From positions 1 through 54,754 of the IMG/VR virus record IMGVR_UViG_3300020202_000088: a stretch of 54,754 bases of DNA. One strand, written 5' to 3'. Position numbers and translations under genes: made by a program. The notes beneath the pieces are model-generated. The model saw only the letters and a program-made list of their open reading frames with translations, did no database searches and had not been told where the DNA came from. Every line of letters begins with the position of its first letter. The first letter of the stretch is position 1. Below are positions 1 through 54,754 of this stretch, one piece after another. This DNA is from a virus.

Positions 1-128
1 CCTCAGGCAGAACTTGTTGTCACCGTGCACGAGGTGCGAGAGCACCCAGACGATAGTCTGCGTGCGGCGGTTGAAGGCGCCCCATGCGTAGTCAATCTTC
101 GACTTGTCGATGTCCCCATCAGTCTCGA
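1..128. repeat. Terminal overlap, left copy (contig closes as a circle)
   Basis: Bases 1-128 recur at 54627-54754 with one mismatch (base 2); bases 3-128 are identical to 54629-54754. The reading frame of the minus-strand tail gene continues exactly across the join. The usual explanation is an assembler k-mer overlap on a circular or circularly permuted molecule, giving 54,626 unique bases. It is too short to be read confidently as a biological terminal repeat. Confidence 0.95.
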
Positions 129-1422
129 AGAGTGCCTGAATCGGGCGGCTAGCGCGCGTGGGCTTGCCCGTGCCGTCCCAGATGTAGACGCCCGTGGTGC
201 TGACCCAGGCCAAGTAACCGTTCGCGGTCACGACCTGCGCCTGCTGGGCTACGCCGTGGTCAGAGATCTTTTTAAGTACCCAATCCGAAACGCTAGAGCC
301 GGTAACGACCCACAGCTCCTCGTCTTTGTGCACAACCAGCATCTCTTCGATCGCGTCGGAGTTGGCGCTCGTGAAGCTTATGATAGACAGCGAGGTGATC
401 GGGCCGCCCGAAGGCACGGTAATGACGTTTGCTACAGGCCAGCTCTCGGGCTTGTTGGTGTCCGAAATGCAGATCGTGGAGTCGTAGGCCGTAACCAGGC
501 GTCGTTTCCAGGTTGTAAGCGTCTTGTAGGTGCCCGAGGCTAGCTCGGAGTTATCAATCGTGTTGCCCGCGCCTGGCACGTTCTGCGCGGTCGAGATGTA
601 ACCACCTGTGTCAGCGTAGGAGGTCGTGCCGATGTCGACGATCGCGACAAGATCGCCGGCCGTGAAGGCGGTATCGCCCTGCGAGGTCACCGAGACGCTG
701 GAGCGATAGATGTACCACTTGTCAAATCGGGTTGTGTCGACGTTGCTGACGCTAGCCCGGCTGACAGTTACCTGGTCGGTCGCCGTCGTGATGTTGATTT
801 CCTTGAAGAGAGCGGCGTTACTAAGAGCCTGAGTGGACAGCTTGCGGAAAGCGATGGCGTAGCGGTAGTAACCAGTCGCAGCGAAGTTCGGGGCGGCCGC
901 GTGGGCGGAAGCGGTGAGAGAAAGCGAGCCAGTAGGAGCAGGAACGCCATTCTTAGTGACCTTGGTCGCGCTGTAGACGCCGTAAAGCGACGCCATGCCG
1001 CCGCCCGCAAGCCAAAGCGCATTGGCGGCCGTGGTGTTGAACTGCGATGCGACGACCTGCTGCGTGTTGCTCGCGGCCAGGATATCGGTCGCAGCCGACG
1101 AGGTGTCGTCAGATAGGGCTGTGAAGCTTGGCGTGGTTAGGTCGACGGCCTGGAGCTTGCGATCGGCCGCACGTACCTGAGTCTTCGTTCCCGACGCGGT
1201 TACGTGCTGCCCAAAGCCTACGCTGCGTAGCCGAGTGTCGACCACGCTGTTGACTTTGCTGTGGCCATCTCGCTTACGGAAACCGCCTGTGAGCGTGTAC
1301 TCCCAGTTCTTACCTCCCGTGGCCTGCGTTTCGAGGACGCGGAACGGCGAGTCTGAGAGGTTCAGCCCCCCGACGTTCTCAAAGTAGTCTTCGTGGTAGA
1401 AGTCCCCGACTTTGTAGGCCAT
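1..1422 (-). CDS. Tail nozzle / DNA-stabilisation-like structural protein (5' part; continues at window end)
   Basis: The ATG is at 1422-1420 (MAYKVGDFYHEDYF) and the frame is open to base 1. It then continues in frame on the circle from 54626 to a stop at 54027, about 673 aa in total. The sequence is beta-rich, with segments such as EELWVVTGSSVSDW, GVYIWDGTGKPTR and NRRTQTIVWVLSHL. This style is typical of beta-propeller tail nozzle proteins (P22 gp10, T7 gp12 and relatives). It lies between a small structural gene and the fibre genes of the late operon. I infer that it forms the distal tail tube and plugs or stabilises packaged DNA. The family assignment is by style and position, not by a diagnostic motif. 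The open frame across the window ends also supports circularity. Confidence 0.75.
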   Translation of the reverse strand, partial: MAYKVGDFYHEDYFENVGGLNLSDSPFRVLETQATGGKNWEYTLTGGFRKRDGHSKVNSVVDTRLRSVGFGQHVTASGTKTQVRAADRKLQAVDLTTPSFTALSDDTSSAATDILAASNTQQVVASQFNTTAANALWLAGGGMASLYGVYSATKVTKNGVPAPTGSLSLTASAHAAAPNFAATGYYRYAIAFRKLSTQALSNAALFKEINITTATDQVTVSRASVSNVDTTRFDKWYIYRSSVSVTSQGDTAFTAGDLVAIVDIGTTSYADTGGYISTAQNVPGAGNTIDNSELASGTYKTLTTWKRRLVTAYDSTICISDTNKPESWPVANVITVPSGGPITSLSIISFTSANSDAIEEMLVVHKDEELWVVTGSSVSDWVLKKISDHGVAQQAQVVTANGYLAWVSTTGVYIWDGTGKPTRASRPIQALFETDGDIDKSKIDYAWGAFNRRTQTIVWVLSHLVHGDNKFCLR

Positions 1423-1429
1423 GGTGCCC

Positions 1430-1723
1430 TTACGCGAGCGCGTAGTAGACGATGTACTCGGCGGAGGCGCCCGTCACGTCAGCGTAGATGCCGTTTCTGC
1501 ACTCGATGCCCTGAGGGCCAAACCATTCGACTTCGCCCTTGGCGTTGGCCTTGAGCGAAGCCTTAGCGACGGCTGTACCGCTGGCGGCTGAGGCGTTGTC
1601 ATACACAACGAGCGTAGAGTCGGCGGCGGCTGGATTCAGCTTAATGCCCATGAGGCGGCACGGGCCAGCGACGATCGCGGCGTCGGCGGACTTGAGGCCG
1701 CTGCTAGAGATTGCTTGAAACAT
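1430..1723 (-). CDS. Small structural protein, unknown
   Basis: 97 aa, starting MFQAISSSGLKSADAAIV. It is rich in Ala, Val and small residues and has no membrane segment. It sits between a C-terminally anchored small protein and the tail nozzle gene, 7 nt upstream of the latter. The composition (short beta-like stretches such as STLVVYDNA and EYIVYYALA) resembles a small decoration or head-fibre domain. No family is recognised. Membership of the late virion operon is certain from strand and spacing; the role is inference. Confidence 0.65.
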   Translation of the reverse strand: MFQAISSSGLKSADAAIVAGPCRLMGIKLNPAAADSTLVVYDNASAASGTAVAKASLKANAKGEVEWFGPQGIECRNGIYADVTGASAEYIVYYALA

Positions 1724-1734
1724 CAGATACTCCT

Positions 1735-2079
1735 TCAGGGTTTAATGAGGTAGGCGCCCAGGATTAGCAGGGCGACGGCTACGCCGATGGCTAGCCAGGG
1801 GGCGCGGCGCGAGGGCTTCGACCCACGAGGCACCAACTTGATGACGTTGTCGGCTCCGGACTTGTCGAGCTGCGACTGACGAGCAGCGCACTCCTCTGGA
1901 GTCATGGGCAGGATCTTTCCTTCGACGAGCTTCCAGAAGTGCGGCGGGATCCCGCGCAGCTCCCAAAGGTCCGGATTGATGACAGCATTGGCCGCACCCT
2001 CAAACGCCTTCAGATCCAGGGGGTTCACTAGAACGCGGGCGTTGTTGTCGGTGAATACGACCACGATGGTCTTAGGCAT
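1735..2079 (-). CDS. Small protein with C-terminal membrane anchor
   Basis: 114 aa from the ATG at 2079 (MPKTIVVVFTDNNARVLV). A longer frame upstream only shadows the preceding gene. The soluble N-terminal two thirds are followed by a basic stretch (PRGSKPSRRAP) and a final hydrophobic segment, WLAIGVAVALLILGAYLI. This is the arrangement of a tail-anchored inner-membrane protein. The start overlaps the end of the preceding gene by 8 nt, so translation is probably coupled. A membrane protein inside a tail-gene cluster could act in lysis or superinfection exclusion, but nothing in the sequence decides this. Confidence 0.65.
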   Translation of the reverse strand: MPKTIVVVFTDNNARVLVNPLDLKAFEGAANAVINPDLWELRGIPPHFWKLVEGKILPMTPEECAARQSQLDKSGADNVIKLVPRGSKPSRRAPWLAIGVAVALLILGAYLIKP

Positions 2080-2362
2080 CGACGGCCCCTTCAAACTCGG
2101 GCAGGGCTTTGAGTTTTGCGTAGGCAAGCGCCACGGGATTGGCCTCATCCATCGCAGCCACGGTGAACGGGTAGTCGTCGCCGCTCCACTCGTAGTGGGC
2201 CCATGTAGCAGGCTCTTTGCCTGCCTGGCGGGCCTCTTTGTCTTTATATAGGCCCAGACACACTTCCGCGCGTTGGGAAGCGGCGTCGAGCTTCACACTA
2301 AGCAGGCGCCAGTAGCTGCATACGAGGCCGGAGGGCTGTTCTTTGGAAAGGGACAGGGCCAT
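2072..2362 (-). CDS. Hypothetical protein in tail cluster
   Basis: 96 aa, MALSLSKEQPSGLVCSYWRL. It contains beta-like alternation followed by a helical C-terminus (NPVALAYAKLKALPEF). This style resembles small phage proteins encoded next to fibre genes that may assist fibre assembly or binding. It begins 9 nt after the large fibre gene ends and overlaps the next gene by 8 nt. I do not recognise a family. The position between the big receptor-binding candidate and small tail genes makes a chaperone or accessory fibre role possible but unproven. Confidence 0.65.
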   Translation of the reverse strand: MALSLSKEQPSGLVCSYWRLLSVKLDAASQRAEVCLGLYKDKEARQAGKEPATWAHYEWSGDDYPFTVAAMDEANPVALAYAKLKALPEFEGAVDA

Positions 2363-2370
2363 GGGGGTCC

Positions 2371-4779
2371 TTAGCGGAGGGAGGTGAAGGTCTGCTTATG
2401 AAACCAGTAGTCGCAGAGGAAAGTGCGGGCAGTGGTGCCGGCTGACTTAGTGATGCACATCACGATGCCGAGCTGGCGGCCTGCGCCGGAGGGTATGTTG
2501 GTAGTAATGGTGCCGAGGGAAACGTCGTCGGCGTAGAAGGTCACGCTCGAGGCAGCGGCGTTGATCACAGCCTTCAAGCGTACCCAAGCGCCAGCGATTG
2601 CCGACTGTGCTGTGACTGTTTTGGTGCGAGAGCTGTTTGAAGAGGTCTTGATGGACCAGAAGTCACCGTCGGCCAAACGGTTGTACTCGAAATAAACTCC
2701 GTCAGTGAAGTCCGAGCCCGTGGAGATGTCTCCAAGCCCCACGCGAACGATATACTCCTCAGACACAGTGGAAAGCGTGGGCAGTTGAACCACGGTTTCG
2801 TAGGTGAACTGACCGCCGCCGAGCAGATAGTAGGTTGCGGTCTGAGAGCGTGCCGCGCTACCCGTCGTGTCCGTGCCTGTGGTCAGCGACAGGATGCCAG
2901 GGTGGTTCGCTTCGCCGACCGCGATGGCGGCGCCTGCGCCAGTGCCCGACGCCGTAGAAGACCATGTGCCGCGACCTCCGCTGCTGCCGCTGTCCCACTC
3001 TTCGAAGAACCAGGTGCCGCGTCTCGGGTCAAAGGCGTCGTGGAAATTCTGAATCGTGTTCGCCGAGCAGTCGATGGTCGTGCCGCTAAGAGATGTAGCG
3101 GTAATCGCGCCTGTGACCAGGGCGCCTGCGTTGCTGACCGAGGCGACCACAGTGCCAGAGCTATTCTTCCACTCCTGCAGCTTCGAGGTCTGAGTGGAGT
3201 GCCCCTGGACGATCAGGACTTCGTCATCCGAGTCACCCACGATGTGCACTTGCGCCGTAGGCGAGACCGCGGCCCCAATGCCGACGTTTCCGCCCGCCTC
3301 GATGTTAATCCGAGTCGTGTTGTCAGTACGGACCAACACGGGGTCCGAGGTGTACGTGCCAAAGATGTAGTTTCCAGAGCCATCGATCAGGTGGTAGCCC
3401 TCGACGACGTTGTTTTTGAACACCATCGCGTGTTGAGAGCTATCGTTGTAGCTCATCAGGATCTTCGGGCCCGAGATGCTGCCCACGCCGCCCGTGCCCA
3501 CGTGCAAGGGGGCCGCGATGGTCGTGGAGCCGGTGTTGATCCCCATGTAGGCGCTGGAGGGGTGGAACTTGACGGTGTTGTTGAGGTCCGCTGCGATGTC
3601 TACGCCGCCATCCGTCTGCAGAGTCAGCGCCGTGGTGTTGTTCGGCTTCAGGTAGATCGGGCTGGCAGTGATCGTGCCCCAGACACAGTCTGTGCTCTGC
3701 GCGAGGAAGAACATCTGCATGCCGGTGTTGCGCACCGTCAGGCAGCCGTTACTTGAGGAGTTGGTGCCGACGACCATCTGGCTGGAAACCAGTGACGTGG
3801 AGGCCGTGCCTACATGGGCAGTCGGAGCCGAAAGAAGCCCCGTATCGCTCACCGTGACAAGCGAGTCCTGTACCGTGTCGCCTCCGGTACCGTCCCAGCG
3901 CGCGATGGCGTTGTCCGTGGAGCTAACAGGGCCGGTAACGTCGCCAGATCCGCCACCGCCCGAGGCCGCCACCCACTCGACGTCGTAGTCAGTGTTACTG
4001 GCCTTGGCGAGCACTTGTCCAGTCGTGCCGCCCGCGGGAATGCCTTCAACCGAGATGGGGCAGAGAAGCTCGAACGTCGGGTTATCCGGGATCGGAGGGT
4101 AGCCGGAGTAACCGCTCCACTCCGTCTCGTTCTGGTCCTCGATGGCGACGTAGACGTTGCCCTCGTACTTAACCAGGTCGCCAGGCACGTAAAAGGTAGT
4201 GTCGCTCCAGTCGTCCTGGTACGTCATCCCCTGGGCGGAGATCTCGAGGTAGTTTAGGTTCTGCCCGATGGTGACGTGGCTACCGGCGACGAGTTTGCGG
4301 AATTCAAGCTGCTTGTTAGTCGTGCGCGCGTAGACTTCCGGCATGTCGGCCGGGCCGACGTTCGTGGCGCTCGTGATCGGCACCGCAAAGTCGATGGAGT
4401 CGGCAGTCGCGTTGCCCGTGATCGTCACGGACCCGTCGCCGGACGTCAGCGTCAAGGTATCCGTAGGCGAGTCGGCCGCCGGGCTCGTGCCCGCGTCTGG
4501 CTGGATGGTGCTGAAGCTGTTAGCAGCGCCCGAGGAGGTAACGAGCGTGCCGGACTCGGCAGGAAGGGTGATGACCACGTCGCCCGAGCTGGATCCCGCA
4601 CGGATGGTGACTGTGGACTCCGTTTGCAGCGGCGTGGCGTCGACTTTGACCTGCTTGGTGCGGTCGATCTCGTCGCAGATGGCGAACTGATCGTCCCGGA
4701 TGACTCCGGTGCGCTCGAACTGGTCTTTGTCTTTGATCGGCGTCTCGACGATGCGACCGCCGTCCTTAGTGATCGGCAT
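2371..4779 (-). CDS. Large tail fibre / receptor-binding protein with lectin-like C-terminus
   Basis: 802 aa. The N-terminus (about 1-80) is probably the virion-attachment end. Around residues 185-230 there is a W..T.Y..GD.V.Y.G..Y.A pattern (YVPGDLVKYEGNVYVA), as in carbohydrate-binding modules of the chitinase 5/12 type. Repetitive fibre motifs follow, including GIPAGGTTGQVLAKAS and STDNAIARWDGTGG, which are common in trimeric tail fibres. The last 200 residues look like a concanavalin/LamG-type beta-sandwich (GTWFFEEWDSG, FTYETVVQLP, VRLKAVINA). The start overlaps the adaptor gene stop by one base. It probably contacts host surface glycans. A second, shorter fibre gene lies further down the same operon at 52498. 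Confidence 0.85.
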   Translation of the reverse strand: MPITKDGGRIVETPIKDKDQFERTGVIRDDQFAICDEIDRTKQVKVDATPLQTESTVTIRAGSSSGDVVITLPAESGTLVTSSGAANSFSTIQPDAGTSPAADSPTDTLTLTSGDGSVTITGNATADSIDFAVPITSATNVGPADMPEVYARTTNKQLEFRKLVAGSHVTIGQNLNYLEISAQGMTYQDDWSDTTFYVPGDLVKYEGNVYVAIEDQNETEWSGYSGYPPIPDNPTFELLCPISVEGIPAGGTTGQVLAKASNTDYDVEWVAASGGGGSGDVTGPVSSTDNAIARWDGTGGDTVQDSLVTVSDTGLLSAPTAHVGTASTSLVSSQMVVGTNSSSNGCLTVRNTGMQMFFLAQSTDCVWGTITASPIYLKPNNTTALTLQTDGGVDIAADLNNTVKFHPSSAYMGINTGSTTIAAPLHVGTGGVGSISGPKILMSYNDSSQHAMVFKNNVVEGYHLIDGSGNYIFGTYTSDPVLVRTDNTTRINIEAGGNVGIGAAVSPTAQVHIVGDSDDEVLIVQGHSTQTSKLQEWKNSSGTVVASVSNAGALVTGAITATSLSGTTIDCSANTIQNFHDAFDPRRGTWFFEEWDSGSSGGRGTWSSTASGTGAGAAIAVGEANHPGILSLTTGTDTTGSAARSQTATYYLLGGGQFTYETVVQLPTLSTVSEEYIVRVGLGDISTGSDFTDGVYFEYNRLADGDFWSIKTSSNSSRTKTVTAQSAIAGAWVRLKAVINAAASSVTFYADDVSLGTITTNIPSGAGRQLGIVMCITKSAGTTARTFLCDYWFHKQTFTSLR

Positions 4780-5468
4780 TAACCGTTCTCGGGGTTGAAG
4801 GGCCTGACGTAGGTGGGGTACTTGGAGCGAACGGCAACGGCGTCTTTGAACGCCTTGTAGAGGCCGGTAAGGCTCTCTTCCGCGTTCTTGTGCACGTTCA
4901 CGCCGTTGACGAGCGTCTCCTTGAGCTTCGCCTTGTAGACGGCGTACATCTCAATGAGCTGCTTGAAGAGGGGGGAGACCTGCGCGGTCATCGAGTCTCC
5001 CCCGTAGATCAAAGTGTCCGGGAACTGCACATACTCGACCTTGAGACCCGAGGCCTCGCTCGAGTTGGGCGTGGGCCGGAGGACCAGGCTGTTGCCCCGG
5101 AAGTAGTAGCAAGGACGATAGGACTCGCTGCTCGGGCCCCCTTGGGTGCTGTACGACTCGTCCGTCACGTTACGGAACGGAAGGACTTCGTAGCCGTTCG
5201 AGACCTTCTTCCAGACGGTACGTACCTGGAAGCAGTCGGACGGCAGGGCCACGGTCTCCGAGTTGGCGGTGATATTCAGGTCCGCCGTCGTCGTGAAGTA
5301 GCCCTCGTTAATCTGCAGTACCTCCATGAAGTACACGCGGATCGCCTCGTTGATGTACTCCGTCAGCTCGTCGTCCTTCCAGAAGCTGTTCTGGGGATCG
5401 GGCTGGTTGAGAATCCGCCTGATGTGGGTCAGGAGGTTTTGCAGGCTGGGGGACGTGAGCGTGGCCAT
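4779..5468 (-). CDS. Head-tail adaptor (gp4/gp6-like connector)
   Basis: 229 aa. The N-terminal helices (LLTHIRRILNQPDPQNSFW, KDDELTEYINEAIRVYF) match the common pattern of ring-forming head-completion adaptors. A beta domain with ALPSDCFQVRTVWKK and a C-terminal helix (FKQLIEMYAVYKAKLKE) follow. Such proteins sit below the portal and prepare the tail attachment site. The gene lies between a coiled-coil structural gene and the main fibre, where adaptors are found in podoviruses. Its start overlaps the stop of the preceding gene by one base. Confidence is high for a connector role and moderate for a specific P22-gp4 relationship. Confidence 0.75.
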   Translation of the reverse strand: MATLTSPSLQNLLTHIRRILNQPDPQNSFWKDDELTEYINEAIRVYFMEVLQINEGYFTTTADLNITANSETVALPSDCFQVRTVWKKVSNGYEVLPFRNVTDESYSTQGGPSSESYRPCYYFRGNSLVLRPTPNSSEASGLKVEYVQFPDTLIYGGDSMTAQVSPLFKQLIEMYAVYKAKLKETLVNGVNVHKNAEESLTGLYKAFKDAVAVRSKYPTYVRPFNPENG

Positions 5469-5926
5469 TACACTCCCTTAATTTGTTTCTGGAGCTGCTT
5501 GAGGCGCTCGACCTTGGCCTCTTCGGCGTCTTGGCCGGCCTTCTGGTACTTAGCGAGCAGCTCGAATGCTTCGACTTCACCAGGGCTGGCGAAGACGAGT
5601 GGGTCGGCCTTGATGTTGGCCTTCTCGAGGTCCTGGCGCAGCGACACCTCGACGTTCTTGATGCGCTCGCGCAAGCGCTGGCAGAATGCTTCCACGCCCT
5701 GCTTGGTCTTCTCGGCCAAGATCGTCTTGCCCTCTTCGCTGGAGGCGAAGCTCGGGTCCGCGAACTCTTCCGGAAGGGCGACGATGCCCAGGTAGAAGCG
5801 CTCGGTGGCAATCCAGTGCGAGATGCGGTCGTCGAGGACCTTCATCTGCTTCGGCTTAAACTCGAAGTAGTTGCCGAAGGCTTTGACCTGGTGAGTTTCG
5901 TTCGTGGCGTTGTACAGCATTCCCAT
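5468..5926 (-). CDS. Structural protein with C-terminal coiled coil
   Basis: 152 aa. It opens MGMLYNATNETHQVKAFG with a short beta-like segment (NYFEFKPKQMKVLDD). A long charged helical C-terminus follows (about residues 75-150, LAEKTKQGVEAFCQRLRER and onward), predicted as coiled coil by heptad spacing. It is preceded by a good ribosome-binding site (AAGGAGG, 5933-5939 on the minus strand). It lies between the head gene block and the adaptor. It may be a minor head or head-completion protein; no family is recognised. Confidence 0.65.
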   Translation of the reverse strand: MGMLYNATNETHQVKAFGNYFEFKPKQMKVLDDRISHWIATERFYLGIVALPEEFADPSFASSEEGKTILAEKTKQGVEAFCQRLRERIKNVEVSLRQDLEKANIKADPLVFASPGEVEAFELLAKYQKAGQDAEEAKVERLKQLQKQIKGV

Positions 5927-5951
5927 TTGTGAGCCTCCTTAAGGCTTGTGC

Positions 5952-6500
5952 TCAGTTAGAGCGACCCCAGTAGTTAGCGATTTGGGCGGGGTTCATGCCC
6001 GAAAGTAGGAGCGCGCGGAACTCAGCGATCTCGCGCTTGTGTTGCTTGATCATGTAGCGCTGGCGCTCGTCGGCGTCGGCCAGGACCTTTTCCTGGTGCT
6101 GGGCCGCGCGGTAGTCCATCTCGGCGTTCACGCGCTGCATGTAGGTAGCGTCGTCCTCGTGCGGCCTACGCGGCACGTGGCGGAAGATGTCGCTCATCCA
6201 GAGGCGGAACATCACGCGCTGATCGAGGGTCGCGACGTCCATGATCCAGGTCTCGAGAGGCTTGTGCGCATATTGCAGCGTAAAGAAGTCCTGGCCCTGG
6301 AAATGCCCTTGGTGCACCCACGACTTCTTTGCGGGCCGTCTATGCACCTCCCAGCAGCCCATTCCGCGGCGCTTGGTCGGGTTCCAGGTGACATAGAGCT
6401 GAGCATCGTACGCCCAGAGCAAGCGCTCAAACGCGCTCCGGTTCATATCAAGTACGCTGCCTACGACCGTCCTGCCGGTCGGCCCAATCTCGATCCTCAT
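5952..6500 (-). CDS. Hypothetical head-region protein
   Basis: 182 aa from the ATG at 6500, whose ATGA overlaps the stop of the preceding gene. A longer frame upstream is a shadow of that gene. Residues 1-100 are mixed alpha/beta with many Trp and Tyr (LLWAYDAQLYVTWNPTKRRG, CWEVHRRPA). The C-terminal half is strongly charged and helical (DEDDATYMQRVNAEM-like region, YMIKQHKREIAEFRALLL). It sits directly downstream of the coat gene. Proteins of this size in this place are often head-completion or internal head proteins, but I do not recognise it. Confidence 0.7.
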   Translation of the reverse strand: MRIEIGPTGRTVVGSVLDMNRSAFERLLWAYDAQLYVTWNPTKRRGMGCWEVHRRPAKKSWVHQGHFQGQDFFTLQYAHKPLETWIMDVATLDQRVMFRLWMSDIFRHVPRRPHEDDATYMQRVNAEMDYRAAQHQEKVLADADERQRYMIKQHKREIAEFRALLLSGMNPAQIANYWGRSN

Positions 6501-6718
6501 TCGCTGTCTCTGTTGCTGTCGGTATGCTTGCGGGCTGCGTAGATCGCGCCCAGAGCGCCCACTGCAGCGGCGAAGTCCGTGCCGCCGAAGGCGCCAAATT
6601 GAAACTCGCCCGCGACCATGTTGCTCGTCATCAGCTTGGCGAGGCACGCAGCGAAGCCCACGACGAACATCGTCAGGGTCGCGCTTGGCTCCTTGGTCTT
6701 CGGGTCTTTAATCCACAT
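6497..6718 (-). CDS. Small membrane protein in head operon
   Basis: 73 aa, MWIKDPKTKEPSATLTMFVV. There are two hydrophobic segments, around TLTMFVVGFAACLAKLM and GTDFAAAVGALGAIYAAR, with a short linker and a charged tail (KHTDSNRDSE). A two-segment topology of this size is compatible with a holin or membrane-spanning virion component. It is unusual immediately downstream of a coat gene. It ends with an ATGA overlap into the next gene. The function is not determined. Confidence 0.6.
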   Translation of the reverse strand: MWIKDPKTKEPSATLTMFVVGFAACLAKLMTSNMVAGEFQFGAFGGTDFAAAVGALGAIYAARKHTDSNRDSE

Positions 6719-6728
6719 AGAAAGAGGT

Positions 6729-6752
6729 GCAGCCAGATGACCCCCTGGCTGC
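6729..6752 (-). terminator. Hairpin after coat protein gene
   Basis: GCAGCCAG (6729-6736) pairs with CTGGCTGC (6745-6752), an 8-bp perfect stem with an 8-nt loop. It is followed on the minus strand by ACCTCTTTC. It lies 29 bp downstream of the coat stop. A weak T tract suggests an attenuating terminator that raises coat expression relative to downstream genes. Confidence 0.6.
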
Positions 6753-6780
6753 CCGGGGTTAACTAACTAGGAACTAGAGA

Positions 6781-7989
6781 TCAGCTGACGCCCGACGGCT
6801 CGCCCAGGGAGACGATCTTGCCGTGCGTGTTGCGGCGGCAAGCGCCGAAGTTCATGTAGTGGCGCCAGTAGGCTTCGAACTTGTCGGTACCGGCGACGCG
6901 CAGGAACTTGTCCGAACCCTCGAGGCCACCCATCTCAAGCGGGGCGACTTCGAACTTGCGGATGTCCGACTTCTTGATCGCGTACACGACCGAAGACTGG
7001 CAATCCGGGTCCAACCACAGCTCCATGCCGTTGAACGAGAGCTTCTGGAAGCCCGCGTCCATCTTCTGGTCCGTGTAGCGCTTCTGGGGCGCGACGATGT
7101 CGAGGTACTTGCGCCTCTGCTTCGGGTGCATGATCAGCGTGTCGACCATCTCGCCCGAGAGAACCTGCACGTCGTCGCACAGGCGCTGCAGTAGGTCGCT
7201 AGTGAGCGACGCGCCCGAGGCGTCAATGCGGCGCCCGCGCCAGATGCGGTTGGCCGAAGCGTCGATGTTTTGAAACGTGGTCAGGTCGGTGCCGTCGTCG
7301 ACGATGCCGCGCAAGCCCATCGCTTCCTTGCCGTCCGACGCAGCGCTGTCGCGCACGTTTTCCTTCACGAGCTGGCTGGTGGCCGTGAGGGCCGCGCCGA
7401 GCGAGGTCGCGAGGTAGACGACGTTGTTGACCTTGTCCACGTCGTTCACGCGGATCGAGTCAACCGTCTTCGTGGTGCTCTGGAAGATGTCGATCACCAT
7501 GTTGCGGCGCAGGTACTGAGCCGAGTCAACGGTGAAGGACGTCAGGTTCGACGCAACCGCGCCCGTGGGGGACGCGAGCAGGCCGGTGCCGAGGCCGAAG
7601 AACTGACGGTTCTCGTCCTTGAGCAGGCGCTCCTTGGCCATGTCGAGGGCGTCCGTGAGGGCCGTGACGAAAGCCTCATCTTCGCTGTCCGCAGCCTTGG
7701 CCGCGAGACCCGAGATGTCGATCGGCGCCACGAGAACCTTGGGGCTCACTTTCCATTGAGCGTAGTTCTCGTTGTCGATCGTGCGGAACGACTCGGTTTC
7801 ATTGATCGCGCCAACTGACTCGTTGCCGTAGTCGTTGATCGCGCCGTAGAAGCCGTCGCCGCCGGCGTTAAACTTCTCAAGCGACTTGCCGATCTCGTCG
7901 ATCGCGCGGTGCTTGAGGTTCTGTTGAGCTTTTGCTTTCTCGTCGTATACGCGCTTAAGGGCGCCGGCGAGAGTAGTAAGATTAGCCAT
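6781..7989 (-). CDS. Major capsid protein (HK97-fold-like coat)
   Basis: 402 aa. It lies directly downstream of portal and scaffold and is followed by a hairpin, the classic place and context for the coat gene. Features fit N4-/P22-like coat proteins. There is a helical N-terminus (ALKRVYDEKAKAQQNLKHRA), then ESFRTIDNENYAQWKVSPKV (E-loop-like region), a beta-rich middle, VDTLIMHPKQRRKYLD (P-domain-like), and a C-terminal ELWLDPDCQSSVVYAIKK then FEAYWRHYMNFGACRRN. The length matches short-tailed phage coats. It should be the most abundant virion protein. The exact family would need profile search. Confidence 0.88.
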   Translation of the reverse strand: MANLTTLAGALKRVYDEKAKAQQNLKHRAIDEIGKSLEKFNAGGDGFYGAINDYGNESVGAINETESFRTIDNENYAQWKVSPKVLVAPIDISGLAAKAADSEDEAFVTALTDALDMAKERLLKDENRQFFGLGTGLLASPTGAVASNLTSFTVDSAQYLRRNMVIDIFQSTTKTVDSIRVNDVDKVNNVVYLATSLGAALTATSQLVKENVRDSAASDGKEAMGLRGIVDDGTDLTTFQNIDASANRIWRGRRIDASGASLTSDLLQRLCDDVQVLSGEMVDTLIMHPKQRRKYLDIVAPQKRYTDQKMDAGFQKLSFNGMELWLDPDCQSSVVYAIKKSDIRKFEVAPLEMGGLEGSDKFLRVAGTDKFEAYWRHYMNFGACRRNTHGKIVSLGEPSGVS

Positions 7990-8018
7990 GTGGTCCTTCT
8001 AAGGACACGCGGAGGCGA

Positions 8019-8801
8019 TTAGGTGTTGCTGCCTTCGCGTGCGTACTTGAGGGTCCTTTTCACCATCCATTGCCGAAGCTCAGCGGGGTCGGTCGGGATC
8101 TCTTCCTTAGCGGCCGGAACTGGCTTTCCCTTGGGGGACGTGGGCGCCGAAGCGTCCTTCTTCTTGTCCACCACATAGCCCTCGCGCTCCGTGCGCTTGA
8201 GGCTATCGAGGTACTTGCTCATGTTCGAATGCACCTGCTGGAACAACTGAGGTAGGTCGTTGATCCCGATGTTCGGGTCAGCGCTCGCCATATCCTTGAT
8301 TGCAGCCTGGTACATTCCGCGCAGCTCTTGCGGAACCTTGTTCTCGCTGTAGAGCTGCTCCAGCTTCGAAGTCGCCTGCGTGCGAATGGTCTGCGCTTCC
8401 ATCTGCGCTTTCCACTGCTTCAAGCCCTCCAGCTCACTGAGGCTGGAGTTCAACTTCGCGAAGCGATCGCCAAACTCCGGGTCAATCTGCTTCAGGCGCT
8501 CGACAAGAGCATCCTTTTCAGACTGGGAACCCGGACCGCGCTTTTCCAGCGCATCAAGCTTGGCCTGCATCTGCCGGTACGCCTGCTCAAGCTGCTTGGC
8601 CTGAGTCGCGTACTGGTTCTTCTGCTCGACCAGTTCCTTGAAGCGCGGGTGCTCGTGAAAAGGGGTGTTGGGACCCTCGTTAGGTTGTGCTTCGGCCTGT
8701 GGGGCCTCAGCGTTCGAGGTTTCCTGAACAGCCGGCTGAGGTTCGGACGAAACCTCACTACTTGCGTCCGTATTGGGCTGCTCCAAATCAATTTCAGACA
8801 T
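8019..8801 (-). CDS. Scaffolding protein
   Basis: 260 aa, very acidic at the N-terminus, with a disordered Gln/Glu/Pro-rich leader (about residues 10-50). A long coiled coil follows (about 60-165: KNQYATQAKQLEQAYRQM, LKQIDPEFGDRFAKL), and the C-terminal tail is basic (MVKRTLKYAREGSNT). A basic helical C-terminus that binds coat is typical of internal scaffolds. It is placed immediately upstream of the coat gene and after the glycosyltransferase. It is expected to direct procapsid assembly and then leave. There is no serine-protease motif, so it is probably not autoproteolytic. Confidence 0.85.
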   Translation of the reverse strand: MSEIDLEQPNTDASSEVSSEPQPAVQETSNAEAPQAEAQPNEGPNTPFHEHPRFKELVEQKNQYATQAKQLEQAYRQMQAKLDALEKRGPGSQSEKDALVERLKQIDPEFGDRFAKLNSSLSELEGLKQWKAQMEAQTIRTQATSKLEQLYSENKVPQELRGMYQAAIKDMASADPNIGINDLPQLFQQVHSNMSKYLDSLKRTEREGYVVDKKKDASAPTSPKGKPVPAAKEEIPTDPAELRQWMVKRTLKYAREGSNT

Positions 8802-8813
8802 TATGGCCTCCGG

Positions 8814-9668
8814 TTAACGCCCATTTCCCCGGGCGAAGGGGCTGCCGTGGCCAGGCAGGATGATTGAGGGTGCGGGAGGGGTCACGATCATCTGGTCCGT
8901 GGTCCCCTGCGGGCCGGCCCCCAGCGAGGGCCGTGATTTACGCTGGGTGAGTCTTTGTGCGAGTTCTTGAATCTGAGGCCGAATAGCGGCGTCGTAGTTC
9001 AGGACGGCGCGATTGGCGTAGTCGATGGCGTAGTTGTTGACGTCGAGTAGGCAGACCGACTTGTAGTGCTTACAGGTCATGCTGTAGTCGACGAAGAACT
9101 TGTGCCCGAGAGCGTTGACCTTGCGGCAGAAGCCCAGGTCCTCGCCCTCTTCGATCTTGCGGCTCTCGCCGTCGAACGTGAATTCGAAGTAAGGCTTCTT
9201 GAGTTGGTTGATCAGCTCGCGCTTGATAAAGAGGCAGCCTGTGGCCAGGCCGTCCACGTATGCGGTGCCGCTGTAGGGCACCTTGGACGGACATAGTCCT
9301 TTGCCGTTGCTTCCGTCGAAGACGGCCATCACGACCTGGGGCTTGGAGCCTTCCTCGGGGCAAATGAAGATGGGGTACGGGGCCCCAGCCACCTGCCACT
9401 TGTCCCAGTGCTCAGTGACGAGGTCGAGCACCGTATCGCACGGGGCGATATCGCTATCGAGGAACCACAGGGCCTCTGCGTCACTCGCCAGGAATTCCTC
9501 CACGAGCGCATTACGTGCGTAGTCGTGGAACATGCGGCGGACACAATCCTTGGGGTAGACCAGCTCTACGCGGTCAGCGTAGGCGGCCTGCAGCTTGCGC
9601 ATCACGGACACCTGGGCGTCGGAGACGTTACCCATGGTCGGAATTGCGACGAAAACCTTGCGCTTCAT
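8814..9668 (-). CDS. GT-A-fold glycosyltransferase-like protein in head operon
   Basis: 284 aa. The N-terminus VFVAIPTMGNVSDAQVSVM and the motif LWFLDSDIAPCD give a DxD-type metal/nucleotide-sugar site (about residue 72). A second acidic region, IEEGEDLGFCRKVNALG, resembles the EDxxF catalytic motif of GT-A enzymes. The C-terminal tail is Pro/Gly-rich and probably disordered. The gene is embedded between portal and scaffold (4-nt overlap with portal), so it is expressed with head genes. A virion or cell-surface glycosylation role is inferred from this context. Similar genes beside portals are seen in other phages, usually untested. Confidence 0.75.
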   Translation of the reverse strand: MKRKVFVAIPTMGNVSDAQVSVMRKLQAAYADRVELVYPKDCVRRMFHDYARNALVEEFLASDAEALWFLDSDIAPCDTVLDLVTEHWDKWQVAGAPYPIFICPEEGSKPQVVMAVFDGSNGKGLCPSKVPYSGTAYVDGLATGCLFIKRELINQLKKPYFEFTFDGESRKIEEGEDLGFCRKVNALGHKFFVDYSMTCKHYKSVCLLDVNNYAIDYANRAVLNYDAAIRPQIQELAQRLTQRKSRPSLGAGPQGTTDQMIVTPPAPSIILPGHGSPFARGNGR

Positions 9669-11857
9669 CCGCGGCTCCCCTGGCCGAGGCTCGCAGGCGT
9701 GAGCGCGTCGCCCGCCATCGCATTCTTAAGCTCCTTCGTCGGGCCTTTGCCGACGGGCTGGAGCTTCTGCGGGGCGGCGGGGTTCGCGTCTGGGGCGGCC
9801 GGCATGCCCATCGCCTGGGCCTGCAGCATCTTCGCCTCCATCGCCATCTGCTCCATCTGCTCGTGCTCTTGCAGGTGCGCCATGTATGCCTGCTGTACGG
9901 CCGGGTCCGCGGCCATCCAGGACGGCTCCTTCATACGCTTGCGGTGCACTTCCACGTGGATCGCGTGCACGTCGCAGTCGAGAACGATGGGCTTGTTGTC
10001 GGGAGAGTGAGCGACGTTATCGAGCAGGTCGTTCTCCCACTCGGCGCGCTTCTTGTCAGGGTTGATGTCGTCGTCAAAGCCCGCAATGCCCATCTGCTCG
10101 AGGAACTCGATGCGATTGGCGGGTTGATCCAGCGCCAGCACGCCCAGGCTCGCAGCCTCAACGAGGCGCCCCTGCTTGGCGGCTTGCAGCTTCGGCACGT
10201 TAGAGCCTGCCTCGACAACCACGTTGCAGTTGTCGTGGAGGTCTGCGCCGATGAACTTGTCGATCGACTCTTCGGACAGCTCCGTGTTCTTGGCCTTAAG
10301 CATCGCGATGAACGCGGGCCGCGGCTCCTTGTACTTGCGGGAGACGAGACGCAGCTGCTTCTTCTGGTCGCTCTCGACGAAACCCTTCCAGCGGTCGAGC
10401 GTCGGGAACAGCTTGCCGGTGCCCACTTCATAGAGCAGCTCAAGCGCGCTGTGCGCGGTCACGCCCGGGGGCCGATCGCCCTTCAGGATGTCGATGGCGC
10501 CTGAGATCTCCTTGAGGGCTTCCCGGCGCATCTCACGCTCTTGGAAGACGCTCGAGTCGACGCCGATGCCGGGGATGATCTCCGGCTTGGGCCCGCCCAT
10601 GTCGCGGTAGTGAATTTCTTGACCCGGGCGGCCGGTCCATTGGCCGGGCGCGATGCCCACGCCCATGGGCACGAGCTTCTGCGGCACGGCCATGGTCTTG
10701 CGCGTGAGCACAATCACCGAGTCGATGCTGTTGATGAGCTTGTTCTGCTCGACGGCGTCGTCAAGCGCAGTCTTGCCCCAGAAGCGGCCAGGCACCAGCT
10801 CCCAGCGGCACTCCGAGTACGGGTGCCAGTCGCCAAGCTCCGGGCCCTCATAGGGCGAGTCGTGCGCGTACAGGCACACGCCGCTTGCGACGACGATCAT
10901 GCGCCCCTTGGGGTGCTTGCGGCTCGGAGCCTCGTACAGCTCCTTCACTACGCAGGCGTTCTCGACCATCTGGTCAGTCCCGCCGCCAGCAGCCTGCCCG
11001 TTGGCATTGCGCACGCCCGAGCTATTCTTCAGCTCGTGGAAACGGCGCATGGTGCCTGAGAGCTGCTTCTCCGGCTTCACCTCGGAGACGAGGCCCGTGT
11101 AGCCTTCCTCCTGCCGGTCGAACATTTCCTGCACCCAAGATAGAGGCTGGATGGAGTACTCCATGATCCAGCGGCAGTTGTGGATGTCGGTGGCGAGAGG
11201 GTCGATCGAGATGCGATGGGGCTCGATGACGCAGGTATTGACGTCGCCCAGGGGCAGTTCGTCGAACAGCGGCTCGCCCGTCTCAGGGTCGGTTGCCTGC
11301 ACGTCCTTCATGCCGCCTGTCATCGGGTCCGGCATCTGCACCATGCGCGGCACGCGCGCCTTCATCAGCGCCGTCGTGTCCCAGTAGGACTTCTTGAAGA
11401 CCGTGCCGTAAGTGACGAGCGCGGCAGCGGCGTACTCGTAGTTCGAAGCTTCCTTGAGACGCTCCCAGTTAGCTTCCAGGATCAGGTCGCCAATCTTGGC
11501 GCTCTGCTTGTCCCGGTAGGAACGGGTATTGGGGGACACCTTGGAGCGCGGCTTATTCTTGATCAGGTACGCCTTGAGCGTCTGATAGGTGTCGAAGACG
11601 TAGTTCGTGGTGGGGCGCGGGATGTACTCGTTCTCCGCGCTCACTTCCATGCGGCGCCACTGGCCGCCCGACTTGCCGTTACCGTCGTAGACGATCCAGT
11701 GCTTGCCATCCAGGAACAGATGGTTGCGCTCCCAGCTCCAAGCGAGCTGCTGCTTCGGGCCAGAGTCGGCCTGGTAGAACGCCTCAATGCGCGCAGCGAG
11801 TTCCTCGGTCTGCGAGTTGTCGAGCTTGGAAATGTCGAGTTGGTCGTTGGATGCCAC
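9665..11857 (-). CDS. Portal protein
   Basis: 730 aa, close to the P22 portal length of about 725 aa. The N-terminus includes AWSWERNHLFLDGKHWIVYDG. The middle contains RPTTNYVFDTYQTLKAYLIKN (wing/stem type) and EISGAIDILKGDRPPGVTAHS, recalling the portal tunnel-loop region. The C-terminus is a Gln/Met/Ala-rich helical barrel (HLQEHEQMEQMAMEAKMLQA) ending in a disordered tail. It lies downstream of terminase and upstream of scaffold and coat. It forms the dodecameric vertex through which DNA is packaged and ejected. The long helical C-terminus suggests a P22-like barrel extending into the head. Confidence 0.9.
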   Translation of the reverse strand: MASNDQLDISKLDNSQTEELAARIEAFYQADSGPKQQLAWSWERNHLFLDGKHWIVYDGNGKSGGQWRRMEVSAENEYIPRPTTNYVFDTYQTLKAYLIKNKPRSKVSPNTRSYRDKQSAKIGDLILEANWERLKEASNYEYAAAALVTYGTVFKKSYWDTTALMKARVPRMVQMPDPMTGGMKDVQATDPETGEPLFDELPLGDVNTCVIEPHRISIDPLATDIHNCRWIMEYSIQPLSWVQEMFDRQEEGYTGLVSEVKPEKQLSGTMRRFHELKNSSGVRNANGQAAGGGTDQMVENACVVKELYEAPSRKHPKGRMIVVASGVCLYAHDSPYEGPELGDWHPYSECRWELVPGRFWGKTALDDAVEQNKLINSIDSVIVLTRKTMAVPQKLVPMGVGIAPGQWTGRPGQEIHYRDMGGPKPEIIPGIGVDSSVFQEREMRREALKEISGAIDILKGDRPPGVTAHSALELLYEVGTGKLFPTLDRWKGFVESDQKKQLRLVSRKYKEPRPAFIAMLKAKNTELSEESIDKFIGADLHDNCNVVVEAGSNVPKLQAAKQGRLVEAASLGVLALDQPANRIEFLEQMGIAGFDDDINPDKKRAEWENDLLDNVAHSPDNKPIVLDCDVHAIHVEVHRKRMKEPSWMAADPAVQQAYMAHLQEHEQMEQMAMEAKMLQAQAMGMPAAPDANPAAPQKLQPVGKGPTKELKNAMAGDALTPASLGQGSRG

Positions 11858-12096
11858 TAGAAGTTCCCGGTAAGAATGCGGTCACGCTCGAGGGTGAGCG
11901 CTTCCCACTCGCGCATCTGCGCGCTGGTGGGCTCGAGGGGCTCCTGCCGCCCGGACATCACCGCGTCTGCCTCGATGGCGATCAGCGGGATGTCGCGGGA
12001 CTTGGCAGGGGAGAGCAGGTTGCGCAGAAGATCGACCTGAGAGGTGAGGTCCTTGATGCGTGCGTCTTTCTCTGCGCAGACCTTGCAGCGAAACAT
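11857..12096 (-). CDS. Small coiled-coil protein with CxxC motif
   Basis: 79 aa, MFRCKVCAEKDARIKDLTSQ. It opens with a single CKVC pair followed by a heptad-like helix (DARIKDLTSQVDLLRNLL). This is a very common small phage protein encoded beside portals. The Cys pair may bind metal across a dimer. It overlaps the portal start by one base. The role is unknown; head assembly is inferred from its place. Confidence 0.65.
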   Translation of the reverse strand: MFRCKVCAEKDARIKDLTSQVDLLRNLLSPAKSRDIPLIAIEADAVMSGRQEPLEPTSAQMREWEALTLERDRILTGNF

Positions 12097-12100
12097 GCGA

Positions 12101-12367
12101 TTAGCGGCCGAAGACGATCGCGGTGCCGTAAACGGTGGCGGCCGGGTCAGCGAAGGCGAGGGTCACAACGTTGCCAGAGAACGTCGGGGCAGCCGAGTGA
12201 GCGATCTTGCCATCGATGATGACGTGGAAGGCTTCTTGGAGGGCGCTGGCCGTGATCGTGCCGGAGGTGTCGCCAGAGGCGGCGCTCCAAGTAACGATTT
12301 GGCACTTAACAGGGCCGAGAGAGAAACTGCGGGGTTCTTTAGTGGAGGCAGAGGCGGCGAAAGCCAT
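12101..12367 (-). CDS. Small structural protein, unknown
   Basis: 88 aa, MAFAASASTKEPRSFSLGPV. It is mostly beta-like with small residues (CQIVTWSAASGDTSGTITA, PTFSGNVVTLAFADPAATVYG). The fold style is that of small decoration or capsid-associated proteins, and it resembles the 97-aa protein at 1430 in composition. It precedes the portal module and follows the terminase. No family is recognised. Confidence 0.65.
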   Translation of the reverse strand: MAFAASASTKEPRSFSLGPVKCQIVTWSAASGDTSGTITASALQEAFHVIIDGKIAHSAAPTFSGNVVTLAFADPAATVYGTAIVFGR

Positions 12368-12577
12368 GAGGGGTTCCTTTCTTGCTGTTTTGGAGGTCCA
12401 GCTTGAGACCTTTGGGGAGGGGTATGCGCCCAGAGCGGGGCCCCAGGCGCATCTTCGGGTAAAACCGGGGAGGGGTGCGGGCTGCTAGCGTGCCCGTGAG
12501 AGGGGTGGCCCGTGGGAGGGCTAATCCAAGAAGCGCCCGAAGGCGCCCTACATATTAATAGTCAGAATATTCCCGTT
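12368..12577. other. Gap between terminase and portal module
   Basis: About 210 bases without a gene. The minus-strand hairpin GGCGC/GCGCC near 12534-12550, just after the terminase stop, could act as a weak terminator. The AT-rich 12555-12580 belongs to a repeat described separately. No further gene was seen. Confidence 0.5.
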
Positions 12578-12580
12578 TTA
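12555..12580. repeat. Two-block direct repeat, copy 1 (partner at 16500-16525)
   Basis: TTAATAG, then 7 variable bases, then ATTCCCGTTTTA. The same two blocks with identical spacing occur at 16500-16525 (21 of 26 positions match). Copy 1 overlaps the terminase stop codon. The pair brackets the terminase-integrase-methyltransferase segment. It could be a protein-binding site or promoter element; its function is unknown. Confidence 0.6.
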
Positions 12581-14044
12581 TGCCCCGAACGGATCGGACG
12601 AGCGTTTCGGCGTCTTGAGGGCGCGGATATCCTTGTACAAGGCTTCCTGAAGCGTGCCGCGCTTGATGTCCTTCATCGGGTCTTCGGCGTACCGGGTGGG
12701 ATCGGGCTGCGAAATGACGAGGTAGCGGAGGGCGTCGACGGCGTGGTCCTCAAACTTGTACGGTTCTTCCTTCTCGTTGGAGGTGCCGACCTGGTTGTGG
12801 CGCAATTCCTTGTACCGGTACTTGCTCATCTCCTCGATGAGGTTCGCGCAGGTGTCGAAGACGTAGATCCGGGGGCGTTTCGTGCGCTCGTTGACCTTCA
12901 GGTACGACTTCACGCGGTCGATGCCTGAGGTGACGTCGTTGTTGGCGGGCGAGAGCGGGAAATTGTCGGGCAGGTACTGCAGGTAGAGGTCCCAGTCGCT
13001 GCACTTCGCCCCGTTCCGCTCGTTCCGGGCTGCCCGGGTCGACGGGTCGATGAAGGCGCGGTCGATGCGCTCGCCTTTCATCATCTCGAGCACGCCCGGG
13101 AGCTTCTTCTGCTTGTGGCCGTTGACGATTTCCTCGATCAGCCACTCGGATTGGTAGAATTCACGGTAGATGTACACGTTGCCGTCGCCGTCCACCGCGC
13201 CCCAAACCCAGGCAGCAGGGTTTCGGTAGCCGTGGTCGATGCCCACCAGGCGCGTCCAGGTCTCGGGGATGGGGAAGGGCTTGATGACGTGCACGTCGCG
13301 GCGGAATTCAGGGTACACGGCGCCCTCGAAGGCGTCGAAGGAGCCCATGATCTCGCGCTGGATGCGGTCCTGGCTGTAGGTGGACAGCATCGACTCGACG
13401 TAGCCCTCGGGGAGGTGCAGGTTTTCGGTCGAGGGGGCTAGGATGAGGCGGAATTGCTTCTTCGCCTCCGGCGTCTTCATGAAGTCCTGCTTCACGAAGT
13501 ACTGGTAGACCCAGTTGTGCCCGGCCGGGTTGCCTACGATGAGTCCCTTGCGCAGGCCGCGCGGGTTACGCAGGCGGTTCATGAGGAGCAGGAAGGACTC
13601 CTCGCTGACCTGGGAGGCTTCATCGATGCCAAAGCCGCTCAGGTTGAGCGAGCGGAGCTTGTCAGGCTCATCCAGGCCCACGAAGTAGAAGATGGCAGGC
13701 TTCCCGGTTACACTGCGCACGTGTACTTCCGAGAGCGCCACCTTGTGGTCGACGATCAGCTCGGGCGGGCACACCTCCAAGAAGGTCTTGTAGGTCGTGC
13801 GCTTCAGCTCGGGCATGAACTGGCGGGCTATTACATACTCGCCCCCGTGCATAATACCCTGCACTAGCATTGTAATACACAGGATGAGGGACTTCCCCGA
13901 ACCCACGCCCCCGAAGTACGCGATGTACTTGGGGTCGCCAGGCAGCAGGGACTGGTCCATGAATTCTTTTTGCTTGGGGAGCGGGCCCCGAGGCACGCCA
14001 GGGCGCCCCGGTTCCGGGAAGCAGTTGTTTAGATCGATTTGCAT
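12578..14044 (-). CDS. terL: Terminase large subunit
   Basis: 488 aa. Walker A is GGVGSGKS (about residue 46) and Walker B with the catalytic Glu is FGIDEAS (about 137-143). The coupling-type motif is VGNPAGHN. The RNase-H-fold nuclease domain follows, with acidic residues in VGIDHGYRNPAAW, AFIDPSTRA and FEDHAVDALRY. It is the motor ATPase and headful or cos nuclease that packages DNA through the portal. It is not preceded by a small terminase gene; the best small-subunit candidate is far away at 37474. The start is at ATG 14044, 28 nt downstream of the integrase stop. The coding sequence contains a half copy of the regulatory palindrome (TGTAATACAC at 13871-13880). Confidence 0.95.
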   Translation of the reverse strand: MQIDLNNCFPEPGRPGVPRGPLPKQKEFMDQSLLPGDPKYIAYFGGVGSGKSLILCITMLVQGIMHGGEYVIARQFMPELKRTTYKTFLEVCPPELIVDHKVALSEVHVRSVTGKPAIFYFVGLDEPDKLRSLNLSGFGIDEASQVSEESFLLLMNRLRNPRGLRKGLIVGNPAGHNWVYQYFVKQDFMKTPEAKKQFRLILAPSTENLHLPEGYVESMLSTYSQDRIQREIMGSFDAFEGAVYPEFRRDVHVIKPFPIPETWTRLVGIDHGYRNPAAWVWGAVDGDGNVYIYREFYQSEWLIEEIVNGHKQKKLPGVLEMMKGERIDRAFIDPSTRAARNERNGAKCSDWDLYLQYLPDNFPLSPANNDVTSGIDRVKSYLKVNERTKRPRIYVFDTCANLIEEMSKYRYKELRHNQVGTSNEKEEPYKFEDHAVDALRYLVISQPDPTRYAEDPMKDIKRGTLQEALYKDIRALKTPKRSSDPFGA

Positions 14045-14071
14045 AGGGTGGGAGCGCCACCCAGCAGGGTG

Positions 14072-15184
14072 CTAGGCGGCTTTGGTGAAACGGACGGACT
14101 GTCGGTTGCGGTAGTTGCGCCAGGTGCGATCAACGGTCTGGTGGCCCATCCACGCGCTGATGTCCGAATACGGGTGGCCCCGCTTCAGCATTAGGTCTTC
14201 GAAGCCCTTACGGCCCCCGTAGAGGTGGACCTTGGGTCCGAAGCGGTCGTGGATGGTTTTTAGGAGTGGGCGCTTGATTGGCCCGTTGAGTACTAGGTCG
14301 AGCCCGGCTTTCTGTTCCGGGTAGATGCAGGGAATGAACTTGTAGCGGTCTTTACGGGGCAGGTTCACTAGCTTGGGCTGGTACACGCGGAGTACTGGCA
14401 CCTGTAGCTCGTTGTCCTGCAGGATCTCGGCGCTCCTAGCGTTGTCGGCCTCCTCGGGCCGCAAGCCGAACCACACGGTCAGGTAGAGCCAATTGAATTG
14501 CGCGGGCTGCAGGCTGCCCCTTTCGGCCTCCAGGACCTTCGGGGTCAGCGGGGCAGAGGCCATGCCCTCCTCGTTTTTGTCGAAGTAGCGGTCCGCGATG
14601 CGGTTTTTCTCGCGGCCTCGGGGGGCTTTAAGGGGCTCGAAGTAGCGCTGCTGCTTGCGCGCTTGGAATTTGCCCCACAGGTTGAGGATGCGGAGCATCT
14701 TCTGGGCGTAGGAGGGGCTAATCTGGTGTTTGGCGAAGTAGTCGTAGAAGCGTTCGGGCTGGGCGCCCCATTCGGCGGGGTCCAGACGCAGGTGATTGAG
14801 GCACTTTTTGACGGCCCGCCAATGCGACTCGAGCTTCTTGCGGCGGGTGGCGTCCTTGGTGTCAAAGACCTCACGCCCAAAGAGCACCTGCTGCTCGAAT
14901 TCTGCTGTCTCCGTGGGAGGTAGGTAGGCCGAAAGGACCAGCTCTTCCTCGTCTAGGCGCGCCTGGATGACGCTCCGGCGCTGCTCGAGGCGGGTAAGCT
15001 CGCCCTGGGCGTTGAGCTTCTTGGCGTGGGCCTTGGCCTCGTCCCAGGTCATGCGGGGGTGGAAGCCCAGGCGGCCCCACTCGTCCCGGGGGATGTCGCG
15101 GTTGACGCGCTTTCCGCCCTTGTAGGACTCGATCTTCAGCTTCCAGCCAATGCCATAGTCGGTCTTCGGAACACGGTAGCCCAT
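14072..15184 (-). CDS. int: Tyrosine recombinase (phage integrase)
   Basis: 370 aa. An N-terminal AP2/arm-binding-like segment (GWKLKIESYKGGKRVNRDI) leads to a core-binding helical region (about 125-190). The catalytic domain has Arg in FGLRPEEADN, a Lys-bearing hairpin (LPRKDRYKFIPC), Arg in YGGRKGFEDLML (the usual HxxR here reads YxxR), His in WMGHQTVDRTW and the nucleophile Tyr in RNYRNR. The start at 15184 has a clear AGGAG site. A tmRNA-3'-end-like sequence lies 110 bp upstream and would serve as attP. It implies that the phage can lysogenise. The changed first His of box II is common in divergent phage integrases. Confidence 0.85.
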   Translation of the reverse strand: MGYRVPKTDYGIGWKLKIESYKGGKRVNRDIPRDEWGRLGFHPRMTWDEAKAHAKKLNAQGELTRLEQRRSVIQARLDEEELVLSAYLPPTETAEFEQQVLFGREVFDTKDATRRKKLESHWRAVKKCLNHLRLDPAEWGAQPERFYDYFAKHQISPSYAQKMLRILNLWGKFQARKQQRYFEPLKAPRGREKNRIADRYFDKNEEGMASAPLTPKVLEAERGSLQPAQFNWLYLTVWFGLRPEEADNARSAEILQDNELQVPVLRVYQPKLVNLPRKDRYKFIPCIYPEQKAGLDLVLNGPIKRPLLKTIHDRFGPKVHLYGGRKGFEDLMLKRGHPYSDISAWMGHQTVDRTWRNYRNRQSVRFTKAA

Positions 15185-15293
15185 CGCAAGTCTCCTTTCG
15201 GCGGACTCGCGACGCAGCTAGAGCGCGGCAGCACCTGCCACACCCGAAAACCACACCTGATTATGGGCTAAATACCCGAAATCATTAAAAAGA

Positions 15294-15324
15294 TGGTGGA
15301 GCCGGTGGGAGTCCGACCCGCACC
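15294..15324 (-). other. attP: Probable phage attP core: tmRNA (ssrA) 3'-end mimic
   Basis: The minus strand reads as a T-arm plus acceptor 3' end, terminating GACTCCCACCGGCTCCACCA. Proteobacterial tmRNA genes end in very similar sequence. The T-loop is altered (TCGGACT instead of TTCGACT) and no 5' half is present, so it is not a gene. It lies between the methyltransferase and the integrase, as expected for attP. Integration would restore the 3' end of the host ssrA. Confidence 0.75.
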
Positions 15325-15358
15325 CTACACGATAACTATGTAAATTTCAAAGAGCGGA

Positions 15359-16087
15359 TCAAACGCGGCGGAAGACGCGGAGATGCCCCACGGCGAATTG
15401 TTGGTCGAAGTAGTGGTCGACGACCCGCGAGTTCCACAGAGCGCGGTTAACGTCCTCTAGGCCCTTGAACCCACCGGGGAGCAGGTCAGCAGGCAGCTCG
15501 AGGTCGTTGCCCGCGTCGTCTAGGACCAGGTAGCCGCCGGGGCGCACGAGCAGCCCGTAGGACTCCAGGTCGTCCAGGGCCACTTCGTAGTCGTGGCATC
15601 CATCGACGTAGATCAGGTCGAAGGGGCCCATTTCCTCCGCTCTCGCCTGGATGCGAGGGTCGAAGCTTTGGCCACACAGAAGGGTGGGGGACTTGAGGTT
15701 AAAGCGGCGGTGCAACTCCGCCATGCGAGCCACGTAGTCGATGTCCGGGTGAGTGGCGTACTTGTCGCCCTCGGAGCTGAGGGGAGTGATGCCGTAGATG
15801 TGCGCCTGCTTCCCGCATTCGCGGGCGGCAAGCTGCATGAGCGACAGGGTTTGCCCCTGGAACACGCCGATCTCGAGGAACTTGAAGCCCGGGGGCAGCT
15901 CTCGCGCCAAGCAGTGCCACACCCAGTGGAAGGGGCGGTCCCCATAGCCGTAGCCACCGGCTTCGACGAAGTCGCGGTGCTCCTTGAGGTAAGGCGTGGC
16001 TTGCACCTGGGCCAGGCAGTGGTCCCACATGGCCCTATGGGCCTCGGGGCTGTCTTCGTAGCGGGAGATCAGGTCCTGAAGGCTCAT
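15359..16087 (-). CDS. Class I SAM-dependent methyltransferase
   Basis: 242 aa. Motif I is FLEIGVFQGQTLSLM (about 72-86) and the acidic motif with post-strand region is FDLIYVDGCHDYEVALDDLE followed by LVRPGGYLVLDD. This is the pattern of the Methyltransf_24/CmcI-like family that often modifies sugars or small molecules in glycan pathways. It is not a DNA methyltransferase: no DPPY or PCQ motif is seen. With two glycosyltransferases in the phage, surface or glycan decoration is possible. It is transcribed from a predicted leaderless promoter carrying the GTGTAATACAC operator (ATG 7 nt from the -10). Confidence 0.8.
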   Translation of the reverse strand: MSLQDLISRYEDSPEAHRAMWDHCLAQVQATPYLKEHRDFVEAGGYGYGDRPFHWVWHCLARELPPGFKFLEIGVFQGQTLSLMQLAARECGKQAHIYGITPLSSEGDKYATHPDIDYVARMAELHRRFNLKSPTLLCGQSFDPRIQARAEEMGPFDLIYVDGCHDYEVALDDLESYGLLVRPGGYLVLDDAGNDLELPADLLPGGFKGLEDVNRALWNSRVVDHYFDQQFAVGHLRVFRRV

Positions 16088-16359
16088 GTAATAGAGTGTA
16101 ATACACTACGCAGGGCGCGGTCAAGCAGCCTGATGTGCGTAGGGCACAGGCACTCGCGGATCGTCATGCCCTTCAGGGCTTGCTGGGGCGTAGTGACCAG
16201 CTTCTCTAATTCGTCATTAGACAGCCCCAGTGCCTCTATACGCGACAGAACCGAGGGGAGTAGGGCCTGGTACTGCGCAAGGCGCTTTCGCCTGTTCCAG
16301 ACCATTTGTGGCGTAGGGCGGGCTGCGTTCTTACGGACGGGAGGGTAGTGGCGAGGCAT
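16084..16359 (-). CDS. Small basic protein, possible DNA-binding regulator
   Basis: 91 aa, MPRHYPPVRKNAARPTPQMV. A basic N-terminus is followed by two to three helices (RIEALGLSNDELEKLVTT, IRECLCPTHIRLLDRALRS) that could form a helix-turn-helix. It is the first gene leftward of the 680-bp non-coding region. Its 3' end overlaps the methyltransferase start by 4 nt and contains that gene's promoter. No family is recognised. A regulatory role is suggested only by position and charge. Confidence 0.6.
   Translation of the reverse strand: MPRHYPPVRKNAARPTPQMVWNRRKRLAQYQALLPSVLSRIEALGLSNDELEKLVTTPQQALKGMTIRECLCPTHIRLLDRALRSVLHSIT
16095..16124 (-). promoter_or_regulatory. Leaderless promoter with palindromic operator
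   Basis: On the minus strand, -35 TTGACC (16124-16119), an 18-bp spacer and -10 TACACT (16100-16095). The ATG at 16087 begins 7 nt after the -10, so transcription should start at or next to the start codon. The palindrome AGTGTAATACACT (16095-16107) covers the -10. Confidence 0.65.
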
Positions 16360-16499
16360 GATACACGGGGGATTGGATTTTTCGGTAGTCCCCGGGTCGC
16401 TCCGCCAGGAGCGCTAAACTTCCCCGCTCCCCAGTGACTACCTCGTTGGCTCGCTTGCTGCTTCTCTGCGTCCTGCGCTTCGCCAACTTGTTTTATTAC

Positions 16500-16525
16500 T
16501 TAATAGAAGAAACATTCCCGTTTTA
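16500..16525. repeat. Two-block direct repeat, copy 2 (partner at 12555-12580)
   Basis: TTAATAG, 7 variable bases, ATTCCCGTTTTA, with the same spacing as the copy overlapping the terminase stop. It lies in the non-coding divergence region, 80 bp before the element shared with the satellite. Confidence 0.6.
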
Positions 16526-16604
16526 GTGCTATACGACTGTATTCACAGTGGAAGAAAATGTATTACAGGCTATTAGTTAAGACGCTTAATAATTAGCCTA
16601 AAAC

Positions 16605-16642
16605 ACCCAAAAATTTTTATACTGGGTCCCATACTACCACTT
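16605..16642. promoter_or_regulatory. Element shared with the satellite segment (phage copy)
   Basis: ACCCAAAAATTT, then 5 differing bases, then a 21-bp block beginning CTGGGTCCCATACTACC. The block at 33468-33505 has both parts, with 33 of 38 positions identical and identical spacing. In both copies ACCCCCC follows 22-23 bp later. The flanks are otherwise unrelated. A shared non-coding site between a phage and its satellite is most easily explained as a packaging (pac/cos) or replication signal. Confidence 0.75.
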
Positions 16643-16664
16643 TCACTCACGCCAAATTTCTCCA

Positions 16665-16690
16665 CCCCCCACCCCCGTACCCCCCAGCCC
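16665..16690 (-). other. Potential G-quadruplex
   Basis: Plus-strand C-runs of 6, 5, 6 and 3 separated by 1-3 bases give four G-runs on the minus strand with very short loops. It lies 23 bp beyond the shared 38-bp element. Quadruplexes near origins or packaging sites can pause polymerases; a function here is inference. Confidence 0.5.
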
Positions 16691-16976
16691 ACACAGTTAC
16701 AGCAGTGACACGCCAGGGCACGAGCAGCACGCAGCAGAGAGTATGAGAGGGGAAGCATACAACACACCTAGCCCTTAACCTAACCCCACCCACCTGATCC
16801 TATCCCAGCCTAGCCCTACCCACGCCTAGCTTTACCCTGTTGCTACTAGTGCGATCGCTGCTTTCAATAGGACGCTCTCACCACGTCAGCAACCTGCCCG
16901 CGCCTTTATATCACTGCTGAGCGCTCAGTGACGTAAAGCGCACTGCCATTCCCTGTCACTCGTATAACTCTTACAC

Positions 16977-17015
16977 AGTGTAATACAGTGTACTGAAGTA
17001 TATTGCAGTATAGCT
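16977..17015 (+). promoter_or_regulatory. Operator and probable rightward promoter
   Basis: AGTGTAATACAGT (16977-16989) is a one-base variant of the dispersed palindrome. It is followed by a second half-site and by TATATT (17000-17005), a plausible -10. The -35 is poor. The element precedes the first gene (17044) of the rightward small-gene block. Confidence 0.5.
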
Positions 17016-17043
17016 CGGCACGCGCGGTGCATTACTTAGTGGC

Positions 17044-17139
17044 ATGACGATCACGGTGCGAGACACGAAGATTAACCTGCAAGCGATCAAGGCGCTCGAA
17101 GCGCTGGGCTACACGGTCCGCATCGTAATCCGGAACTAA
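17044..17139 (+). CDS. 31-aa small protein
   Basis: MTITVRDTKINLQAIKALEA and onward, ending VRIVIRN. It is short, basic and mixed alpha/beta. It is the first gene of the rightward block, with the following gene beginning 9 nt after its stop, preceded by AAGGAG. No function is evident. Confidence 0.5.
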   Translation: MTITVRDTKINLQAIKALEALGYTVRIVIRN

Positions 17140-17148
17140 GGAGTCGAT

Positions 17149-17328
17149 ATGAAGAAGGTTAAAGCGATCCGAGTCACGAGCGACAACCTGGAAAACTGCC
17201 TGATCTCTGAGGCCGACTACAAAGAGCTGCGCCTGGAAATGAGCACGGGCGACTTCCATACGCACAAGGCGGAGGAAGTAATGGCGGACCCTGAAGAGCT
17301 GGTCTCGCTCTATGAGGAGCAGGAGTGA
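17149..17328 (+). CDS. 59-aa small acidic protein
   Basis: MKKVKAIRVTSDNLENCLIS, with an acidic helical C-terminus (KAEEVMADPEELVSLYEEQE). It has a strong AAGGAG site 6-11 nt before the ATG. Spacing of 2 nt to the next gene indicates an operon. Small acidic proteins of early phage blocks often act on host machinery, but nothing specific is seen. Confidence 0.6.
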   Translation: MKKVKAIRVTSDNLENCLISEADYKELRLEMSTGDFHTHKAEEVMADPEELVSLYEEQE

Positions 17329-17330
17329 AC

Positions 17331-17432
17331 ATGAACGGCGTGGAACTGAATCTGTTGTTTAGCGTTGGCTTTATGCAGGCGTACTGCCTCGCGTGCCTGG
17401 CGGTCTTGGGCCTGGCCTACATCTGGGAGTGA
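17331..17432 (+). CDS. 33-aa single-pass membrane peptide
   Basis: MNGVELNLLFSVGFMQAYCL followed by ACLAVLGLAYIWE. It is almost entirely hydrophobic, one transmembrane helix. It is placed 2 nt after the preceding stop and 2 nt before the next start. The function is unknown; this is one of three such peptides in this block. Confidence 0.5.
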   Translation: MNGVELNLLFSVGFMQAYCLACLAVLGLAYIWE

Positions 17433-17434
17433 AT

Positions 17435-17782
17435 ATGAAACAGAAAGCACAGCGACTGACGGCGAAAGAGATCAAAGCCGGGGCCCACGAGTACGGGCTT
17501 CAGGTGGAATGGGAAGACGACTACGACGCCGATACCTCCTGGATGGACGCCGAACAGCTTGAAGCGTTTGAAGAAGGTAGCTTGATCCCCTATGTCTGCC
17601 GCGTCTTCAACGCGGACAGGAGCATGGTTGCGGCGAGCCTGGGAGGGATCTTTCTGGATAACTCGAGCGCCAGCGACAAGTACCGGGAAGAGGTAGAGCT
17701 GGAGTTGCTTGAAGAGGCTCTGGGCGAGCTAATGAATGGCAGGGTCCCGCACTGCGAAGAATGCGAAGCGGTACAGGAGTGA
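17435..17782 (+). CDS. Hypothetical acidic early protein
   Basis: 115 aa from the ATG at 17435 (MKQKAQRLTAKEIKAGAHEY); an upstream in-frame ATG lies inside the preceding peptide gene. It is very acidic, with WEDDYDADTSWMDAEQLEAF and EEVELELLEEALGELM. It ends with a Cys pair-like HCEECEAVQE. The organisation is tight, with 2 nt on either side. An acidic DNA-mimic or anti-defence role could be imagined, but no family is recognised. Confidence 0.65.
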   Translation: MKQKAQRLTAKEIKAGAHEYGLQVEWEDDYDADTSWMDAEQLEAFEEGSLIPYVCRVFNADRSMVAASLGGIFLDNSSASDKYREEVELELLEEALGELMNGRVPHCEECEAVQE

Positions 17783-17784
17783 AC

Positions 17785-17934
17785 ATGGCCAGGTTGCTTT
17801 GGCTTGAGTGTACCGAATGCGGCGAGACGGGCGAGGTGCTCTGCGACGGTGAAGGCCCCATGCACTGCCCCAGTTGCCGCAGCGTGGACTGCTTCAAAGG
17901 GCCGGAAGAGGAGGCAGCATGTTCGAGTACATAG
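17785..17934 (+). CDS. 49-aa zinc-ribbon protein
   Basis: MARLLWLECTECGETGEVLC, then CDGEGPMHCPSCRSVDCF. Two CxxC knuckles (CTEC and CPSC) indicate a treble-clef or rubredoxin-like zinc ribbon. The stop lies inside the next gene (16-nt overlap). It is one of several tiny zinc proteins in the block. Confidence 0.6.
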   Translation: MARLLWLECTECGETGEVLCDGEGPMHCPSCRSVDCFKGPEEEAACSST

Positions 17935-18032
17935 CCTCTGTTTATGGCACTGACGCGATGATGCTGGCCTACATTGCGTTCATCGTACCGCTGGTAGCTG
18001 GCCTAGTTTGGTTCGTGAATCGACACAAATAG
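17919..18032 (+). CDS. 37-aa single-pass membrane peptide
   Basis: MFEYIASVYGTDAMMLAYIA followed by FIVPLVAGLVWFVNRHK. One hydrophobic helix with a basic C-terminal end (RHK) predicts N-out/C-in topology. It overlaps the zinc-ribbon gene in another frame and has GGAGGCAGC directly before the ATG. Confidence 0.5.
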   Translation: MFEYIASVYGTDAMMLAYIAFIVPLVAGLVWFVNRHK

Positions 18033-18059
18033 CTGACCCCGAGAGGGGAGGAGGGACGT

Positions 18060-18170
18060 ATGAGGGACGGAAGGCAAGTTGTTAGGGCTTGGATCGCGAT
18101 GGTGAGTGTGTATGCGGTGCTCCTTGCGCTCTGGACACTGCGGGCGTTGGCCAATCTGGGCCAGCTGTAA
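18060..18170 (+). CDS. 36-aa single-pass membrane peptide
   Basis: MRDGRQVVRAWIAMVSVYAV followed by LLALWTLRALANLGQL. A basic N-terminus precedes one transmembrane helix. A strong GAGGAGGGA ribosome-binding site stands just upstream. The function is unknown. Confidence 0.5.
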   Translation: MRDGRQVVRAWIAMVSVYAVLLALWTLRALANLGQL

Positions 18171-18201
18171 CCTAAATCAAACGTAGTACGTGGGAGGACA
18201 T

Positions 18202-18609
18202 ATGAAGTTCTATAAGTTGGGCAATGGTCGCGCGAAGTTGGTTGGCATGGGTTTCACGTTCGAAGGTGAGCTTGCGCAGGTAACGGAGCTGCTCCAAGAG
18301 CGTGGCATGGACTGGGAGACCGTGGGCTTTATGCTCGCAGAGATGCACCGCAAGGGGCACGACGCTGCGGAGCTTGGCGACCTGGCTGGTGACTTTGAGT
18401 ACAGCTACTCAAGCGGCGAGATGAAGGGCGTGCTCTTAGAGCTCGAAGCCATCCGCAGCCTGCGCGAGGAGTTCGCGAACCTCCACCGGCAGGACCCTAC
18501 GGCACGCGAGACACGCGACGCATGGGACAGGCTCATGAACCTGTACTTCAGCCTGAACGTGGATGAAGCGCTCGACCTGTTGAAGCCCGAGGAGCGCGCA
18601 GCGGCTTAA
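18202..18609 (+). CDS. Hypothetical helical protein
   Basis: 135 aa, MKFYKLGNGRAKLVGMGFTF. After a short beta-hairpin-like start it is almost fully helical and charged (EGELAQVTELLQERGMDW, ELEAIRSLREEFANLHRQD, RLMNLYFSLNVDEALDLL). It has a good GGAGG site. It is the last gene before an operator-bearing promoter at 18618. No family is recognised. Confidence 0.7.
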   Translation: MKFYKLGNGRAKLVGMGFTFEGELAQVTELLQERGMDWETVGFMLAEMHRKGHDAAELGDLAGDFEYSYSSGEMKGVLLELEAIRSLREEFANLHRQDPTARETRDAWDRLMNLYFSLNVDEALDLLKPEERAAA

Positions 18610-18617
18610 TTTTGGCC

Positions 18618-18646
18618 TTGCTTTGTGTAATACACTGTTTTACATT
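18618..18646 (+). promoter_or_regulatory. Promoter with palindromic operator
   Basis: -35 TTGCTT (18618-18623), 17-bp spacer, -10 TACATT (18641-18646). GTGTAATACAC occupies 18625-18635 within the spacer. It drives the 18664-20094 gene run; here a normal leader with TTAGGAG precedes the ATG. Confidence 0.65.
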
Positions 18647-18663
18647 GTTCTTAGGAGTCTCAC

Positions 18664-18906
18664 ATGACGGTAAACAAGATCGTGACGGTACAGTTGGATA
18701 CGGGGCAGGGCTCGGTCGAGATCGAGATGAACGCCGAAGGGCTCGTGACGGTGCGTGAATGCGCAACGAACATCTACGGCGGGCAATTCGTGACAGGCAT
18801 GCTGATTGAGGAGCTGGAAGCCGCAGTCAAGCTGCTGCGCGCGGAGCAGGAAGCCACGTGGCAGCGCAACTTCGAGCTGCGCATGACCAAGAAGGAGACG
18901 GCGTAA
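18664..18906 (+). CDS. Hypothetical protein
   Basis: 80 aa, MTVNKIVTVQLDTGQGSVEI. A beta-rich N-terminal half is followed by a helical C-terminus (LIEELEAAVKLLRAEQEATW). It is the first gene after the 18618 promoter, with AGGAG 10 nt upstream. Its stop overlaps the next ATG (TAATG). No function is visible. Confidence 0.65.
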   Translation: MTVNKIVTVQLDTGQGSVEIEMNAEGLVTVRECATNIYGGQFVTGMLIEELEAAVKLLRAEQEATWQRNFELRMTKKETA

Positions 18907-19175
18907 TGGACTTCGAATTCGAAGCCGTCCTGCGCGACGGTCGCCGGGTGTTCATCGTGGGTGAAGCCGAGTACTCGCATAGCTGTGACTGCAACTACTG
19001 CGACGGTACGCATATCCTGAGCCTCGATATTGAGTCAGTGACTCAACTGTTTGAAGCGGGCACGGTCGAAGGCGCTGAGATCAAGCTCGGCGGTAAGGCG
19101 TGGCGCGAGGTTGAGTCCCTGGCTGAGGATCGAGTCTACAGTGCGATCGAGACGGGCGAGGAGGCTTGCGCGTAA
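18906..19175 (+). CDS. Hypothetical Cys/His-containing protein
   Basis: 89 aa, MDFEFEAVLRDGRRVFIVGE. Residues 24-36 (SHSCDCNYCDGTH) form a compact Cys/His cluster that may bind zinc. The rest is acidic and helical. TAATG overlaps at both ends indicate translational coupling with both neighbours. Confidence 0.6.
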   Translation: MDFEFEAVLRDGRRVFIVGEAEYSHSCDCNYCDGTHILSLDIESVTQLFEAGTVEGAEIKLGGKAWREVESLAEDRVYSAIETGEEACA

Positions 19176-19330
19176 TGGAAACTACAAAGTACGGGCAGGT
19201 GTTTTATCGGCTCGAGGCAGACCGCGAGCACCCTGAAGGCTGTCGGTGCACAAGCTCAGACGCGGGCGGCGATTGTAGCTGGTGTCAGACCTATTACCGG
19301 GGCCCGACAATCGAGGAGGGCTGCGCGTGA
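19175..19330 (+). CDS. 51-aa Cys-rich small protein
   Basis: METTKYGQVFYRLEADREHP, followed by a Cys cluster, GCRCTSSDAGGDCSWCQTYY. Four Cys in CxC...CxxC spacing suggest a metal site. The start overlaps the preceding stop (TAATG) and its end overlaps the lipoprotein start (GTGA). Confidence 0.55.
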   Translation: METTKYGQVFYRLEADREHPEGCRCTSSDAGGDCSWCQTYYRGPTIEEGCA

Positions 19331-19674
19331 GAAACGTAGTGCTTGCACTAGCAATTGTAGCGGCGCTGCCGGGCTGTGGCACTGAGCCGAGCGTTACCAC
19401 AAATGTGGTACCGCCCTATCAACCCGAAGCGATCGAGCCCGATGCACCTGGACCCGAGCCTACGGCAGAGCCGACGGCGTCCGTTGAGATGTGCGAGCTA
19501 CGCCTGGTGCTCCACTGCAAGTCGCCTAATACCAAAGGCGAGGTGACGCTGCGGTATGATAACTGTGGCGAGGCAGACCTGGCGCGCGAAGAGCTGCTCG
19601 CGCTAGGCTGGTTCTTCATGGATGGCCGCAAATGCAAATGGCAGGAGCACGATGATCAACCACAAACTGATTAA
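19327..19674 (+). CDS. Lipoprotein with Pro/Glu-rich linker
   Basis: 115 aa from the GTG at 19327, chosen because it places a complete lipoprotein signal (VRNVVLALAIVAALPGC) at the N-terminus. Cleavage is expected before Cys17. A Pro/Glu/Thr linker (EAIEPDAPGPEPTAEPTAS) leads to a small domain with Cys pairs (MCELRLVLHC, YDNCGEADLAREELLALGW). It is exported and membrane-anchored. It may modify the host envelope or exclude superinfecting phages, as small early lipoproteins often do; that role is inference. Confidence 0.65.
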   Translation: MRNVVLALAIVAALPGCGTEPSVTTNVVPPYQPEAIEPDAPGPEPTAEPTASVEMCELRLVLHCKSPNTKGEVTLRYDNCGEADLAREELLALGWFFMDGRKCKWQEHDDQPQTD

Positions 19675-19819
19675 GCTGAAGGTGCCGCGAGGCCGCAGCG
19701 CGTATCACGCCGTGTGCCGCGCAGAGGGTCGCGAGATTCATCTGGTGCGAGACTGGCGCGATGTGGACTGCAAGCAGTGTTTGGCGCTGAAGCCCAAGAC
19801 AAGCAAGGCGAAGAAGTGA
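19652..19819 (+). CDS. 55-aa small basic protein
   Basis: MINHKLIKLKVPRGRSAYHA, with VCRAEGREIHLVRDWRDVDC and then KQCLALKPKTSKAKK. Three Cys plus His give a possible one-zinc fold, and the Lys-rich tail suggests nucleic-acid binding. It overlaps the lipoprotein end and the next GTG start. Confidence 0.6.
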   Translation: MINHKLIKLKVPRGRSAYHAVCRAEGREIHLVRDWRDVDCKQCLALKPKTSKAKK

Positions 19820-20094
19820 ACGGCAATTCGTTTCTGCTCTTCGGCGGGGAGGTCTACTACCCGGGCGGCGGCTGGACCGACTACTGCGGAGAGTTCGCTT
19901 CGGTGGACGAAGCGTATGAGGCGGGGAAGCGCGACTTCGGGGGCAACATGGAGTGGTTCCACGTCGTTGACTTCAAGAAGCGCGTCATCGTCACGGTCGT
20001 CGAACCGGGGGCGAAGTATTGGGATACCGACGAGACAACGTGGAAAGTCCACAACGGCGGGGACCGGCTCTACATCGAGGAAGTTCTGAAGTGA
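19816..20094 (+). CDS. Hypothetical acidic protein
   Basis: 92 aa from the GTG at 19816 (GTGA overlap with the preceding stop). It contains aromatic-rich beta-like sequence (FGGEVYYPGGGWTDYCGEF, ASVDEAYEAGKRDFGG, EWFHVVDFKKRVIVTVVEP). The layout suggests a small alpha/beta domain. No family is recognised. It is followed by a hairpin cluster and terminator. Confidence 0.6.
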   Translation: MNGNSFLLFGGEVYYPGGGWTDYCGEFASVDEAYEAGKRDFGGNMEWFHVVDFKKRVIVTVVEPGAKYWDTDETTWKVHNGGDRLYIEEVLK

Positions 20095-20099
20095 ACACC

Positions 20100-20194
20100 G
20101 CCTCTTTATCAGAGGCTATCAGAGCGGGTTCGGAGATTGTCTCCGAGTCATCGGAATCACGGGAGTTTTAAAACTGAACCATGGCCTCAGTTTT
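20100..20194 (+). terminator. Three consecutive hairpins ending in a terminator
   Basis: GCCTCT/AGAGGC (20100-20116), CGGAGA/TCTCCG with a 3-nt loop (20131-20145), and AAAACTGA/TCAGTTTT (20170-20194) ending in a T tract. The last is a rho-independent terminator, readable on both strands. The first two may protect the mRNA 3' end or be a structured RNA. Confidence 0.65.
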
Positions 20195-20234
20195 ACTAGG
20201 TACAGCTACAAGTTTTTGTAGGTGGTGTTGAGCC

Positions 20235-20348
20235 TTGGCTGCAGACGAGCGTCCGGACCCGGCCTACTACTGCGAGCACTGCGGGCTGGTCTGGCCAGGC
20301 AAGCCGAGCCAGTGCCCAGCGTGCGGGCGTCCGATGAAGGAGATATAG
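20235..20348 (+). CDS. 37-aa zinc-ribbon protein
   Basis: The TTG start at 20235 gives MAADERPDPAYYCEHCGLVW and then PGKPSQCPACGRPMKEI. Two CxxC knuckles spaced 14 residues apart make a rubredoxin-like ribbon. The start codon is a guess because no strong ribosome site is present. Confidence 0.5.
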   Translation: MAADERPDPAYYCEHCGLVWPGKPSQCPACGRPMKEI

Positions 20349-20351
20349 AAC

Positions 20352-20444
20352 ATGTCTTCTTTCTGGGAATGGCTCTGTCGGAACTGCGGGCACCCAAATC
20401 CCGAGGCTCACGCGAAATGCTCGCGCTGCCATCGGCCGAAGTAG
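20352..20444 (+). CDS. 30-aa zinc-finger peptide
   Basis: MSSFWEWLCRNCGHPNPEAH followed by AKCSRCHRPK. The pattern CxxC-x10-CxxC is that of a RanBP2-type or zinc-ribbon finger. AAGGAG precedes the neighbouring stop, and the start is 3 nt after that stop. It is very short but the four Cys are unlikely by chance. Confidence 0.5.
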   Translation: MSSFWEWLCRNCGHPNPEAHAKCSRCHRPK

Positions 20445-20458
20445 AACAGGATTTCTTT

Positions 20459-20680
20459 ATGAACGACGACGCGGCACTGGCAGAGCTGGCGAAGGACATC
20501 ACGGGCTCGCTCCGCGACTACCTCCGGCTGAAGCGCCAAATCGACTCGCTCGACCGGACGCTAGCCTTGATTCATATCGAGGCGAGCCGGCACGAGGACG
20601 ACCTGGACTGGATTCACGTCCGCCGCCTAGCGCACGCGGCACTGTACCGACATTCATCGTCGGATGTTACGTCTTCGTAA
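20459..20680 (+). CDS. Small helical protein
   Basis: 73 aa, MNDDAALAELAKDITGSLRD. It is fully helical with heptad-like spacing (YLRLKRQIDSLDRTLALIH) and a His/Arg-rich C-terminus. It is preceded by AACAGGA. It may be a small dimeric regulator; no family is recognised. Confidence 0.6.
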   Translation: MNDDAALAELAKDITGSLRDYLRLKRQIDSLDRTLALIHIEASRHEDDLDWIHVRRLAHAALYRHSSSDVTSS

Positions 20681-20684
20681 TGCG

Positions 20685-20861
20685 CTATCCCTTAGTAGGG
20701 ATATCAAGGGACAGCCTCGTTTTGAGATAGGGCCACAACTTCGCGAATTCTTTGCGGTGCTGCCCACAATACACACTTGCTAGTGTATTGATTAAGGCAT
20801 AGTCTGTACATTGACGCGCCGTGTATGCGTCGCTTGCCTTTTCTAAGGCGCCTGCTACCAT
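20685..20861 (-). CDS. Possible small protein, divergent to the receiver gene
   Basis: 58 aa from the ATG at 20861 (MVAGALEKASDAYTARQCTD), ending WPYLKTRLSLDIPTKG. Composition looks protein-like and no other gene uses this stretch, but the ribosome site is weak. If real it is transcribed leftward against the block. The alternative is that these 200 bases are regulatory. Confidence 0.35.
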   Translation of the reverse strand: MVAGALEKASDAYTARQCTDYALINTLASVYCGQHRKEFAKLWPYLKTRLSLDIPTKG

Positions 20862-20880
20862 ATTCCGAGAGGGATAGTGC

Positions 20881-21264
20881 GTGGCACAAGGCGCTGACTC
20901 TAAAATCTTGGTGATCGAGGACGACCCCAGTATCCGCAAGGCGCTGGAGGACCTCCTGAGTACGGATTATGACGTCCACACGGCAGTGTCGGGCGAGGCC
21001 GCCGTGCGGGAGCTGGAAGGGGGGCTGAGGCCACGTGCCATCATCCTGGACCTTCGCTTGCCTGGCCTGAGCGGCGAGGACCTGCTTATACGCAAGCGCA
21101 CAGCCCCGTGGCGCTCGGTGCCGGTCATCGCCATCACCGCAATGTCGAATTGGCAGCAGCGCTACCCAGCTGTAGCCGCTGAGGCGGAGCATGTGCTCAT
21201 GAAGCCATTTGAGATGGAACGCCTGTTTGCTCTACTAGAGAGCCTAATTCGGCTCAGTGCCTAG
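20881..21264 (+). CDS. Stand-alone response-regulator receiver domain
   Basis: 127 aa from GTG 20881, with GAGAGGGA 8 nt upstream. Receiver landmarks are present: acidic pair in ILVIEDDPSIRKAL, phospho-acceptor Asp in IILDLRLPGLSGED, Thr/Ser in VIAITAMS and Lys in LMKPFEMERL. There is no output domain. Such single-domain receivers take phosphate from histidine kinases or act through protein contact. In a phage it could intercept host two-component signalling. It is an obvious host acquisition. The catalytic set looks complete, so it is probably phosphorylatable. Confidence 0.85.
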   Translation: MAQGADSKILVIEDDPSIRKALEDLLSTDYDVHTAVSGEAAVRELEGGLRPRAIILDLRLPGLSGEDLLIRKRTAPWRSVPVIAITAMSNWQQRYPAVAAEAEHVLMKPFEMERLFALLESLIRLSA

Positions 21265-21482
21265 CGGCGCCGGTTCGCGAGCCACATCGCGAGCGCCTGC
21301 TCTACGCATTCACGCAGCGTGATCTTGTCGCGATCGCGCTGCTCTTCGACGCGGGAGATAAGACTCGCATCGATGTCGAGCGTCTTGCGGACAGAGACGT
21401 TGGGCTTCTTTACTAGCCAACCCTCCTCCTCAAGAAGCCGACGTGCGGCCTCTAAGTCCTCAGGGGACTTATTCTTTCCCAT
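21261..21482 (-). CDS. Ribbon-helix-helix-like regulator
   Basis: 73 aa from the ATG at 21482 (MGKNKSPEDLEAARRLLEEE); a start at 21512 would add 10 residues. The C-terminal part (NVSVRKTLDIDASLISRVEE, then KITLRECVEQALAMWLANRR) has the beta-strand plus two-helix pattern of ribbon-helix-helix DNA-binding proteins. It is encoded against the block and converges on the receiver gene (4-nt overlap). A perfect 8-bp inverted repeat at 21531-21552, just upstream, is a candidate operator. Confidence 0.65.
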   Translation of the reverse strand: MGKNKSPEDLEAARRLLEEEGWLVKKPNVSVRKTLDIDASLISRVEEQRDRDKITLRECVEQALAMWLANRRR

Positions 21483-21530
21483 TACTTCAAAATAAACGAC
21501 CGAGTACCGCATTGTCTATATTGGTGAGGC

Positions 21531-21552
21531 GCCTTGGTGTTAGGACCAAGGC
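21531..21552. promoter_or_regulatory. Inverted repeat upstream of the RHH-like gene
   Basis: GCCTTGGT-6 nt-ACCAAGGC, a perfect 8-bp dyad 50 bp from the ribbon-helix-helix-like start. There is no T tract, so an operator is more likely than a terminator. Confidence 0.45.
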
Positions 21553-21702
21553 AACCGTACCAGGTTACCGGGCCTTGGGCACCTGTATTGACATAGCCGT
21601 ACAGGTCTGCCAGACTAGTCTTATCAGGTAACGCAACTTGAACGTTTGCTCCTCTGGCGCTCGCATTACTGTGCTGGAACGTTACCTGCCGAAGGGAACC
21701 GA

Positions 21703-21903
21703 ATGATCACCGTGGTACGTTTGCAGAACGATCGCTATTACGTCCTCGACGAGCGTCACGCGCTCGCCATCCCCTGTACCCTCAAGGAGACGATCTCGTA
21801 CCTGCTCGAGGCAGGTGCGGGCTCCAAGACCGCAGAGGAGCTGCTCCTCGCCCTGCAGTGCCAAGTAGTTGACACTGCCTACGCCCCTGTACAGGGTCTC
21901 TGA
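21703..21903 (+). CDS. Hypothetical protein
   Basis: 66 aa, MITVVRLQNDRYYVLDERHA. A beta-hairpin-like N-terminus is followed by a helical part (TLKETISYLLEAGAGSKTAE, ELLLALQCQVVDTAY). GAAGGGAACC stands before the ATG. No function is evident. Confidence 0.55.
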   Translation: MITVVRLQNDRYYVLDERHALAIPCTLKETISYLLEAGAGSKTAEELLLALQCQVVDTAYAPVQGL

Positions 21904-21943
21904 AGCCCTGCGTCGCCAAAAAGTCCTGCAATATCAGGAAACA

Positions 21944-21992
21944 GTGTAATACACTGAATTATATTGCAGCGGCATGTATTATGCTCTATAAG
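21944..21992 (+). promoter_or_regulatory. Operator plus promoter for the 22011 gene
   Basis: The palindrome GTGTAATACAC (21944-21954) lies 9 bp before -35 TTGCAG (21964-21969). A 17-bp spacer and -10 TATAAG (21987-21992) follow. The upstream operator position differs from the spacer or -10 position in the other promoters. Confidence 0.6.
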
Positions 21993-22010
21993 CCAGCAAG
22001 GAGTCGTTGT

Positions 22011-22385
22011 ATGCTGAACTTGCTGACCGTGGAGGATATCATGTCGAAGCTCAAGTCCCCTGAGGACCTGCGAGACTTTGTGGTGGACCGCGTCAATAAG
22101 CGCGGGGCGAAAACAGTGGAAGAGGCCATCAAGGACATCACGGCCCAGCTCGAGAAGCTGGGCTACGTCTCCCCACGGACGGGGAGGCCGCTGTCCACGC
22201 ACAGCGTGCGCTCGGTGTACTTCCACGGGATCCCGCAGGAACGCACCAGCAAGCAGCATGAGATCACGATGACCGCGGAGCGGGCCCACATGCGGCTCGA
22301 GACGATTAAGAGCATCCTGGCAGGCAAGGAGCCCGACAGCCTCAAGGTCAAGCTGATCCAGGCGTTGCTGAATAGTCCGGCTTGA
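22011..22385 (+). CDS. Probable DNA-binding regulator
   Basis: 124 aa, MLNLLTVEDIMSKLKSPEDL. The N-terminal helices are followed by RTGRPLSTHSVRSVYFHGIP, which resembles a recognition-helix region like those in recombinase or phage HTH domains. The C-terminus is helical. AAGGAG lies 9 nt upstream. It is transcribed from its own operator-bearing promoter and sits directly before the next such promoter, as would an autoregulated repressor. That makes it one candidate for binding the GTGTAATACAC sites. No family is recognised. Confidence 0.6.
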   Translation: MLNLLTVEDIMSKLKSPEDLRDFVVDRVNKRGAKTVEEAIKDITAQLEKLGYVSPRTGRPLSTHSVRSVYFHGIPQERTSKQHEITMTAERAHMRLETIKSILAGKEPDSLKVKLIQALLNSPA

Positions 22386-22409
22386 CAGTGTAATACACTG
22401 TAGTATACT
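22382..22409 (+). promoter_or_regulatory. Strong leaderless promoter with operator in spacer
   Basis: -35 TTGACA (22382-22387), 16-bp spacer, -10 TATACT (22404-22409). The spacer contains GTGTAATACAC (22388-22398). The ATG of the glycosyltransferase starts 6 nt after the -10, so the transcript should be leaderless. Confidence 0.75.
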
Positions 22410-22415
22410 AGGGGG

Positions 22416-23399
22416 ATGCGAGTCGTCCTCCTCGATAAGACCTGTCCGAAGCCTTACGATACTCGGACCCTGGCCACCGAGGCCATGGGCGGCACCGAGG
22501 CAACCGTCGTGCGCGTTGCCGAAGCGCTCGCCGACCGCGGCCACGAAGTCATCGTGGCGCAGCACAACCGGCGCGAGCTAGGGGAGGGGAAGGCCGCCTA
22601 CGTCCCCTGGGAAGCGCTCGACCACATCCACCACACCCCCCACGCCGCTATCGCGCTCCGCGACCCCCGCATCCTCGCTGACATCAAGGACCGCTGGTCC
22701 ACGCGCAGCGTGCTCTGGTGCCACGACCTTAACCAGACCGACCTGGTGCGCGCGTCCGACCTCCTGAAGTCCGCGACCGTCGTCGCCGTCTCCAACTTCC
22801 ACGCCACCCAAATCAAGACCGCGTTGCTCTCACAGCTGCCCGAAGTGCCGAGCGGCTGCCTCCTGCGCACGATCTACAACCCTGTGGACCTCGAGCCCGA
22901 CGAGACGCCAGTCCTGCACCGCAAGCTCGTGTTCTTCTCGTCGCCGCACAAGGGGCTCGACCATGCTCTCTATCTCTTTGCTCGCCTTCGCGCAGTGGAT
23001 CCTACTTACACTCTGCATGTCGCTAACCCTGGTTACCTTCGAGCTTCTGTGGAAGCGTGGCCGGACGGCGTCCGCGACCTTGGCGCTATGCCTTGGAGCG
23101 GGGTTATCGCTCACGTGCGCAGCGCTCTCTGCGTTTTCCACCCCAACCTCGTCTTCCCCGAGACCTTCGGCCTCGTGCACGCAGAGGCTAACGCCGTAGG
23201 CACCCCGTGCCTCACGAGCTACCTGGGCGCCAATAGCGAGGTGCTGAACCCCGCGAGCCAGCAGATGCTCGACGTGCGCAACGAGAAGGCCGTCATTGAC
23301 CGCATCCTGAAGTGGGGCGAGGAGCGGCCTGTGGTGCGCGGCAAGCCCGAGTTCAAGATCGAGAACGTCATCAAGCAGTGGGAGGAGGTCCTGAAATGA
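22416..23399 (+). CDS. GT-B glycosyltransferase (family 4-like)
   Basis: 327 aa. The N-terminal domain begins MRVVLLDKTC and continues EAMGGTEATVVRVAEALADRG, with the Gly-rich loop that binds acceptor or donor. The C-terminal Rossmann domain has HRKLVFFSSPHKGLDHAL and the signature ETFGLVHAEANAVGTPCLTS, including the conserved Glu of the EX7E motif (E...E around HAEANAVG). This is typical of retaining GT4 enzymes. It may modify host lipopolysaccharide, virion proteins or modified DNA bases; context favours none. It is the first gene of a compact four-gene run with overlapping ends. Confidence 0.85.
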   Translation: MRVVLLDKTCPKPYDTRTLATEAMGGTEATVVRVAEALADRGHEVIVAQHNRRELGEGKAAYVPWEALDHIHHTPHAAIALRDPRILADIKDRWSTRSVLWCHDLNQTDLVRASDLLKSATVVAVSNFHATQIKTALLSQLPEVPSGCLLRTIYNPVDLEPDETPVLHRKLVFFSSPHKGLDHALYLFARLRAVDPTYTLHVANPGYLRASVEAWPDGVRDLGAMPWSGVIAHVRSALCVFHPNLVFPETFGLVHAEANAVGTPCLTSYLGANSEVLNPASQQMLDVRNEKAVIDRILKWGEERPVVRGKPEFKIENVIKQWEEVLK

Positions 23400-23713
23400 G
23401 TGGTGGAACTAAGCACGACTCCGGCAAGGCGCCGCTGTCGATCATTCCTCGCGTGGCACTGGAGCTGGAGGCGCAGGTGTTCGCCTTCGGCGCGAAGAAG
23501 TACGCCCGCGACAACTACAAGAAGGGCTTCGCCCACACCCGCCTGCTCGACGCGGCCCTGCGGCACATTTACGCGCACATTGACGGCGAGGACACGGACC
23601 CTGAGAGCGGCCTGCCCCACCTGGCGCACGCGCGCTGCTGCCTGTCGATGCTGCTGGAGTGCCAGCGGCTCGGGACTGCAACTGACGACCGTTTCAAGAA
23701 GGAGGGCGCATGA
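23396..23713 (+). CDS. dATP/dGTP diphosphohydrolase-like protein (DUF5664 type)
   Basis: 105 aa, MSGGTKHDSGKAPLSIIPRV. The pattern HDSGKAPL...VFAFGAKKYARDNYKKG...LLDAALRHIYAHIDGEDTDPESGLPHLAHARCC is characteristic of the phage family named after dATP/dGTP diphosphohydrolase. It has an all-helical His/Asp/Glu site. Such enzymes alter deoxynucleotide pools. No PurZ or other base-modification partner was seen. The ATGA overlap with the glycosyltransferase stop indicates co-translation. Confidence 0.8.
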   Translation: MSGGTKHDSGKAPLSIIPRVALELEAQVFAFGAKKYARDNYKKGFAHTRLLDAALRHIYAHIDGEDTDPESGLPHLAHARCCLSMLLECQRLGTATDDRFKKEGA

Positions 23714-24075
23714 ACGTTCTGAAGTCGGATCGAGTGACCGTGGTGGACGTGGACGACACGCTCGTGCTCTGGAACATCTCGGAGTTCCCGGTTGAGCGGC
23801 GCATCACGGTGGACTTCAAGAACGGCCCCGTGGACCTGGTGCCGCACGAGAAGAACATCAACACGCTGCTCAAGTTCTGGAAGCTCGGCTACACGATCAA
23901 CGTCTGGAGCGCGTCCGGCTGGGAGTGGGCGGAGACGATCGTCAAGGCGCTGGGTCTCGAGTCGATCGTGACCAACGTGGGCTCCAAGCCCCTCTACTAC
24001 TTCGACGACAAGCCCTGCGAGAGCTGGATGGGGCCACGCGTGTACCGCGACCCGAAGACCGGGACGGAGGGGTGA
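23710..24075 (+). CDS. HAD-like phosphatase
   Basis: 121 aa. Motif I is VVDVDDTLVLW (the Asp nucleophile and Asp+2 present), motif II VWSASGWEW and motif IV YYFDDKPCESW. The small size is typical of phage polynucleotide-3'-phosphatase-like or nucleotidase HAD proteins. It follows the diphosphohydrolase with a 4-nt overlap, so a nucleotide-metabolism role is plausible. The substrate is not predictable from sequence alone. Confidence 0.8.
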   Translation: MNVLKSDRVTVVDVDDTLVLWNISEFPVERRITVDFKNGPVDLVPHEKNINTLLKFWKLGYTINVWSASGWEWAETIVKALGLESIVTNVGSKPLYYFDDKPCESWMGPRVYRDPKTGTEG

Positions 24076-24374
24076 TGAAGATCCCTGGGCGCAAGAGCTA
24101 CCCGAAAGAGCTGCACATCAACGAGGAGACCTACACCATCAAGTGGGTGCAGGAGATTCCGGAGGGCCGCAAGAACGACGACACCGTCGGGCTCTGCGAT
24201 GGCGCAAGCCACACGATCTACATCAAGCGGGGGCTCACTAAGAGCCAGGCGTTCCGCACGCTGATCCATGAGGTGCTACACGCGCTCGAGTTCGAGTACG
24301 AGATCGATATCCCGCACAAGACCGTGCACCAGCTCGAGAAGGCGATCGGCGACCTGCTGATTGCGAATTTCTAA
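24075..24374 (+). CDS. Small HExxH metallopeptidase-like protein
   Basis: 99 aa, MKIPGRKSYPKELHINEETY. The motif LIHEVLHALEFEYEI supplies HExxH, and a downstream Glu in HQLEKAIGDLL could complete zinc binding. This is the minimal gluzincin/IrrE-like fold seen in many small phage proteins. Cleavage of a host repressor or a structural zinc role are both possible. It is the last gene of the run. Confidence 0.75.
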   Translation: MKIPGRKSYPKELHINEETYTIKWVQEIPEGRKNDDTVGLCDGASHTIYIKRGLTKSQAFRTLIHEVLHALEFEYEIDIPHKTVHQLEKAIGDLLIANF

Positions 24375-24421
24375 GGGCGGGCCGACCCGCGCCGCTACCC
24401 GCCCCGTAGTACCTGACTGTA

Positions 24422-24505
24422 CTAGCTCAGGTAGGCGATCAGGGCGTCAGCAACGCCCTTGACCAGCTGAAGCATCACAATGATGATGATCTTAGAAGAG
24501 GTCAT
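24422..24505 (-). CDS. 27-aa hydrophobic peptide
   Basis: MTSSKIIIIVMLQLVKGVAD followed by ALIAYLS, encoded leftward with a strong AGGAAGGAAA site. It is amphipathic or hydrophobic, compatible with a small membrane peptide or toxin-like peptide. It is too short for certainty. Confidence 0.4.
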   Translation of the reverse strand: MTSSKIIIIVMLQLVKGVADALIAYLS

Positions 24506-24528
24506 TTGGCTTTCCTTCCTGGACGGTC

Positions 24529-24580
24529 AAAAGACGAGTGGATGGGCCGGGTACTCGCAGTGCCTGGCCCTTCGTCTTTT
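24529..24580. terminator. Bidirectional terminator
   Basis: AAAAGACGA (24529-24537) pairs with TCGTCTTTT (24572-24580). An inner GGGCC/GGCCC pair extends the stem. The T runs at both ends make it usable on either strand, ending the rightward block. Confidence 0.7.
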
Positions 24581-24732
24581 CAGGCGCGGATCCGTGCGCC
24601 GTAGGAAGATGGTAGCCAAAGTTATGTAGGCTTGTCGAGCGAGCCACCACAAGAATTAGTGGGGCAACCGGCCTAATAACAGACGGTTATGGCGTACCTC
24701 GCTTATATTCGTTTAGGGCAAGCGGGCGGCCG

Positions 24733-24761
24733 TTGACGCTCCGCGCGTCTGGCAGTATTCT
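24733..24761 (+). promoter_or_regulatory. Leaderless promoter of lipoprotein copy 1
   Basis: -35 TTGACG (24733-24738), 17-bp spacer, -10 TATTCT (24756-24761). The ATG follows after 6 nt. The same -10-to-ATG geometry occurs at 22416, 16087 and 38342, but here there is no GTGTAATACAC palindrome. Confidence 0.65.
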
Positions 24762-24767
24762 CCAAGC

Positions 24768-25103
24768 ATGCGCTACCTGGCCATCGTCCTCTGTACGGTA
24801 ACCGTGGGCTGCTCGACCGCTGCGAAGCGGGAGGCCGCATTCGACGAGAGTCTCAAATCCTGGTTCGGGCGCAGCATCACCGAGTACGTGGCCGAGAACG
24901 GTAACCCGACCCGCTCCCTGGAGCTTCCGGGGGGCATTCGGTCCTACGAGTGGCAGCACTACGGGGACGTTGAGACGACCGTGGGCCCGGCGTACGGCGG
25001 CTTCCGCCACGTCTCCTCAGAACAAAAATCCTGCCGCATCACCTTGCTCACTGAGGTGACGGGCAGGATTCGGGAAGCCAGCTATGAGGGGCACTGCTAC
25101 TAA
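24768..25103 (+). CDS. Small lipoprotein, copy 1 (left boundary of satellite segment)
   Basis: 111 aa. The signal MRYLAIVLCTVTVGC has a lipobox, with mature Cys15. The remainder (FGRSITEYVAENGNPTRSLE, SYEWQHYGD, CRITLLTEVTGRIREASYEG) resembles short outer-membrane lipoproteins of the SmpA/OmlA-like style. It is nearly identical to the gene at 35680. The two differ in the first 115 nt but are identical over 221 bp. Probably the left half belongs to the phage and the right half to the satellite junction. Surface exclusion or envelope modification during lysogeny is a reasonable guess. Confidence 0.8.
   Translation: MRYLAIVLCTVTVGCSTAAKREAAFDESLKSWFGRSITEYVAENGNPTRSLELPGGIRSYEWQHYGDVETTVGPAYGGFRHVSSEQKSCRITLLTEVTGRIREASYEGHCY
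24882..25102 (+). repeat. 221-bp perfect direct repeat, left copy
   Basis: Identical to 35794-36014 over 221 bases, then one mismatch and 8 further matching bases. The 5' halves of the two genes differ at many positions, so identity is confined to the 3' two thirds. The distance between copies is 10,912 bp. Leaving one copy out gives a 43,714-bp phage circle. Confidence 0.95.
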
Positions 25104-25140
25104 TTGGCGGGTCCCGTCATTATGCAGAGTGGGGTTACTG

Positions 25141-26364
25141 ATGTTCCGCAATTCAGAGGATACGACGATTTGGCAGGGGCTAGGACAAGCATTGGGTTGG
25201 ACTACGCCGGAGCATTTTCGTTCCGTCGAGCGTGAACTAGGTAAAGGCAAGCTACACGCGCAGTTCGAAAACGAACTGATTGGAGCTATTCATAAGAACA
25301 AGAAAAGGATTTTCGTTCTTGCCGAATGGGGGGCGGGCAAAACCTTTCAATCGCTACTCTTTAGGCAAGAGTATGCTGACCGATACGCTTTTGAGTATTT
25401 TTCATTCTTTGGAATCCAAAATCTCTCGAGTGCTTATGTCCATGCGATGGGATTCATAGCGCGACTAGTGACCTTATGTGCCGGAGTTTTATGTCTCGCA
25501 CTTGTGCTGTCTCGGTTCGCCGACGACCTGAGGACGGTCAAAGCAAGTCCTCTCGTATCGCTGACCGCGACCTTGTTTGTGGGATTTTTTGTTTACGGGA
25601 ACCGCTGGAGGCTCGCTTACGTATTGGTGAGCATTTCAAAGCTATGGATCGCAGTTCGAGGGAGCAGGCGAGTAGTCATACTAGATGATCTAGATCGTTC
25701 CTCGCTCAGTGATTCGGATCGGTGGGCTTTCCTATCAGACTTATGGACTGTCAATACACAGTACATCATCTTGCTGGGCTACCTGAATCCCGATGACCGG
25801 ATCCAGATTGCAGACATCGCAAAGAAACTGGATGGTGCAATCATTTTTCTTGGGTCAAGTCGGCGCGAGAAGTTCGCCGTCGTTCAACATCTCTGGCCTG
25901 ATTCTCCTTTCCAATGGTCAGAGACCGGCACTGTCTACCATTGGCTAGACCACTTCACGCCTCGCGATTTCATAGCGGCAGCAGACTATGTGAATCGAGT
26001 AACGGGGGGCCGGCTAGGCGAAGCAAGTAAGAAGCTAGTCGGCGCAGCATTCATTCATCATGAGCTACAGATGAAGATTGGGATTCCTCGCGATCAGTTG
26101 CAGTATGCGTCGCTGAAAACTGAAAACACTCATCTTGCCCGCGACACGGATGCACGAATGCTCGGCCCGAAGCACGAAATGGCAAGTCAGACGCTAGCTA
26201 GTTTCGCAGGGACTCTGCTGCCTGAGGTAGCTAAGACAGCCTGCGATCTTAGAATTCATATGAGTCAGCAGATCGAGCCATTTCGGAGCTGGAATTCCAG
26301 CTTCCTGGTTCCTAGTCTGATTTCCTTCGAACAAGCCTTGAAGCAGAAGTCCTCACCAAGCTGA
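25141..26364 (+). CDS. KAP-family P-loop NTPase with membrane segments
   Basis: 407 aa from ATG 25141. Walker A is AEWGAGKTFQSLLF (about residue 57-70) and Walker B is RRVVILDDLDRSSLSD (about 180-190, the LDDLDR signature of KAP NTPases). Two transmembrane helices sit between them (LVTLCAGVLCLALVLS and SLTATLFVGFFVYG), as in membrane-anchored KAP proteins. F-plasmid PifA, which blocks phage T7, is a KAP protein. The gene lies beside attP at the edge of the element, where satellites and integrative elements carry defence cargo. The sequence is visibly more AT-rich than the phage genes. An anti-phage role is inference. Confidence 0.8.
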   Translation: MFRNSEDTTIWQGLGQALGWTTPEHFRSVERELGKGKLHAQFENELIGAIHKNKKRIFVLAEWGAGKTFQSLLFRQEYADRYAFEYFSFFGIQNLSSAYVHAMGFIARLVTLCAGVLCLALVLSRFADDLRTVKASPLVSLTATLFVGFFVYGNRWRLAYVLVSISKLWIAVRGSRRVVILDDLDRSSLSDSDRWAFLSDLWTVNTQYIILLGYLNPDDRIQIADIAKKLDGAIIFLGSSRREKFAVVQHLWPDSPFQWSETGTVYHWLDHFTPRDFIAAADYVNRVTGGRLGEASKKLVGAAFIHHELQMKIGIPRDQLQYASLKTENTHLARDTDARMLGPKHEMASQTLASFAGTLLPEVAKTACDLRIHMSQQIEPFRSWNSSFLVPSLISFEQALKQKSSPS

Positions 26365-26583
26365 GCCAGCCCGGGTTTGTGTCACATCTGTGTAACACCA
26401 TAGACGCGAAACGCCCGGTTATGCGCCGCATTCGACAGTAGTCTCGAACGCAGGTAACTGCTCGCGTTTATTTGATTTGTTGAGTGATGTCCGACGACTA
26501 CGTTTTTGCGGTAAGGCGAATTGACACGGTAGGGGTCGCTGGTTCAATCCCAGTCGAGCCAACCATTTAGAACTCGAAGCCCT
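26365..26583. other. Satellite attachment region with flanking 25-bp repeats
   Basis: Non-coding. A 25-bp sequence starting GTTTGTGTCAC and ending AACACC at 26375-26399 recurs at 26644-26668 (21 of 25 match), the second copy lying in the integrase 3' end. The tRNA-like core lies between them. The repeats could be integrase arm-type sites. No gene was seen. Confidence 0.55.
26538..26565 (+). other. attP: Satellite attP core: tRNA 3'-end mimic
   Basis: GCTGG-TTCAATC-CCAGT forms a T-arm, followed by acceptor bases CGAGCCA, discriminator A and CCA. No 5' half of a tRNA is present, so it is not a gene. It lies 18 bp from the integrase stop. Its intactness within the unit shows the element is not inserted through this site here. 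Confidence 0.75.
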
Positions 26584-27792
26584 TCAAGACCTTACAACGG
26601 AACCTTGAGGGGCTTTTTCTTTGGTGCGAAGCGACAATTCGGCGTTTGTGTCACGTTTGGGCAACACCTCCACCCGCTTTCCACCGTCGACCACGGTCAG
26701 ACCGCTCGCTGCCCCGTGGTCTACCAGCCCTCTGGCCCGCTCGTTCATCGCGAGCGAGAAGTGCGAGTAGCGTTCGGTCAGGCGCATGCTCTGATGCCCT
26801 AGCAGCTTCTGCAGGTCATAGAGATGCCCCCCGCCTTCCAGGAAGTGGACTGCGAAGGTGTGCCTGAGGTCATGGATCCTGACCCCCCGCACTCCAGCTC
26901 CCTTCAGTGCTTTGATAAAGCGCTTACGGAACTTGGTGGGGTGTCGGCACTCCGACCAGGCACCCCAGAATAGAGGGCCTTCAGGGTCCCGGCCTCGGGC
27001 GAGGCTCGCAACGAACTCGCTCATACCTGGCCCAAGCGGCAGCATGCGCGACCGCTTGCCCTTCGTGCGGTTCTGAACCTGCTGGCTCAGCTTGCAGTAG
27101 GTGCGGCTGATCTGCAGATAGAACCCGCTGCTGCCTCGGATCAGGTCCCGGGGCCTCAGGGCCGCCATCTCACCGAAGCGGATGCCTGTATTCAACAGCG
27201 TCCGCACCATCGGGTAGAGCCACGGGTCATGCGCTTGAAGCCATGTGAGCAGGCGAGCCGCCTCCTCCTGTGTGAGGTACTGGATGGCCTCCTGCTTCGC
27301 GAAGTCGGCCTCAGGCAGTTTCCGGATGCCTGTGACAGGGTTGAACGGGATGAGTTCCCAATGCACCGCCTGCGAGAGCATGCAGCCCAGAATCTGCCGG
27401 GTGCGGTTGACCCGCCCATTGCTGATGCCGAGCTGCCCTGACAAGAGGCTCAAGACACCTCGGATATCTCGTGCCGTGAGGCTCGCCAACTTGCGCTGTC
27501 CTAGGTAGGGAGCGAGATACATCCCATAAGTGCGGCCCTCCATCAGCCGAGTACCCGGAGTCTGCCGGTACTGTGCGTACTCCTTCTCGAAGCGTTCCCT
27601 GAGCTGATCTAGCGTCAGGTCTTCACCGGCAGTCGCAAGGGGGGCCAGGTCTCCCGCATCGCGCTTCGCGAGCATCTCCCGCTCCCAGCGTTCCGCGTCG
27701 ACCTTGCGCGCGAATGACTTGCTGAACTGCTTTCTGTGTATTCGAATGATTGCCCGATATGGCTTCTTTCGATTCGTAACGATGATTGCCAC
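26584..27792 (-). CDS. int: Tyrosine recombinase (satellite integrase)
   Basis: 402 aa. Arm-binding N-terminus (RAIIRIHRKQFSKSFARKVD), core-binding domain (about 65-170) and catalytic domain are all present. The catalytic set is complete: Arg in NTGIRFGEMAAL, Lys-containing hairpin (KGKRSRMLPLG), HxxR in IHDLRHTFAVHFL, His in LLGHQSMRLTERYSHF and the Tyr nucleophile in the same motif. It is unrelated in detail to the phage integrase at 14072, so the window holds two different integration systems. The C-terminus adjoins the tRNA-like attP. It should integrate the element into a tRNA gene. Confidence 0.92.
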   Translation of the reverse strand: MAIIVTNRKKPYRAIIRIHRKQFSKSFARKVDAERWEREMLAKRDAGDLAPLATAGEDLTLDQLRERFEKEYAQYRQTPGTRLMEGRTYGMYLAPYLGQRKLASLTARDIRGVLSLLSGQLGISNGRVNRTRQILGCMLSQAVHWELIPFNPVTGIRKLPEADFAKQEAIQYLTQEEAARLLTWLQAHDPWLYPMVRTLLNTGIRFGEMAALRPRDLIRGSSGFYLQISRTYCKLSQQVQNRTKGKRSRMLPLGPGMSEFVASLARGRDPEGPLFWGAWSECRHPTKFRKRFIKALKGAGVRGVRIHDLRHTFAVHFLEGGGHLYDLQKLLGHQSMRLTERYSHFSLAMNERARGLVDHGAASGLTVVDGGKRVEVLPKRDTNAELSLRTKEKAPQGSVVRS

Positions 27793-27795
27793 TGG

Positions 27796-28104
27796 TCACG
27801 TCCTTTCAGATGCAGGCAGTGTCCAGCGTTCGATTGTATCGGGGCAGAAGCGCAGGGCCGCGCCCACCTTGCGGTAGGGGATTGCGCGCCGGTATACCCA
27901 GTCACGCACGGTCCTCTCGCTCACGCTCAGATACCCGGCTACCTCGACTACGGTCCATAACGGGCGTTTCGCGTGCTTGGTTGTCAAAGAGCGAAGCGCC
28001 TTTGTAGCGCCCGCACTCTGTGGGTTCAACGCCTCAGTGTCGGGGAAGGGGATAAAGGGGCAGGCGGCGGCCTGCTCACCTGCCACTCGAACGTGCGTAC
28101 TCAT
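27796..28104 (-). CDS. Excisionase/AlpA-like helix-turn-helix protein
   Basis: 102 aa from ATG 28104, preceded by GGGAG; an in-frame start at 28212 is possible. The C-terminal domain (LWTVVEVAGYLSVSERTVRD, WVYRRAIPYRKVGAALRFC, DTIERW) is the MerR-like HTH_17 fold used by excisionases and AlpA regulators. It ends 4 nt before the integrase start, a typical xis-int arrangement. It probably controls integrase direction and satellite induction. Confidence 0.8.
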   Translation of the reverse strand: MSTHVRVAGEQAAACPFIPFPDTEALNPQSAGATKALRSLTTKHAKRPLWTVVEVAGYLSVSERTVRDWVYRRAIPYRKVGAALRFCPDTIERWTLPASERT

Positions 28105-28352
28105 CGAAGAACTCCCGGAACGTGGTGCGACCTCCTCAGCTTTGAGGAAGGAGCGTGGCCGCGAGTCCATCGCGACCGCTTGCCCAGGGCAGTCTCGGAA
28201 TGACTGGGCCACTTCGTCCGGGGATAGGCGCTGGATCAGTGGGGCAGAGTTGATTCCCTGTCAGTCTGCCCAATTCTCGCGGCACGCCCAGTAATTGCCT
28301 CTATTCTACCGTATCCGAGCGTGCGTCTCTAGTTGTGGCAAGCGAGACACGG

Positions 28353-28895
28353 TCACCGCTTGCGGGGTCGGAGCATGCGGCGCCGAGAGGTGATGCACTT
28401 CTCGACGTGCACGACAGGCTCGCCGAGTTCGTCGAAGAGCTGCGCGAACGGGAGCAGAGTGTCGATCGGCGCGATGCGGCCCTCGGAGGTCCAGATGTCG
28501 CCGTGGCGGCCTCGGTTTGCCTTACGATGCGCCTGGTAACGGTCCAAGTTCGTTCGGATGTGGTCAGCTAGAGCCGGCACCGCGAACTTGAACCAGATGC
28601 GAAGTGGAGCGGCCCAGAGAACGTACCAATCAGCACCCTCCGCCTCCGCTTTGAAGATGCCGCCAGGCAGAGACTCCTCCAGACTGCTCACAATCTCGAT
28701 ATAGAGGCGGTCAGTGGCTCCCGAATCGAGCTTGAGTTCAGCAAGGCTACCATCTGCCTCGATGATATCGACGCCTCGGCGGTCTGGATTGCGACGGCCG
28801 CCGAAGGCTTGGATGTAGGCACGCTCGATTGCGTTACCGCGGGCAAGGCACACGTCGAACTCGGAGCGATTCCGGGGCTTGGAAGACTTGGGCAT
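28353..28895 (-). CDS. PD-(D/E)XK nuclease-like protein, tentative
   Basis: 180 aa from ATG 28895; a longer frame to 29021 looks non-coding and runs into a terminator. The stretch RRGVDIIEADGSLAELKLDS matches the D-x(n)-ExK core of restriction-like nucleases, and RGNAIERAYIQAFGG could be the leading helix with Glu. The remainder (YIEIVSSLEES, DWYVLWAAPLRIWFKFAVP) is alpha/beta. It may be a satellite nuclease for processing or interfering with helper DNA. The assignment rests on one motif. Confidence 0.55.
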   Translation of the reverse strand: MPKSSKPRNRSEFDVCLARGNAIERAYIQAFGGRRNPDRRGVDIIEADGSLAELKLDSGATDRLYIEIVSSLEESLPGGIFKAEAEGADWYVLWAAPLRIWFKFAVPALADHIRTNLDRYQAHRKANRGRHGDIWTSEGRIAPIDTLLPFAQLFDELGEPVVHVEKCITSRRRMLRPRKR

Positions 28896-29017
28896 GGGTG
28901 GGCTACTTTCTTGGCGTGTAGAACGCCGGGGAGGGACCCAGACTAGCGTCAGGGCGTGTTGAGAAAAGCTCCCGCGAGCGGGAACGGGGTGGGAGAAGTG
29001 TGAGAGGAGGTAGGGGG

Positions 29018-29062
29018 GCAAAAGCCTCGGCTTAGAGCTCTAGATCGAGCTACGGCCGAGGC
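29018..29062 (-). terminator. Rho-independent terminator
   Basis: On the minus strand GCCTCGGC (29062-29055) pairs with GCCGAGGC (29031-29024) and TTTT follows. It ends the leftward satellite operon after the virion-protein homologue. Confidence 0.75.
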
Positions 29063-29079
29063 GAAGGGGGAAATCGAGG

Positions 29080-30468
29080 TTAAAGGAGGCGGCTGAGCTG
29101 CCCATTACCGGCGCGCGTCGGGCTGATGCCGGCCTTAGGTGCTGACTGAGAAGCAAAAATGTTCTGGTTGTAGTTGTACCCGCTCAGCTGCCCAGTGCCG
29201 CCGCCGGTGCCAGCGAACGTGCTGCCAGTCGTGGCGCCAGTGCCTGCGTCAGGGGCGGCAGAACCGCCCGCCTTGCGGCCCATTGCGGCTCCTAGACCGC
29301 CGCCGTAGCCACCAATGAAGCTGCCGATGCCGCCCGCCAGAGCATTTTCGAACAGGCTACTCTGTTGGGTCTGCTGCTGTTGACTGAAGGCTTCATTGGC
29401 TTGCTGCTGAGCTAGCTGCTGCTGCTGTTGGTCCGCGCCGATAACGGACATTTGCTGACTGTGGGCCTGATTCTGGGCCCCAAGCTGGCGGTTGAACTGA
29501 TTTGCGATGGCATTTTCCCCCAGCTCACCTAGGCCGCGCATATGCGACTGCGTCTGCCCGAGCAGCTGGCTGTTCAGATTCGCTCGCTGCGTGAGCATGT
29601 CACGCGCGGTGTTCACTCTGTCCGCCACAATCTTTCGCTGAGCGTTCGCAAGCTGCTCGAACTTGTTGCCCTGGAGGCCCGAGAACGCCTGCACCGCAGC
29701 ACCGGACGGGGCCTCTGCCAGGCCGCGGTCTGCGAGGGCCTGTGCAAGGGACGCCTCTTGGGAGCCGAACATTCGAGCGAGGTCATCCTTCGCTTGGCCG
29801 TAGGCTTCGAAGTCCTGGTTGTTCAGACTCCAGTAGTCGCCCTTGCCCGATAAGGCCTCACGGTCAGCATCGGCATTGGCGTAGTACTTCGATTCCTGGT
29901 CAGCGGCGCGGTTGTAGCTCTCGACGCCCTTGTTGAAGAAAGGGTCTTCTGACTGCAGCTTCTCAACCGCGTAACGGGTCGCAGTGGTGGGGTCGACGGC
30001 CATGAGAGTTTCAATTTCATGGGCCCGATCGTCATAGGTGTTGCCTTGCGCGCCATCCATGATCCGCTGGTGTTCAGCGAGAATGTCGGCGGCCGACTTG
30101 CCCTCGTTCTTCCAGGTGTTGATCAGACCCTCGCCGAACTTGTCGCGCAGGAGGCTTCCGTCCTTCAGGCGCGTGTTGTCGAACAGCGCGTTGCCCCTGA
30201 GGTTCGTATCGCCCTGAATCTGGCCGAAGATGTCCGCGACGCTCTTTCCCCAGTCATAAGACTTCTGGTCCTTAACGTAGCGTTCGCCTTTGAGGGAAGC
30301 GAGTGCATCAGCCAGGCTGGTTTTCCCGCTGCTGTAAGCGGACAAGGCATTCTGGACAGCCGGACTGCCGCCCAAGGCTTGCTGGAGCTTGGCGGCCTTG
30401 AGAGCGTCGCTCTCTGAAATCATGTTTTGGGCCGATTGGCCCTCTTTCTTGCCAAAGATGAAATCCAC
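29080..30468 (-). CDS. Satellite homologue of phage virion (ejection-type) protein
   Basis: 462 aa. It begins MDFIFGKKEGQSAQN and aligns nearly end to end with the phage protein at 50763-52061. Most residues are identical through about residue 400, including YVKDQKSYDWGKSVADIFG and ALAGGIGSFIGGYGGGLGA. At DNA level many third positions differ, so the copies have been separate for a long time. The C-terminal 60 residues differ, with a Gly/Thr-rich tail here. It is helical and Gln-rich with a Gly-rich membrane-like C-terminal segment, as in phage DNA-transfer/ejection proteins. It is the last gene of a leftward satellite operon. Confidence 0.85.
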   Translation of the reverse strand: MDFIFGKKEGQSAQNMISESDALKAAKLQQALGGSPAVQNALSAYSSGKTSLADALASLKGERYVKDQKSYDWGKSVADIFGQIQGDTNLRGNALFDNTRLKDGSLLRDKFGEGLINTWKNEGKSAADILAEHQRIMDGAQGNTYDDRAHEIETLMAVDPTTATRYAVEKLQSEDPFFNKGVESYNRAADQESKYYANADADREALSGKGDYWSLNNQDFEAYGQAKDDLARMFGSQEASLAQALADRGLAEAPSGAAVQAFSGLQGNKFEQLANAQRKIVADRVNTARDMLTQRANLNSQLLGQTQSHMRGLGELGENAIANQFNRQLGAQNQAHSQQMSVIGADQQQQQLAQQQANEAFSQQQQTQQSSLFENALAGGIGSFIGGYGGGLGAAMGRKAGGSAAPDAGTGATTGSTFAGTGGGTGQLSGYNYNQNIFASQSAPKAGISPTRAGNGQLSRLL

Positions 30469-30498
30469 GGAAAGTTCCTTAAGTGAGTGGCTAGGCCC

Positions 30499-30852
30499 TT
30501 AGTGCGGGGCTTCGCTAGGGGTGAGGTAGGCGAGACGGATGATCTTGCCCTTGAGACTTGCAATGGAGCGAAGGTCCGCCGTCGAGTCCTTGCGGAGGTT
30601 GGCCAGTTTCCCAATCAAGTAGTAGCGCTGAACCTGCAGGCTCTCGAACTCGAGACTCCTAGGCGGCAAGGCTAATCCAGCGTGGTGAAACTCGCGGAGC
30701 TTCTCTAGAAACCAGTCCAGCGGCTTACCTCGGTCGCCGTAGCGTTCGACATACCGAGCGAGTGCCAGCCACGGACACCATTTGGGTGAGTACGCGGTGT
30801 TCTGTTTAGAGAGACGCTTGGTGAACCAATGATTTCGTTTTCTCGCTTCCAC
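30499..30852 (-). CDS. Hypothetical satellite protein
   Basis: 117 aa with a GTG start (MEARKRNHWFTKRLSKQNTA). It is basic, aromatic-rich and helical (LALARYVERYGDRGKPLDWF, SLQVQRYYLIGKLANLRKDS). It is placed between two satellite genes in the virion-homologue operon. It may bind nucleic acid or helper proteins such as terminase; no family is recognised. Confidence 0.6.
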   Translation of the reverse strand: MEARKRNHWFTKRLSKQNTAYSPKWCPWLALARYVERYGDRGKPLDWFLEKLREFHHAGLALPPRSLEFESLQVQRYYLIGKLANLRKDSTADLRSIASLKGKIIRLAYLTPSEAPH

Positions 30853-30968
30853 GCCCTTATACGGATCGATCTAATCCCGCGACGCAGTTTCGGCTGATCC
30901 AAGTCTCAGTAATGGTAGGAGAAGAAATTTTTTCTAGGCACAAGTTCCTCAGGTTGTTGAGAAAACTG

Positions 30969-31478
30969 TTAAGCCTTGCGCGAAATAGGTTGGCTTATAG
31001 CGGCTGCATGCAATGCTGCAAGGACCGCGGCGTATTGCTCGAGCCATTCAAGTCTAGGTGCATCCGCGGCACAGCCTTGAGACAGCATGTACATCAGCTC
31101 CCCTTCGCAGTGGCTTCGGGCAACAGCCAGGAACTCTGCATCGAAGTTCCGCATCGGATCCTGCCAAGTTACCTTCGTCAGAACATCGCGGCAGTGACCG
31201 AGGTCTATCTGGTCCGGACCGTGGGCCGATACCCAGTGGAGTACGAAGCTCGTCAGCGAGTCGCCGCGAGTCCCGGGGCGGCGCTTTGCGAGGGCCTCGA
31301 TTCGATGCTTCTGCCACGCTGAGCGTTTTTTCCTACGAACCGCCACTCCATGCCTGCGTTCAGGGTCGCGACTTGAGGCTTGGCGTGCTTCTTCTTGAGC
31401 AAGCTCCAAACGGAACCAGTTGGGTCCCCTTGCGCGACTTTGGCTTCTTCTGGACTTTGATTTGCTTTGGGTCTCCAT
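30969..31478 (-). CDS. Hypothetical satellite protein with basic N-terminus
   Basis: 169 aa. The first 65 residues are Arg/Lys/Ser-rich (KSKSRRSQSRARGPNWFRLE, RRKKRSAWQKHRIEALAKR), followed by a helical domain (SLTSFVLHWVSAHGPDQIDL, WLEQYAAVLAALHAAAIS). Its start overlaps the stop of the replication gene (TAATG). It may be a nucleic-acid-binding partner of the primase-like protein. No family is recognised. Confidence 0.6.
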   Translation of the reverse strand: METQSKSKSRRSQSRARGPNWFRLELAQEEARQASSRDPERRHGVAVRRKKRSAWQKHRIEALAKRRPGTRGDSLTSFVLHWVSAHGPDQIDLGHCRDVLTKVTWQDPMRNFDAEFLAVARSHCEGELMYMLSQGCAADAPRLEWLEQYAAVLAALHAAAISQPISRKA

Positions 31479-32764
31479 TAGGCCGCCCCTGGCTTAGCCG
31501 GCAAAGTGGGTTGGGCTGATGCAGCCATCCGGCGCTTTGGCAGAGGATAATGGCTCTTAGCCAAGCCCAAGTGCTTCTCAGCTAGTCTCATTGCCTTCTG
31601 ATAGCGCCCCTTCACGTCCCAACTTGGCATGCTACGAACCCAGGCCAGATAAGCTTCAGGGGTCCCAGGAAAATGGAAGGTGCCGCAGTAGAGCCATTTG
31701 TCCCATTCGCCGTCGGGAATCTGGGCGGGGAGGGGGACGAGGTATATGCCCCCCGCGGCTTGGGAGGCTAGCTCGAGTACGGCTTTACGTAGCTCGCCTC
31801 GTGCTTCGTACTTCTTACACTTGGGGGCCCAACCTCGGGCCTTGGCTTTATCTGAGCCGTAGATGTACTCAGCGTCCGTGCACACGAGCAGCCCGAAGGC
31901 ATCCTGTAGACGCATCAGGTTTCTGCTGACCTGACTGTGGTCCCGGAGGCCGATTTCTCGGGCGAACTTCTTCTGATCCAACTGGAATCCGGAGTGCGCA
32001 AGATTCCACATGAGTACGAGGCGGCGGATGATGGCTTCGCGGGTCCTATGCCTGCCAATGTACTTGCGAAGTTCGGGATACGCGTCGAGCGAGCCTTCAT
32101 AGATCCGGTAGGTGTGAGCGGGGAACCCCCACACAGATATACCGTCATTGGTTAAACTCTCCCCTGCATTAGCCTCACGATCTACTTCCAGTAGGTGAGA
32201 CAGGTCATACGGCCTGCACCTAGGCAGGCCTTCAGCCAAGGCATCGATCATGTCGAGCGTTAACCGAGCCGTCCTAAGGCCCGCCCACTCGCCGTCTAGG
32301 GCGGAGTGCAGCCCCTCGGGAAGCGTCGTGCGCAGGAACTTCAGCGCTAGCTCGGCCGGCAGCTCCTTGTGGGCGTGCCAGTGAACCACGAAGAAGATCT
32401 TCACTTTGCCGCGAGGAGAACGCGTGACTACCGCCCTAGGCGAGTACATGTCCCGCATCACGGCGTAGAGCTGGTCAAAGTCCAAATAGGTTGAAGGTAA
32501 CTTGTCGATGTCGGCGCAGACGACGATCTGGTCGGACCAGCTAGGCTGCAGGTTCACGCGAGGTAGGTTGTCCTTTCGCACCTGCCACCACTGGTCGGTT
32601 CCCTGTTGAGCCGCCCTGTTCGCGATGGCCTCCGCCGCACTTACCTTGCCCTCCAACCAGACCCGCCCCGAAGTCATCCGCCAGTCTGAGACCTTGCCTT
32701 GATGCCAAGCCTTCGCGAATGGCAGGCCCGCGCCATTGGGAAGCCGGAACACAGGCTCACTCAT
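31478..32764 (-). CDS. Primase/replication-initiation-like protein of the satellite
   Basis: 428 aa from ATG 32764, which overlaps the preceding stop (ATGA). The N-terminal half contains IVVCADIDKLPSTYLDFDQ (paired acidic residues) and RAVVTRSPRGKVKIFFVVHW. This is the layout of archaeo-eukaryotic primase-type domains (motif I DxD, then an SxG.K/H strand). The C-terminal half includes REAIIRRLVLMWNLAHSGFQ and KFAREIGLRDHSQVSRNLMR, a winged helix-turn-helix. A combined primase plus DNA-binding protein is the usual replication gene of satellites and plasmids. The family call is provisional, since the metal-site His is not obvious. Confidence 0.6.
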   Translation of the reverse strand: MSEPVFRLPNGAGLPFAKAWHQGKVSDWRMTSGRVWLEGKVSAAEAIANRAAQQGTDQWWQVRKDNLPRVNLQPSWSDQIVVCADIDKLPSTYLDFDQLYAVMRDMYSPRAVVTRSPRGKVKIFFVVHWHAHKELPAELALKFLRTTLPEGLHSALDGEWAGLRTARLTLDMIDALAEGLPRCRPYDLSHLLEVDREANAGESLTNDGISVWGFPAHTYRIYEGSLDAYPELRKYIGRHRTREAIIRRLVLMWNLAHSGFQLDQKKFAREIGLRDHSQVSRNLMRLQDAFGLLVCTDAEYIYGSDKAKARGWAPKCKKYEARGELRKAVLELASQAAGGIYLVPLPAQIPDGEWDKWLYCGTFHFPGTPEAYLAWVRSMPSWDVKGRYQKAMRLAEKHLGLAKSHYPLPKRRMAASAQPTLPAKPGAA

Positions 32765-32991
32765 CGGCCGCTCCATTCCAGCACGAGGCAGAACTCGTCA
32801 CGGCCCATGGGGTGCGCCTGAAAGCGAATGCCGACCCTTTTGAGACAGGAGCGAGCTAACACGAAAGCCCCAGCCGCAGAGCCATTGACCCGCACCAGGT
32901 ACGAATCCCCGCCCGCCAACGTAGGAGCGGCAGCTTCAAGGATTCGGCCCACCGCAGGCGCATGCGCAGTTGCCAGATTTTCTTTGAACAT
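32761..32991 (-). CDS. Small satellite protein upstream of replication gene
   Basis: 76 aa from ATG 32991 (MFKENLATAHAPAVGRILEA), with GGGGAC upstream; a longer start at 33024 is possible. It is a mixed alpha/beta domain (DSYLVRVNGSAAGAFVLARS, RIGIR-like and FCLVLEWSGR). It is the first gene of the leftward operon leading to the primase-like protein. The function is unknown; a regulatory or replication accessory role is inferred from position. Confidence 0.6.
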   Translation of the reverse strand: MFKENLATAHAPAVGRILEAAAPTLAGGDSYLVRVNGSAAGAFVLARSCLKRVGIRFQAHPMGRDEFCLVLEWSGR

Positions 32992-33159
32992 AGTCCCCGC
33001 CCCGAATGACCTAAAGTAGAACACTCAGCTTGAATCAGGACTGGACAGTAGATCCGGGCTGGCGCTATGGTGACAAATATAGGAGTTACAGCTAGATAAC
33101 TGCCGCTTGATTCCTGACTAAGATTGTATATTATACAGGGTTTTCTCAAGGGGCAGCAA

Positions 33160-33173
33160 GCGCAAATTTGCGC
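33160..33173. promoter_or_regulatory. Perfect 14-bp palindrome in the satellite non-coding region
   Basis: GCGCAAATTTGCGC, an exact dyad about 170 bp upstream of the replication operon. It is a candidate operator or replication-protein site. Confidence 0.45.
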
Positions 33174-33467
33174 CAGTGCCGTGGATTGGCAGCTCGTGTT
33201 CGTGCGCGTTCGAGGCTCTAAACCAGCTTCATTGCTGTATAACGCGAATTAGTTGATTCCGCTGTAGCTGCGCAGAGCTGCCCACTGTGAATGCTACTTA
33301 GGAGACGTGCGACACTGCTGGATCCCTTCACATGATTCGGTGGCAGCTTTCAGCTGCGGCATCTGTATCCGCGCGCGTTCTAGATTGGGCGACTGCAAGA
33401 CAATGTACTGCAAGCGAGTTGTGGATGCAGACGGTAGGCGAGGCGAGGATTGTCACTTTCTCCAGGA

Positions 33468-33505
33468 ACCCAAAAATTTCTGGGCTGGGTCCCATACTAC
33501 CACTT
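33468..33505. promoter_or_regulatory. Element shared with the phage (satellite copy)
   Basis: ACCCAAAAATTT, 5 differing bases, then the 21-bp block beginning CTGGGTCCCATACTACC, as at 16605-16642. ACCCCCC begins 23 bp after the block, against 22 bp in the phage. The flanks share little else. A candidate packaging or replication site borrowed from the helper. Confidence 0.75.
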
Positions 33506-33609
33506 CTATTGGACCTGCTTTTTGCCTACCCCCCGGGGTGGCAGAGGTGGGCCGGGGGCTGCAGTAATCAACTGCTTGATGTTTCATCGTAGGGTTGAGT
33601 CAATGGGGG

Positions 33610-33789
33610 TCAACCTTTCGTTTCGAGTTTGTCTCGTACCTTAACTAGATCGAAGGCAACAGCATCAAGCTGCTGCTTGATTTCGATAAGTCGTCTCGTC
33701 ATGTTTTCATCCCGGGTTTGCGTGTGCGATTCCATTCGAGTGACGAGAAAAAAGACAAACAGAAACCCAAACGCTATCATCCAGTCCAT
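33610..33789 (-). CDS. 59-aa membrane-anchored coiled-coil protein
   Basis: MDWMIAFGFLFVFFLVTRME and onward. One N-terminal transmembrane helix is followed by a charged helix (MTRRLIEIKQQLDAVAFDLV). AGGTAA lies about 9 nt upstream. The topology resembles small i-spanin- or superinfection-type proteins. The role in the satellite is unknown. Confidence 0.55.
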   Translation of the reverse strand: MDWMIAFGFLFVFFLVTRMESHTQTRDENMTRRLIEIKQQLDAVAFDLVKVRDKLETKG

Positions 33790-33830
33790 TCGCCAGTTAC
33801 CTCCCTCTACTCGCTCTCACATGCCACCTC

Positions 33831-34028
33831 TCAATCTTTCATAAGCGCGCTATAAGCCTTCCTGCGCGATTCGAACTCTTGCCCGATCAATAACTCTATC
33901 ACTTGGCTCTGGCTCATATTGGTAGCCTTGGCGATGGCTAAAAGGCGTTTTACCGCCTCCTTCGGCAGGCGCACTGTTACGGGCTTGTCTCGCTTCTCAG
34001 TCTTTGCTGGGGCGACGGGTAGGGCCAT
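33831..34028 (-). CDS. Ribbon-helix-helix (CopG/Arc-like) protein
   Basis: 65 aa from ATG 34028 (MALPVAPAKTEKRDKPVTVR); a GTG at 34046 would add 6 residues. KPVTVRLPKEAVKRLLAIAK followed by NMSQSQVIELLIGQEFESRR is the strand-helix-helix pattern of CopG-like regulators. It is divergently oriented to the resolvase, so it may repress that promoter. It could also act in copy control or partition, as in plasmids. Confidence 0.75.
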   Translation of the reverse strand: MALPVAPAKTEKRDKPVTVRLPKEAVKRLLAIAKATNMSQSQVIELLIGQEFESRRKAYSALMKD

Positions 34029-34174
34029 ATAGCCACATTCTAGCACTCCCCTTGTAATCAGACCACTTCAAGTATTTCGCTGTACCTGCGCTTGTATTGC
34101 AAATGTCCGTCTGCTGTTCGCTCTTGACTCTGTGCAGCAAAAGGTTGATGCTGTGCACATGGAGGTATTGCAGT

Positions 34175-34753
34175 ATGCAGTACATATACTCGAGAGTGAG
34201 TACCGACAGGCAGGAAACGCTGAACCAGACCACGAACCTGCGTGCGCTGTACCCAAACGCTGCCGTGGTGGAGGAGGTGGCCTCAGGAGCGAAGCAGCGG
34301 CCAATGCTGCGCGAGCTGGTTGGTCGCCTTCAGAAAGGGGATGAGCTGATCGTGGCCGCCCTAGACCGACTGGGAAGGCGCACGTCGGAGGTACTGGCCC
34401 TTATCGAGGAGATGGACCGACGGGGGGTCATCCTGAAGTCCGTGCGTGAAGGCGTGGACTACGCGACGCTCACGGGCCGCTTGGTGACCCAGATCCTATG
34501 TAGCATTGCCGAAATGGAGCGTGGCCTGATTGCCGCACGTACAAAGGCAGCCCTGCAAGCGAGGAAGCAGCAGGGGATGAAGCTCGGCGCGAAGCCAAAG
34601 TTCGATGCTGTAACGGTCGCGAAGGTGCGCGAGCTGAAGGCACAAGGCCTCACTTGTCGTCAGATAGCGGCACAGGTAGGAGTCTCCGCGAGCCGTGTCT
34701 CTCAACTGACCAAGAATGCAGCGCCGGCGATTGAGCTAGCGCAAGCAAGCTAA
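34175..34753 (+). CDS. Serine recombinase (resolvase/invertase family)
   Basis: 192 aa from ATG 34175, with GGAGG 9 nt upstream. The catalytic N-terminal domain has YSRVSTDRQ (Ser nucleophile), ELIVAALDRLGRRTSEVL and MERGLIAARTKAALQARK (E-helix). The C-terminal HTH is LTCRQIAAQVGVSASRVSQL. The size and architecture are those of small resolvases/invertases, not large integrases. In a satellite or plasmid-like element it probably resolves multimers after replication. It could alternatively invert a segment, but no inverted res-like pair was noticed. Confidence 0.88.
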   Translation: MQYIYSRVSTDRQETLNQTTNLRALYPNAAVVEEVASGAKQRPMLRELVGRLQKGDELIVAALDRLGRRTSEVLALIEEMDRRGVILKSVREGVDYATLTGRLVTQILCSIAEMERGLIAARTKAALQARKQQGMKLGAKPKFDAVTVAKVRELKAQGLTCRQIAAQVGVSASRVSQLTKNAAPAIELAQAS

Positions 34754-34768
34754 CCAAAGGAGCGACCG

Positions 34769-35050
34769 ATGAAAGCGAATGGAATGTACTCAGTTGAAGT
34801 GGAACAGGCAATCAAGGCGGTAATCGCAAAGGGGGGATACCGCGTGTATCGCTGTTTGCGCCTGAAGGATGGTGTGAAGGCACGCGGCATGCGGGCGCGC
34901 ACTTATCGACAGGCAGTTGCCCGGCTTCAACAGCTGGAAGAAAGCGGACAGGGGACCTGCGTGGCGCCGGACCTTGCTGATGTCGCCTTCGAGATTCGCA
35001 AGGTGCCTTCGGGCTGGGCAGTGTATGCCCGCGACCCGAAGACAGTCTAA
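34769..35050 (+). CDS. Hypothetical satellite protein
   Basis: 93 aa, MKANGMYSVEVEQAIKAVIA. A basic alpha/beta start (KGGYRVYRCLRLKDGVKARG) precedes a helix (YRQAVARLQQLEESGQGTC) and a final strand pair (FEIRKVPSGWAVYARD). AAAGGAG lies 8 nt upstream, and the gene follows the resolvase by 15 nt. No family is recognised. Confidence 0.65.
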   Translation: MKANGMYSVEVEQAIKAVIAKGGYRVYRCLRLKDGVKARGMRARTYRQAVARLQQLEESGQGTCVAPDLADVAFEIRKVPSGWAVYARDPKTV

Positions 35051-35168
35051 GCTTAGTCCTCACGCCTATAGCGGTACGTAAGCTCACAGGCGACCTGCGG
35101 TACGTTTGCAGAATTCAGGGTCAGCAGTCATCGGCCCTACCAGGTCTCCGAACCCAAAGGAGACACAC

Positions 35169-35624
35169 ATGATCCAAGTTATTCGTAAGGACGAAGGCAA
35201 GTTCGAGTTCATCGCGCAGAAATCTGAACGGCACGAGAGGCTGCAGAGGACCTGCTCACAGGCAATGCTGATTGCGCTGCTTACAAGGGCCGGCTTTCAC
35301 GAGAGCGAGACACTTTTCTTGCTCAGCGACCTTGGGAGCGAGGATGGCCGGCTGAGTTACGCGCAGCTTGGCGAGGGCGAGTATCTAATTGTGGACTCTG
35401 CCAACGGCAAGGCAGTGTTCGGCGACTGCGATGTGTTCATGGGGTACTTGATGCGCGACCTCGGCCTCGACAGCCTGAGTGCATTATGGATCCTGCACGA
35501 TGCTGAAGGACACGCTCCGACGGGCGACGAGCTAGTCGAAATGGGGATTACTAGCGAGCAGTGGAATGAACTTGGCCTCGAGACTGTAGAAGTCGACCGC
35601 GGAAGTGACAGGAAGGCGAGCTAG
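35169..35624 (+). CDS. Hypothetical acidic satellite protein
   Basis: 151 aa from ATG 35169, preceded by AAAGGAGA. It is acidic, with a helical centre (RTCSQAMLIALLTRAGFHES) and beta-like YAQLGEGEYLIVDSANGKAV. It ends in an acidic tail rich in Asp/Glu. Acidic proteins of mobile elements can be DNA mimics or anti-restriction factors, but no ArdA-type signature was found. It lies next to the satellite lipoprotein. Confidence 0.65.
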   Translation: MIQVIRKDEGKFEFIAQKSERHERLQRTCSQAMLIALLTRAGFHESETLFLLSDLGSEDGRLSYAQLGEGEYLIVDSANGKAVFGDCDVFMGYLMRDLGLDSLSALWILHDAEGHAPTGDELVEMGITSEQWNELGLETVEVDRGSDRKAS

Positions 35625-35679
35625 CCGCAGATGGTGATTTTTCATTTCTCGACTCGCGAACCGCAGATACTCTCGACAT

Positions 35680-36015
35680 ATGAGATACCTAGCCATTGTC
35701 CTCTGTACTGCTGCTGTGGGCTGCTCGACCGCAGCGAAGCGGGAGGCCGCCTTCGACGAGAGCCTGAAGTCCTGGTTCGGGCGTAGCATCACTGAGTACG
35801 TGGCCGAGAACGGTAACCCGACCCGCTCCCTGGAGCTTCCGGGGGGCATTCGGTCCTACGAGTGGCAGCACTACGGGGACGTTGAGACGACCGTGGGCCC
35901 GGCGTACGGCGGCTTCCGCCACGTCTCCTCAGAACAAAAATCCTGCCGCATCACCTTGCTCACTGAGGTGACGGGCAGGATTCGGGAAGCCAGCTATGAG
36001 GGGCACTGCTACTAG
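35680..36015 (+). CDS. Small lipoprotein, copy 2 (right boundary of satellite segment)
   Basis: 111 aa. The lipoprotein signal MRYLAIVLCTAAVGC is followed by the same mature sequence as copy 1 at 24768; only signal residues 11-12 differ (TV versus AA), though the first 115 nt carry numerous silent changes. A GATACT box lies 8 nt before the ATG, again a very short leader. The stop overlaps the stop of the convergent phage gene. I infer that the 5' part is the satellite allele and the 3' part the junction with the phage. Both replicons would thus encode the same envelope lipoprotein. Confidence 0.8.
   Translation: MRYLAIVLCTAAVGCSTAAKREAAFDESLKSWFGRSITEYVAENGNPTRSLELPGGIRSYEWQHYGDVETTVGPAYGGFRHVSSEQKSCRITLLTEVTGRIREASYEGHCY
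35794..36014 (+). repeat. 221-bp perfect direct repeat, right copy
   Basis: Identical to 24882-25102. Divergence begins immediately 5' (silent substitutions in the lipoprotein gene) and 3' (one mismatch, 8 matches, then unrelated sequence). Confidence 0.95.
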
Positions 36016-36185
36016 TTGGCGGGCGGGGGCTCGTCGCTGACGAGCTTCGATGCGTACATGATCAGCAGAGTGGCTAGCTCGTCGGTTTCGATCGGCCGGC
36101 TGTCGTTGCGCGTGATGATCAGGGACATGACGCTGCCGCACTCGCTGTAGGTGCCCAGCACAGTCAGTTCATGGTCGAGCTTCAT
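36012..36185 (-). CDS. 57-aa hypothetical protein
   Basis: MKLDHELTVLGTYSECGSVM, then SLIITRNDSRPIETDELATL. It starts at ATG 36185 with an ATGA overlap with the endolysin stop. It converges on lipoprotein copy 2, sharing stop-codon bases. It is the last gene of the leftward lysis block. No function is evident. Confidence 0.6.
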   Translation of the reverse strand: MKLDHELTVLGTYSECGSVMSLIITRNDSRPIETDELATLLIMYASKLVSDEPPPAN

Positions 36186-36562
36186 GCGCCCTTCCCGGCC
36201 TTGGCGACCTGGATGTGGAAGTGCTTCGCGCCGCCGGCCACGGCGTGGCAGATAGCCGTCTTCTTGCCGTTGCGGAACGAGAAGCAGTTCAGGAAGGCGA
36301 GCATGCGGTCGATCTCTTCCTGAGTGAACGTGGAGGAGCGCAGGTCCACCGCCTCCCAGCTCATGTGCGGGGAGTTGGCGATGCCGCCTACCGCGGCGTT
36401 CTCGGCAGGGTCGCGGTAGAGGCAGGTGATGACGAGGTCCTTGCCCAGCTCCAGCTCCGCGAAGGTGGACAGCGCGTCCAGCACCTTGCGCAGCCGCCGG
36501 TTGTGCACGGGCAGCTCCGCCCACTCCTTGTGGAGCCGGTTATCCTTCCACTGAATCGCCAC
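36182..36562 (-). CDS. Endolysin-like M15 peptidase
   Basis: 126 aa. Zinc-site motifs of the peptidase M15 (VanY / L-Ala-D-Glu endopeptidase) fold are present: SPHMSWEAVDLRSS (SxHxxxxAxD) and KHFHIQVAKAG (HxH). RDPAENAAVGG lies before the first motif. The minimal single-domain length matches small phage endolysins of Gram-negative hosts. It cleaves peptidoglycan cross-links at the end of infection. It is embedded with a holin-like membrane protein 0.8 kb upstream in the same operon. Confidence 0.85.
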   Translation of the reverse strand: MAIQWKDNRLHKEWAELPVHNRRLRKVLDALSTFAELELGKDLVITCLYRDPAENAAVGGIANSPHMSWEAVDLRSSTFTQEEIDRMLAFLNCFSFRNGKKTAICHAVAGGAKHFHIQVAKAGKGA

Positions 36563-36737
36563 GGTGCTTCTCCTCCAGTGCTCGGATTGCCTCTGCCTGG
36601 GCGCGGATCTCCTGCCAGGCGGCCTCGTAGCCCAAGGCGTATGCCCAGGACAGCCGATGTTGTAGCTGCAGGTTGAAGTCGCAGCCGGCCATAATGTCCT
36701 GGACCTGCTTTTCAGTGAGCTTATGTTCCCGAAACAT
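36540..36737 (-). CDS. 65-aa helical protein
   Basis: MFREHKLTEKQVQDIMAGCD and onward, from ATG 36737. It is fully helical (LQHRLSWAYALGYEAAWQEI) with an Arg/Glu-rich end. It overlaps the endolysin start by 23 nt and the upstream gene end by 17 nt. Its function is unknown. Confidence 0.55.
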   Translation of the reverse strand: MFREHKLTEKQVQDIMAGCDFNLQLQHRLSWAYALGYEAAWQEIRAQAEAIRALEEKHRGDSVEG

Positions 36738-37038
36738 CGCTCGCCTCCACGGGCTCCGTAAGAAGAATCCAGCGCACGCCGTGCCCCCGGCCGTTGTAGC
36801 GCACGTCGTTCTCCACGACCTTGCCGTTCGGCAGCGTCTCGCCCGAGAGCCAGACGTTCTTGGTGTAGCCGCGGGCGGCGAGCCCCATGCGCTCAAGCTT
36901 CTTGAGATCGGCCTGGGTAAGGCCCAGCTGTGCGAAGTAGGCTTCGGTGAAGCCGTTGCGGCTGCCAGTCTGGTTCGCCGGGCAGACGATGTTGTTGTCG
37001 GTCTCAAGCGCCTTGGCGACGCGTTCACGCAGGCTCAT
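36721..37038 (-). CDS. Hypothetical protein
   Basis: 105 aa, MSLRERVAKALETDNNIVCP. A middle motif (ADLKKLERMGLAARGYTKNV) is followed by a strand-rich end (GETLPNGKVVENDVRYNGRG, GVRWILLTEP). The fold style suggests a small winged or KOW-like domain. It overlaps its upstream neighbour by 4 nt (ATGA). No family is recognised. Confidence 0.6.
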   Translation of the reverse strand: MSLRERVAKALETDNNIVCPANQTGSRNGFTEAYFAQLGLTQADLKKLERMGLAARGYTKNVWLSGETLPNGKVVENDVRYNGRGHGVRWILLTEPVEASDVSGT

Positions 37039-37343
37039 ACGCAGCTGTCCTTTCGGTCGATGCCAAAGAGCGAGTGGCTCGAATCGCCTAAGGCCCGCGC
37101 CAGTTCCTCAGCGAGGGCGACTTCAAGCAGATTGCCGTATGAAAACCCAGGTACGGCCTTACGCGCGATTTCCTGCGCCCACGGAGACGGCTCGAGCTTG
37201 GTGTCCCGAACCTCCTTCGTGGTCTTGCGCAGGACCTCGATATCCTCGTTGCACTTGGGGCAGCGCTCGTAGCTCGAGGTGAACAACCAGGCCGTCTCGG
37301 ACTTGGTCCAGCACACCGGGCAGTACTTCGGCTCCGCGTTCAT
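37035..37343 (-). CDS. Zinc-ribbon protein
   Basis: 102 aa from ATG 37343 (MNAEPKYCPVCWTKSETAWL); the longer frame shadows the membrane gene. CPVC and CPKC pairs 18 residues apart form a zinc ribbon at the N-terminus. A helical C-terminus follows (LLEVALAEELARALGDSSHS). It may bind nucleic acid or act as an adaptor. It is translationally coupled to both neighbours. Confidence 0.6.
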   Translation of the reverse strand: MNAEPKYCPVCWTKSETAWLFTSSYERCPKCNEDIEVLRKTTKEVRDTKLEPSPWAQEIARKAVPGFSYGNLLEVALAEELARALGDSSHSLFGIDRKDSCV

Positions 37344-37477
37344 GCGTGCTCCCGGCAGATGTAGCACGCGGCCGCAGACAGCGAGACCCAGAACAGGCCC
37401 CACACGCTCGGGGCGATAGTGAACGCAGCCGCGTTCAGCCCCAGGCAGGCGAGGTTCAGGTAGTAGATAAAGCTCAT
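37340..37477 (-). CDS. 45-aa two-helix membrane protein, holin candidate
   Basis: MSFIYYLNLACLGLNAAAFT followed by IAPSVWGLFWVSLSAAACYI and a charged CREHA end. Two hydrophobic helices in 45 residues suit a small class II-type holin. It lies in the same operon as the M15 endolysin and starts with an ATGA overlap. Another two-helix candidate holin sits in the head operon at 6497. Confidence 0.55.
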   Translation of the reverse strand: MSFIYYLNLACLGLNAAAFTIAPSVWGLFWVSLSAAACYICREHA

Positions 37478-37899
37478 TTGTCCTCCACTTCGACGGTGAT
37501 GTCCTTGACCGCGGGCACGTTGGCTCCCGGCAGGACGATTTGAAGCGGCGCCATTCCCTTGTCCTCCGCTTGGTCTTGCAGCTTCTTGAGGCCGATGGTC
37601 TCGGCCCACAGGCGCACGCCCTCGATCTTCCCTTCCTCGAGGTTCTTCTGCAGGGCTGCGAGCGCGAGCGCCGTCATCTCCGAGGCGCGCTCCACGAAGT
37701 CGCTGATAGCCTCCCGGCTCGCCTTGTCCGAGATCTCCTTCAGGTAAGCCTTGTAGGCTTCGCTACCGCGGATCTTGGAGACGCGGTAACGCGTGACCCC
37801 CAGCTCCTCAGCGATGCGCACCTCAGGCACGCCACAGCGGACGAGTGCCGCCACCTGCGCGACGAGCGCATCTTCCTCGGTCTTGGTCAGGTTGCTCAC
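37474..37899 (-). CDS. Helix-turn-helix protein, candidate terminase small subunit
   Basis: 141 aa. The N-terminal HTH (VPEVRIAEELGVTRYRVSKI) is followed by a helical oligomerisation-like region (AISDFVERASEMTALALAAL, then KIEGVRLWAETIGLKKLQDQ). It ends with a short beta-like tail (APLQIVLPGANVPAVKDITV). HTH, helical core and C-terminal strands are the domain order of small terminases. No other candidate is near terL. If right, it would recognise the packaging site, for which the shared 38-bp element is a candidate. The alternative is a transcription regulator of the lysis block. Confidence 0.55.
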   Translation of the reverse strand: MSNLTKTEEDALVAQVAALVRCGVPEVRIAEELGVTRYRVSKIRGSEAYKAYLKEISDKASREAISDFVERASEMTALALAALQKNLEEGKIEGVRLWAETIGLKKLQDQAEDKGMAPLQIVLPGANVPAVKDITVEVEDK

Positions 37900-38342
37900 A
37901 GCAGGCCCTCCCGGGCGCCCTTGGCGCGATAGATGTAGAGATTGATCTGGAGCGCGTCCGCGACGGGGAAGCGCTGGTGGGGGTACGCGGAGTCGAGCAG
38001 GTGCTGCGAGTGATGGTAGTAGCCCACCTCGAGCGACTCAGTGACCCGCAGGTAGAGACGCGTCTCGAGCGACACGTACTTGTATTGCGCGGCGTTCGTT
38101 TTGCTGTGGACGATGGAGTCCCAGCCGAAGTACCGCAGGATGTTCGTGCTGATCCCCAAGTCCAGCCCCTCCTTGGGCGTGGAGTCCACAAACAGCGGAT
38201 CGCGGCCAGACTCGTGGAAACGCCTGTAATCGAGGCGTACTTCATGGAGGTCTATCACGTGCCAGTTGTCCGCAAGCGTGGAGCTGGGGAGGAGCAGAGA
38301 GCCGAGTAGGGGAAGGGGGTAGGCAAGTCTGCTCCAATTCAT
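37896..38342 (-). CDS. Exported outer-membrane-like protein
   Basis: 148 aa. The signal peptide (MNWSRLAYPLPLLGSLLLPS, cleavage near STLADN) is followed by alternating amphipathic strands rich in Tyr/His (DLHEVRLDYRRFHESGRD, YKYVSLETRLYLRVTESLEV, ALQINLYIYRAK). This resembles a small beta-barrel or periplasmic beta-sandwich. It is the first gene of the lysis block, transcribed from a leaderless operator-bearing promoter. It could modify the host envelope or block receptor use; no family is recognised. Confidence 0.6.
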   Translation of the reverse strand: MNWSRLAYPLPLLGSLLLPSSTLADNWHVIDLHEVRLDYRRFHESGRDPLFVDSTPKEGLDLGISTNILRYFGWDSIVHSKTNAAQYKYVSLETRLYLRVTESLEVGYYHHSQHLLDSAYPHQRFPVADALQINLYIYRAKGAREGLL

Positions 38343-38348
38343 ACAATC

Positions 38349-38377
38349 AGTGTATTACACTATATTACATTTTGCAA
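38349..38377 (-). promoter_or_regulatory. Leaderless promoter with operator, lysis block
   Basis: On the minus strand, -35 TTGCAA (38377-38372), 17-bp spacer and -10 TACACT (38354-38349). The ATG at 38342 begins 6 nt later. The palindrome GTGTATTACAC (38350-38360) covers the -10. Confidence 0.7.
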
Positions 38378-38612
38378 CATTATTTTACATAGGCATTGAC
38401 TCTATGCGAAAAATGTGATATAACTTGTGTGTACTATCGCTTACGACACGAGTAGCGGCGTGTTGTAGAGCAACTATGGCTCGTGCCGTATGCCGCCCTT
38501 GGCGGGCGTCACCGCGATGGTTTTTCTTTCTTTTTTACCCCCTTTTTCTTTCTTTTCCCTGTCAAGCAATACACAGTTGCGCTTCTGCACTTGATGTAAT
38601 ACACTCTTTTAC
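38378..38612. other. Divergent intergenic region with polypyrimidine tract
   Basis: Between the leftward lysis block and the rightward replication block. A nearly pure T/C tract runs from about 38519 to 38562. At 38594-38604 a variant palindrome ATGTAATACAC precedes TTTTACAT, resembling the 18618 promoter. No gene was seen. Confidence 0.5.
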
Positions 38613-39107
38613 ATGGAACGCGATGCGTACGAGTCTGACTCTGTTGTGTTGATAAAACGGAACGCGCGTCGCAACGCCCACGGGACGTGGTACGGCTTGT
38701 ACCGATGCGGCTGCGGAACTGAGTTTGAAGCACGAACTACCAACGTCAACACTGGACGGACCCGGTCGTGCGGGTGCTTGCAGCGAACCCGCTCTGCAGA
38801 GACTCTGCGCAAGCTTCGCCTCCGCCACGGTAGGACTGGGACGCGATTGCACCGAATCTGGGTCGCTATGCGCAGGCGATGCGACTATCCCGCAGGCCAC
38901 AATTACGCCTACTACGGCGGTCGCGGAATCACTGTTTGCGCGCGCTGGCGGGACTCATTTGAGTCCTTTGCCGGAGACATGGGCGAGCCGCCCACCGAGC
39001 ACCACAGCATCGATCGCATAGATCCAGATGGAAACTACGAGCCAGGTAACTGCCGCTGGGCCACCCGCTCTGAACAGATGCGGAACACTCGGAGGTCTAA
39101 TGACTGA
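38613..39107 (+). CDS. HNH endonuclease
   Basis: 164 aa. The N-terminal zinc-finger-like half (YGLYRCGCGTEFEARTTNVN, RTRSCGCLQRTRS) is followed by an HNH core, EHHSIDRIDPDGNYEPGNCR and W. This carries the His-Asn-type metal site and the DGNY..NCRWAT signature shared by phage HNH/AP2-type homing endonucleases. It lies at the head of the replication block, and the next gene begins inside its end. It is probably a homing endonuclease or a processing nuclease. Confidence 0.85.
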   Translation: MERDAYESDSVVLIKRNARRNAHGTWYGLYRCGCGTEFEARTTNVNTGRTRSCGCLQRTRSAETLRKLRLRHGRTGTRLHRIWVAMRRRCDYPAGHNYAYYGGRGITVCARWRDSFESFAGDMGEPPTEHHSIDRIDPDGNYEPGNCRWATRSEQMRNTRRSND

Positions 39108-39867
39108 GCCTTACGCCCCAGATGCATTTTGGATGTCGAAGCTGAGCGACTACCGTCGCTGTCCGCGGCTGTTCAAGCTGAAACACCTCGACAAGGTCAA
39201 AGTAGAGGCGCCACCAAGCGCCGACCAGGAGTTCGGGACTGCGATGCACCTGGGCTGCGAGGACATCCTGCGTGGGGGCGAAGGTATCCCGCTGTTCGCG
39301 ATGTACTGGGACACGCTAAAGGGCAAGGCGGCCGCCTACACGCGCCACGACTGGGAAAAGCTGCGCGAGATGGGCGAGGTCTTCCTGGCGCGCTTCAAGC
39401 GGCTGCACGCAAAGCACTTCGAACCCTTCAAGATCGAAGAGCGCATCCATGCGCAGCTTGGGCCCCACAAGTTCGAAGGCACGCCCGACTTCGTGGGCAG
39501 TTACAAAGGCAAGCGCAGCATCGTGGACTTCAAGACCGCGGGCTTCAAGTACGACAAGTCCAAGATCATCTGCGACGAGCAGATGCCGACCTACGCCGCG
39601 CTTGTGAAGCAGGAGTACGGCTACGACGTCGAGCAGGTCGTCTACATCGTGTTCGTGAAGTCGCCCACCGACCCGAGCATCCAGACGCTCGTTCTGCCCT
39701 TGACGTCTGGTGTAATACAGTGTACTATAGATAACGTAATTGAGACTTGCGATGATCTCGTGGCCCGCAAGTCCTTCCCCCGAAACCCCGGGGGCTGCCT
39801 GTTCGGGCAGACGCGGTGTGCGATGTGGGACCTGTGCCACGGTAAGGAGTCGAACAATGAATCTTGA
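39100..39867 (+). CDS. PD-(D/E)XK exonuclease (Cas4/AddB-like)
   Basis: 255 aa from ATG 39100, with GGAGG just upstream; an upstream in-frame ATG lies within the HNH gene. RRCPRLFKL at the start and CLFGQTRCAMWDLC at the end supply four Cys, as in Cas4/AddB iron-sulfur nucleases. FEGTPDFVGSYKGKRSIVDF then KTA gives the D-x(n)-DxK nuclease core, and QMPTYAALVKQEYG the QxxxY motif. It directly precedes the Rad52-like gene, a typical exonuclease-annealase pair. An operator-bearing promoter lies inside the coding sequence at 39700. Confidence 0.85.
   Translation: MTEPYAPDAFWMSKLSDYRRCPRLFKLKHLDKVKVEAPPSADQEFGTAMHLGCEDILRGGEGIPLFAMYWDTLKGKAAAYTRHDWEKLREMGEVFLARFKRLHAKHFEPFKIEERIHAQLGPHKFEGTPDFVGSYKGKRSIVDFKTAGFKYDKSKIICDEQMPTYAALVKQEYGYDVEQVVYIVFVKSPTDPSIQTLVLPLTSGVIQCTIDNVIETCDDLVARKSFPRNPGGCLFGQTRCAMWDLCHGKESNNES
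39700..39728 (+). promoter_or_regulatory. Intragenic promoter with operator before the annealase
   Basis: -35 TTGACG (39700-39705), 17-bp spacer and -10 TACTAT (39723-39728). GTGTAATACAG (39710-39720) is in the spacer. It lies within the nuclease gene, 130 bp before the Rad52-like start. Confidence 0.55.
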
Positions 39868-40606
39868 GGAACTGCGGAAGAAGCTAGACGAGAAGATCCC
39901 GCGCGACGTCATCTCGCTGCGCGACGGTGGCGGCAATCGCAAGCTCAGCTACCTCGAAGGCTGGTACGTCATCGACCGCCTCAACCAGGTCCTGGGTCAG
40001 GGCAACTGGGCCTACGTCACCGAGGAGATGCGCCTGGTGCACGAGGGCGAGGGCCCGAAGGGCGGCTTCGTGGCGCACTACATCGCGCGCGTGCGGCTCG
40101 AGGTGCCCGGTCTCGGCCACTGCATCTTCGTGGACTACGGCTACGGCGACGGCAGCGACAAGTTCTCGCCCGGCAAGGCGCACGAGCTGGCCGTGAAGGA
40201 GGCTGTGACGGACGCGGTCAAGCGCTGCGCCAAGAACCTGGGCATGAGCATGGGGCTCGCGCTCTACGACAAGACTCAGGAGAACGTGGATGATGGAGAA
40301 GCTGAACCCGCCCCTGCTCCCAGGGCCGTGGCCCAAGCCGCTCCAAAGCCTGCCCCCATCGGCAAAGCAGCACCCGTTCAAGCAGCGGTTCCAAGCAGCG
40401 CTGTCTCGGAAGCGGCGCCAGAAGACCGGGACCAGCTCAACCAAATGATTTCGAGCATGGCGAAAGTTGCAATGGCCAAGAAGCTCACTACGGCCAACGA
40501 GTTGCGGAAGCAGATGAAGGACAAGTGGGGCAAGGACGCAAAGGAAGACCTAACCGACGCGGAAGCCAAGCAGCTTTACGCTGAACTGAGAGGGATGATC
40601 GCATGA
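39857..40606 (+). CDS. Rad52/22-type single-strand annealing protein
   Basis: 249 aa. The N-terminal domain (SYLEGWYVIDRLNQVLGQGN, YVTEEMRLVHEGEGPKGGFV, FVDYGYGDGSDKFSPGKAHE, then AVKEAVTDAVKRCAKNLG) is the Rad52_Rad22 annealase core. An Ala/Pro linker (about 150-190) leads to a helical C-terminal tail. Annealases of this type pair resected ends, supporting concatemer formation and recombination. They also make recombination between short homologies efficient. That is relevant to the crossover in the 221-bp repeat. It overlaps the nuclease gene by 11 nt. Confidence 0.88.
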   Translation: MNLEELRKKLDEKIPRDVISLRDGGGNRKLSYLEGWYVIDRLNQVLGQGNWAYVTEEMRLVHEGEGPKGGFVAHYIARVRLEVPGLGHCIFVDYGYGDGSDKFSPGKAHELAVKEAVTDAVKRCAKNLGMSMGLALYDKTQENVDDGEAEPAPAPRAVAQAAPKPAPIGKAAPVQAAVPSSAVSEAAPEDRDQLNQMISSMAKVAMAKKLTTANELRKQMKDKWGKDAKEDLTDAEAKQLYAELRGMIA

Positions 40607-40869
40607 ACAAGGGCAAGACGAACACGAAGACGACCGGCGGCAAGAAAGAGTACAACCCCAGCATCGGCTTCTGGCCGACCAAGAGCGGCAACGGCTTCTC
40701 TGTCGCCGTGACGGCCGAGCTGCTCGCCACGCTGAACAAGGCCCAGGAGGGCGGCCGCCTGTACTTGCAGGAAGTGCCTGAGGACGTGCGCGCCGAGAAC
40801 GACCGCATCCCGACCTACCGCGTGACGATCTTCCCGCCCGCCGAGCAGACCGCGAACGATTCGATCTAA
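40603..40869 (+). CDS. Small protein of the recombination module
   Basis: 88 aa, MNKGKTNTKTTGGKKEYNPS. A Lys/Thr-rich, probably disordered start precedes a strand-rich domain (IGFWPTKSGNGFSVAVTAEL, YLQEVPEDVRAENDRIPTYR). It may bind DNA beside the annealase. It overlaps the Rad52-like stop (ATGA) and is followed by a strong terminator. Confidence 0.65.
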   Translation: MNKGKTNTKTTGGKKEYNPSIGFWPTKSGNGFSVAVTAELLATLNKAQEGGRLYLQEVPEDVRAENDRIPTYRVTIFPPAEQTANDSI

Positions 40870-40886
40870 GCAGTACGTTGGTTCTG

Positions 40887-40925
40887 GGCCCCGCTGGCAT
40901 CGACTCCTGTTAGCGGGGCCTTTTT
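40887..40925 (+). terminator. Strong rho-independent terminator
   Basis: GGCCCCGCT (40887-40895) pairs perfectly with AGCGGGGCC (40912-40920), followed by TTTTT. It separates the recombination module from the DNA polymerase gene. Confidence 0.9.
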
Positions 40926-40942
40926 ACGTCTAGGGGGACAGC

Positions 40943-42739
40943 GTGCGCTTCAAGTACCTAGAGACCGTCGACGAGATCCACGACCTCATCGCTTGGCATA
41001 ACCGGCACTCGGACTTCGTGGTGCTGGACTTCGAAACCACGTCGAAGAACCCTCGCGAAGCCAAGCTCCTGGATATCCAGATGAGCGGCCGCGACGAGGA
41101 CGAGGCCGTCATGTTCTCGGGCGAGCACCTGCTCTGCCTGACGGTGCTGGAGTCCCTGCAGGTCTTCCACAACTTTAAGTACGACTGGAAGGTCGCCGCC
41201 CTGCACGGCGTGGACCTCAGCGACAAACCCGTGCGGGACACGATGCTCCTGCACCATCTGGCCGACGAGAACGTGGAGCACGGGCTCGACGCCATTATCC
41301 AGGGGGCACATGGGGACGATTATAAGAGTCGATTTTGGGAAACGTACGCGAGTTACGCCGACGCCCCTCGCGACGCCCAGCTTGACTACGGCTGCCGCGA
41401 CATCGTTTACACGCGCCGTCTTTACGGAGAAGTATGTCGCCGTCTTCAAGCAGACGGGGTCCCAGAAGCCCTCGTTGAGCATACGCATCGCCTTGCGCTC
41501 GCCCTCTACCGCACCGAGCTTGCCGGGATCCGAGTCGACCTAGACTACACGATCGAGATGGGCTCCGCCCTGAAGGCCGACATCACGCGCACGGAGCGCG
41601 AGCTGCGGGAGATGGGGGGCTACCACTGCGAGAACCTGGAGCTGCAGGCGTGGGCCAAGGAGATCGAGAAGGTCTGGACCCCGAAGGGCAAGAAGTGGAA
41701 GACGCTGCCCAAGCCAGAGTTTAACTTCGGGGCCTCGGGCCAGGTGGCGGCCCTGCTGTACGACGAGCTTGGGCTCCCGGAGCAGGTGGACAAGAAGACC
41801 AAACGGCGCACGGCGGACGACAAGGCGCTTGAGGCCGTGGAGCACCGCCACCCCATCGTGCCCAAGATTCGCGAGCTGCGGAAGTTCTCGAAGATGTACG
41901 GCGCCTTCATCGAAGGCGTGCTGGGCAAGGTGCAGGCAGGCCGCATCTACCCGTCCTTCAACGTCAACGGCACGGTCACCGGGCGCATCAGCCACAGCGA
42001 GCCCAACATGGGGCAGATGCCTTCCAAGGGCGACTGGGCGAAGATCCGCGGCATTTTCATCCCCGAGGCAGGCAACAAGGTCCTGACCTGCGACTACGGG
42101 CAGCTCGAGGTCTGCATCGCGGCCCACTTCAGCATGGACGAGAACCTGCTCCGCATCATCCACGAGGGGGCAAGCCAGCACGACATCACGGCGCAGGGCC
42201 TGGGCATCGAACGCAGCAAGGCCAAGACCGTGAACTTCTCCATGCAGTACGGGTGCACGGAGTTCAAGATCGCTGAGATCTTGGGCTGCAGCGTGCCTGA
42301 GGGCAAGGACGCCATCCGCAAGTACTGGGAGACCTACGCGGGCTTGAAGCGCTTCGTGGACTGGTGCCACAAGGAGCTGGAGGAGGGGAGGCCCATCGCC
42401 AACCCCTTTGGGCGCCTGCGGCGCTTCCCCAAGGAGTACCAGAACCGCTGGGAGCTTGAGGCCGCAAAGCGCCAGGTGTTCTCCTCTCTGATCCAGGGCA
42501 CGGGGGCCGATATGACGAGCAGGGCCTTCTACCTGATCGACTCGCAGTTGCGCGAGCGGGGCTGGGGTCGGGGCTGGTTCACGGTGCACGACGAGTGTCT
42601 AGCGGAGGTGAGCGCCGAGCACGCGGAGGAGGCCCGGGAGCTGCTCCAGGCGACGATGCTCGGCATCGGCGAGGAGATCGAGCTTCGGGTGCCGCTGAAG
42701 GTCGAATGCAGCCAACCGCTTGACCGTTGGCAGAAATAA
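40943..42739 (+). CDS. DNA polymerase, family A
   Basis: 598 aa with a GTG start preceded by AGGGGGAC. The 3'-5' exonuclease domain is complete: LDFETTS (Exo I), HNFKYDWKVAAL (Exo II) and YGCRDIVYTRRLY (Exo III). The polymerase domain has TGRISHSEPNMGQMP, motif A LTCDYGQLEVCIAAH, motif B RSKAKTVNFSMQYGC (the O-helix position after the Lys-Thr/Val-Asn reads F) and motif C FTVHDECLAEV. There is no 5'-nuclease domain, as in T7-like replicases. It replicates phage DNA with the helicase and primase encoded downstream. Confidence 0.95.
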   Translation: MRFKYLETVDEIHDLIAWHNRHSDFVVLDFETTSKNPREAKLLDIQMSGRDEDEAVMFSGEHLLCLTVLESLQVFHNFKYDWKVAALHGVDLSDKPVRDTMLLHHLADENVEHGLDAIIQGAHGDDYKSRFWETYASYADAPRDAQLDYGCRDIVYTRRLYGEVCRRLQADGVPEALVEHTHRLALALYRTELAGIRVDLDYTIEMGSALKADITRTERELREMGGYHCENLELQAWAKEIEKVWTPKGKKWKTLPKPEFNFGASGQVAALLYDELGLPEQVDKKTKRRTADDKALEAVEHRHPIVPKIRELRKFSKMYGAFIEGVLGKVQAGRIYPSFNVNGTVTGRISHSEPNMGQMPSKGDWAKIRGIFIPEAGNKVLTCDYGQLEVCIAAHFSMDENLLRIIHEGASQHDITAQGLGIERSKAKTVNFSMQYGCTEFKIAEILGCSVPEGKDAIRKYWETYAGLKRFVDWCHKELEEGRPIANPFGRLRRFPKEYQNRWELEAAKRQVFSSLIQGTGADMTSRAFYLIDSQLRERGWGRGWFTVHDECLAEVSAEHAEEARELLQATMLGIGEEIELRVPLKVECSQPLDRWQK

Positions 42740-42744
42740 AAAAT

Positions 42745-42773
42745 TTGCGCACCTCAGTGTAATACACTATAAT
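42745..42773 (+). promoter_or_regulatory. Promoter with consensus -10 and operator
   Basis: -35 TTGCGC (42745-42750), 17-bp spacer and -10 TATAAT (42768-42773). GTGTAATACAC (42757-42767) directly abuts the -10. It starts the downstream replication operon (42793 onward), which has a normal GGGAGGGA leader. Confidence 0.75.
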
Positions 42774-42792
42774 ACACATAGGGAGGGACAAT

Positions 42793-43005
42793 ATGCCGTT
42801 ACGCGAATACCTGTGCCGGGGCTGTGGCCACACCTGGGAGGAGCTGATCCGCAGTTCCGCCGACTTGCCCGAGAAGTGCCCGCACTGCGACACCCGGCAA
42901 ATCGAACAGCTTATCTCCACCTACGGTGGTTACCAGGGCAACTTCAGCACAGCGTCGACCCGCCCGCGGCACTCAGGCGCCTTCGCCGGACGGAGGAAGT
43001 CATGA
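42793..43005 (+). CDS. FmdB-type zinc-ribbon protein
   Basis: 70 aa, MPLREYLCRGCGHTWEELIR. CRGC and CPHC pairs with the LPEKCPHCDTR surround form the FmdB/CxxC_CxxC regulatory zinc ribbon. A disordered Ser/Arg-rich tail follows. It is the first gene of a replication operon and ends with an ATGA overlap. Function unknown; such proteins are frequent in phages. Confidence 0.75.
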   Translation: MPLREYLCRGCGHTWEELIRSSADLPEKCPHCDTRQIEQLISTYGGYQGNFSTASTRPRHSGAFAGRRKS

Positions 43006-43289
43006 AGAAGAAGTTCCGTATCGGACAGACGGTCAAGCCGACGCGTGCGTGCATTCGCTGGTATGCCGACAATCTCGTCGAAGTCCACCAACGGCCCGAT
43101 GGGGGCATGGACGACGGCTTTCTCTCGTGCGCCGCGCTCTGGTGGGGCGCAGAGCGGGGGCACCGAATTCGCGGGAAGGTTACCGGCTTCGGCACTGACG
43201 GGGCCGTCAAGGTTCGTATGAATAGCTCGCTTGCGTCCTACGAGCACTATTTTGATCCGAAGGACCTACACCGGCTGGTGTGGAAGTGA
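43002..43289 (+). CDS. Hypothetical protein
   Basis: 95 aa from ATG 43002, with GGAGG just upstream; a longer frame upstream is not coding. MKKKFRIGQTVKPTRACIRW and then GKVTGFGTDGAVKVRMNSSL suggest an SH3-like/KOW barrel. Such small barrels often bind nucleic acid or the ribosome. It overlaps its neighbour's stop and the next GTG start. Confidence 0.65.
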   Translation: MKKKFRIGQTVKPTRACIRWYADNLVEVHQRPDGGMDDGFLSCAALWWGAERGHRIRGKVTGFGTDGAVKVRMNSSLASYEHYFDPKDLHRLVWK

Positions 43290-43627
43290 CGACGGCAGCC
43301 TTCCTGACCCTGCTCGCCGCTATCTGCACCGTCGAGAGCAACAACCGCAACCTGATCAACATCGATGACGGGGGCTCCGCGAGCTACGGCCAGTGCCAGG
43401 TGAAGCTGCGAACTGCGCGCCACGTGGGCTACCACGGCAGTGTCGTGCAGCTCTGGAAGAACCCGGTCGTCAACCGCATGGTTGCGGGCCGCTACTTGGC
43501 CGAGCAACTGCGGCGCTACCGCGGGGACGTGAGGAAGGCTGTGAGCGCCTACAACGCCGGGCGGGCCGTAGGTAGCAACGGGAAGTACGTGGACAAGGTC
43601 CTGAGCATTTGGAGGGGAAATGACTAA
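43286..43627 (+). CDS. Lytic transglycosylase (SLT-like)
   Basis: 113 aa from GTG 43286 (GTGA overlap); a GTG at 43280 is possible. The catalytic Glu lies in CTVESNNRNLINI, followed by GSASYGQCQVKLRTARHVGY and VSAYNAGRAVGSNGKYVDKV, the SLT landmarks (ES..N, G..Q, AYNAG). A hydrophobic N-terminus (AAFLTLLAAICTV) may act as a signal or anchor. It cleaves glycan strands of peptidoglycan. Its position among replication genes rather than lysis genes is unusual; it may help entry or be an auxiliary lysin. Confidence 0.85.
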   Translation: MTTAAFLTLLAAICTVESNNRNLINIDDGGSASYGQCQVKLRTARHVGYHGSVVQLWKNPVVNRMVAGRYLAEQLRRYRGDVRKAVSAYNAGRAVGSNGKYVDKVLSIWRGND

Positions 43628-44579
43628 GCTTCACGACATCAAGAAAGAGATCCTGGCCAAGGCCGACGCGGGCGAGATCACGCCGCAGCAAGCGGTGCAG
43701 GAGTTCGAACGCCGGGTAATGCCGGGCCGCACCTACCAGCCCAAGGACAAGAACGAACGCCTGAAGCAGTACGCGACCGACAAGGAGCTGCGCCTGCGCG
43801 CGCGGCAGTCGTCGGTGCCCTTCATCAGCGCCGAGTTCAACGGCCTCTTCAAACTGAGCCAGGGCCTCGTGCTCGTGGGCGGCGTGTCCGGCCAGGGCAA
43901 GTCCACCACGGCGGCCAACATCGTCGCGGGCTTCCTCGCCAACTCGGACGACAAGAAGAAGGCCATCGTCATCACCAACGAGGAGACGAGCGAAGCGGTC
44001 ATCAATCGCGTCGCCTGCATCCAGCTCGGCTACAGCTTCTTTGAGCTGCAGAAGGGGCGCATGCTCGCGGACAAGCTCAACGAGGTCGAGGACCAGGCGA
44101 AGCTCCTTACCGACCGCGTGATTGTCGAGGCGGGCGACTCGGTCTACGAGATGAACTACGTCGAGGACGTGATCGGGGCACTCGAGTACGCAGCCGCCGA
44201 GCGCAACGTCGGCCTGATCATGCTCGACTACTTCCAGACGGTTAACGCGAGCCGCGAGAACCCCGAGGACTCGCCCTACAGCGTGCTCAAGCGCCTGGGC
44301 TTTTACCTGAAGGAGTACGGCCGCAAAGCCCCCGTGCCGGTCGTCTGCTTCGCGCAGCTCAAGAACAAGAGCGAGGAGCAGCACTTCAAGGAGCGCGTGG
44401 AGGGCGATCGCACCATCTACAACCACGCCTTCACCTGCGTGGAGATCGTGCCCGACTTCAAGACCTGCATCACCAAGTTCATCGTGCACAAGGACCGCTT
44501 CGGCTTCGGCCAGGGCAAGGAGATCGAGATGGAGTACGTAGATGGCCGTTACCAGCCTGTGGGCGGGGGGAGCATCTAA
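43620..44579 (+). CDS. DnaB-like replicative helicase
   Basis: 319 aa. A helical N-terminal segment (about 1-60) links to the RecA-fold core. Walker A is VGGVSGQGKSTTAANI (about 93-108), then AIVITNEETSEAVINRVACI, Walker B GLIMLDYFQTVNASRE, sensor region VPVVCFAQLKNKS, and a C-terminal arginine-finger-type region (HKDRFGFGQGKEIEM). It is shorter than cellular DnaB and lacks a fused primase. It unwinds DNA for the family A polymerase. It overlaps the transglycosylase by 8 nt. Confidence 0.85.
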   Translation: MTKLHDIKKEILAKADAGEITPQQAVQEFERRVMPGRTYQPKDKNERLKQYATDKELRLRARQSSVPFISAEFNGLFKLSQGLVLVGGVSGQGKSTTAANIVAGFLANSDDKKKAIVITNEETSEAVINRVACIQLGYSFFELQKGRMLADKLNEVEDQAKLLTDRVIVEAGDSVYEMNYVEDVIGALEYAAAERNVGLIMLDYFQTVNASRENPEDSPYSVLKRLGFYLKEYGRKAPVPVVCFAQLKNKSEEQHFKERVEGDRTIYNHAFTCVEIVPDFKTCITKFIVHKDRFGFGQGKEIEMEYVDGRYQPVGGGSI

Positions 44580-45004
44580 TGCACAAAAATGGGGACGAAG
44601 TGCCGGTGTTTGGTTGGGCGCGATGCCACTCCAGCTTGAGCCCTGAGGAGGAGCCAACCTTCGAGTGGTTTGCCGGACGTACTATGCAGGTAATTGATGT
44701 GAACGGATCTGGCAGGGTGCTCCGAGATACGATTACTGGCAAAGTGTACGACGTTCACTGCCTGCAAACGAGGTCGCCCTCCGACGCTTTTTCGCACCCC
44801 CATTCCACAGCCTCCTCTGTGAACGCAATCATTGCCCAGATTCTTCGGCATCCGGTTACGGCAGGGAATCAGAAGTACATCAATGAGGTCCAGAATTTCG
44901 GGCGGATCTACGGATATGTAACTCGAGCGCACCTGGACGCCCTTGAGCGCCTGCTGGAGCAGGTCCGACAGAGAATTCCGTACGCTGACGGGGAGGCCAG
45001 CTAA
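44579..45004 (+). CDS. Hypothetical protein in replication operon
   Basis: 141 aa, MHKNGDEVPVFGWARCHSSL. An N-terminal strand-rich part (GRTMQVIDVNGSGRVLRDTI) precedes a helical C-terminal half (VNAIIAQILRHPVTAGNQKY, YVTRAHLDALERLLEQVRQR). It is slightly less GC-rich than its neighbours. TAATG overlaps at both ends show co-translation with helicase and resolvase. No family is recognised. Confidence 0.6.
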   Translation: MHKNGDEVPVFGWARCHSSLSPEEEPTFEWFAGRTMQVIDVNGSGRVLRDTITGKVYDVHCLQTRSPSDAFSHPHSTASSVNAIIAQILRHPVTAGNQKYINEVQNFGRIYGYVTRAHLDALERLLEQVRQRIPYADGEAS

Positions 45005-45480
45005 TGGGTAAGTCACAACGCGACAAAGGCAAGCGAGGCGAATACGCGCTCCGTGACGCGCTTAGGCTGCAGGGCTGGACGGCGGACCGAGTGCCGTCGA
45101 GCGGTGCGGCCCAGGGTTTCAAGGGCGACGTGGCGGCGACGCACCCGAAGTACGGCCGCAAGCTCTTTGAGCTGAAGTGCCGCAAGGACACGTTCAAGAA
45201 CATCTACGCGCTCTACGATGCCCACTGCCGCAAGGCGCAGGACGACCTGCTCGCAATTGCGGTGCCGGGGGCGGAGGCTCTCTGCCTGTCGGTCTCGAGC
45301 AGCCTTGAGGCAGTGATGGACGGGGCAGACGTGCACGTGCTGGTCACGAACCATCCGCTCTACGCGGACTACAAGCGGACGTTCAAGAAGATCGAGAATC
45401 TCGAGAAGCTCCTGGGCGAGTGCGAGATCTTGGTCATCAAGGATGACCGCAAGCCCTTCCTCTACCTGAGGTGGCTGTGA
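45004..45480 (+). CDS. Holliday-junction resolvase-like PD-(D/E)XK nuclease
   Basis: 158 aa. The start KSQRDKGKRGEYALRDALRL (E in helix 1), followed by GFKGDVAATHP and KLFELKCRKDT, gives the E-x(n)-D-x(n)-ExK arrangement of Hjc-like resolvases. A helical C-terminal region is rich in Lys. In phages such enzymes resolve branched replication intermediates before packaging. TAATG and GTGA overlaps link it to both neighbours. Confidence 0.85.
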   Translation: MGKSQRDKGKRGEYALRDALRLQGWTADRVPSSGAAQGFKGDVAATHPKYGRKLFELKCRKDTFKNIYALYDAHCRKAQDDLLAIAVPGAEALCLSVSSSLEAVMDGADVHVLVTNHPLYADYKRTFKKIENLEKLLGECEILVIKDDRKPFLYLRWL

Positions 45481-46211
45481 AGATCTGCTGTCCGTTCCAC
45501 CAGGAGGACACCCCCTCCTGCCACGTGTACCACGACGGGTACCACTGCTTCGGCTGTGGGGCGCACGGGCCGCTATCGGACCTGAAGGGCAGGGTGGACG
45601 TGAAGGCCCCGCCCAAGCACACGGAGCCAGAGGACCTGGGCCCGTGGCGGCAGTACCTGGCCAAGCTCCCGCTGCGGCAGGTGAGGGGGCTTTCGCTACC
45701 CTGTGACAATCGCAGCTACTTCATCGTATGGCCGGGCACCCAGTTCTTCAAGCGGCGCTTCTTCGAGCCCGGTAAGGGCCCCAAGTACGTCGGTCCCCGG
45801 GGCCACCAGCCACCCCTGTTCTGGGTACGGCGGGAGGGAGCCATCTTGGTCATCGTGGAGGGCGAGCTGAATGCGCTCAGCGTGGCGGCCGCGTTGCCTG
45901 AGGCCGCAGTCTGCTCCCCGGGTTCAGCAAGCAACTTCTCGCCTGCTTTCTTACGAAAAGAGTTGTGTAATACAGTGTATTACACTAAAATATGTATTAT
46001 CGCTGACGCGGACAACCCTGGGGCGGAGGCGGTGATGAACGCAAAGGGATTCTTCAACGCCTTCGGGAGGGACGTGCAGTGGAAGCTCATGTCGCCCGAT
46101 GCCAACGACGTACTGGTGGAACTTGGCGCCGAAACACTCCGAGAACAGCTCAAAGATGTACTGGCAACGGCGCTGGAAGCGCGGTCTGGCGAGGGGCAGG
46201 TGCCCGCTTGA
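45477..46211 (+). CDS. DNA primase (zinc-binding and TOPRIM)
   Basis: 244 aa from GTG 45477 (GTGA overlap). The N-terminal CHC2-type zinc finger is KICCPFHQEDTPSCHVYHDG followed by YHCFGCGAHG. The TOPRIM core has ILVIVEGELNALSVAAALPE (conserved Glu) and CIIADADNPGAEAVMNAKGF (DxD). This is a compact T7 gp4-like primase part without helicase; the helicase is encoded separately at 43620. A 21-bp operator/promoter-like palindrome lies inside the gene at 45965. Confidence 0.88.
   Translation: MKICCPFHQEDTPSCHVYHDGYHCFGCGAHGPLSDLKGRVDVKAPPKHTEPEDLGPWRQYLAKLPLRQVRGLSLPCDNRSYFIVWPGTQFFKRRFFEPGKGPKYVGPRGHQPPLFWVRREGAILVIVEGELNALSVAAALPEAAVCSPGSASNFSPAFLRKELCNTVYYTKICIIADADNPGAEAVMNAKGFFNAFGRDVQWKLMSPDANDVLVELGAETLREQLKDVLATALEARSGEGQVPA
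45963..45991 (+). promoter_or_regulatory. Intragenic double operator with promoter-like elements
   Basis: A perfect palindrome with 10-bp arms and a one-base centre (45965-45985) starts GTGTAATACA. TTGTGT (45963-45968), 17 bp, and TAAAAT (45986-45991) give a plausible promoter. It is the longest dyad of this motif in the window and lies within the primase gene, ahead of the sigma-like gene. Confidence 0.6.
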
Positions 46212-46551
46212 AGGCTGCGATATCAGCAGGAATACCTGCCAGCACGCGGACTGGTACCTGTCCTACGGGCCTCAGCACTTCGCGCCGGAGCTTCCGGTCA
46301 TGCTGAGCGACGACATTGAGTCCTACGGGGCGCCGGAGCGCGAGGCGACCTCAGAAGTCTGGGACCTATTCAAGAAGCTGCGCCGGTACGGCCTCGAGCG
46401 GGACCAAATCAGCATCCTGCTCCGCCGCTTCGTACTCGACATGACCATGCGGCAAATCTGCGCGGAGATGGGTTGGACGTCGATGCAGACGCTCTACCGC
46501 CGCTACCGCAAGGCTTTAGCCACGCTTAAAAAGAGGGGGTTCAGTAAATGA
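46159..46551 (+). CDS. Sigma region 4-like HTH protein
   Basis: 130 aa from ATG 46159; ATG 46300 is an alternative with a better ribosome site. The N-terminus CPLEGCDISRNTCQHADWYL may hold a zinc. The C-terminal LLRRFVLDMTMRQICAEMGW then TSMQTLYRRYRKALATLKKR is the sigma-70 region 4 type helix-turn-helix. Regions 2 and 3 are absent. It overlaps primase by 53 nt and the exonuclease by 4 nt. It could be a promoter-specific regulator of late genes, or a DNA-binding protein of other use. Confidence 0.65.
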   Translation, partial: YWQRRWKRGLARGRCPLEGCDISRNTCQHADWYLSYGPQHFAPELPVMLSDDIESYGAPEREATSEVWDLFKKLRRYGLERDQISILLRRFVLDMTMRQICAEMGWTSMQTLYRRYRKALATLKKRGFSK

Positions 46552-47348
46552 GCACGGGTCCACGCGTCCTTATCTATGACATCGAGACCGCGCCGATCAT
46601 GTCCTACGTCTGGGGCCTGTTCGACCAGAACGTCGGCCTGAACCAGATTCACAAGGACTGGCACCTGCTCAGCTGGAGCGCCAAGTGGCTTGGCGACCCT
46701 GCCAACAAGGTCATGTACATGGACCAGCGCGGGGCCAAGAACATTGAGGACGACCGCAAGCTCCTCGAAGGCATCTGGAAGCTGCTCGACGAGGCCGACG
46801 CAGTCATCACTCAGAACGGCAAGGAGTTCGACCACAAGAAGCTGCAGGCGCGCTTCGTGATCAACGGCATGCAGCCGCCCTCGAGCTACCAGCACATCGA
46901 CACGCTGAAGCTCGCGCGCAAGCACTTCGGCTTCACGAGCAACAAGCTCGAGTACATGACGGAGAAGCTCTGCAAGAAGTACAAGAAGCTCAAGAGCAAG
47001 TCCTACCCGGGCTTTGAGCTGTGGCGCGCATGCCTCGCGGGCGACCTCGACGCCTGGAAGGAGATGGAGCGCTACAACAAGCACGACGTGCTCGCGCTCG
47101 AGGAGCTGTATTACCGCCTGATCCCCTGGGACAACACGGTCAACTTCAACCTCTACGGCGAAGAGGGGATGCTCACGGTCTGCACCTGCGGCCCGGCTGC
47201 GACCTTCAAGCGCCAAGGCTTCGCCTACACCACGACGGGCAAATTCCAGCGCTACAAGTGCACGCGCTGCGGTTCCGAGACCCGCGGCCGCACGAACCTG
47301 CTCAGCAAGGAGCAGATTGCCAGTCTGCGCGTGGGGACCAAGCGATGA
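46548..47348 (+). CDS. DnaQ-like 3'-5' exonuclease with zinc ribbon
   Basis: 266 aa. The RNase H-like fold has RVLIYDIETAPIMSYVW (Exo I DxE), AVITQNGKEFDHKKLQARF (Exo II) and YNKHDVLALEELYYRL (Exo III, HD type). The C-terminal TVCTCGPAATFKRQG and YKCTRCGSETRGR form a zinc ribbon. The layout matches phage RNase H-like exonucleases placed in replication operons. It may process DNA ends or RNA primers. The start overlaps the sigma-like gene by 4 nt. Confidence 0.85.
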   Translation: MSTGPRVLIYDIETAPIMSYVWGLFDQNVGLNQIHKDWHLLSWSAKWLGDPANKVMYMDQRGAKNIEDDRKLLEGIWKLLDEADAVITQNGKEFDHKKLQARFVINGMQPPSSYQHIDTLKLARKHFGFTSNKLEYMTEKLCKKYKKLKSKSYPGFELWRACLAGDLDAWKEMERYNKHDVLALEELYYRLIPWDNTVNFNLYGEEGMLTVCTCGPAATFKRQGFAYTTTGKFQRYKCTRCGSETRGRTNLLSKEQIASLRVGTKR

Positions 47349-47620
47349 TGACCACAATTCTAGCGGTGCTGGGGACTGCCCTCGCCGCAATCTGGGCCCT
47401 GTTCACCAAGAACCGGCAGCTTGCGCAAACCCTGGCCCGCAAAGAGAGCGAGGAGGGACTGAAGGATGCCAAGCGCAACTTGGACAATGCTGCAGCGGAC
47501 GCTGATCGCGCTGTTGCTGATTATCACGTTGCTAGGGACGAGTACCTGCAGAGCCGCGGACTGCGACAAGGTGATCGAGACGTGCGACCGGGCCCTGGCG
47601 GCGAAGGACAAGCAGATTAG
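47345..47620 (+). CDS. Membrane-anchored coiled-coil protein, possible i-spanin
   Basis: 91 aa from ATG 47345 (MMTTILAVLGTALAAIWALF). One N-terminal transmembrane helix is followed by a charged helical stretch (LARKESEEGLKDAKRNLDNA) and a disordered end. The next gene begins inside it in another frame (155-nt overlap). This is the nested arrangement of Rz/Rz1 spanin pairs. The resemblance is by topology only. Confidence 0.5.
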   Translation: MMTTILAVLGTALAAIWALFTKNRQLAQTLARKESEEGLKDAKRNLDNAAADADRAVADYHVARDEYLQSRGLRQGDRDVRPGPGGEGQAD

Positions 47621-47786
47621 GCTCTGCGACCTGGCTCTCGCCCAGTCGATCGAGCGCGGCGGACAGCTCACCTTCGAGCTGCGTCAGAAGGATGAGCAAC
47701 TTTCGGCCTGGTATCGCAACCCGTTCACCATGGCCACAATCGGCGTACTGCTGGGGATCGTCGCCACCGGCATCGCCTTGAAATGA
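47466..47786 (+). CDS. Exported protein with C-terminal membrane helix, possible spanin partner
   Basis: 106 aa, MPSATWTMLQRTLIALLLII. An N-terminal signal (TLIALLLIITLLGTSTCRA) with a Cys near the cleavage site is followed by a coiled coil (CDRALAAKDKQIRLCDLALA). A final hydrophobic helix is MATIGVLLGIVATGIAL. Both ends being membrane-attached is the topology of unimolecular spanins. The Cys context (TSTC) is an imperfect lipobox. It overlaps the preceding gene out of frame. Confidence 0.6.
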   Translation: MPSATWTMLQRTLIALLLIITLLGTSTCRAADCDKVIETCDRALAAKDKQIRLCDLALAQSIERGGQLTFELRQKDEQLSAWYRNPFTMATIGVLLGIVATGIALK

Positions 47787-47792
47787 GGTAGT

Positions 47793-48506
47793 ATGAAGTT
47801 CGCGATTTACGGATGTGCCTTGATGGCTCTGGTGCTCACGGGCATCTCGTGCGGCGTGCCGCTCAGCGAGGGCGCCCTGTACCAGAAAGTGCGCTCCCAG
47901 ACCCTGATGCTCCTGAACCCCGACAACCACGGCTCCGGCGGGACGGGCTTCGTGGTCGTAACCCCCACGGGTAACCGCTTCACGCTCACCAACGCTCACG
48001 TCTGTCGCGTGACCAAGCGCAGCTGGCTCGACGCCAAGCGGGGCGACGCCTTCATGCGCCTGCACGTGGTCATGATCGCCGACGGCATCGACCTGTGCCT
48101 GCTCGACGCGTGGCCGGGGCTCGAGGGCTTGCCGGTGGCGCAGAATAGCAAGATGTTGGAGATGGTGTTCATCGTAGGGCACCCTCTCCTGCGTCCTGCT
48201 CTCATGAGCCGCGGCTACTACATCGACCGGGGAGAGGTGGAGATCTACGACAACGGCTACACCGAGGCCGAGTGCACGGGGCCCGGGAAGGCGTGGAAGA
48301 ACATCATCACGCTGTTCGGCCCGGTGGGCCTCTGCGCATTCACCTACGACGCGGGCATGACGGATGCGACGATCCGCCCTGGAAACAGCGGCAGCCCAGT
48401 CACGAACGCGAATGGCGAGGTCGTGGGCGTCGTCTTCGCGGGCGACGGCGTAGTCGGCATCTTCGTGCCGCTCGACCTGCTGCAGAAGTTCCTGGCGGGC
48501 TTCTAG
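47793..48506 (+). CDS. Secreted trypsin-like serine protease (lipoprotein)
   Basis: 237 aa. The lipoprotein signal MKFAIYGCALMALVLTGISC is followed by a chymotrypsin-fold domain. GTGFVVVTPTGNRFTLTNAH supplies the catalytic His, DGIDLCLLDAW the Asp, and DATIRPGNSGSPVTNANGEV the Ser in GNSGSP. The set is complete and in order. The signal places it on the periplasmic face of the envelope. Such proteases are rare in phages. It could degrade envelope proteins during lysis or lysogeny, or remove receptors. It is the last rightward gene and converges on the late operon end. Confidence 0.85.
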   Translation: MKFAIYGCALMALVLTGISCGVPLSEGALYQKVRSQTLMLLNPDNHGSGGTGFVVVTPTGNRFTLTNAHVCRVTKRSWLDAKRGDAFMRLHVVMIADGIDLCLLDAWPGLEGLPVAQNSKMLEMVFIVGHPLLRPALMSRGYYIDRGEVEIYDNGYTEAECTGPGKAWKNIITLFGPVGLCAFTYDAGMTDATIRPGNSGSPVTNANGEVVGVVFAGDGVVGIFVPLDLLQKFLAGF

Positions 48507-48751
48507 CCCTTCAAGATCGCGACTACAAAGGCAGCAACGGCAAGGAGGCCGCTGCTCCCCATCACTAGAACGTAGAGCCTCTGGCGGAACTGAAGGTCCG
48601 ACTCCAGGGGCTTTACTCTTTCCTCCAGCATGGTGGAGCGTTTGTGGTGCTCCACGAGAACGTGATTGTGGACAGCGCCCTGGCGCACCAGCTCCATTGT
48701 TAGGGACTTAATCTCTTTTACTTCGGTGAGGACGGCTTCCATACGGTCCAT
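48503..48751 (-). CDS. Small coiled-coil protein with C-terminal membrane helix
   Basis: 82 aa, MDRMEAVLTEVKEIKSLTME. A helical coiled coil (EHHKRSTMLEERVKPLESDL) ends in a transmembrane helix, LYVLVMGSSGLLAVAAFVVA. It is the final gene of the leftward late operon, 3 nt after the last ejection protein. It could be a holin-type or virion membrane protein. The stop region overlaps that of the convergent protease gene by 4 nt. Confidence 0.65.
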   Translation of the reverse strand: MDRMEAVLTEVKEIKSLTMELVRQGAVHNHVLVEHHKRSTMLEERVKPLESDLQFRQRLYVLVMGSSGLLAVAAFVVAILKG

Positions 48752-48754
48752 GAG

Positions 48755-49864
48755 TCACTTTTTCTTTTTGTCTTTCTTAGGTGCGTCGTTGTCGAGTGAT
48801 TCTGCGATGGCGAGACGGGCCGCGAGGGGAGTGGCGCCGCTGATAGCTTTGCCGCCGGAGCTAAGCGCCTTGGCGAGGCTGGACTGGGCGAGTGGGGACC
48901 GCGCGATGTGCGTGAGGGCCGCGCCTTTGGCGGCGCCTTCGTGCCCACCCAGTGCGTAGCCAATGCCTGCACCGGCGGCATCCGGGAGCAGGCGAACCAT
49001 GTTCTGGCTGATGCTGGGCTTCGCGTCCATGGAACCCTTTGCACGCAGCAGCGCCGAGAGCTTTGAGTTGGCCTCTTCGACGATGTTCGGATCCGTCGGG
49101 AAGGTTTCGCCGTACGCGTCCTTCAGGGCCTGGCTGTAGCCGGCCTGCTCGGTCTGGGCTGCCTTGCTGCTCAGGCGCTCTAAAGGCTCGCTCTTGTTGT
49201 AGCCCTTGCTGCCTGCGATGCGGCTATACTCCAGCGCCTCTTGGGGTGCCACCTTGCCGCGGAAGCCAACGTCCACCGCGCGGTCGCTCAGCATCTTGTG
49301 CTCGGCAGCCACTGCAGCAGGCACGTCCCCGGAAGAGGTCTGGAACTTGCCCGCCATCTCGTCCAGGCGATCGGCAATAGGCATGCTGTCGATCTCGGCG
49401 CCGGCCTTCTGGAGCTGTTCCACACCCGTGTTCAGCTGCTGGCCTCGCGAGTCGATCTGCTTCCCGACTTGCTTCTGCATGCCTCGCTTGGTGCCCCAAA
49501 CGCCCTCATCTAGGAGCGTGTCGCCCACGCCTGCGGTATACTTCTTCAGGCCGACGGCCTTCTGCGCCAGGTAGTCCGGCACTTTGGACAGGCCCGTAGC
49601 CTTGCCGAGCCAGGAGGCGAGCTTCTCGGCGCCGCGCATGGGTGCAGCGGAGGCGACAGCCGCAAGTGCGTCGTCCGCATCGCTTTGTTTGATCAAGTTG
49701 CCTTCGCGGGCCTGCTTTTTCCAATCAGCAACGCTCTCGGAGGGTGCCGCCGGACTTTCGGCGACAGGGGCTGGGTCAGCGGTCGAACCTCCAGCACGAG
49801 CTTGCAGCTCCTGCAGGCGTTTCAACTTCCGCAGACGCTCCAGTTCAGCGCGAGGGTCCGACAT
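48755..49864 (-). CDS. Ejection-type internal virion protein
   Basis: 369 aa. It is Ala/Lys/Gln-rich and helical, with an N-terminal coiled coil (AELERLRKLKRLQELQARAG), a long helical centre, a Gly/Ala hydrophobic stretch (DAAGAGIGYALGGHEGAAKG) and a Lys tail (PKKDKKKK). A Gly/Ala segment able to enter membranes, in a three-gene cluster after the fibres, is the signature of P22 gp7/gp20/gp16-like ejection proteins. They leave the head with the DNA and form a trans-envelope channel. Exact correspondence is not assignable by eye. Confidence 0.7.
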   Translation of the reverse strand: MSDPRAELERLRKLKRLQELQARAGGSTADPAPVAESPAAPSESVADWKKQAREGNLIKQSDADDALAAVASAAPMRGAEKLASWLGKATGLSKVPDYLAQKAVGLKKYTAGVGDTLLDEGVWGTKRGMQKQVGKQIDSRGQQLNTGVEQLQKAGAEIDSMPIADRLDEMAGKFQTSSGDVPAAVAAEHKMLSDRAVDVGFRGKVAPQEALEYSRIAGSKGYNKSEPLERLSSKAAQTEQAGYSQALKDAYGETFPTDPNIVEEANSKLSALLRAKGSMDAKPSISQNMVRLLPDAAGAGIGYALGGHEGAAKGAALTHIARSPLAQSSLAKALSSGGKAISGATPLAARLAIAESLDNDAPKKDKKKK

Positions 49865-50760
49865 TATTGTCCCAGCTCTTTCTTAAGGGCGTCTAGCTCA
49901 GCCTGCTCCTCAGGAGACAGGCCGCTGGAGGGTTTCTCGGCGGGGGGTTTGCCGAGTAGGTCGCTCAGACCCTTGATGCCTCGACGGCCACTGTAGCGTT
50001 GGATAGCGCGCGGATCGGTGCCACCTTCGATGTTGTGCACGGACTCCTCAGCAGCTTCACGCATCATTTGCATGCCACGCTTGACCATGTCAGGAGTGCC
50101 TCCGGCCTGCATGCCCTTCTCGGCCATCTGGCGGCCAGCTTCGTGCTTGGACTGGGCTGCGCCGGCGAACTTGCGCACGTCGATGTTCATCAGGCGAGAT
50201 AGTTCTTGGTACTCGTCTCCTGCGCCCTCCCATTCCTTCCAACCCATAGCCTTGCCGATAGCACCCTTCATGTTCGCTGCGGGACCTTGCAGTAGGGAGG
50301 GGAGCATGTTGAGCGCAGGGGTGACCGACTTACCGCCTTGCCACGCCTTCTCCGCGCCCTTCAAGGCAGGGGCAATTTGGTTGATGCCCGCCTTATCGAT
50401 GTCATCCGCCAGCGCGCCGGTGCGCCGCTCGATGCGGTCGTCGATGCCGAACATGCGAGCTGAGTAATCAGGTGTGCCGCCGATAGATACTCCGCCGGTG
50501 CCCGAAGCGGACACGGGGCGGTTGCCATAACGCTGCGCAAGCTCTTCCGCCATCTTCCGGCTGCGATCTGACTCGCGGGCGCCTTGCGCCTCGACTTCAG
50601 CCAGCTTCGCCAGCTCGTGAGCCTGTTGCGCCTTAGCCTGCTCAGCTTTGGCCTTCAGCTCGTCTGCCTGAATGGCGCTTTGGCCGCCAATCTGCATGCC
50701 CTGTTGCATGCCTTTCAGAAGGGCTTCGAGTTTTCCAGGATTTGGTCTGTAGTCTGCCAT
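49864..50760 (-). CDS. Ejection-type internal virion protein
   Basis: 298 aa, MADYRPNPGKLEALLKGMQQ. The N-terminal helix is Gln/Ala-rich (QADELKAKAEQAKAQQAHEL), followed by Gly/Met-rich helices (LPSLLQGPAANMKGAIGKAM, AEKGMQAGGTPDMVKRGMQM). It overlaps the next gene by one base (ATAAT/ATG junction) and follows the 432-aa virion protein by 2 nt. It is the middle member of the putative ejection cluster. No enzymatic motif is seen. Confidence 0.7.
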   Translation of the reverse strand: MADYRPNPGKLEALLKGMQQGMQIGGQSAIQADELKAKAEQAKAQQAHELAKLAEVEAQGARESDRSRKMAEELAQRYGNRPVSASGTGGVSIGGTPDYSARMFGIDDRIERRTGALADDIDKAGINQIAPALKGAEKAWQGGKSVTPALNMLPSLLQGPAANMKGAIGKAMGWKEWEGAGDEYQELSRLMNIDVRKFAGAAQSKHEAGRQMAEKGMQAGGTPDMVKRGMQMMREAAEESVHNIEGGTDPRAIQRYSGRRGIKGLSDLLGKPPAEKPSSGLSPEEQAELDALKKELGQ

Positions 50761-50762
50761 AA

Positions 50763-52061
50763 TCAGCTCGGGGTTCCCATGCCAGCGGTCGCCGGGAGCG
50801 CGACCTGTGCCTGGCCTTCAGTTAGTCGTTTCTTCTGCTGCGGGTCCATGAAGCTCGTGCCCGCGTTCTTGCCCATCGTGGCGCCCAGGCCGCCGCCATA
50901 GCCGCCAATGAAGCTGCCGATGCCGCCGGCAAGCGCGTTCTCGAACAGGCTGCCCTGCTTGGTCTGCTGCTGTTGTTCAAACGCCGAGTTGGCCGCGTCT
51001 TGTGCCATCTGCTGCTGCCGCTGGTCGGCGCCGATGATATCCATCTGCTGGCCGTGGGCCTGGTTCTGCGCGCCTAGCTGCCGGTTGTACTGGTTAGCGA
51101 TTGCGTCCTGTCCCAGTTGTCCCATGCCACGCATGTGCGTCTGGGTCTGCCCGAGGAGCTGACTGTTGAGGTTCGCTCGTTGGGTCAGCATCTCCTTCGC
51201 CGTGTTCACGCGATCGGCGACGATCTTGCGTTGCGCGTTCGCGAGCTGCTCGTACTTATTGCCTTGGAGGCCAGAGAACGCCTGCATGGCCGCACCTGAA
51301 GGGGCCGCCCCCAGGCCGCGATCGGCGAGCGCTTGCGCGAGCGATGCTTCTTGCCCGCCGAACATACGTGCTAGATCGTCTTTCGCTTGCCCATAAGCCT
51401 GGAAGTCGTCGTCGGTGAGCTTCCAGTAGTCGCCCTTGCCTGACAGTGCCTCGCGGTCCGCGTCAGCATTCGCGTAGTACTTGGACTCCTGATCTGCAGC
51501 GCGGTTATAGCTCTCGACACCTTTGTTGAAGAAGGGGTCATCCTTCTGCAACTTCTCGACGGCGTACTTCGTGGCCGTCGTCGGGTCCACGGCCATCAAG
51601 GTCTCGATCTCGTGCGCGCGGTCGTCGTAGGTGTTGCCTTGGGCGCCCGCCATGATGTTCTGGTGTTCGGCCAGGATATCGGCGGCCGACTTGCCTTCGT
51701 TCTTCCACGTGTTGATCAGCGACTCGCCGAACTTGTCACGCAGCAGGCTTCCGTCCTTCAGGCGCGTGTTGTCGAACAGCGCATTACCCTTCAGGCTCGG
51801 GTCACCCTGGATTTGGCCGAAGATGTCGGCCACCGACTTGCCCCAGTCGTAAGACTTCTGGTCCTTGACGTACTTGTCGTTTTTGAGCGAGGCCAGGGCA
51901 TCAGCTAGACTCGACTGCCCGCTGCTGTAAGCTGACAGCGCTTGCTGCACGGCAGGGCTGCTACCAATTGAGGCCCGGAGCTTCTGCTGCTTGAGCAGGT
52001 CGCTCTCTGAGATCTGGTTCTGGGCGGCTTGGCCCTCTTTTTTGCCAAAAATAAAGTCCAT
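50763..52061 (-). CDS. Virion ejection-type protein with a satellite homologue
   Basis: 432 aa, MDFIFGKKEGQAAQNQISES. It is helical and Gln/Ala-rich, with a Gly-rich hydrophobic stretch, ALAGGIGSFIGGYGGGLGAT (about residues 380-400), that could insert into membranes. The satellite gene at 29080 encodes a close homologue with a different C-terminus. It is first of the three ejection-type genes and immediately follows the acetyltransferase. I infer that it is packaged in the head and released with DNA. Why a satellite would keep its own version is discussed under findings. Confidence 0.75.
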   Translation of the reverse strand: MDFIFGKKEGQAAQNQISESDLLKQQKLRASIGSSPAVQQALSAYSSGQSSLADALASLKNDKYVKDQKSYDWGKSVADIFGQIQGDPSLKGNALFDNTRLKDGSLLRDKFGESLINTWKNEGKSAADILAEHQNIMAGAQGNTYDDRAHEIETLMAVDPTTATKYAVEKLQKDDPFFNKGVESYNRAADQESKYYANADADREALSGKGDYWKLTDDDFQAYGQAKDDLARMFGGQEASLAQALADRGLGAAPSGAAMQAFSGLQGNKYEQLANAQRKIVADRVNTAKEMLTQRANLNSQLLGQTQTHMRGMGQLGQDAIANQYNRQLGAQNQAHGQQMDIIGADQRQQQMAQDAANSAFEQQQQTKQGSLFENALAGGIGSFIGGYGGGLGATMGKNAGTSFMDPQQKKRLTEGQAQVALPATAGMGTPS

Positions 52062-52501
52062 TAGTGCTCCAGTGAGGCGATTTCATGAAGCGCCTTGGGG
52101 ACGCTTGCGTAAACGTAGGTGCATGGCACGGGATCCGAGGCCATTCCGATCTTGAGGGCATTGACGGCGGAGGCGTCATGGCTCGCGCCTTCGCGGATTG
52201 CGCCGAAGACATAAGTCGCGCCCTGCCGGGCAGCTTCCTGCATCACGCGCTTGCCGAGCGCTGCTCCAACGCCCTTACCGCGCCAATCCGGGTGCACGCA
52301 GAAGCAGGCGATGTAGCCCGTAGTGTTCTTGGCCATGAGGCCGCACCAGATGAAGCCGGCGAGCGAGCCATCGGTGCCCCGGGCGACAAGCGCAATATCT
52401 CGCTTATTCAGGTGCTCAGGGCCGATGGGGTGTCCGCTGTGCTCTTTCAGGAGTTGCTGGATGGCGGCCAGGTCAGAGCTGATTGCACGCCTGATAATCA
52501 T
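52061..52501 (-). CDS. GNAT acetyltransferase
   Basis: 146 aa from ATG 52501 (ATGA overlap with the fibre stop). The acetyl-CoA site is CFCVHPDWRGKGVGAALGKR (V.P..RG.G.G..L), preceded by strands GSLAGFIWCGLMAKNTTGYI. This is a common passenger of late operons in short-tailed phages. It may acetylate virion or host proteins, and the target is unknown. Its end overlaps the start of the 432-aa virion gene. Confidence 0.85.
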   Translation of the reverse strand: MIIRRAISSDLAAIQQLLKEHSGHPIGPEHLNKRDIALVARGTDGSLAGFIWCGLMAKNTTGYIACFCVHPDWRGKGVGAALGKRVMQEAARQGATYVFGAIREGASHDASAVNALKIGMASDPVPCTYVYASVPKALHEIASLEH

Positions 52502-53688
52502 CCGTTCCACCCCGAGATTGGTAGCGTGAAGCGGTAGGCCAGGGTCTCTGAGGCGCCGATATCCGCGCCTGTAACGTAGGTCGTCTGCCCGTCCTCCACG
52601 AAATTGACAGTGCTGGTACTCGCGTCATAAACCACACCGTGCACTTGGTAAAATCCGACGTCTGTCCAGCCGAACCCGATCGCGTTTCGATAACCACCGC
52701 TGGTTGGGAGCTTCGCCGTATCCACGCTGTAGCTATTGGGAAGGGTGACCGAGACTGCGCTCGCGCCGGAACCTGGAGTAGCGTCCTTAAGGAAGTAGCC
52801 ATAGACCTCGATAGAATCACCTACGCGGCGCCAGAAGGCGGCGTTAGCTGACGTGCTTCCCGCGCCCAAGTTGCCTACGGTGGGAGTATAGGAGGTCCAT
52901 TTCTGGGGGTAAGTGAAATCTACTAACTGCCAGTTGGAGCCGTCCGAGACGATCGTGATCTCCTCGTACTGGGTGTTTAGCGTACGGGAAGTTGAAACGC
53001 CGTCGATGGTCTGTGTGCCGCTCGGGTCTACGGTGACCGCGTTACTGCTGGAGTCGGTCTTCTTGATGCGAAAGACTTTGCCGGAGTTGCCCGAGGCTGT
53101 GGGAAGGTCGACTTCAACGGCGCCTCCGCTGGCTGAAACCAGCACAACGTCGGTACTGGTCGAAAGTGCATAGGGAGTGTTCGCTACCGTGATGCTCGCA
53201 ACCGAGAGGTTCGCGGCTGCAGACGCCCAGCTTACTGCGCTACCGTTTGTAGTCAGATATAAGCCCGCGTTCCCGGTCTGTGAAGGCACAAGCGCATTGA
53301 TGGCTGCGCTCGCCGTCGTCTGCCCCGTACCTCCGTTCGCGACAGGTAGCGTGCCGCTGACGTCACTCGCAAGGGCCACGTTTCCGGCGGAGAACGTGCC
53401 AGAAGACACTTTGACCACGCCACTCGACGCGCTCATGTTCTGGCCTGTGCCCCCGCGGGAGGCTGCAAGCTGCGCTTCGCTAGTCAGAACGCCAGAGCCG
53501 TCATTCACGACGACGTGGGAGGCTGTACCAGACGCGATCTTCGTGCGAGCGATTGCCGCAGAGGCCGATAGATTGGCATTGTCGAGGCCGCCGTTCAGTA
53601 CGTTGTAGATTGCCGTGAAGTTAGCGTTCACAGTGGCGGAGCGGATCTTCGTGTACGCCGTAAAGGAAGTAAGTGAAGGTAAGCTCAT
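52498..53688 (-). CDS. Tail fibre protein
   Basis: 396 aa, MSLPSLTSFTAYTKIRSATV. Repeated collar-like motifs (ASRGGTGQNMSASSGVV, GTLPVANGGTGQTTASAAI) are typical of phage fibre shafts. A mid domain follows (VLVSASGGAVEVDLPTASGN, FRIKKTDSSSNAVTVDPSG), and a beta-sandwich tip occupies the last 130 residues (WTSYTPTVGNLGAGSTSANA, FWRRVGDSIEVYGYFLK). It is a second receptor-binding candidate besides the 802-aa protein. Confidence 0.85.
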   Translation of the reverse strand: MSLPSLTSFTAYTKIRSATVNANFTAIYNVLNGGLDNANLSASAAIARTKIASGTASHVVVNDGSGVLTSEAQLAASRGGTGQNMSASSGVVKVSSGTFSAGNVALASDVSGTLPVANGGTGQTTASAAINALVPSQTGNAGLYLTTNGSAVSWASAAANLSVASITVANTPYALSTSTDVVLVSASGGAVEVDLPTASGNSGKVFRIKKTDSSSNAVTVDPSGTQTIDGVSTSRTLNTQYEEITIVSDGSNWQLVDFTYPQKWTSYTPTVGNLGAGSTSANAAFWRRVGDSIEVYGYFLKDATPGSGASAVSVTLPNSYSVDTAKLPTSGGYRNAIGFGWTDVGFYQVHGVVYDASTSTVNFVEDGQTTYVTGADIGASETLAYRFTLPISGWNG

Positions 53689-53703
53689 AAGTCCTAGGTT
53701 GGG

Positions 53704-54027
53704 TTATTGACCCGTGATCAGGTCGGAGAAGTTAGCGGAGGCTTGGTTAGGCACGGTGACCGTGTATTCCTGGCGGCGGAATTCGGTGCCTCCTGTAGGG
53801 TATTCGATGACTATAGTGAGCGTCTTGGAGACTGTAGCTGTCTCGACGAGGGTGAGCGCCCAGTCGCCGCTCGAGTCGGTAGTCGTGGAGACCTGGTAGG
53901 CGGCGATAAGCGTGCCATCGGCGTGCGTGAAGGGCCGCGTGGGGTACGCCTTGACGGTCACGTCTTCTAGGGCCTGGTTGTCGGGGGTCTTGATGTTCCC
54001 CGAGATGGTGCAGCTGGTGATAGCCAT
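53704..54027 (-). CDS. Ig/CarboxypepD-regulatory-like domain protein
   Basis: 107 aa. CTISGNIKTPDNQALEDVTV, then VSTTTDSSGDWALTLVETAT, follow the G.I....G.P...V.V...T...G.W.L pattern of carboxypeptidase regulatory/Ig-like beta-sandwiches. They are often attached to virions for weak glycan contact. It starts by overlapping the stop of the tail nozzle gene (TAATG) and precedes the fibre gene. Confidence 0.75.
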   Translation of the reverse strand: MAITSCTISGNIKTPDNQALEDVTVKAYPTRPFTHADGTLIAAYQVSTTTDSSGDWALTLVETATVSKTLTIVIEYPTGGTEFRRQEYTVTVPNQASANFSDLITGQ

Positions 54028-54754
54028 TACTTGCGCACGCCTCCGACGCTATAAATGATGGTGAAGCCCGCGATGGTGACCGGGGCGTTTAGGTCCGAGT
54101 TCGAGAACTTGAGCTTGATGCAGTCGCCCTCGGTGCCCCGCTGCCCCTGCAGGTTGAAGACGAGGGGGCTGTAGGACGCGACCGCGCTGTCCCAGTAGGC
54201 GGCGTCGTAGGAGGACAGGTCGTAGAGGCTCGAGGAGATGGCCTGCGAGACGGGGAGGCTCATGCTCGAGGAGTCCTCCGTGCCACCCTGGTACTTCATC
54301 CACCAGTCGAGCCGCAGGTCGCCGTCCGAGCTGTCGGCCACCCAGGCGATGACCTTGTGGATCCGCTTGGTGACGCCCTTGGCGCCGAGATCGGCGTACT
54401 TGGATTCGTAGGCAAAATCGACGCCCGCGTCGCTGTCGTTGAAGCTGTTGAAGAGCTTGTAGCAGTAGCCCGCGTCGTCGCCGGCCAGGAACACTTCCTC
54501 GCCGCTCACCTTCATAGTGCTGCCTGCGTAGAGGGCAAACGGCAGGGAGTCTTGCAGGAAGACGCCGTCCATTTCGCGCTCGCCGATGCCGCCCGACTCT
54601 TTGCCGAGCGTAAGCTTCAGGTCGAGCTTCAGGCAGAACTTGTTGTCACCGTGCACGAGGTGCGAGAGCACCCAGACGATAGTCTGCGTGCGGCGGTTGA
54701 AGGCGCCCCATGCGTAGTCAATCTTCGACTTGTCGATGTCCCCATCAGTCTCGA
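54027..54754 (-). CDS. Tail nozzle / stabilisation-like protein (3' part; continues from window start)
   Basis: This is the 3' end of the gene whose start is at 1422. Unique sequence runs from 54626 to the stop at 54027; bases 54627-54754 duplicate 1-128. The frame is continuous across the join. Segments such as VFLQDSLPFALYAGSTMKVS, EEVFLAGDDAGYCYKLFNSF and WWMKYQGGTEDSSSM continue the beta-propeller style, and the end GFTIIYSVGGVRK is a typical terminal strand. Total length is about 673 aa. Confidence 0.75.
   Translation of the reverse strand, partial: ETDGDIDKSKIDYAWGAFNRRTQTIVWVLSHLVHGDNKFCLKLDLKLTLGKESGGIGEREMDGVFLQDSLPFALYAGSTMKVSGEEVFLAGDDAGYCYKLFNSFNDSDAGVDFAYESKYADLGAKGVTKRIHKVIAWVADSSDGDLRLDWWMKYQGGTEDSSSMSLPVSQAISSSLYDLSSYDAAYWDSAVASYSPLVFNLQGQRGTEGDCIKLKFSNSDLNAPVTIAGFTIIYSVGGVRK
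54627..54754. repeat. Terminal overlap, right copy
   Basis: Matches bases 1-128 with one difference (54628 T against C at base 2). See the left copy. Confidence 0.95.

What the first reader, a model, noticed from the sequence alone, without database searches (positions are those of the whole stretch)
24882..36014. A 10.9-kb satellite-like element fused to its putative helper phage through a shared lipoprotein gene
Seen directly: a 221-bp perfect direct repeat at 24882-25102 and 35794-36014, inside two lipoprotein genes that differ by silent changes upstream of it. The unit between (10,912 bp) has its own integrase, excisionase-like protein, tRNA-end attP, primase-like protein, resolvase and regulators but no packaging or capsid genes. 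The attP is intact inside the unit, so integrase did not make the join. Inference: a single crossover between two circles (satellite and phage) in a homologous gene, or an assembly graph path merging two co-occurring circles. Either reading implies two replicons sharing a cell, one of them an apparently undescribed satellite of a short-tailed phage.
Basis: partly seen in the sequence, partly recalled or inferred. Interest (0 to 1): 0.95.

Follow-up and report, generated by a model that had tools for sequence, protein, structure and literature searches.

The report
Phage satellite fused to its helper
A 10.9-kb parasite-of-a-phage sits inside a 43.7-kb phage genome, joined to it by recombination in a gene both carry; its integration site matches predatory Bdellovibrio-type bacteria, so it may be the first sign of a phage satellite in that group, although we could not check whether the fusion itself is real or an assembly artefact.

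Summary
The 221-bp perfect repeat is real (24882-25102 / 35794-36014) and sits in two copies of one small lipoprotein gene whose first 114 bp differ at 16 sites (dS about 0.7). Such a mosaic requires recent recombination between the copies. The 10,912-bp unit between them is foreign to the phage. Four relatives of the phage lack it; two of these are circular, at about 43.7 and 44.6 kb, close to the 43,714 bp this phage has without the unit. The unit has its own integrase and one intact 48-bp attP.

New findings: (1) The attP core is identical to the 3' half of tRNA-Val(GAC) of Bdellovibrionota; a 22-mer from it hits only ten of 84,980 genomes, all in that phylum. (2) The unit carries a second, selectively maintained copy (86% aa, dN/dS 0.07) of a gene in the phage's tail/virion module. 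(3) Unit and phage share a 38-nt intergenic site, upstream of the terminase operon in the phage: a candidate packaging or control signal. (4) The phage encodes a Rad52-type annealing protein, a plausible agent of the crossover.

Best reading: a phage satellite, probably of this phage, in a predatory bacterium. Whether the 54.6-kb circle exists in nature or was made by the assembler is undecided without reads.

The parts
24768..25103 (+). Lipoprotein gene, left copy; in the crossover model, phage 5' part joined to unit 3' part
   Evidence: weak PHROG 3716 match
24882..25102 (+). 221-bp perfect direct repeat, copy 1 (recombination tract)
35680..36015 (+). Lipoprotein gene, right copy; in the crossover model, unit 5' part joined to phage 3' part
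35794..36014 (+). 221-bp perfect direct repeat, copy 2
24882..35793 (.). The 10,912-bp unit (putative satellite), one repeat period
   Evidence: absent from four phage relatives; divergent tetranucleotide composition
25141..26364 (+). KAP-like P-loop NTPase with putative membrane segments (cargo, possibly anti-phage)
   Evidence: weak KAP_NTPase match E=0.018, below the curated cut-off; Walker-type motifs EWGAGKT and ILDDLDR read from the translation
26521..26568 (+). attP core, 48 bp, identical to the tRNA-Val(GAC) 3' half (anticodon to CCA plus TTT) of Bdellovibrionota; single copy
   Evidence: same core in L104
26584..27792 (-). Tyrosine integrase of the unit (402 aa)
   Evidence: Phage_integrase E=2.6e-19; phrog_1 E=1.4e-55
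27796..28212 (-). HTH_17 excisionase/AlpA-type DNA-binding protein
   Evidence: PF12728 E=1.5e-9, above cut-off; TIGR01764 excise, above cut-off
28353..29021 (-). Unknown protein, possibly a PD-(D/E)xK-type nuclease (inference from residues GVDIIEADGSLAELKLD only; annotated start uncertain)
   Evidence: no family match; sequence
29080..30468 (-). Unit-borne second copy of a phage virion-module protein (putative internal/ejection protein), 86% aa over 403 residues to 50763-52061, different C-terminus
   Evidence: dN 0.110, dS 1.68
30499..30852 (-). Unknown 117-aa protein
30969..31478 (-). Unknown 169-aa protein
31478..32776 (-). Putative replication protein (primase-like by residues, VVCADID motif; not confirmed)
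   Evidence: relative in a Bdellovibrionota genome, E=1.2e-6, beside a family-B polymerase
32761..33024 (-). Unknown 87-aa protein
33468..33505 (+). Unit copy of the shared 38-nt site, followed by ACCCCCC 22 nt later
33831..34046 (-). Ribbon-helix-helix regulator
   Evidence: RHH_1 E=9.3e-6, above cut-off
34097..34753 (+). Serine resolvase/invertase
   Evidence: phrog_125 E=4.6e-47
34769..35050 (+). Unknown 93-aa protein
35106..35624 (+). Unknown protein (up to 172 aa; start uncertain)
16605..16642 (+). Phage copy of the shared 38-nt site, upstream of the leftward terminase operon, followed by ACCCCCC 21 nt later
50763..52061 (-). Phage's own copy of the virion-module protein
   Evidence: one copy each in G003, G004, G007
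12578..14044 (-). Phage terminase large subunit
   Evidence: phrog_2 E=4.8e-40
39028..39867 (+). Phage PD-(D/E)XK exonuclease
   Evidence: PF12705 E=1.3e-17; PHROG exonuclease
39740..40606 (+). Phage Rad52-type annealing protein (start uncertain), candidate agent of the crossover
   Evidence: PF04098 E=3.7e-27
14072..15184 (-). Phage's own tyrosine integrase
   Evidence: phrog_1 E=1.3e-6; 40-43% to G004 and G007 homologues

Best explanation
The 10.9-kb unit is a phage satellite: an integrative element with its own integrase, excisionase-type regulator and putative replication protein, but no terminase, portal or capsid genes. Its normal site is the tRNA-Val(GAC) gene of a Bdellovibrionota (predatory-lineage) bacterium, and the 43.7-kb temperate phage in the same contig is its likely helper. 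Shown: it is separate from the phage; it carries its own long-diverged, selectively maintained copies of two phage genes (a virion-module protein and a lipoprotein); it shares a 38-nt intergenic site with the phage; and the lipoprotein gene was recently recombined between the two. Inferred: on helper infection or induction it excises, replicates with its own protein and enters helper particles through the shared site, possibly as a tetramer (phage circle / unit = 4.006), supplying its own version of an ejection-type protein and carrying lipoprotein and KAP-like NTPase cargo. The fusion seen here arose by one homologous crossover in the lipoprotein gene, probably helped by the phage's Rad52-type annealing protein and exonuclease, and not by either integrase.
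For: Repeat and mosaic divergence: 16/114 sites then 0/221; 5' part dS 0.72, dN 0.036. Unit absent from G001, G003, G004, G007; in G001, the nearest by terminase (73%), the genes flanking the unit are about 0.5 kb apart with a different small gene between. Circles of relatives about 43.7 kb (G003) and 44.6 kb (G004) against 43,714 bp without the unit. Tetranucleotide distance 0.203 against at most 0.165 for phage segments of equal length; GC 57.7% against 61.0%. Integrase and HTH_17. 48-bp attP identical to tRNA-Val(GAC); the 22-mer occurs in ten genome contigs, all Bdellovibrionota; a second, unrelated element (L104) uses the same core beside its integrase. Virion-module paralogue 86% aa, dN/dS about 0.07. 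Shared 38-nt site with an exact 20-nt core, 0 expected by chance; similar sequence upstream of terminase in G003 and G004. Rad52 and exonuclease genes.
Against: No standalone copy of the unit was found in viral contigs, phages, plasmids or 369 Bdellovibrionota genomes. Dependence on a helper was not shown. The 'primase' is not confirmed. The shared site could be an operator, promoter or origin instead of a packaging signal, and it is not recognisable in G001 or G007. The host of the phage itself is less certain: its putative attP has three mismatches over 26 nt to Bdellovibrionota tmRNA ends and was not found with up to two mismatches, and only distant terminase relatives occur in the phylum.
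Confidence: 0.68

Rival explanations
1. Assembly merge: two separate circles (43.7-kb phage, 10.9-kb element) that co-occur in the sample were joined by the assembler through the 221-bp identical tract. The biology (satellite plus helper sharing a gene) stands, but the 54.6-kb circle does not exist.
For: The joint is exactly an identical repeat longer than usual assembly k-mers. 54.6 kb is 25% above the 43.7-44.6 kb circles of relatives, so one particle would hardly hold it. The closed-circle end overlap of about 126 bp resembles k-mer-sized overlaps (G004 has exactly 127).
Against: An assembler normally breaks at an unresolved two-in, two-out repeat; choosing the crossed path at both passes usually needs read-pair or long-read support (general knowledge of assemblers). 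Even this rival needs a recent transfer or conversion to make 221 identical bp beside 14% divergence.
Confidence: 0.45
2. The unit is an integrative plasmid or genomic island of the host with no dependence on the phage, which picked up phage genes as cargo and was captured by recombination.
For: No packaging or capsid-size genes recognised; ribbon-helix-helix and resolvase genes also suit plasmids; many unknown genes.
Against: It keeps a virion-module gene under strong purifying selection and a phage-like intergenic site, which a phage-independent island has no evident use for. No plasmid relative of its replication protein was found.
Confidence: 0.2
3. The unit is part of the phage's own normal genome, or a degraded second prophage: a larger temperate phage with two integrases.
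For: One closed circle with both; paralogous genes can arise by duplication.
Against: Absent from four relatives; two circular relatives match the size without the unit. Paralogue dS 1.7 is not a recent duplication. Intact attP with its own host tRNA identity, and composition unlike any phage segment. No terminase, portal or capsid remnants.
Confidence: 0.06
4. The shared 38-nt site is a regulatory operator or promoter through which a phage regulator switches the unit on, rather than a packaging site.
For: In both elements it lies between a leftward operon and rightward genes; both copies have ACCCA...TGGGT arms.
Against: In the phage it is upstream of the terminase operon, and the G003 and G004 counterparts add a conserved AT block and C-rich block there, which suits a packaging region; this does not exclude an operator.
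Confidence: 0.4

Closest known systems
PICMI (phage-inducible chromosomal minimalist islands; PMC10803314)
   Same: Small; integrase, HTH_17/AlpA-type regulator and a replication protein; no capsid-remodelling gene recognised; length close to a whole fraction of the helper (PICMI 1/8, here 1/4), as for concatemer packaging.
   Different: Not Vibrionaceae, not at fis; no DUF3987/DUF5906 primase domain found; nearly twice the size; carries a helper virion-module paralogue.
HE-PICI (helper-embedded PICIs; PMC10111431)
   Same: A satellite lying inside its putative helper's genome; the founding HE-PICI is presumed to be packaged by the helper's cos machinery.
   Different: HE-PICIs are put in late genes by their integrase; here attP is intact, the joint is homologous recombination in an accessory lipoprotein gene, and the element's own site is a tRNA gene.
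P4-like satellites
   Same: About 10-11 kb, integrase beside a tRNA attachment site, a cis site shared with the helper, cargo hotspot (own knowledge; P4 average 10 kb in PMC10803314).
   Different: No P4 replication, Sid, Psu or Delta homologues matched in the family searches.
cf-PICI and satellite-plasmids (PISP; PMC13230959)
   Same: Satellites that encode some virion components of their own.
   Different: Those encode capsid genes; here only one tail/virion-module protein, closely related to the helper's.

Membership tests
Phage satellite (general) | 7-20 kb integrative element with integrase, regulator and replication genes | tested here: met
   10,912 bp; integrase and HTH_17 confirmed; replication protein only probable
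Phage satellite (general) | Lacks a full set of structural and packaging genes | tested here: met
   one virion-module paralogue present
Phage satellite (general) | Shares a packaging signal with the helper | tested here: inconclusive
   38-nt shared site upstream of phage terminase operon; function unproven
Phage satellite (general) | Induced and packaged only with a helper phage | not testable with these tools
   needs culture or reads
PICMI | Integrase PF00589 and AlpA-type PF12728 | tested here: met
PICMI | Primase with DUF3987/DUF5906 | tested here: not met
PICMI | Integration next to fis in Vibrionaceae | tested here: not met
   attP is tRNA-Val(GAC) of Bdellovibrionota
HE-PICI | Integrase-mediated insertion in a helper late gene | tested here: not met
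   single intact attP elsewhere in the unit; joint is a 221-bp repeat
cf-PICI | Own capsid, portal and terminase genes | tested here: not met
P4-like | P4 alpha primase-helicase, Psu, Delta, Sid | tested here: not met
   no such match in Pfam, PHROGs or NCBIfam
PLE | PLE capsid-hijack and replication genes, Vibrio cholerae | not tested
   host phylum differs; PLE genes not searched individually

The most novel reading that the evidence does not exclude
An undescribed family of phage satellites lives in predatory Bdellovibrionota, maintains its own version of a helper virion (ejection-type) protein, and repeatedly merges with and separates from its helper by homologous recombination at shared genes, so that satellite and helper can travel and evolve as a natural cointegrate: a parasite of a virus of a bacterium that eats bacteria.
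Probability: 0.28. Interest if true: 0.8.

Novelty: new variant of a known kind. Interest (0 to 1): 0.66.

Why it matters
Phage satellites are best described in a few bacterial groups, such as enterics, vibrios, staphylococci and streptococci; my searches of the open literature found none described for Bdellovibrionota. A satellite there would add a further level of parasitism above predatory bacteria and supply markers (attP, shared site, paralogue) for finding more. The element also illustrates gene flow between satellite and helper: two shared genes, one recently homogenised, and a virion-module gene kept under strong selection by an element that has no capsid genes. That is a direct, testable lead to a satellite that alters what is inside its helper's particle.

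Tried and rejected
Single-protein pattern scans of viral contigs for the unit's integrase, replication protein and virion paralogue found no relative. Phage and plasmid collections gave no match for the replication protein, and the phage collection none for the virion paralogue; integrase matches were generic, below 30%. Terminase alignment in genome contigs found nothing; within Bdellovibrionota only distant terminases, and no relative of the virion-module protein. The unit's integrase has only generic relatives there, up to about 36% identity and many beside tRNAs, none at tRNA-Val among the loci checked. Exact 20-nt core of the shared site in viral contigs: none. AlphaFold models of the virion paralogue and the replication protein were too poor to use (mean pLDDT 40 and 37), so no fold search was made. 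PDB profile searches gave nothing credible. DNA folding of the shared site shows nothing beyond shuffles. The phage's own attP looks like a tmRNA 3' end, but the Rfam score is insignificant and it is not exact in Bdellovibrionota. A defence-system search gave only insignificant matches.
Full report
OBSERVATION. The window is a whole IMG/VR record of 54,754 bp. Its two ends overlap by 128 bp with one mismatch, so it is a circle of 54,626 bp. It is the 3' two thirds of a 111-aa lipoprotein gene present twice (24768-25103, 35680-36015). The preceding 114 bp of the gene differ at 16 sites (13 synonymous and 3 nonsynonymous changes; dS 0.72, dN 0.036), then 221 bp have no difference, then the stop codons differ (TAA/TAG), eight more bases agree (TTGGCGGG), and homology ends. 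At 14% divergence a run of 221 identical bases is not expected by chance; a recent exchange or conversion between the two copies is required. The eight bases after the stop lie, in the phage, inside the end of the convergent gene at 36012 (read from the sequence), which hints that the unit's copy was once taken from such a phage.

THE UNIT IS NOT PHAGE CONTENT. A terminase search of viral contigs gave phage relatives: G001 (21.6 kb fragment, 73% terminase identity), G003 (43,895 bp), G004 (44,736 bp) and G007 (43,926 bp). None carries the unit's genes except one virion-module homologue each in G003, G004 and G007 and a weak match to another integrase in G001. G003 and G004 have end repeats, giving circles of about 43.7 and 44.6 kb; the present phage without the unit is 43,714 bp. 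In G001 the genes matching those on either side of the unit lie about 0.5 kb apart, with a different small secreted-type gene between. Unit GC is 57.7% against 61.0%, and its tetranucleotide distance from the phage (0.203) exceeds that of every phage segment of equal length (0.098-0.165).

THE UNIT'S GENES. Tyrosine integrase, HTH_17/excisionase-type protein, serine resolvase, ribbon-helix-helix regulator, a weakly KAP-like NTPase and several unknowns. The 432-aa 'primase-like' protein matches no family. Its only relative lies in a Bdellovibrionota genome, 31% over its C-terminal part, encoded beside a family-B DNA polymerase and between recombinase genes not far from tRNA-Ser genes. I treat it as a replication protein by inference.

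HOST. The attP core at 26521-26568 occurs once. A 22-mer from it matches ten stretches in 84,980 species genomes; all ten are titled Bdellovibrionales, Bdellovibrionota, Oligoflexia, Bdellovibrio or Bacteriovoracaceae, and all are tRNA-Val(GAC) genes. The alignment shows 48 bp from the anticodon to CCA plus TTT identical to the best matching genomes. The only viral contig with the 22-mer, L104, is an unrelated 38% GC element with the same core next to its own integrase, an independent sign that this site is used. The phage's own host is less certain: its putative attP near 15.3 kb resembles Bdellovibrionota tmRNA ends with three mismatches over 26 nt.

SHARED GENES AND SITE. dS is 1.68 (near saturation, so approximate) and dN 0.110, so the ratio is about 0.07: an old copy kept by selection. 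The phage copy sits among tail-fibre-like and lysis-like genes and has single homologues in G003, G004 and G007. 'Ejection protein' is my inference from position and Gln/Gly-rich sequence; structure prediction failed. A 38-nt segment at 16605-16642 (phage) and 33468-33505 (unit) is 89% identical with an exact 20-nt core, 0 expected in shuffles. Both are followed by ACCCCCC 21 and 22 nt later, and both lie between a leftward operon and rightward genes; in the phage the leftward operon carries the terminase. In G003 and G004 the best alignment of the phage segment falls upstream of the terminase in the right orientation; two-base-block-shuffled queries did so in 2 of 60 for each genome and never in both. 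The alignment scores themselves are no better than those of shuffled genomes, so it is the position that carries the evidence. G001 and G007 show nothing. Packaging site, operator and origin all remain possible.

MECHANISM. Shown: separate element, intact attP, recent homologous exchange. Inferred: a single crossover between two circles in the lipoprotein gene. The phage encodes a Rad52-type annealing protein overlapping a PD-(D/E)XK exonuclease gene, a suitable machinery. The unit is 1/4.006 of the phage circle; PICMI satellites are packaged as concatemers matching helper length. That is suggestive only, since about one length in eighty would fit an integer so closely.

ARTEFACT QUESTION. No reads are available. 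An assembler could cross two circles at a 221-bp repeat, and a 54.6-kb circle is 25% above the relatives' genome size. Against this, a joined contig usually needs read support at both passes. I put real cointegrate and assembly merge at roughly even odds. Either way the two elements have exchanged DNA recently and so have met in one cell lineage.

COMPARISON. The gene plan and size are those of phage satellites. [quoted passage not shown] HE-PICIs are the closest precedent for a satellite inside its helper, but there the integrase makes the join. I found no report of satellites in Bdellovibrionota in the open-access library, which misses most subscription papers.

Noticed in passing
window 15294-15330: tmRNA 3'-end-like sequence (rc ...GGGTCGGACTCCCACCGGCTCCACCA) next to the phage's own integrase gene, a probable phage attP; three mismatches over 26 nt to tmRNA ends of Bdellovibrionota.
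   Followed up: partly
L104 6834-6855 (IMGVR_UViG_3300012940_000107): An unrelated 38% GC viral contig with the same tRNA-Val(GAC) attP core beside its own integrase and HTH gene, so another Bdellovibrionota element using this site.
   Followed up: partly
L061 6868-18202 (Bdellovibrionota genome G072): Apparent mobile element near two tRNA-Ser genes with two tyrosine recombinases, a family-B DNA polymerase and a primase-like protein related to the unit's replication protein.
   Followed up: partly
window 16360-17030: About 670-bp noncoding region with C-rich and short repeat tracts between leftward late genes and rightward genes of the phage.
   Followed up: partly
window 52061-52510: GNAT acetyltransferase gene inside the phage's tail module, upstream of the virion-module gene that the unit duplicates.
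   Followed up: no
window 22416-23399 and 15359-16087: Phage carries a glycosyltransferase and a methyltransferase-like gene, possible surface or DNA modification functions.
   Followed up: no
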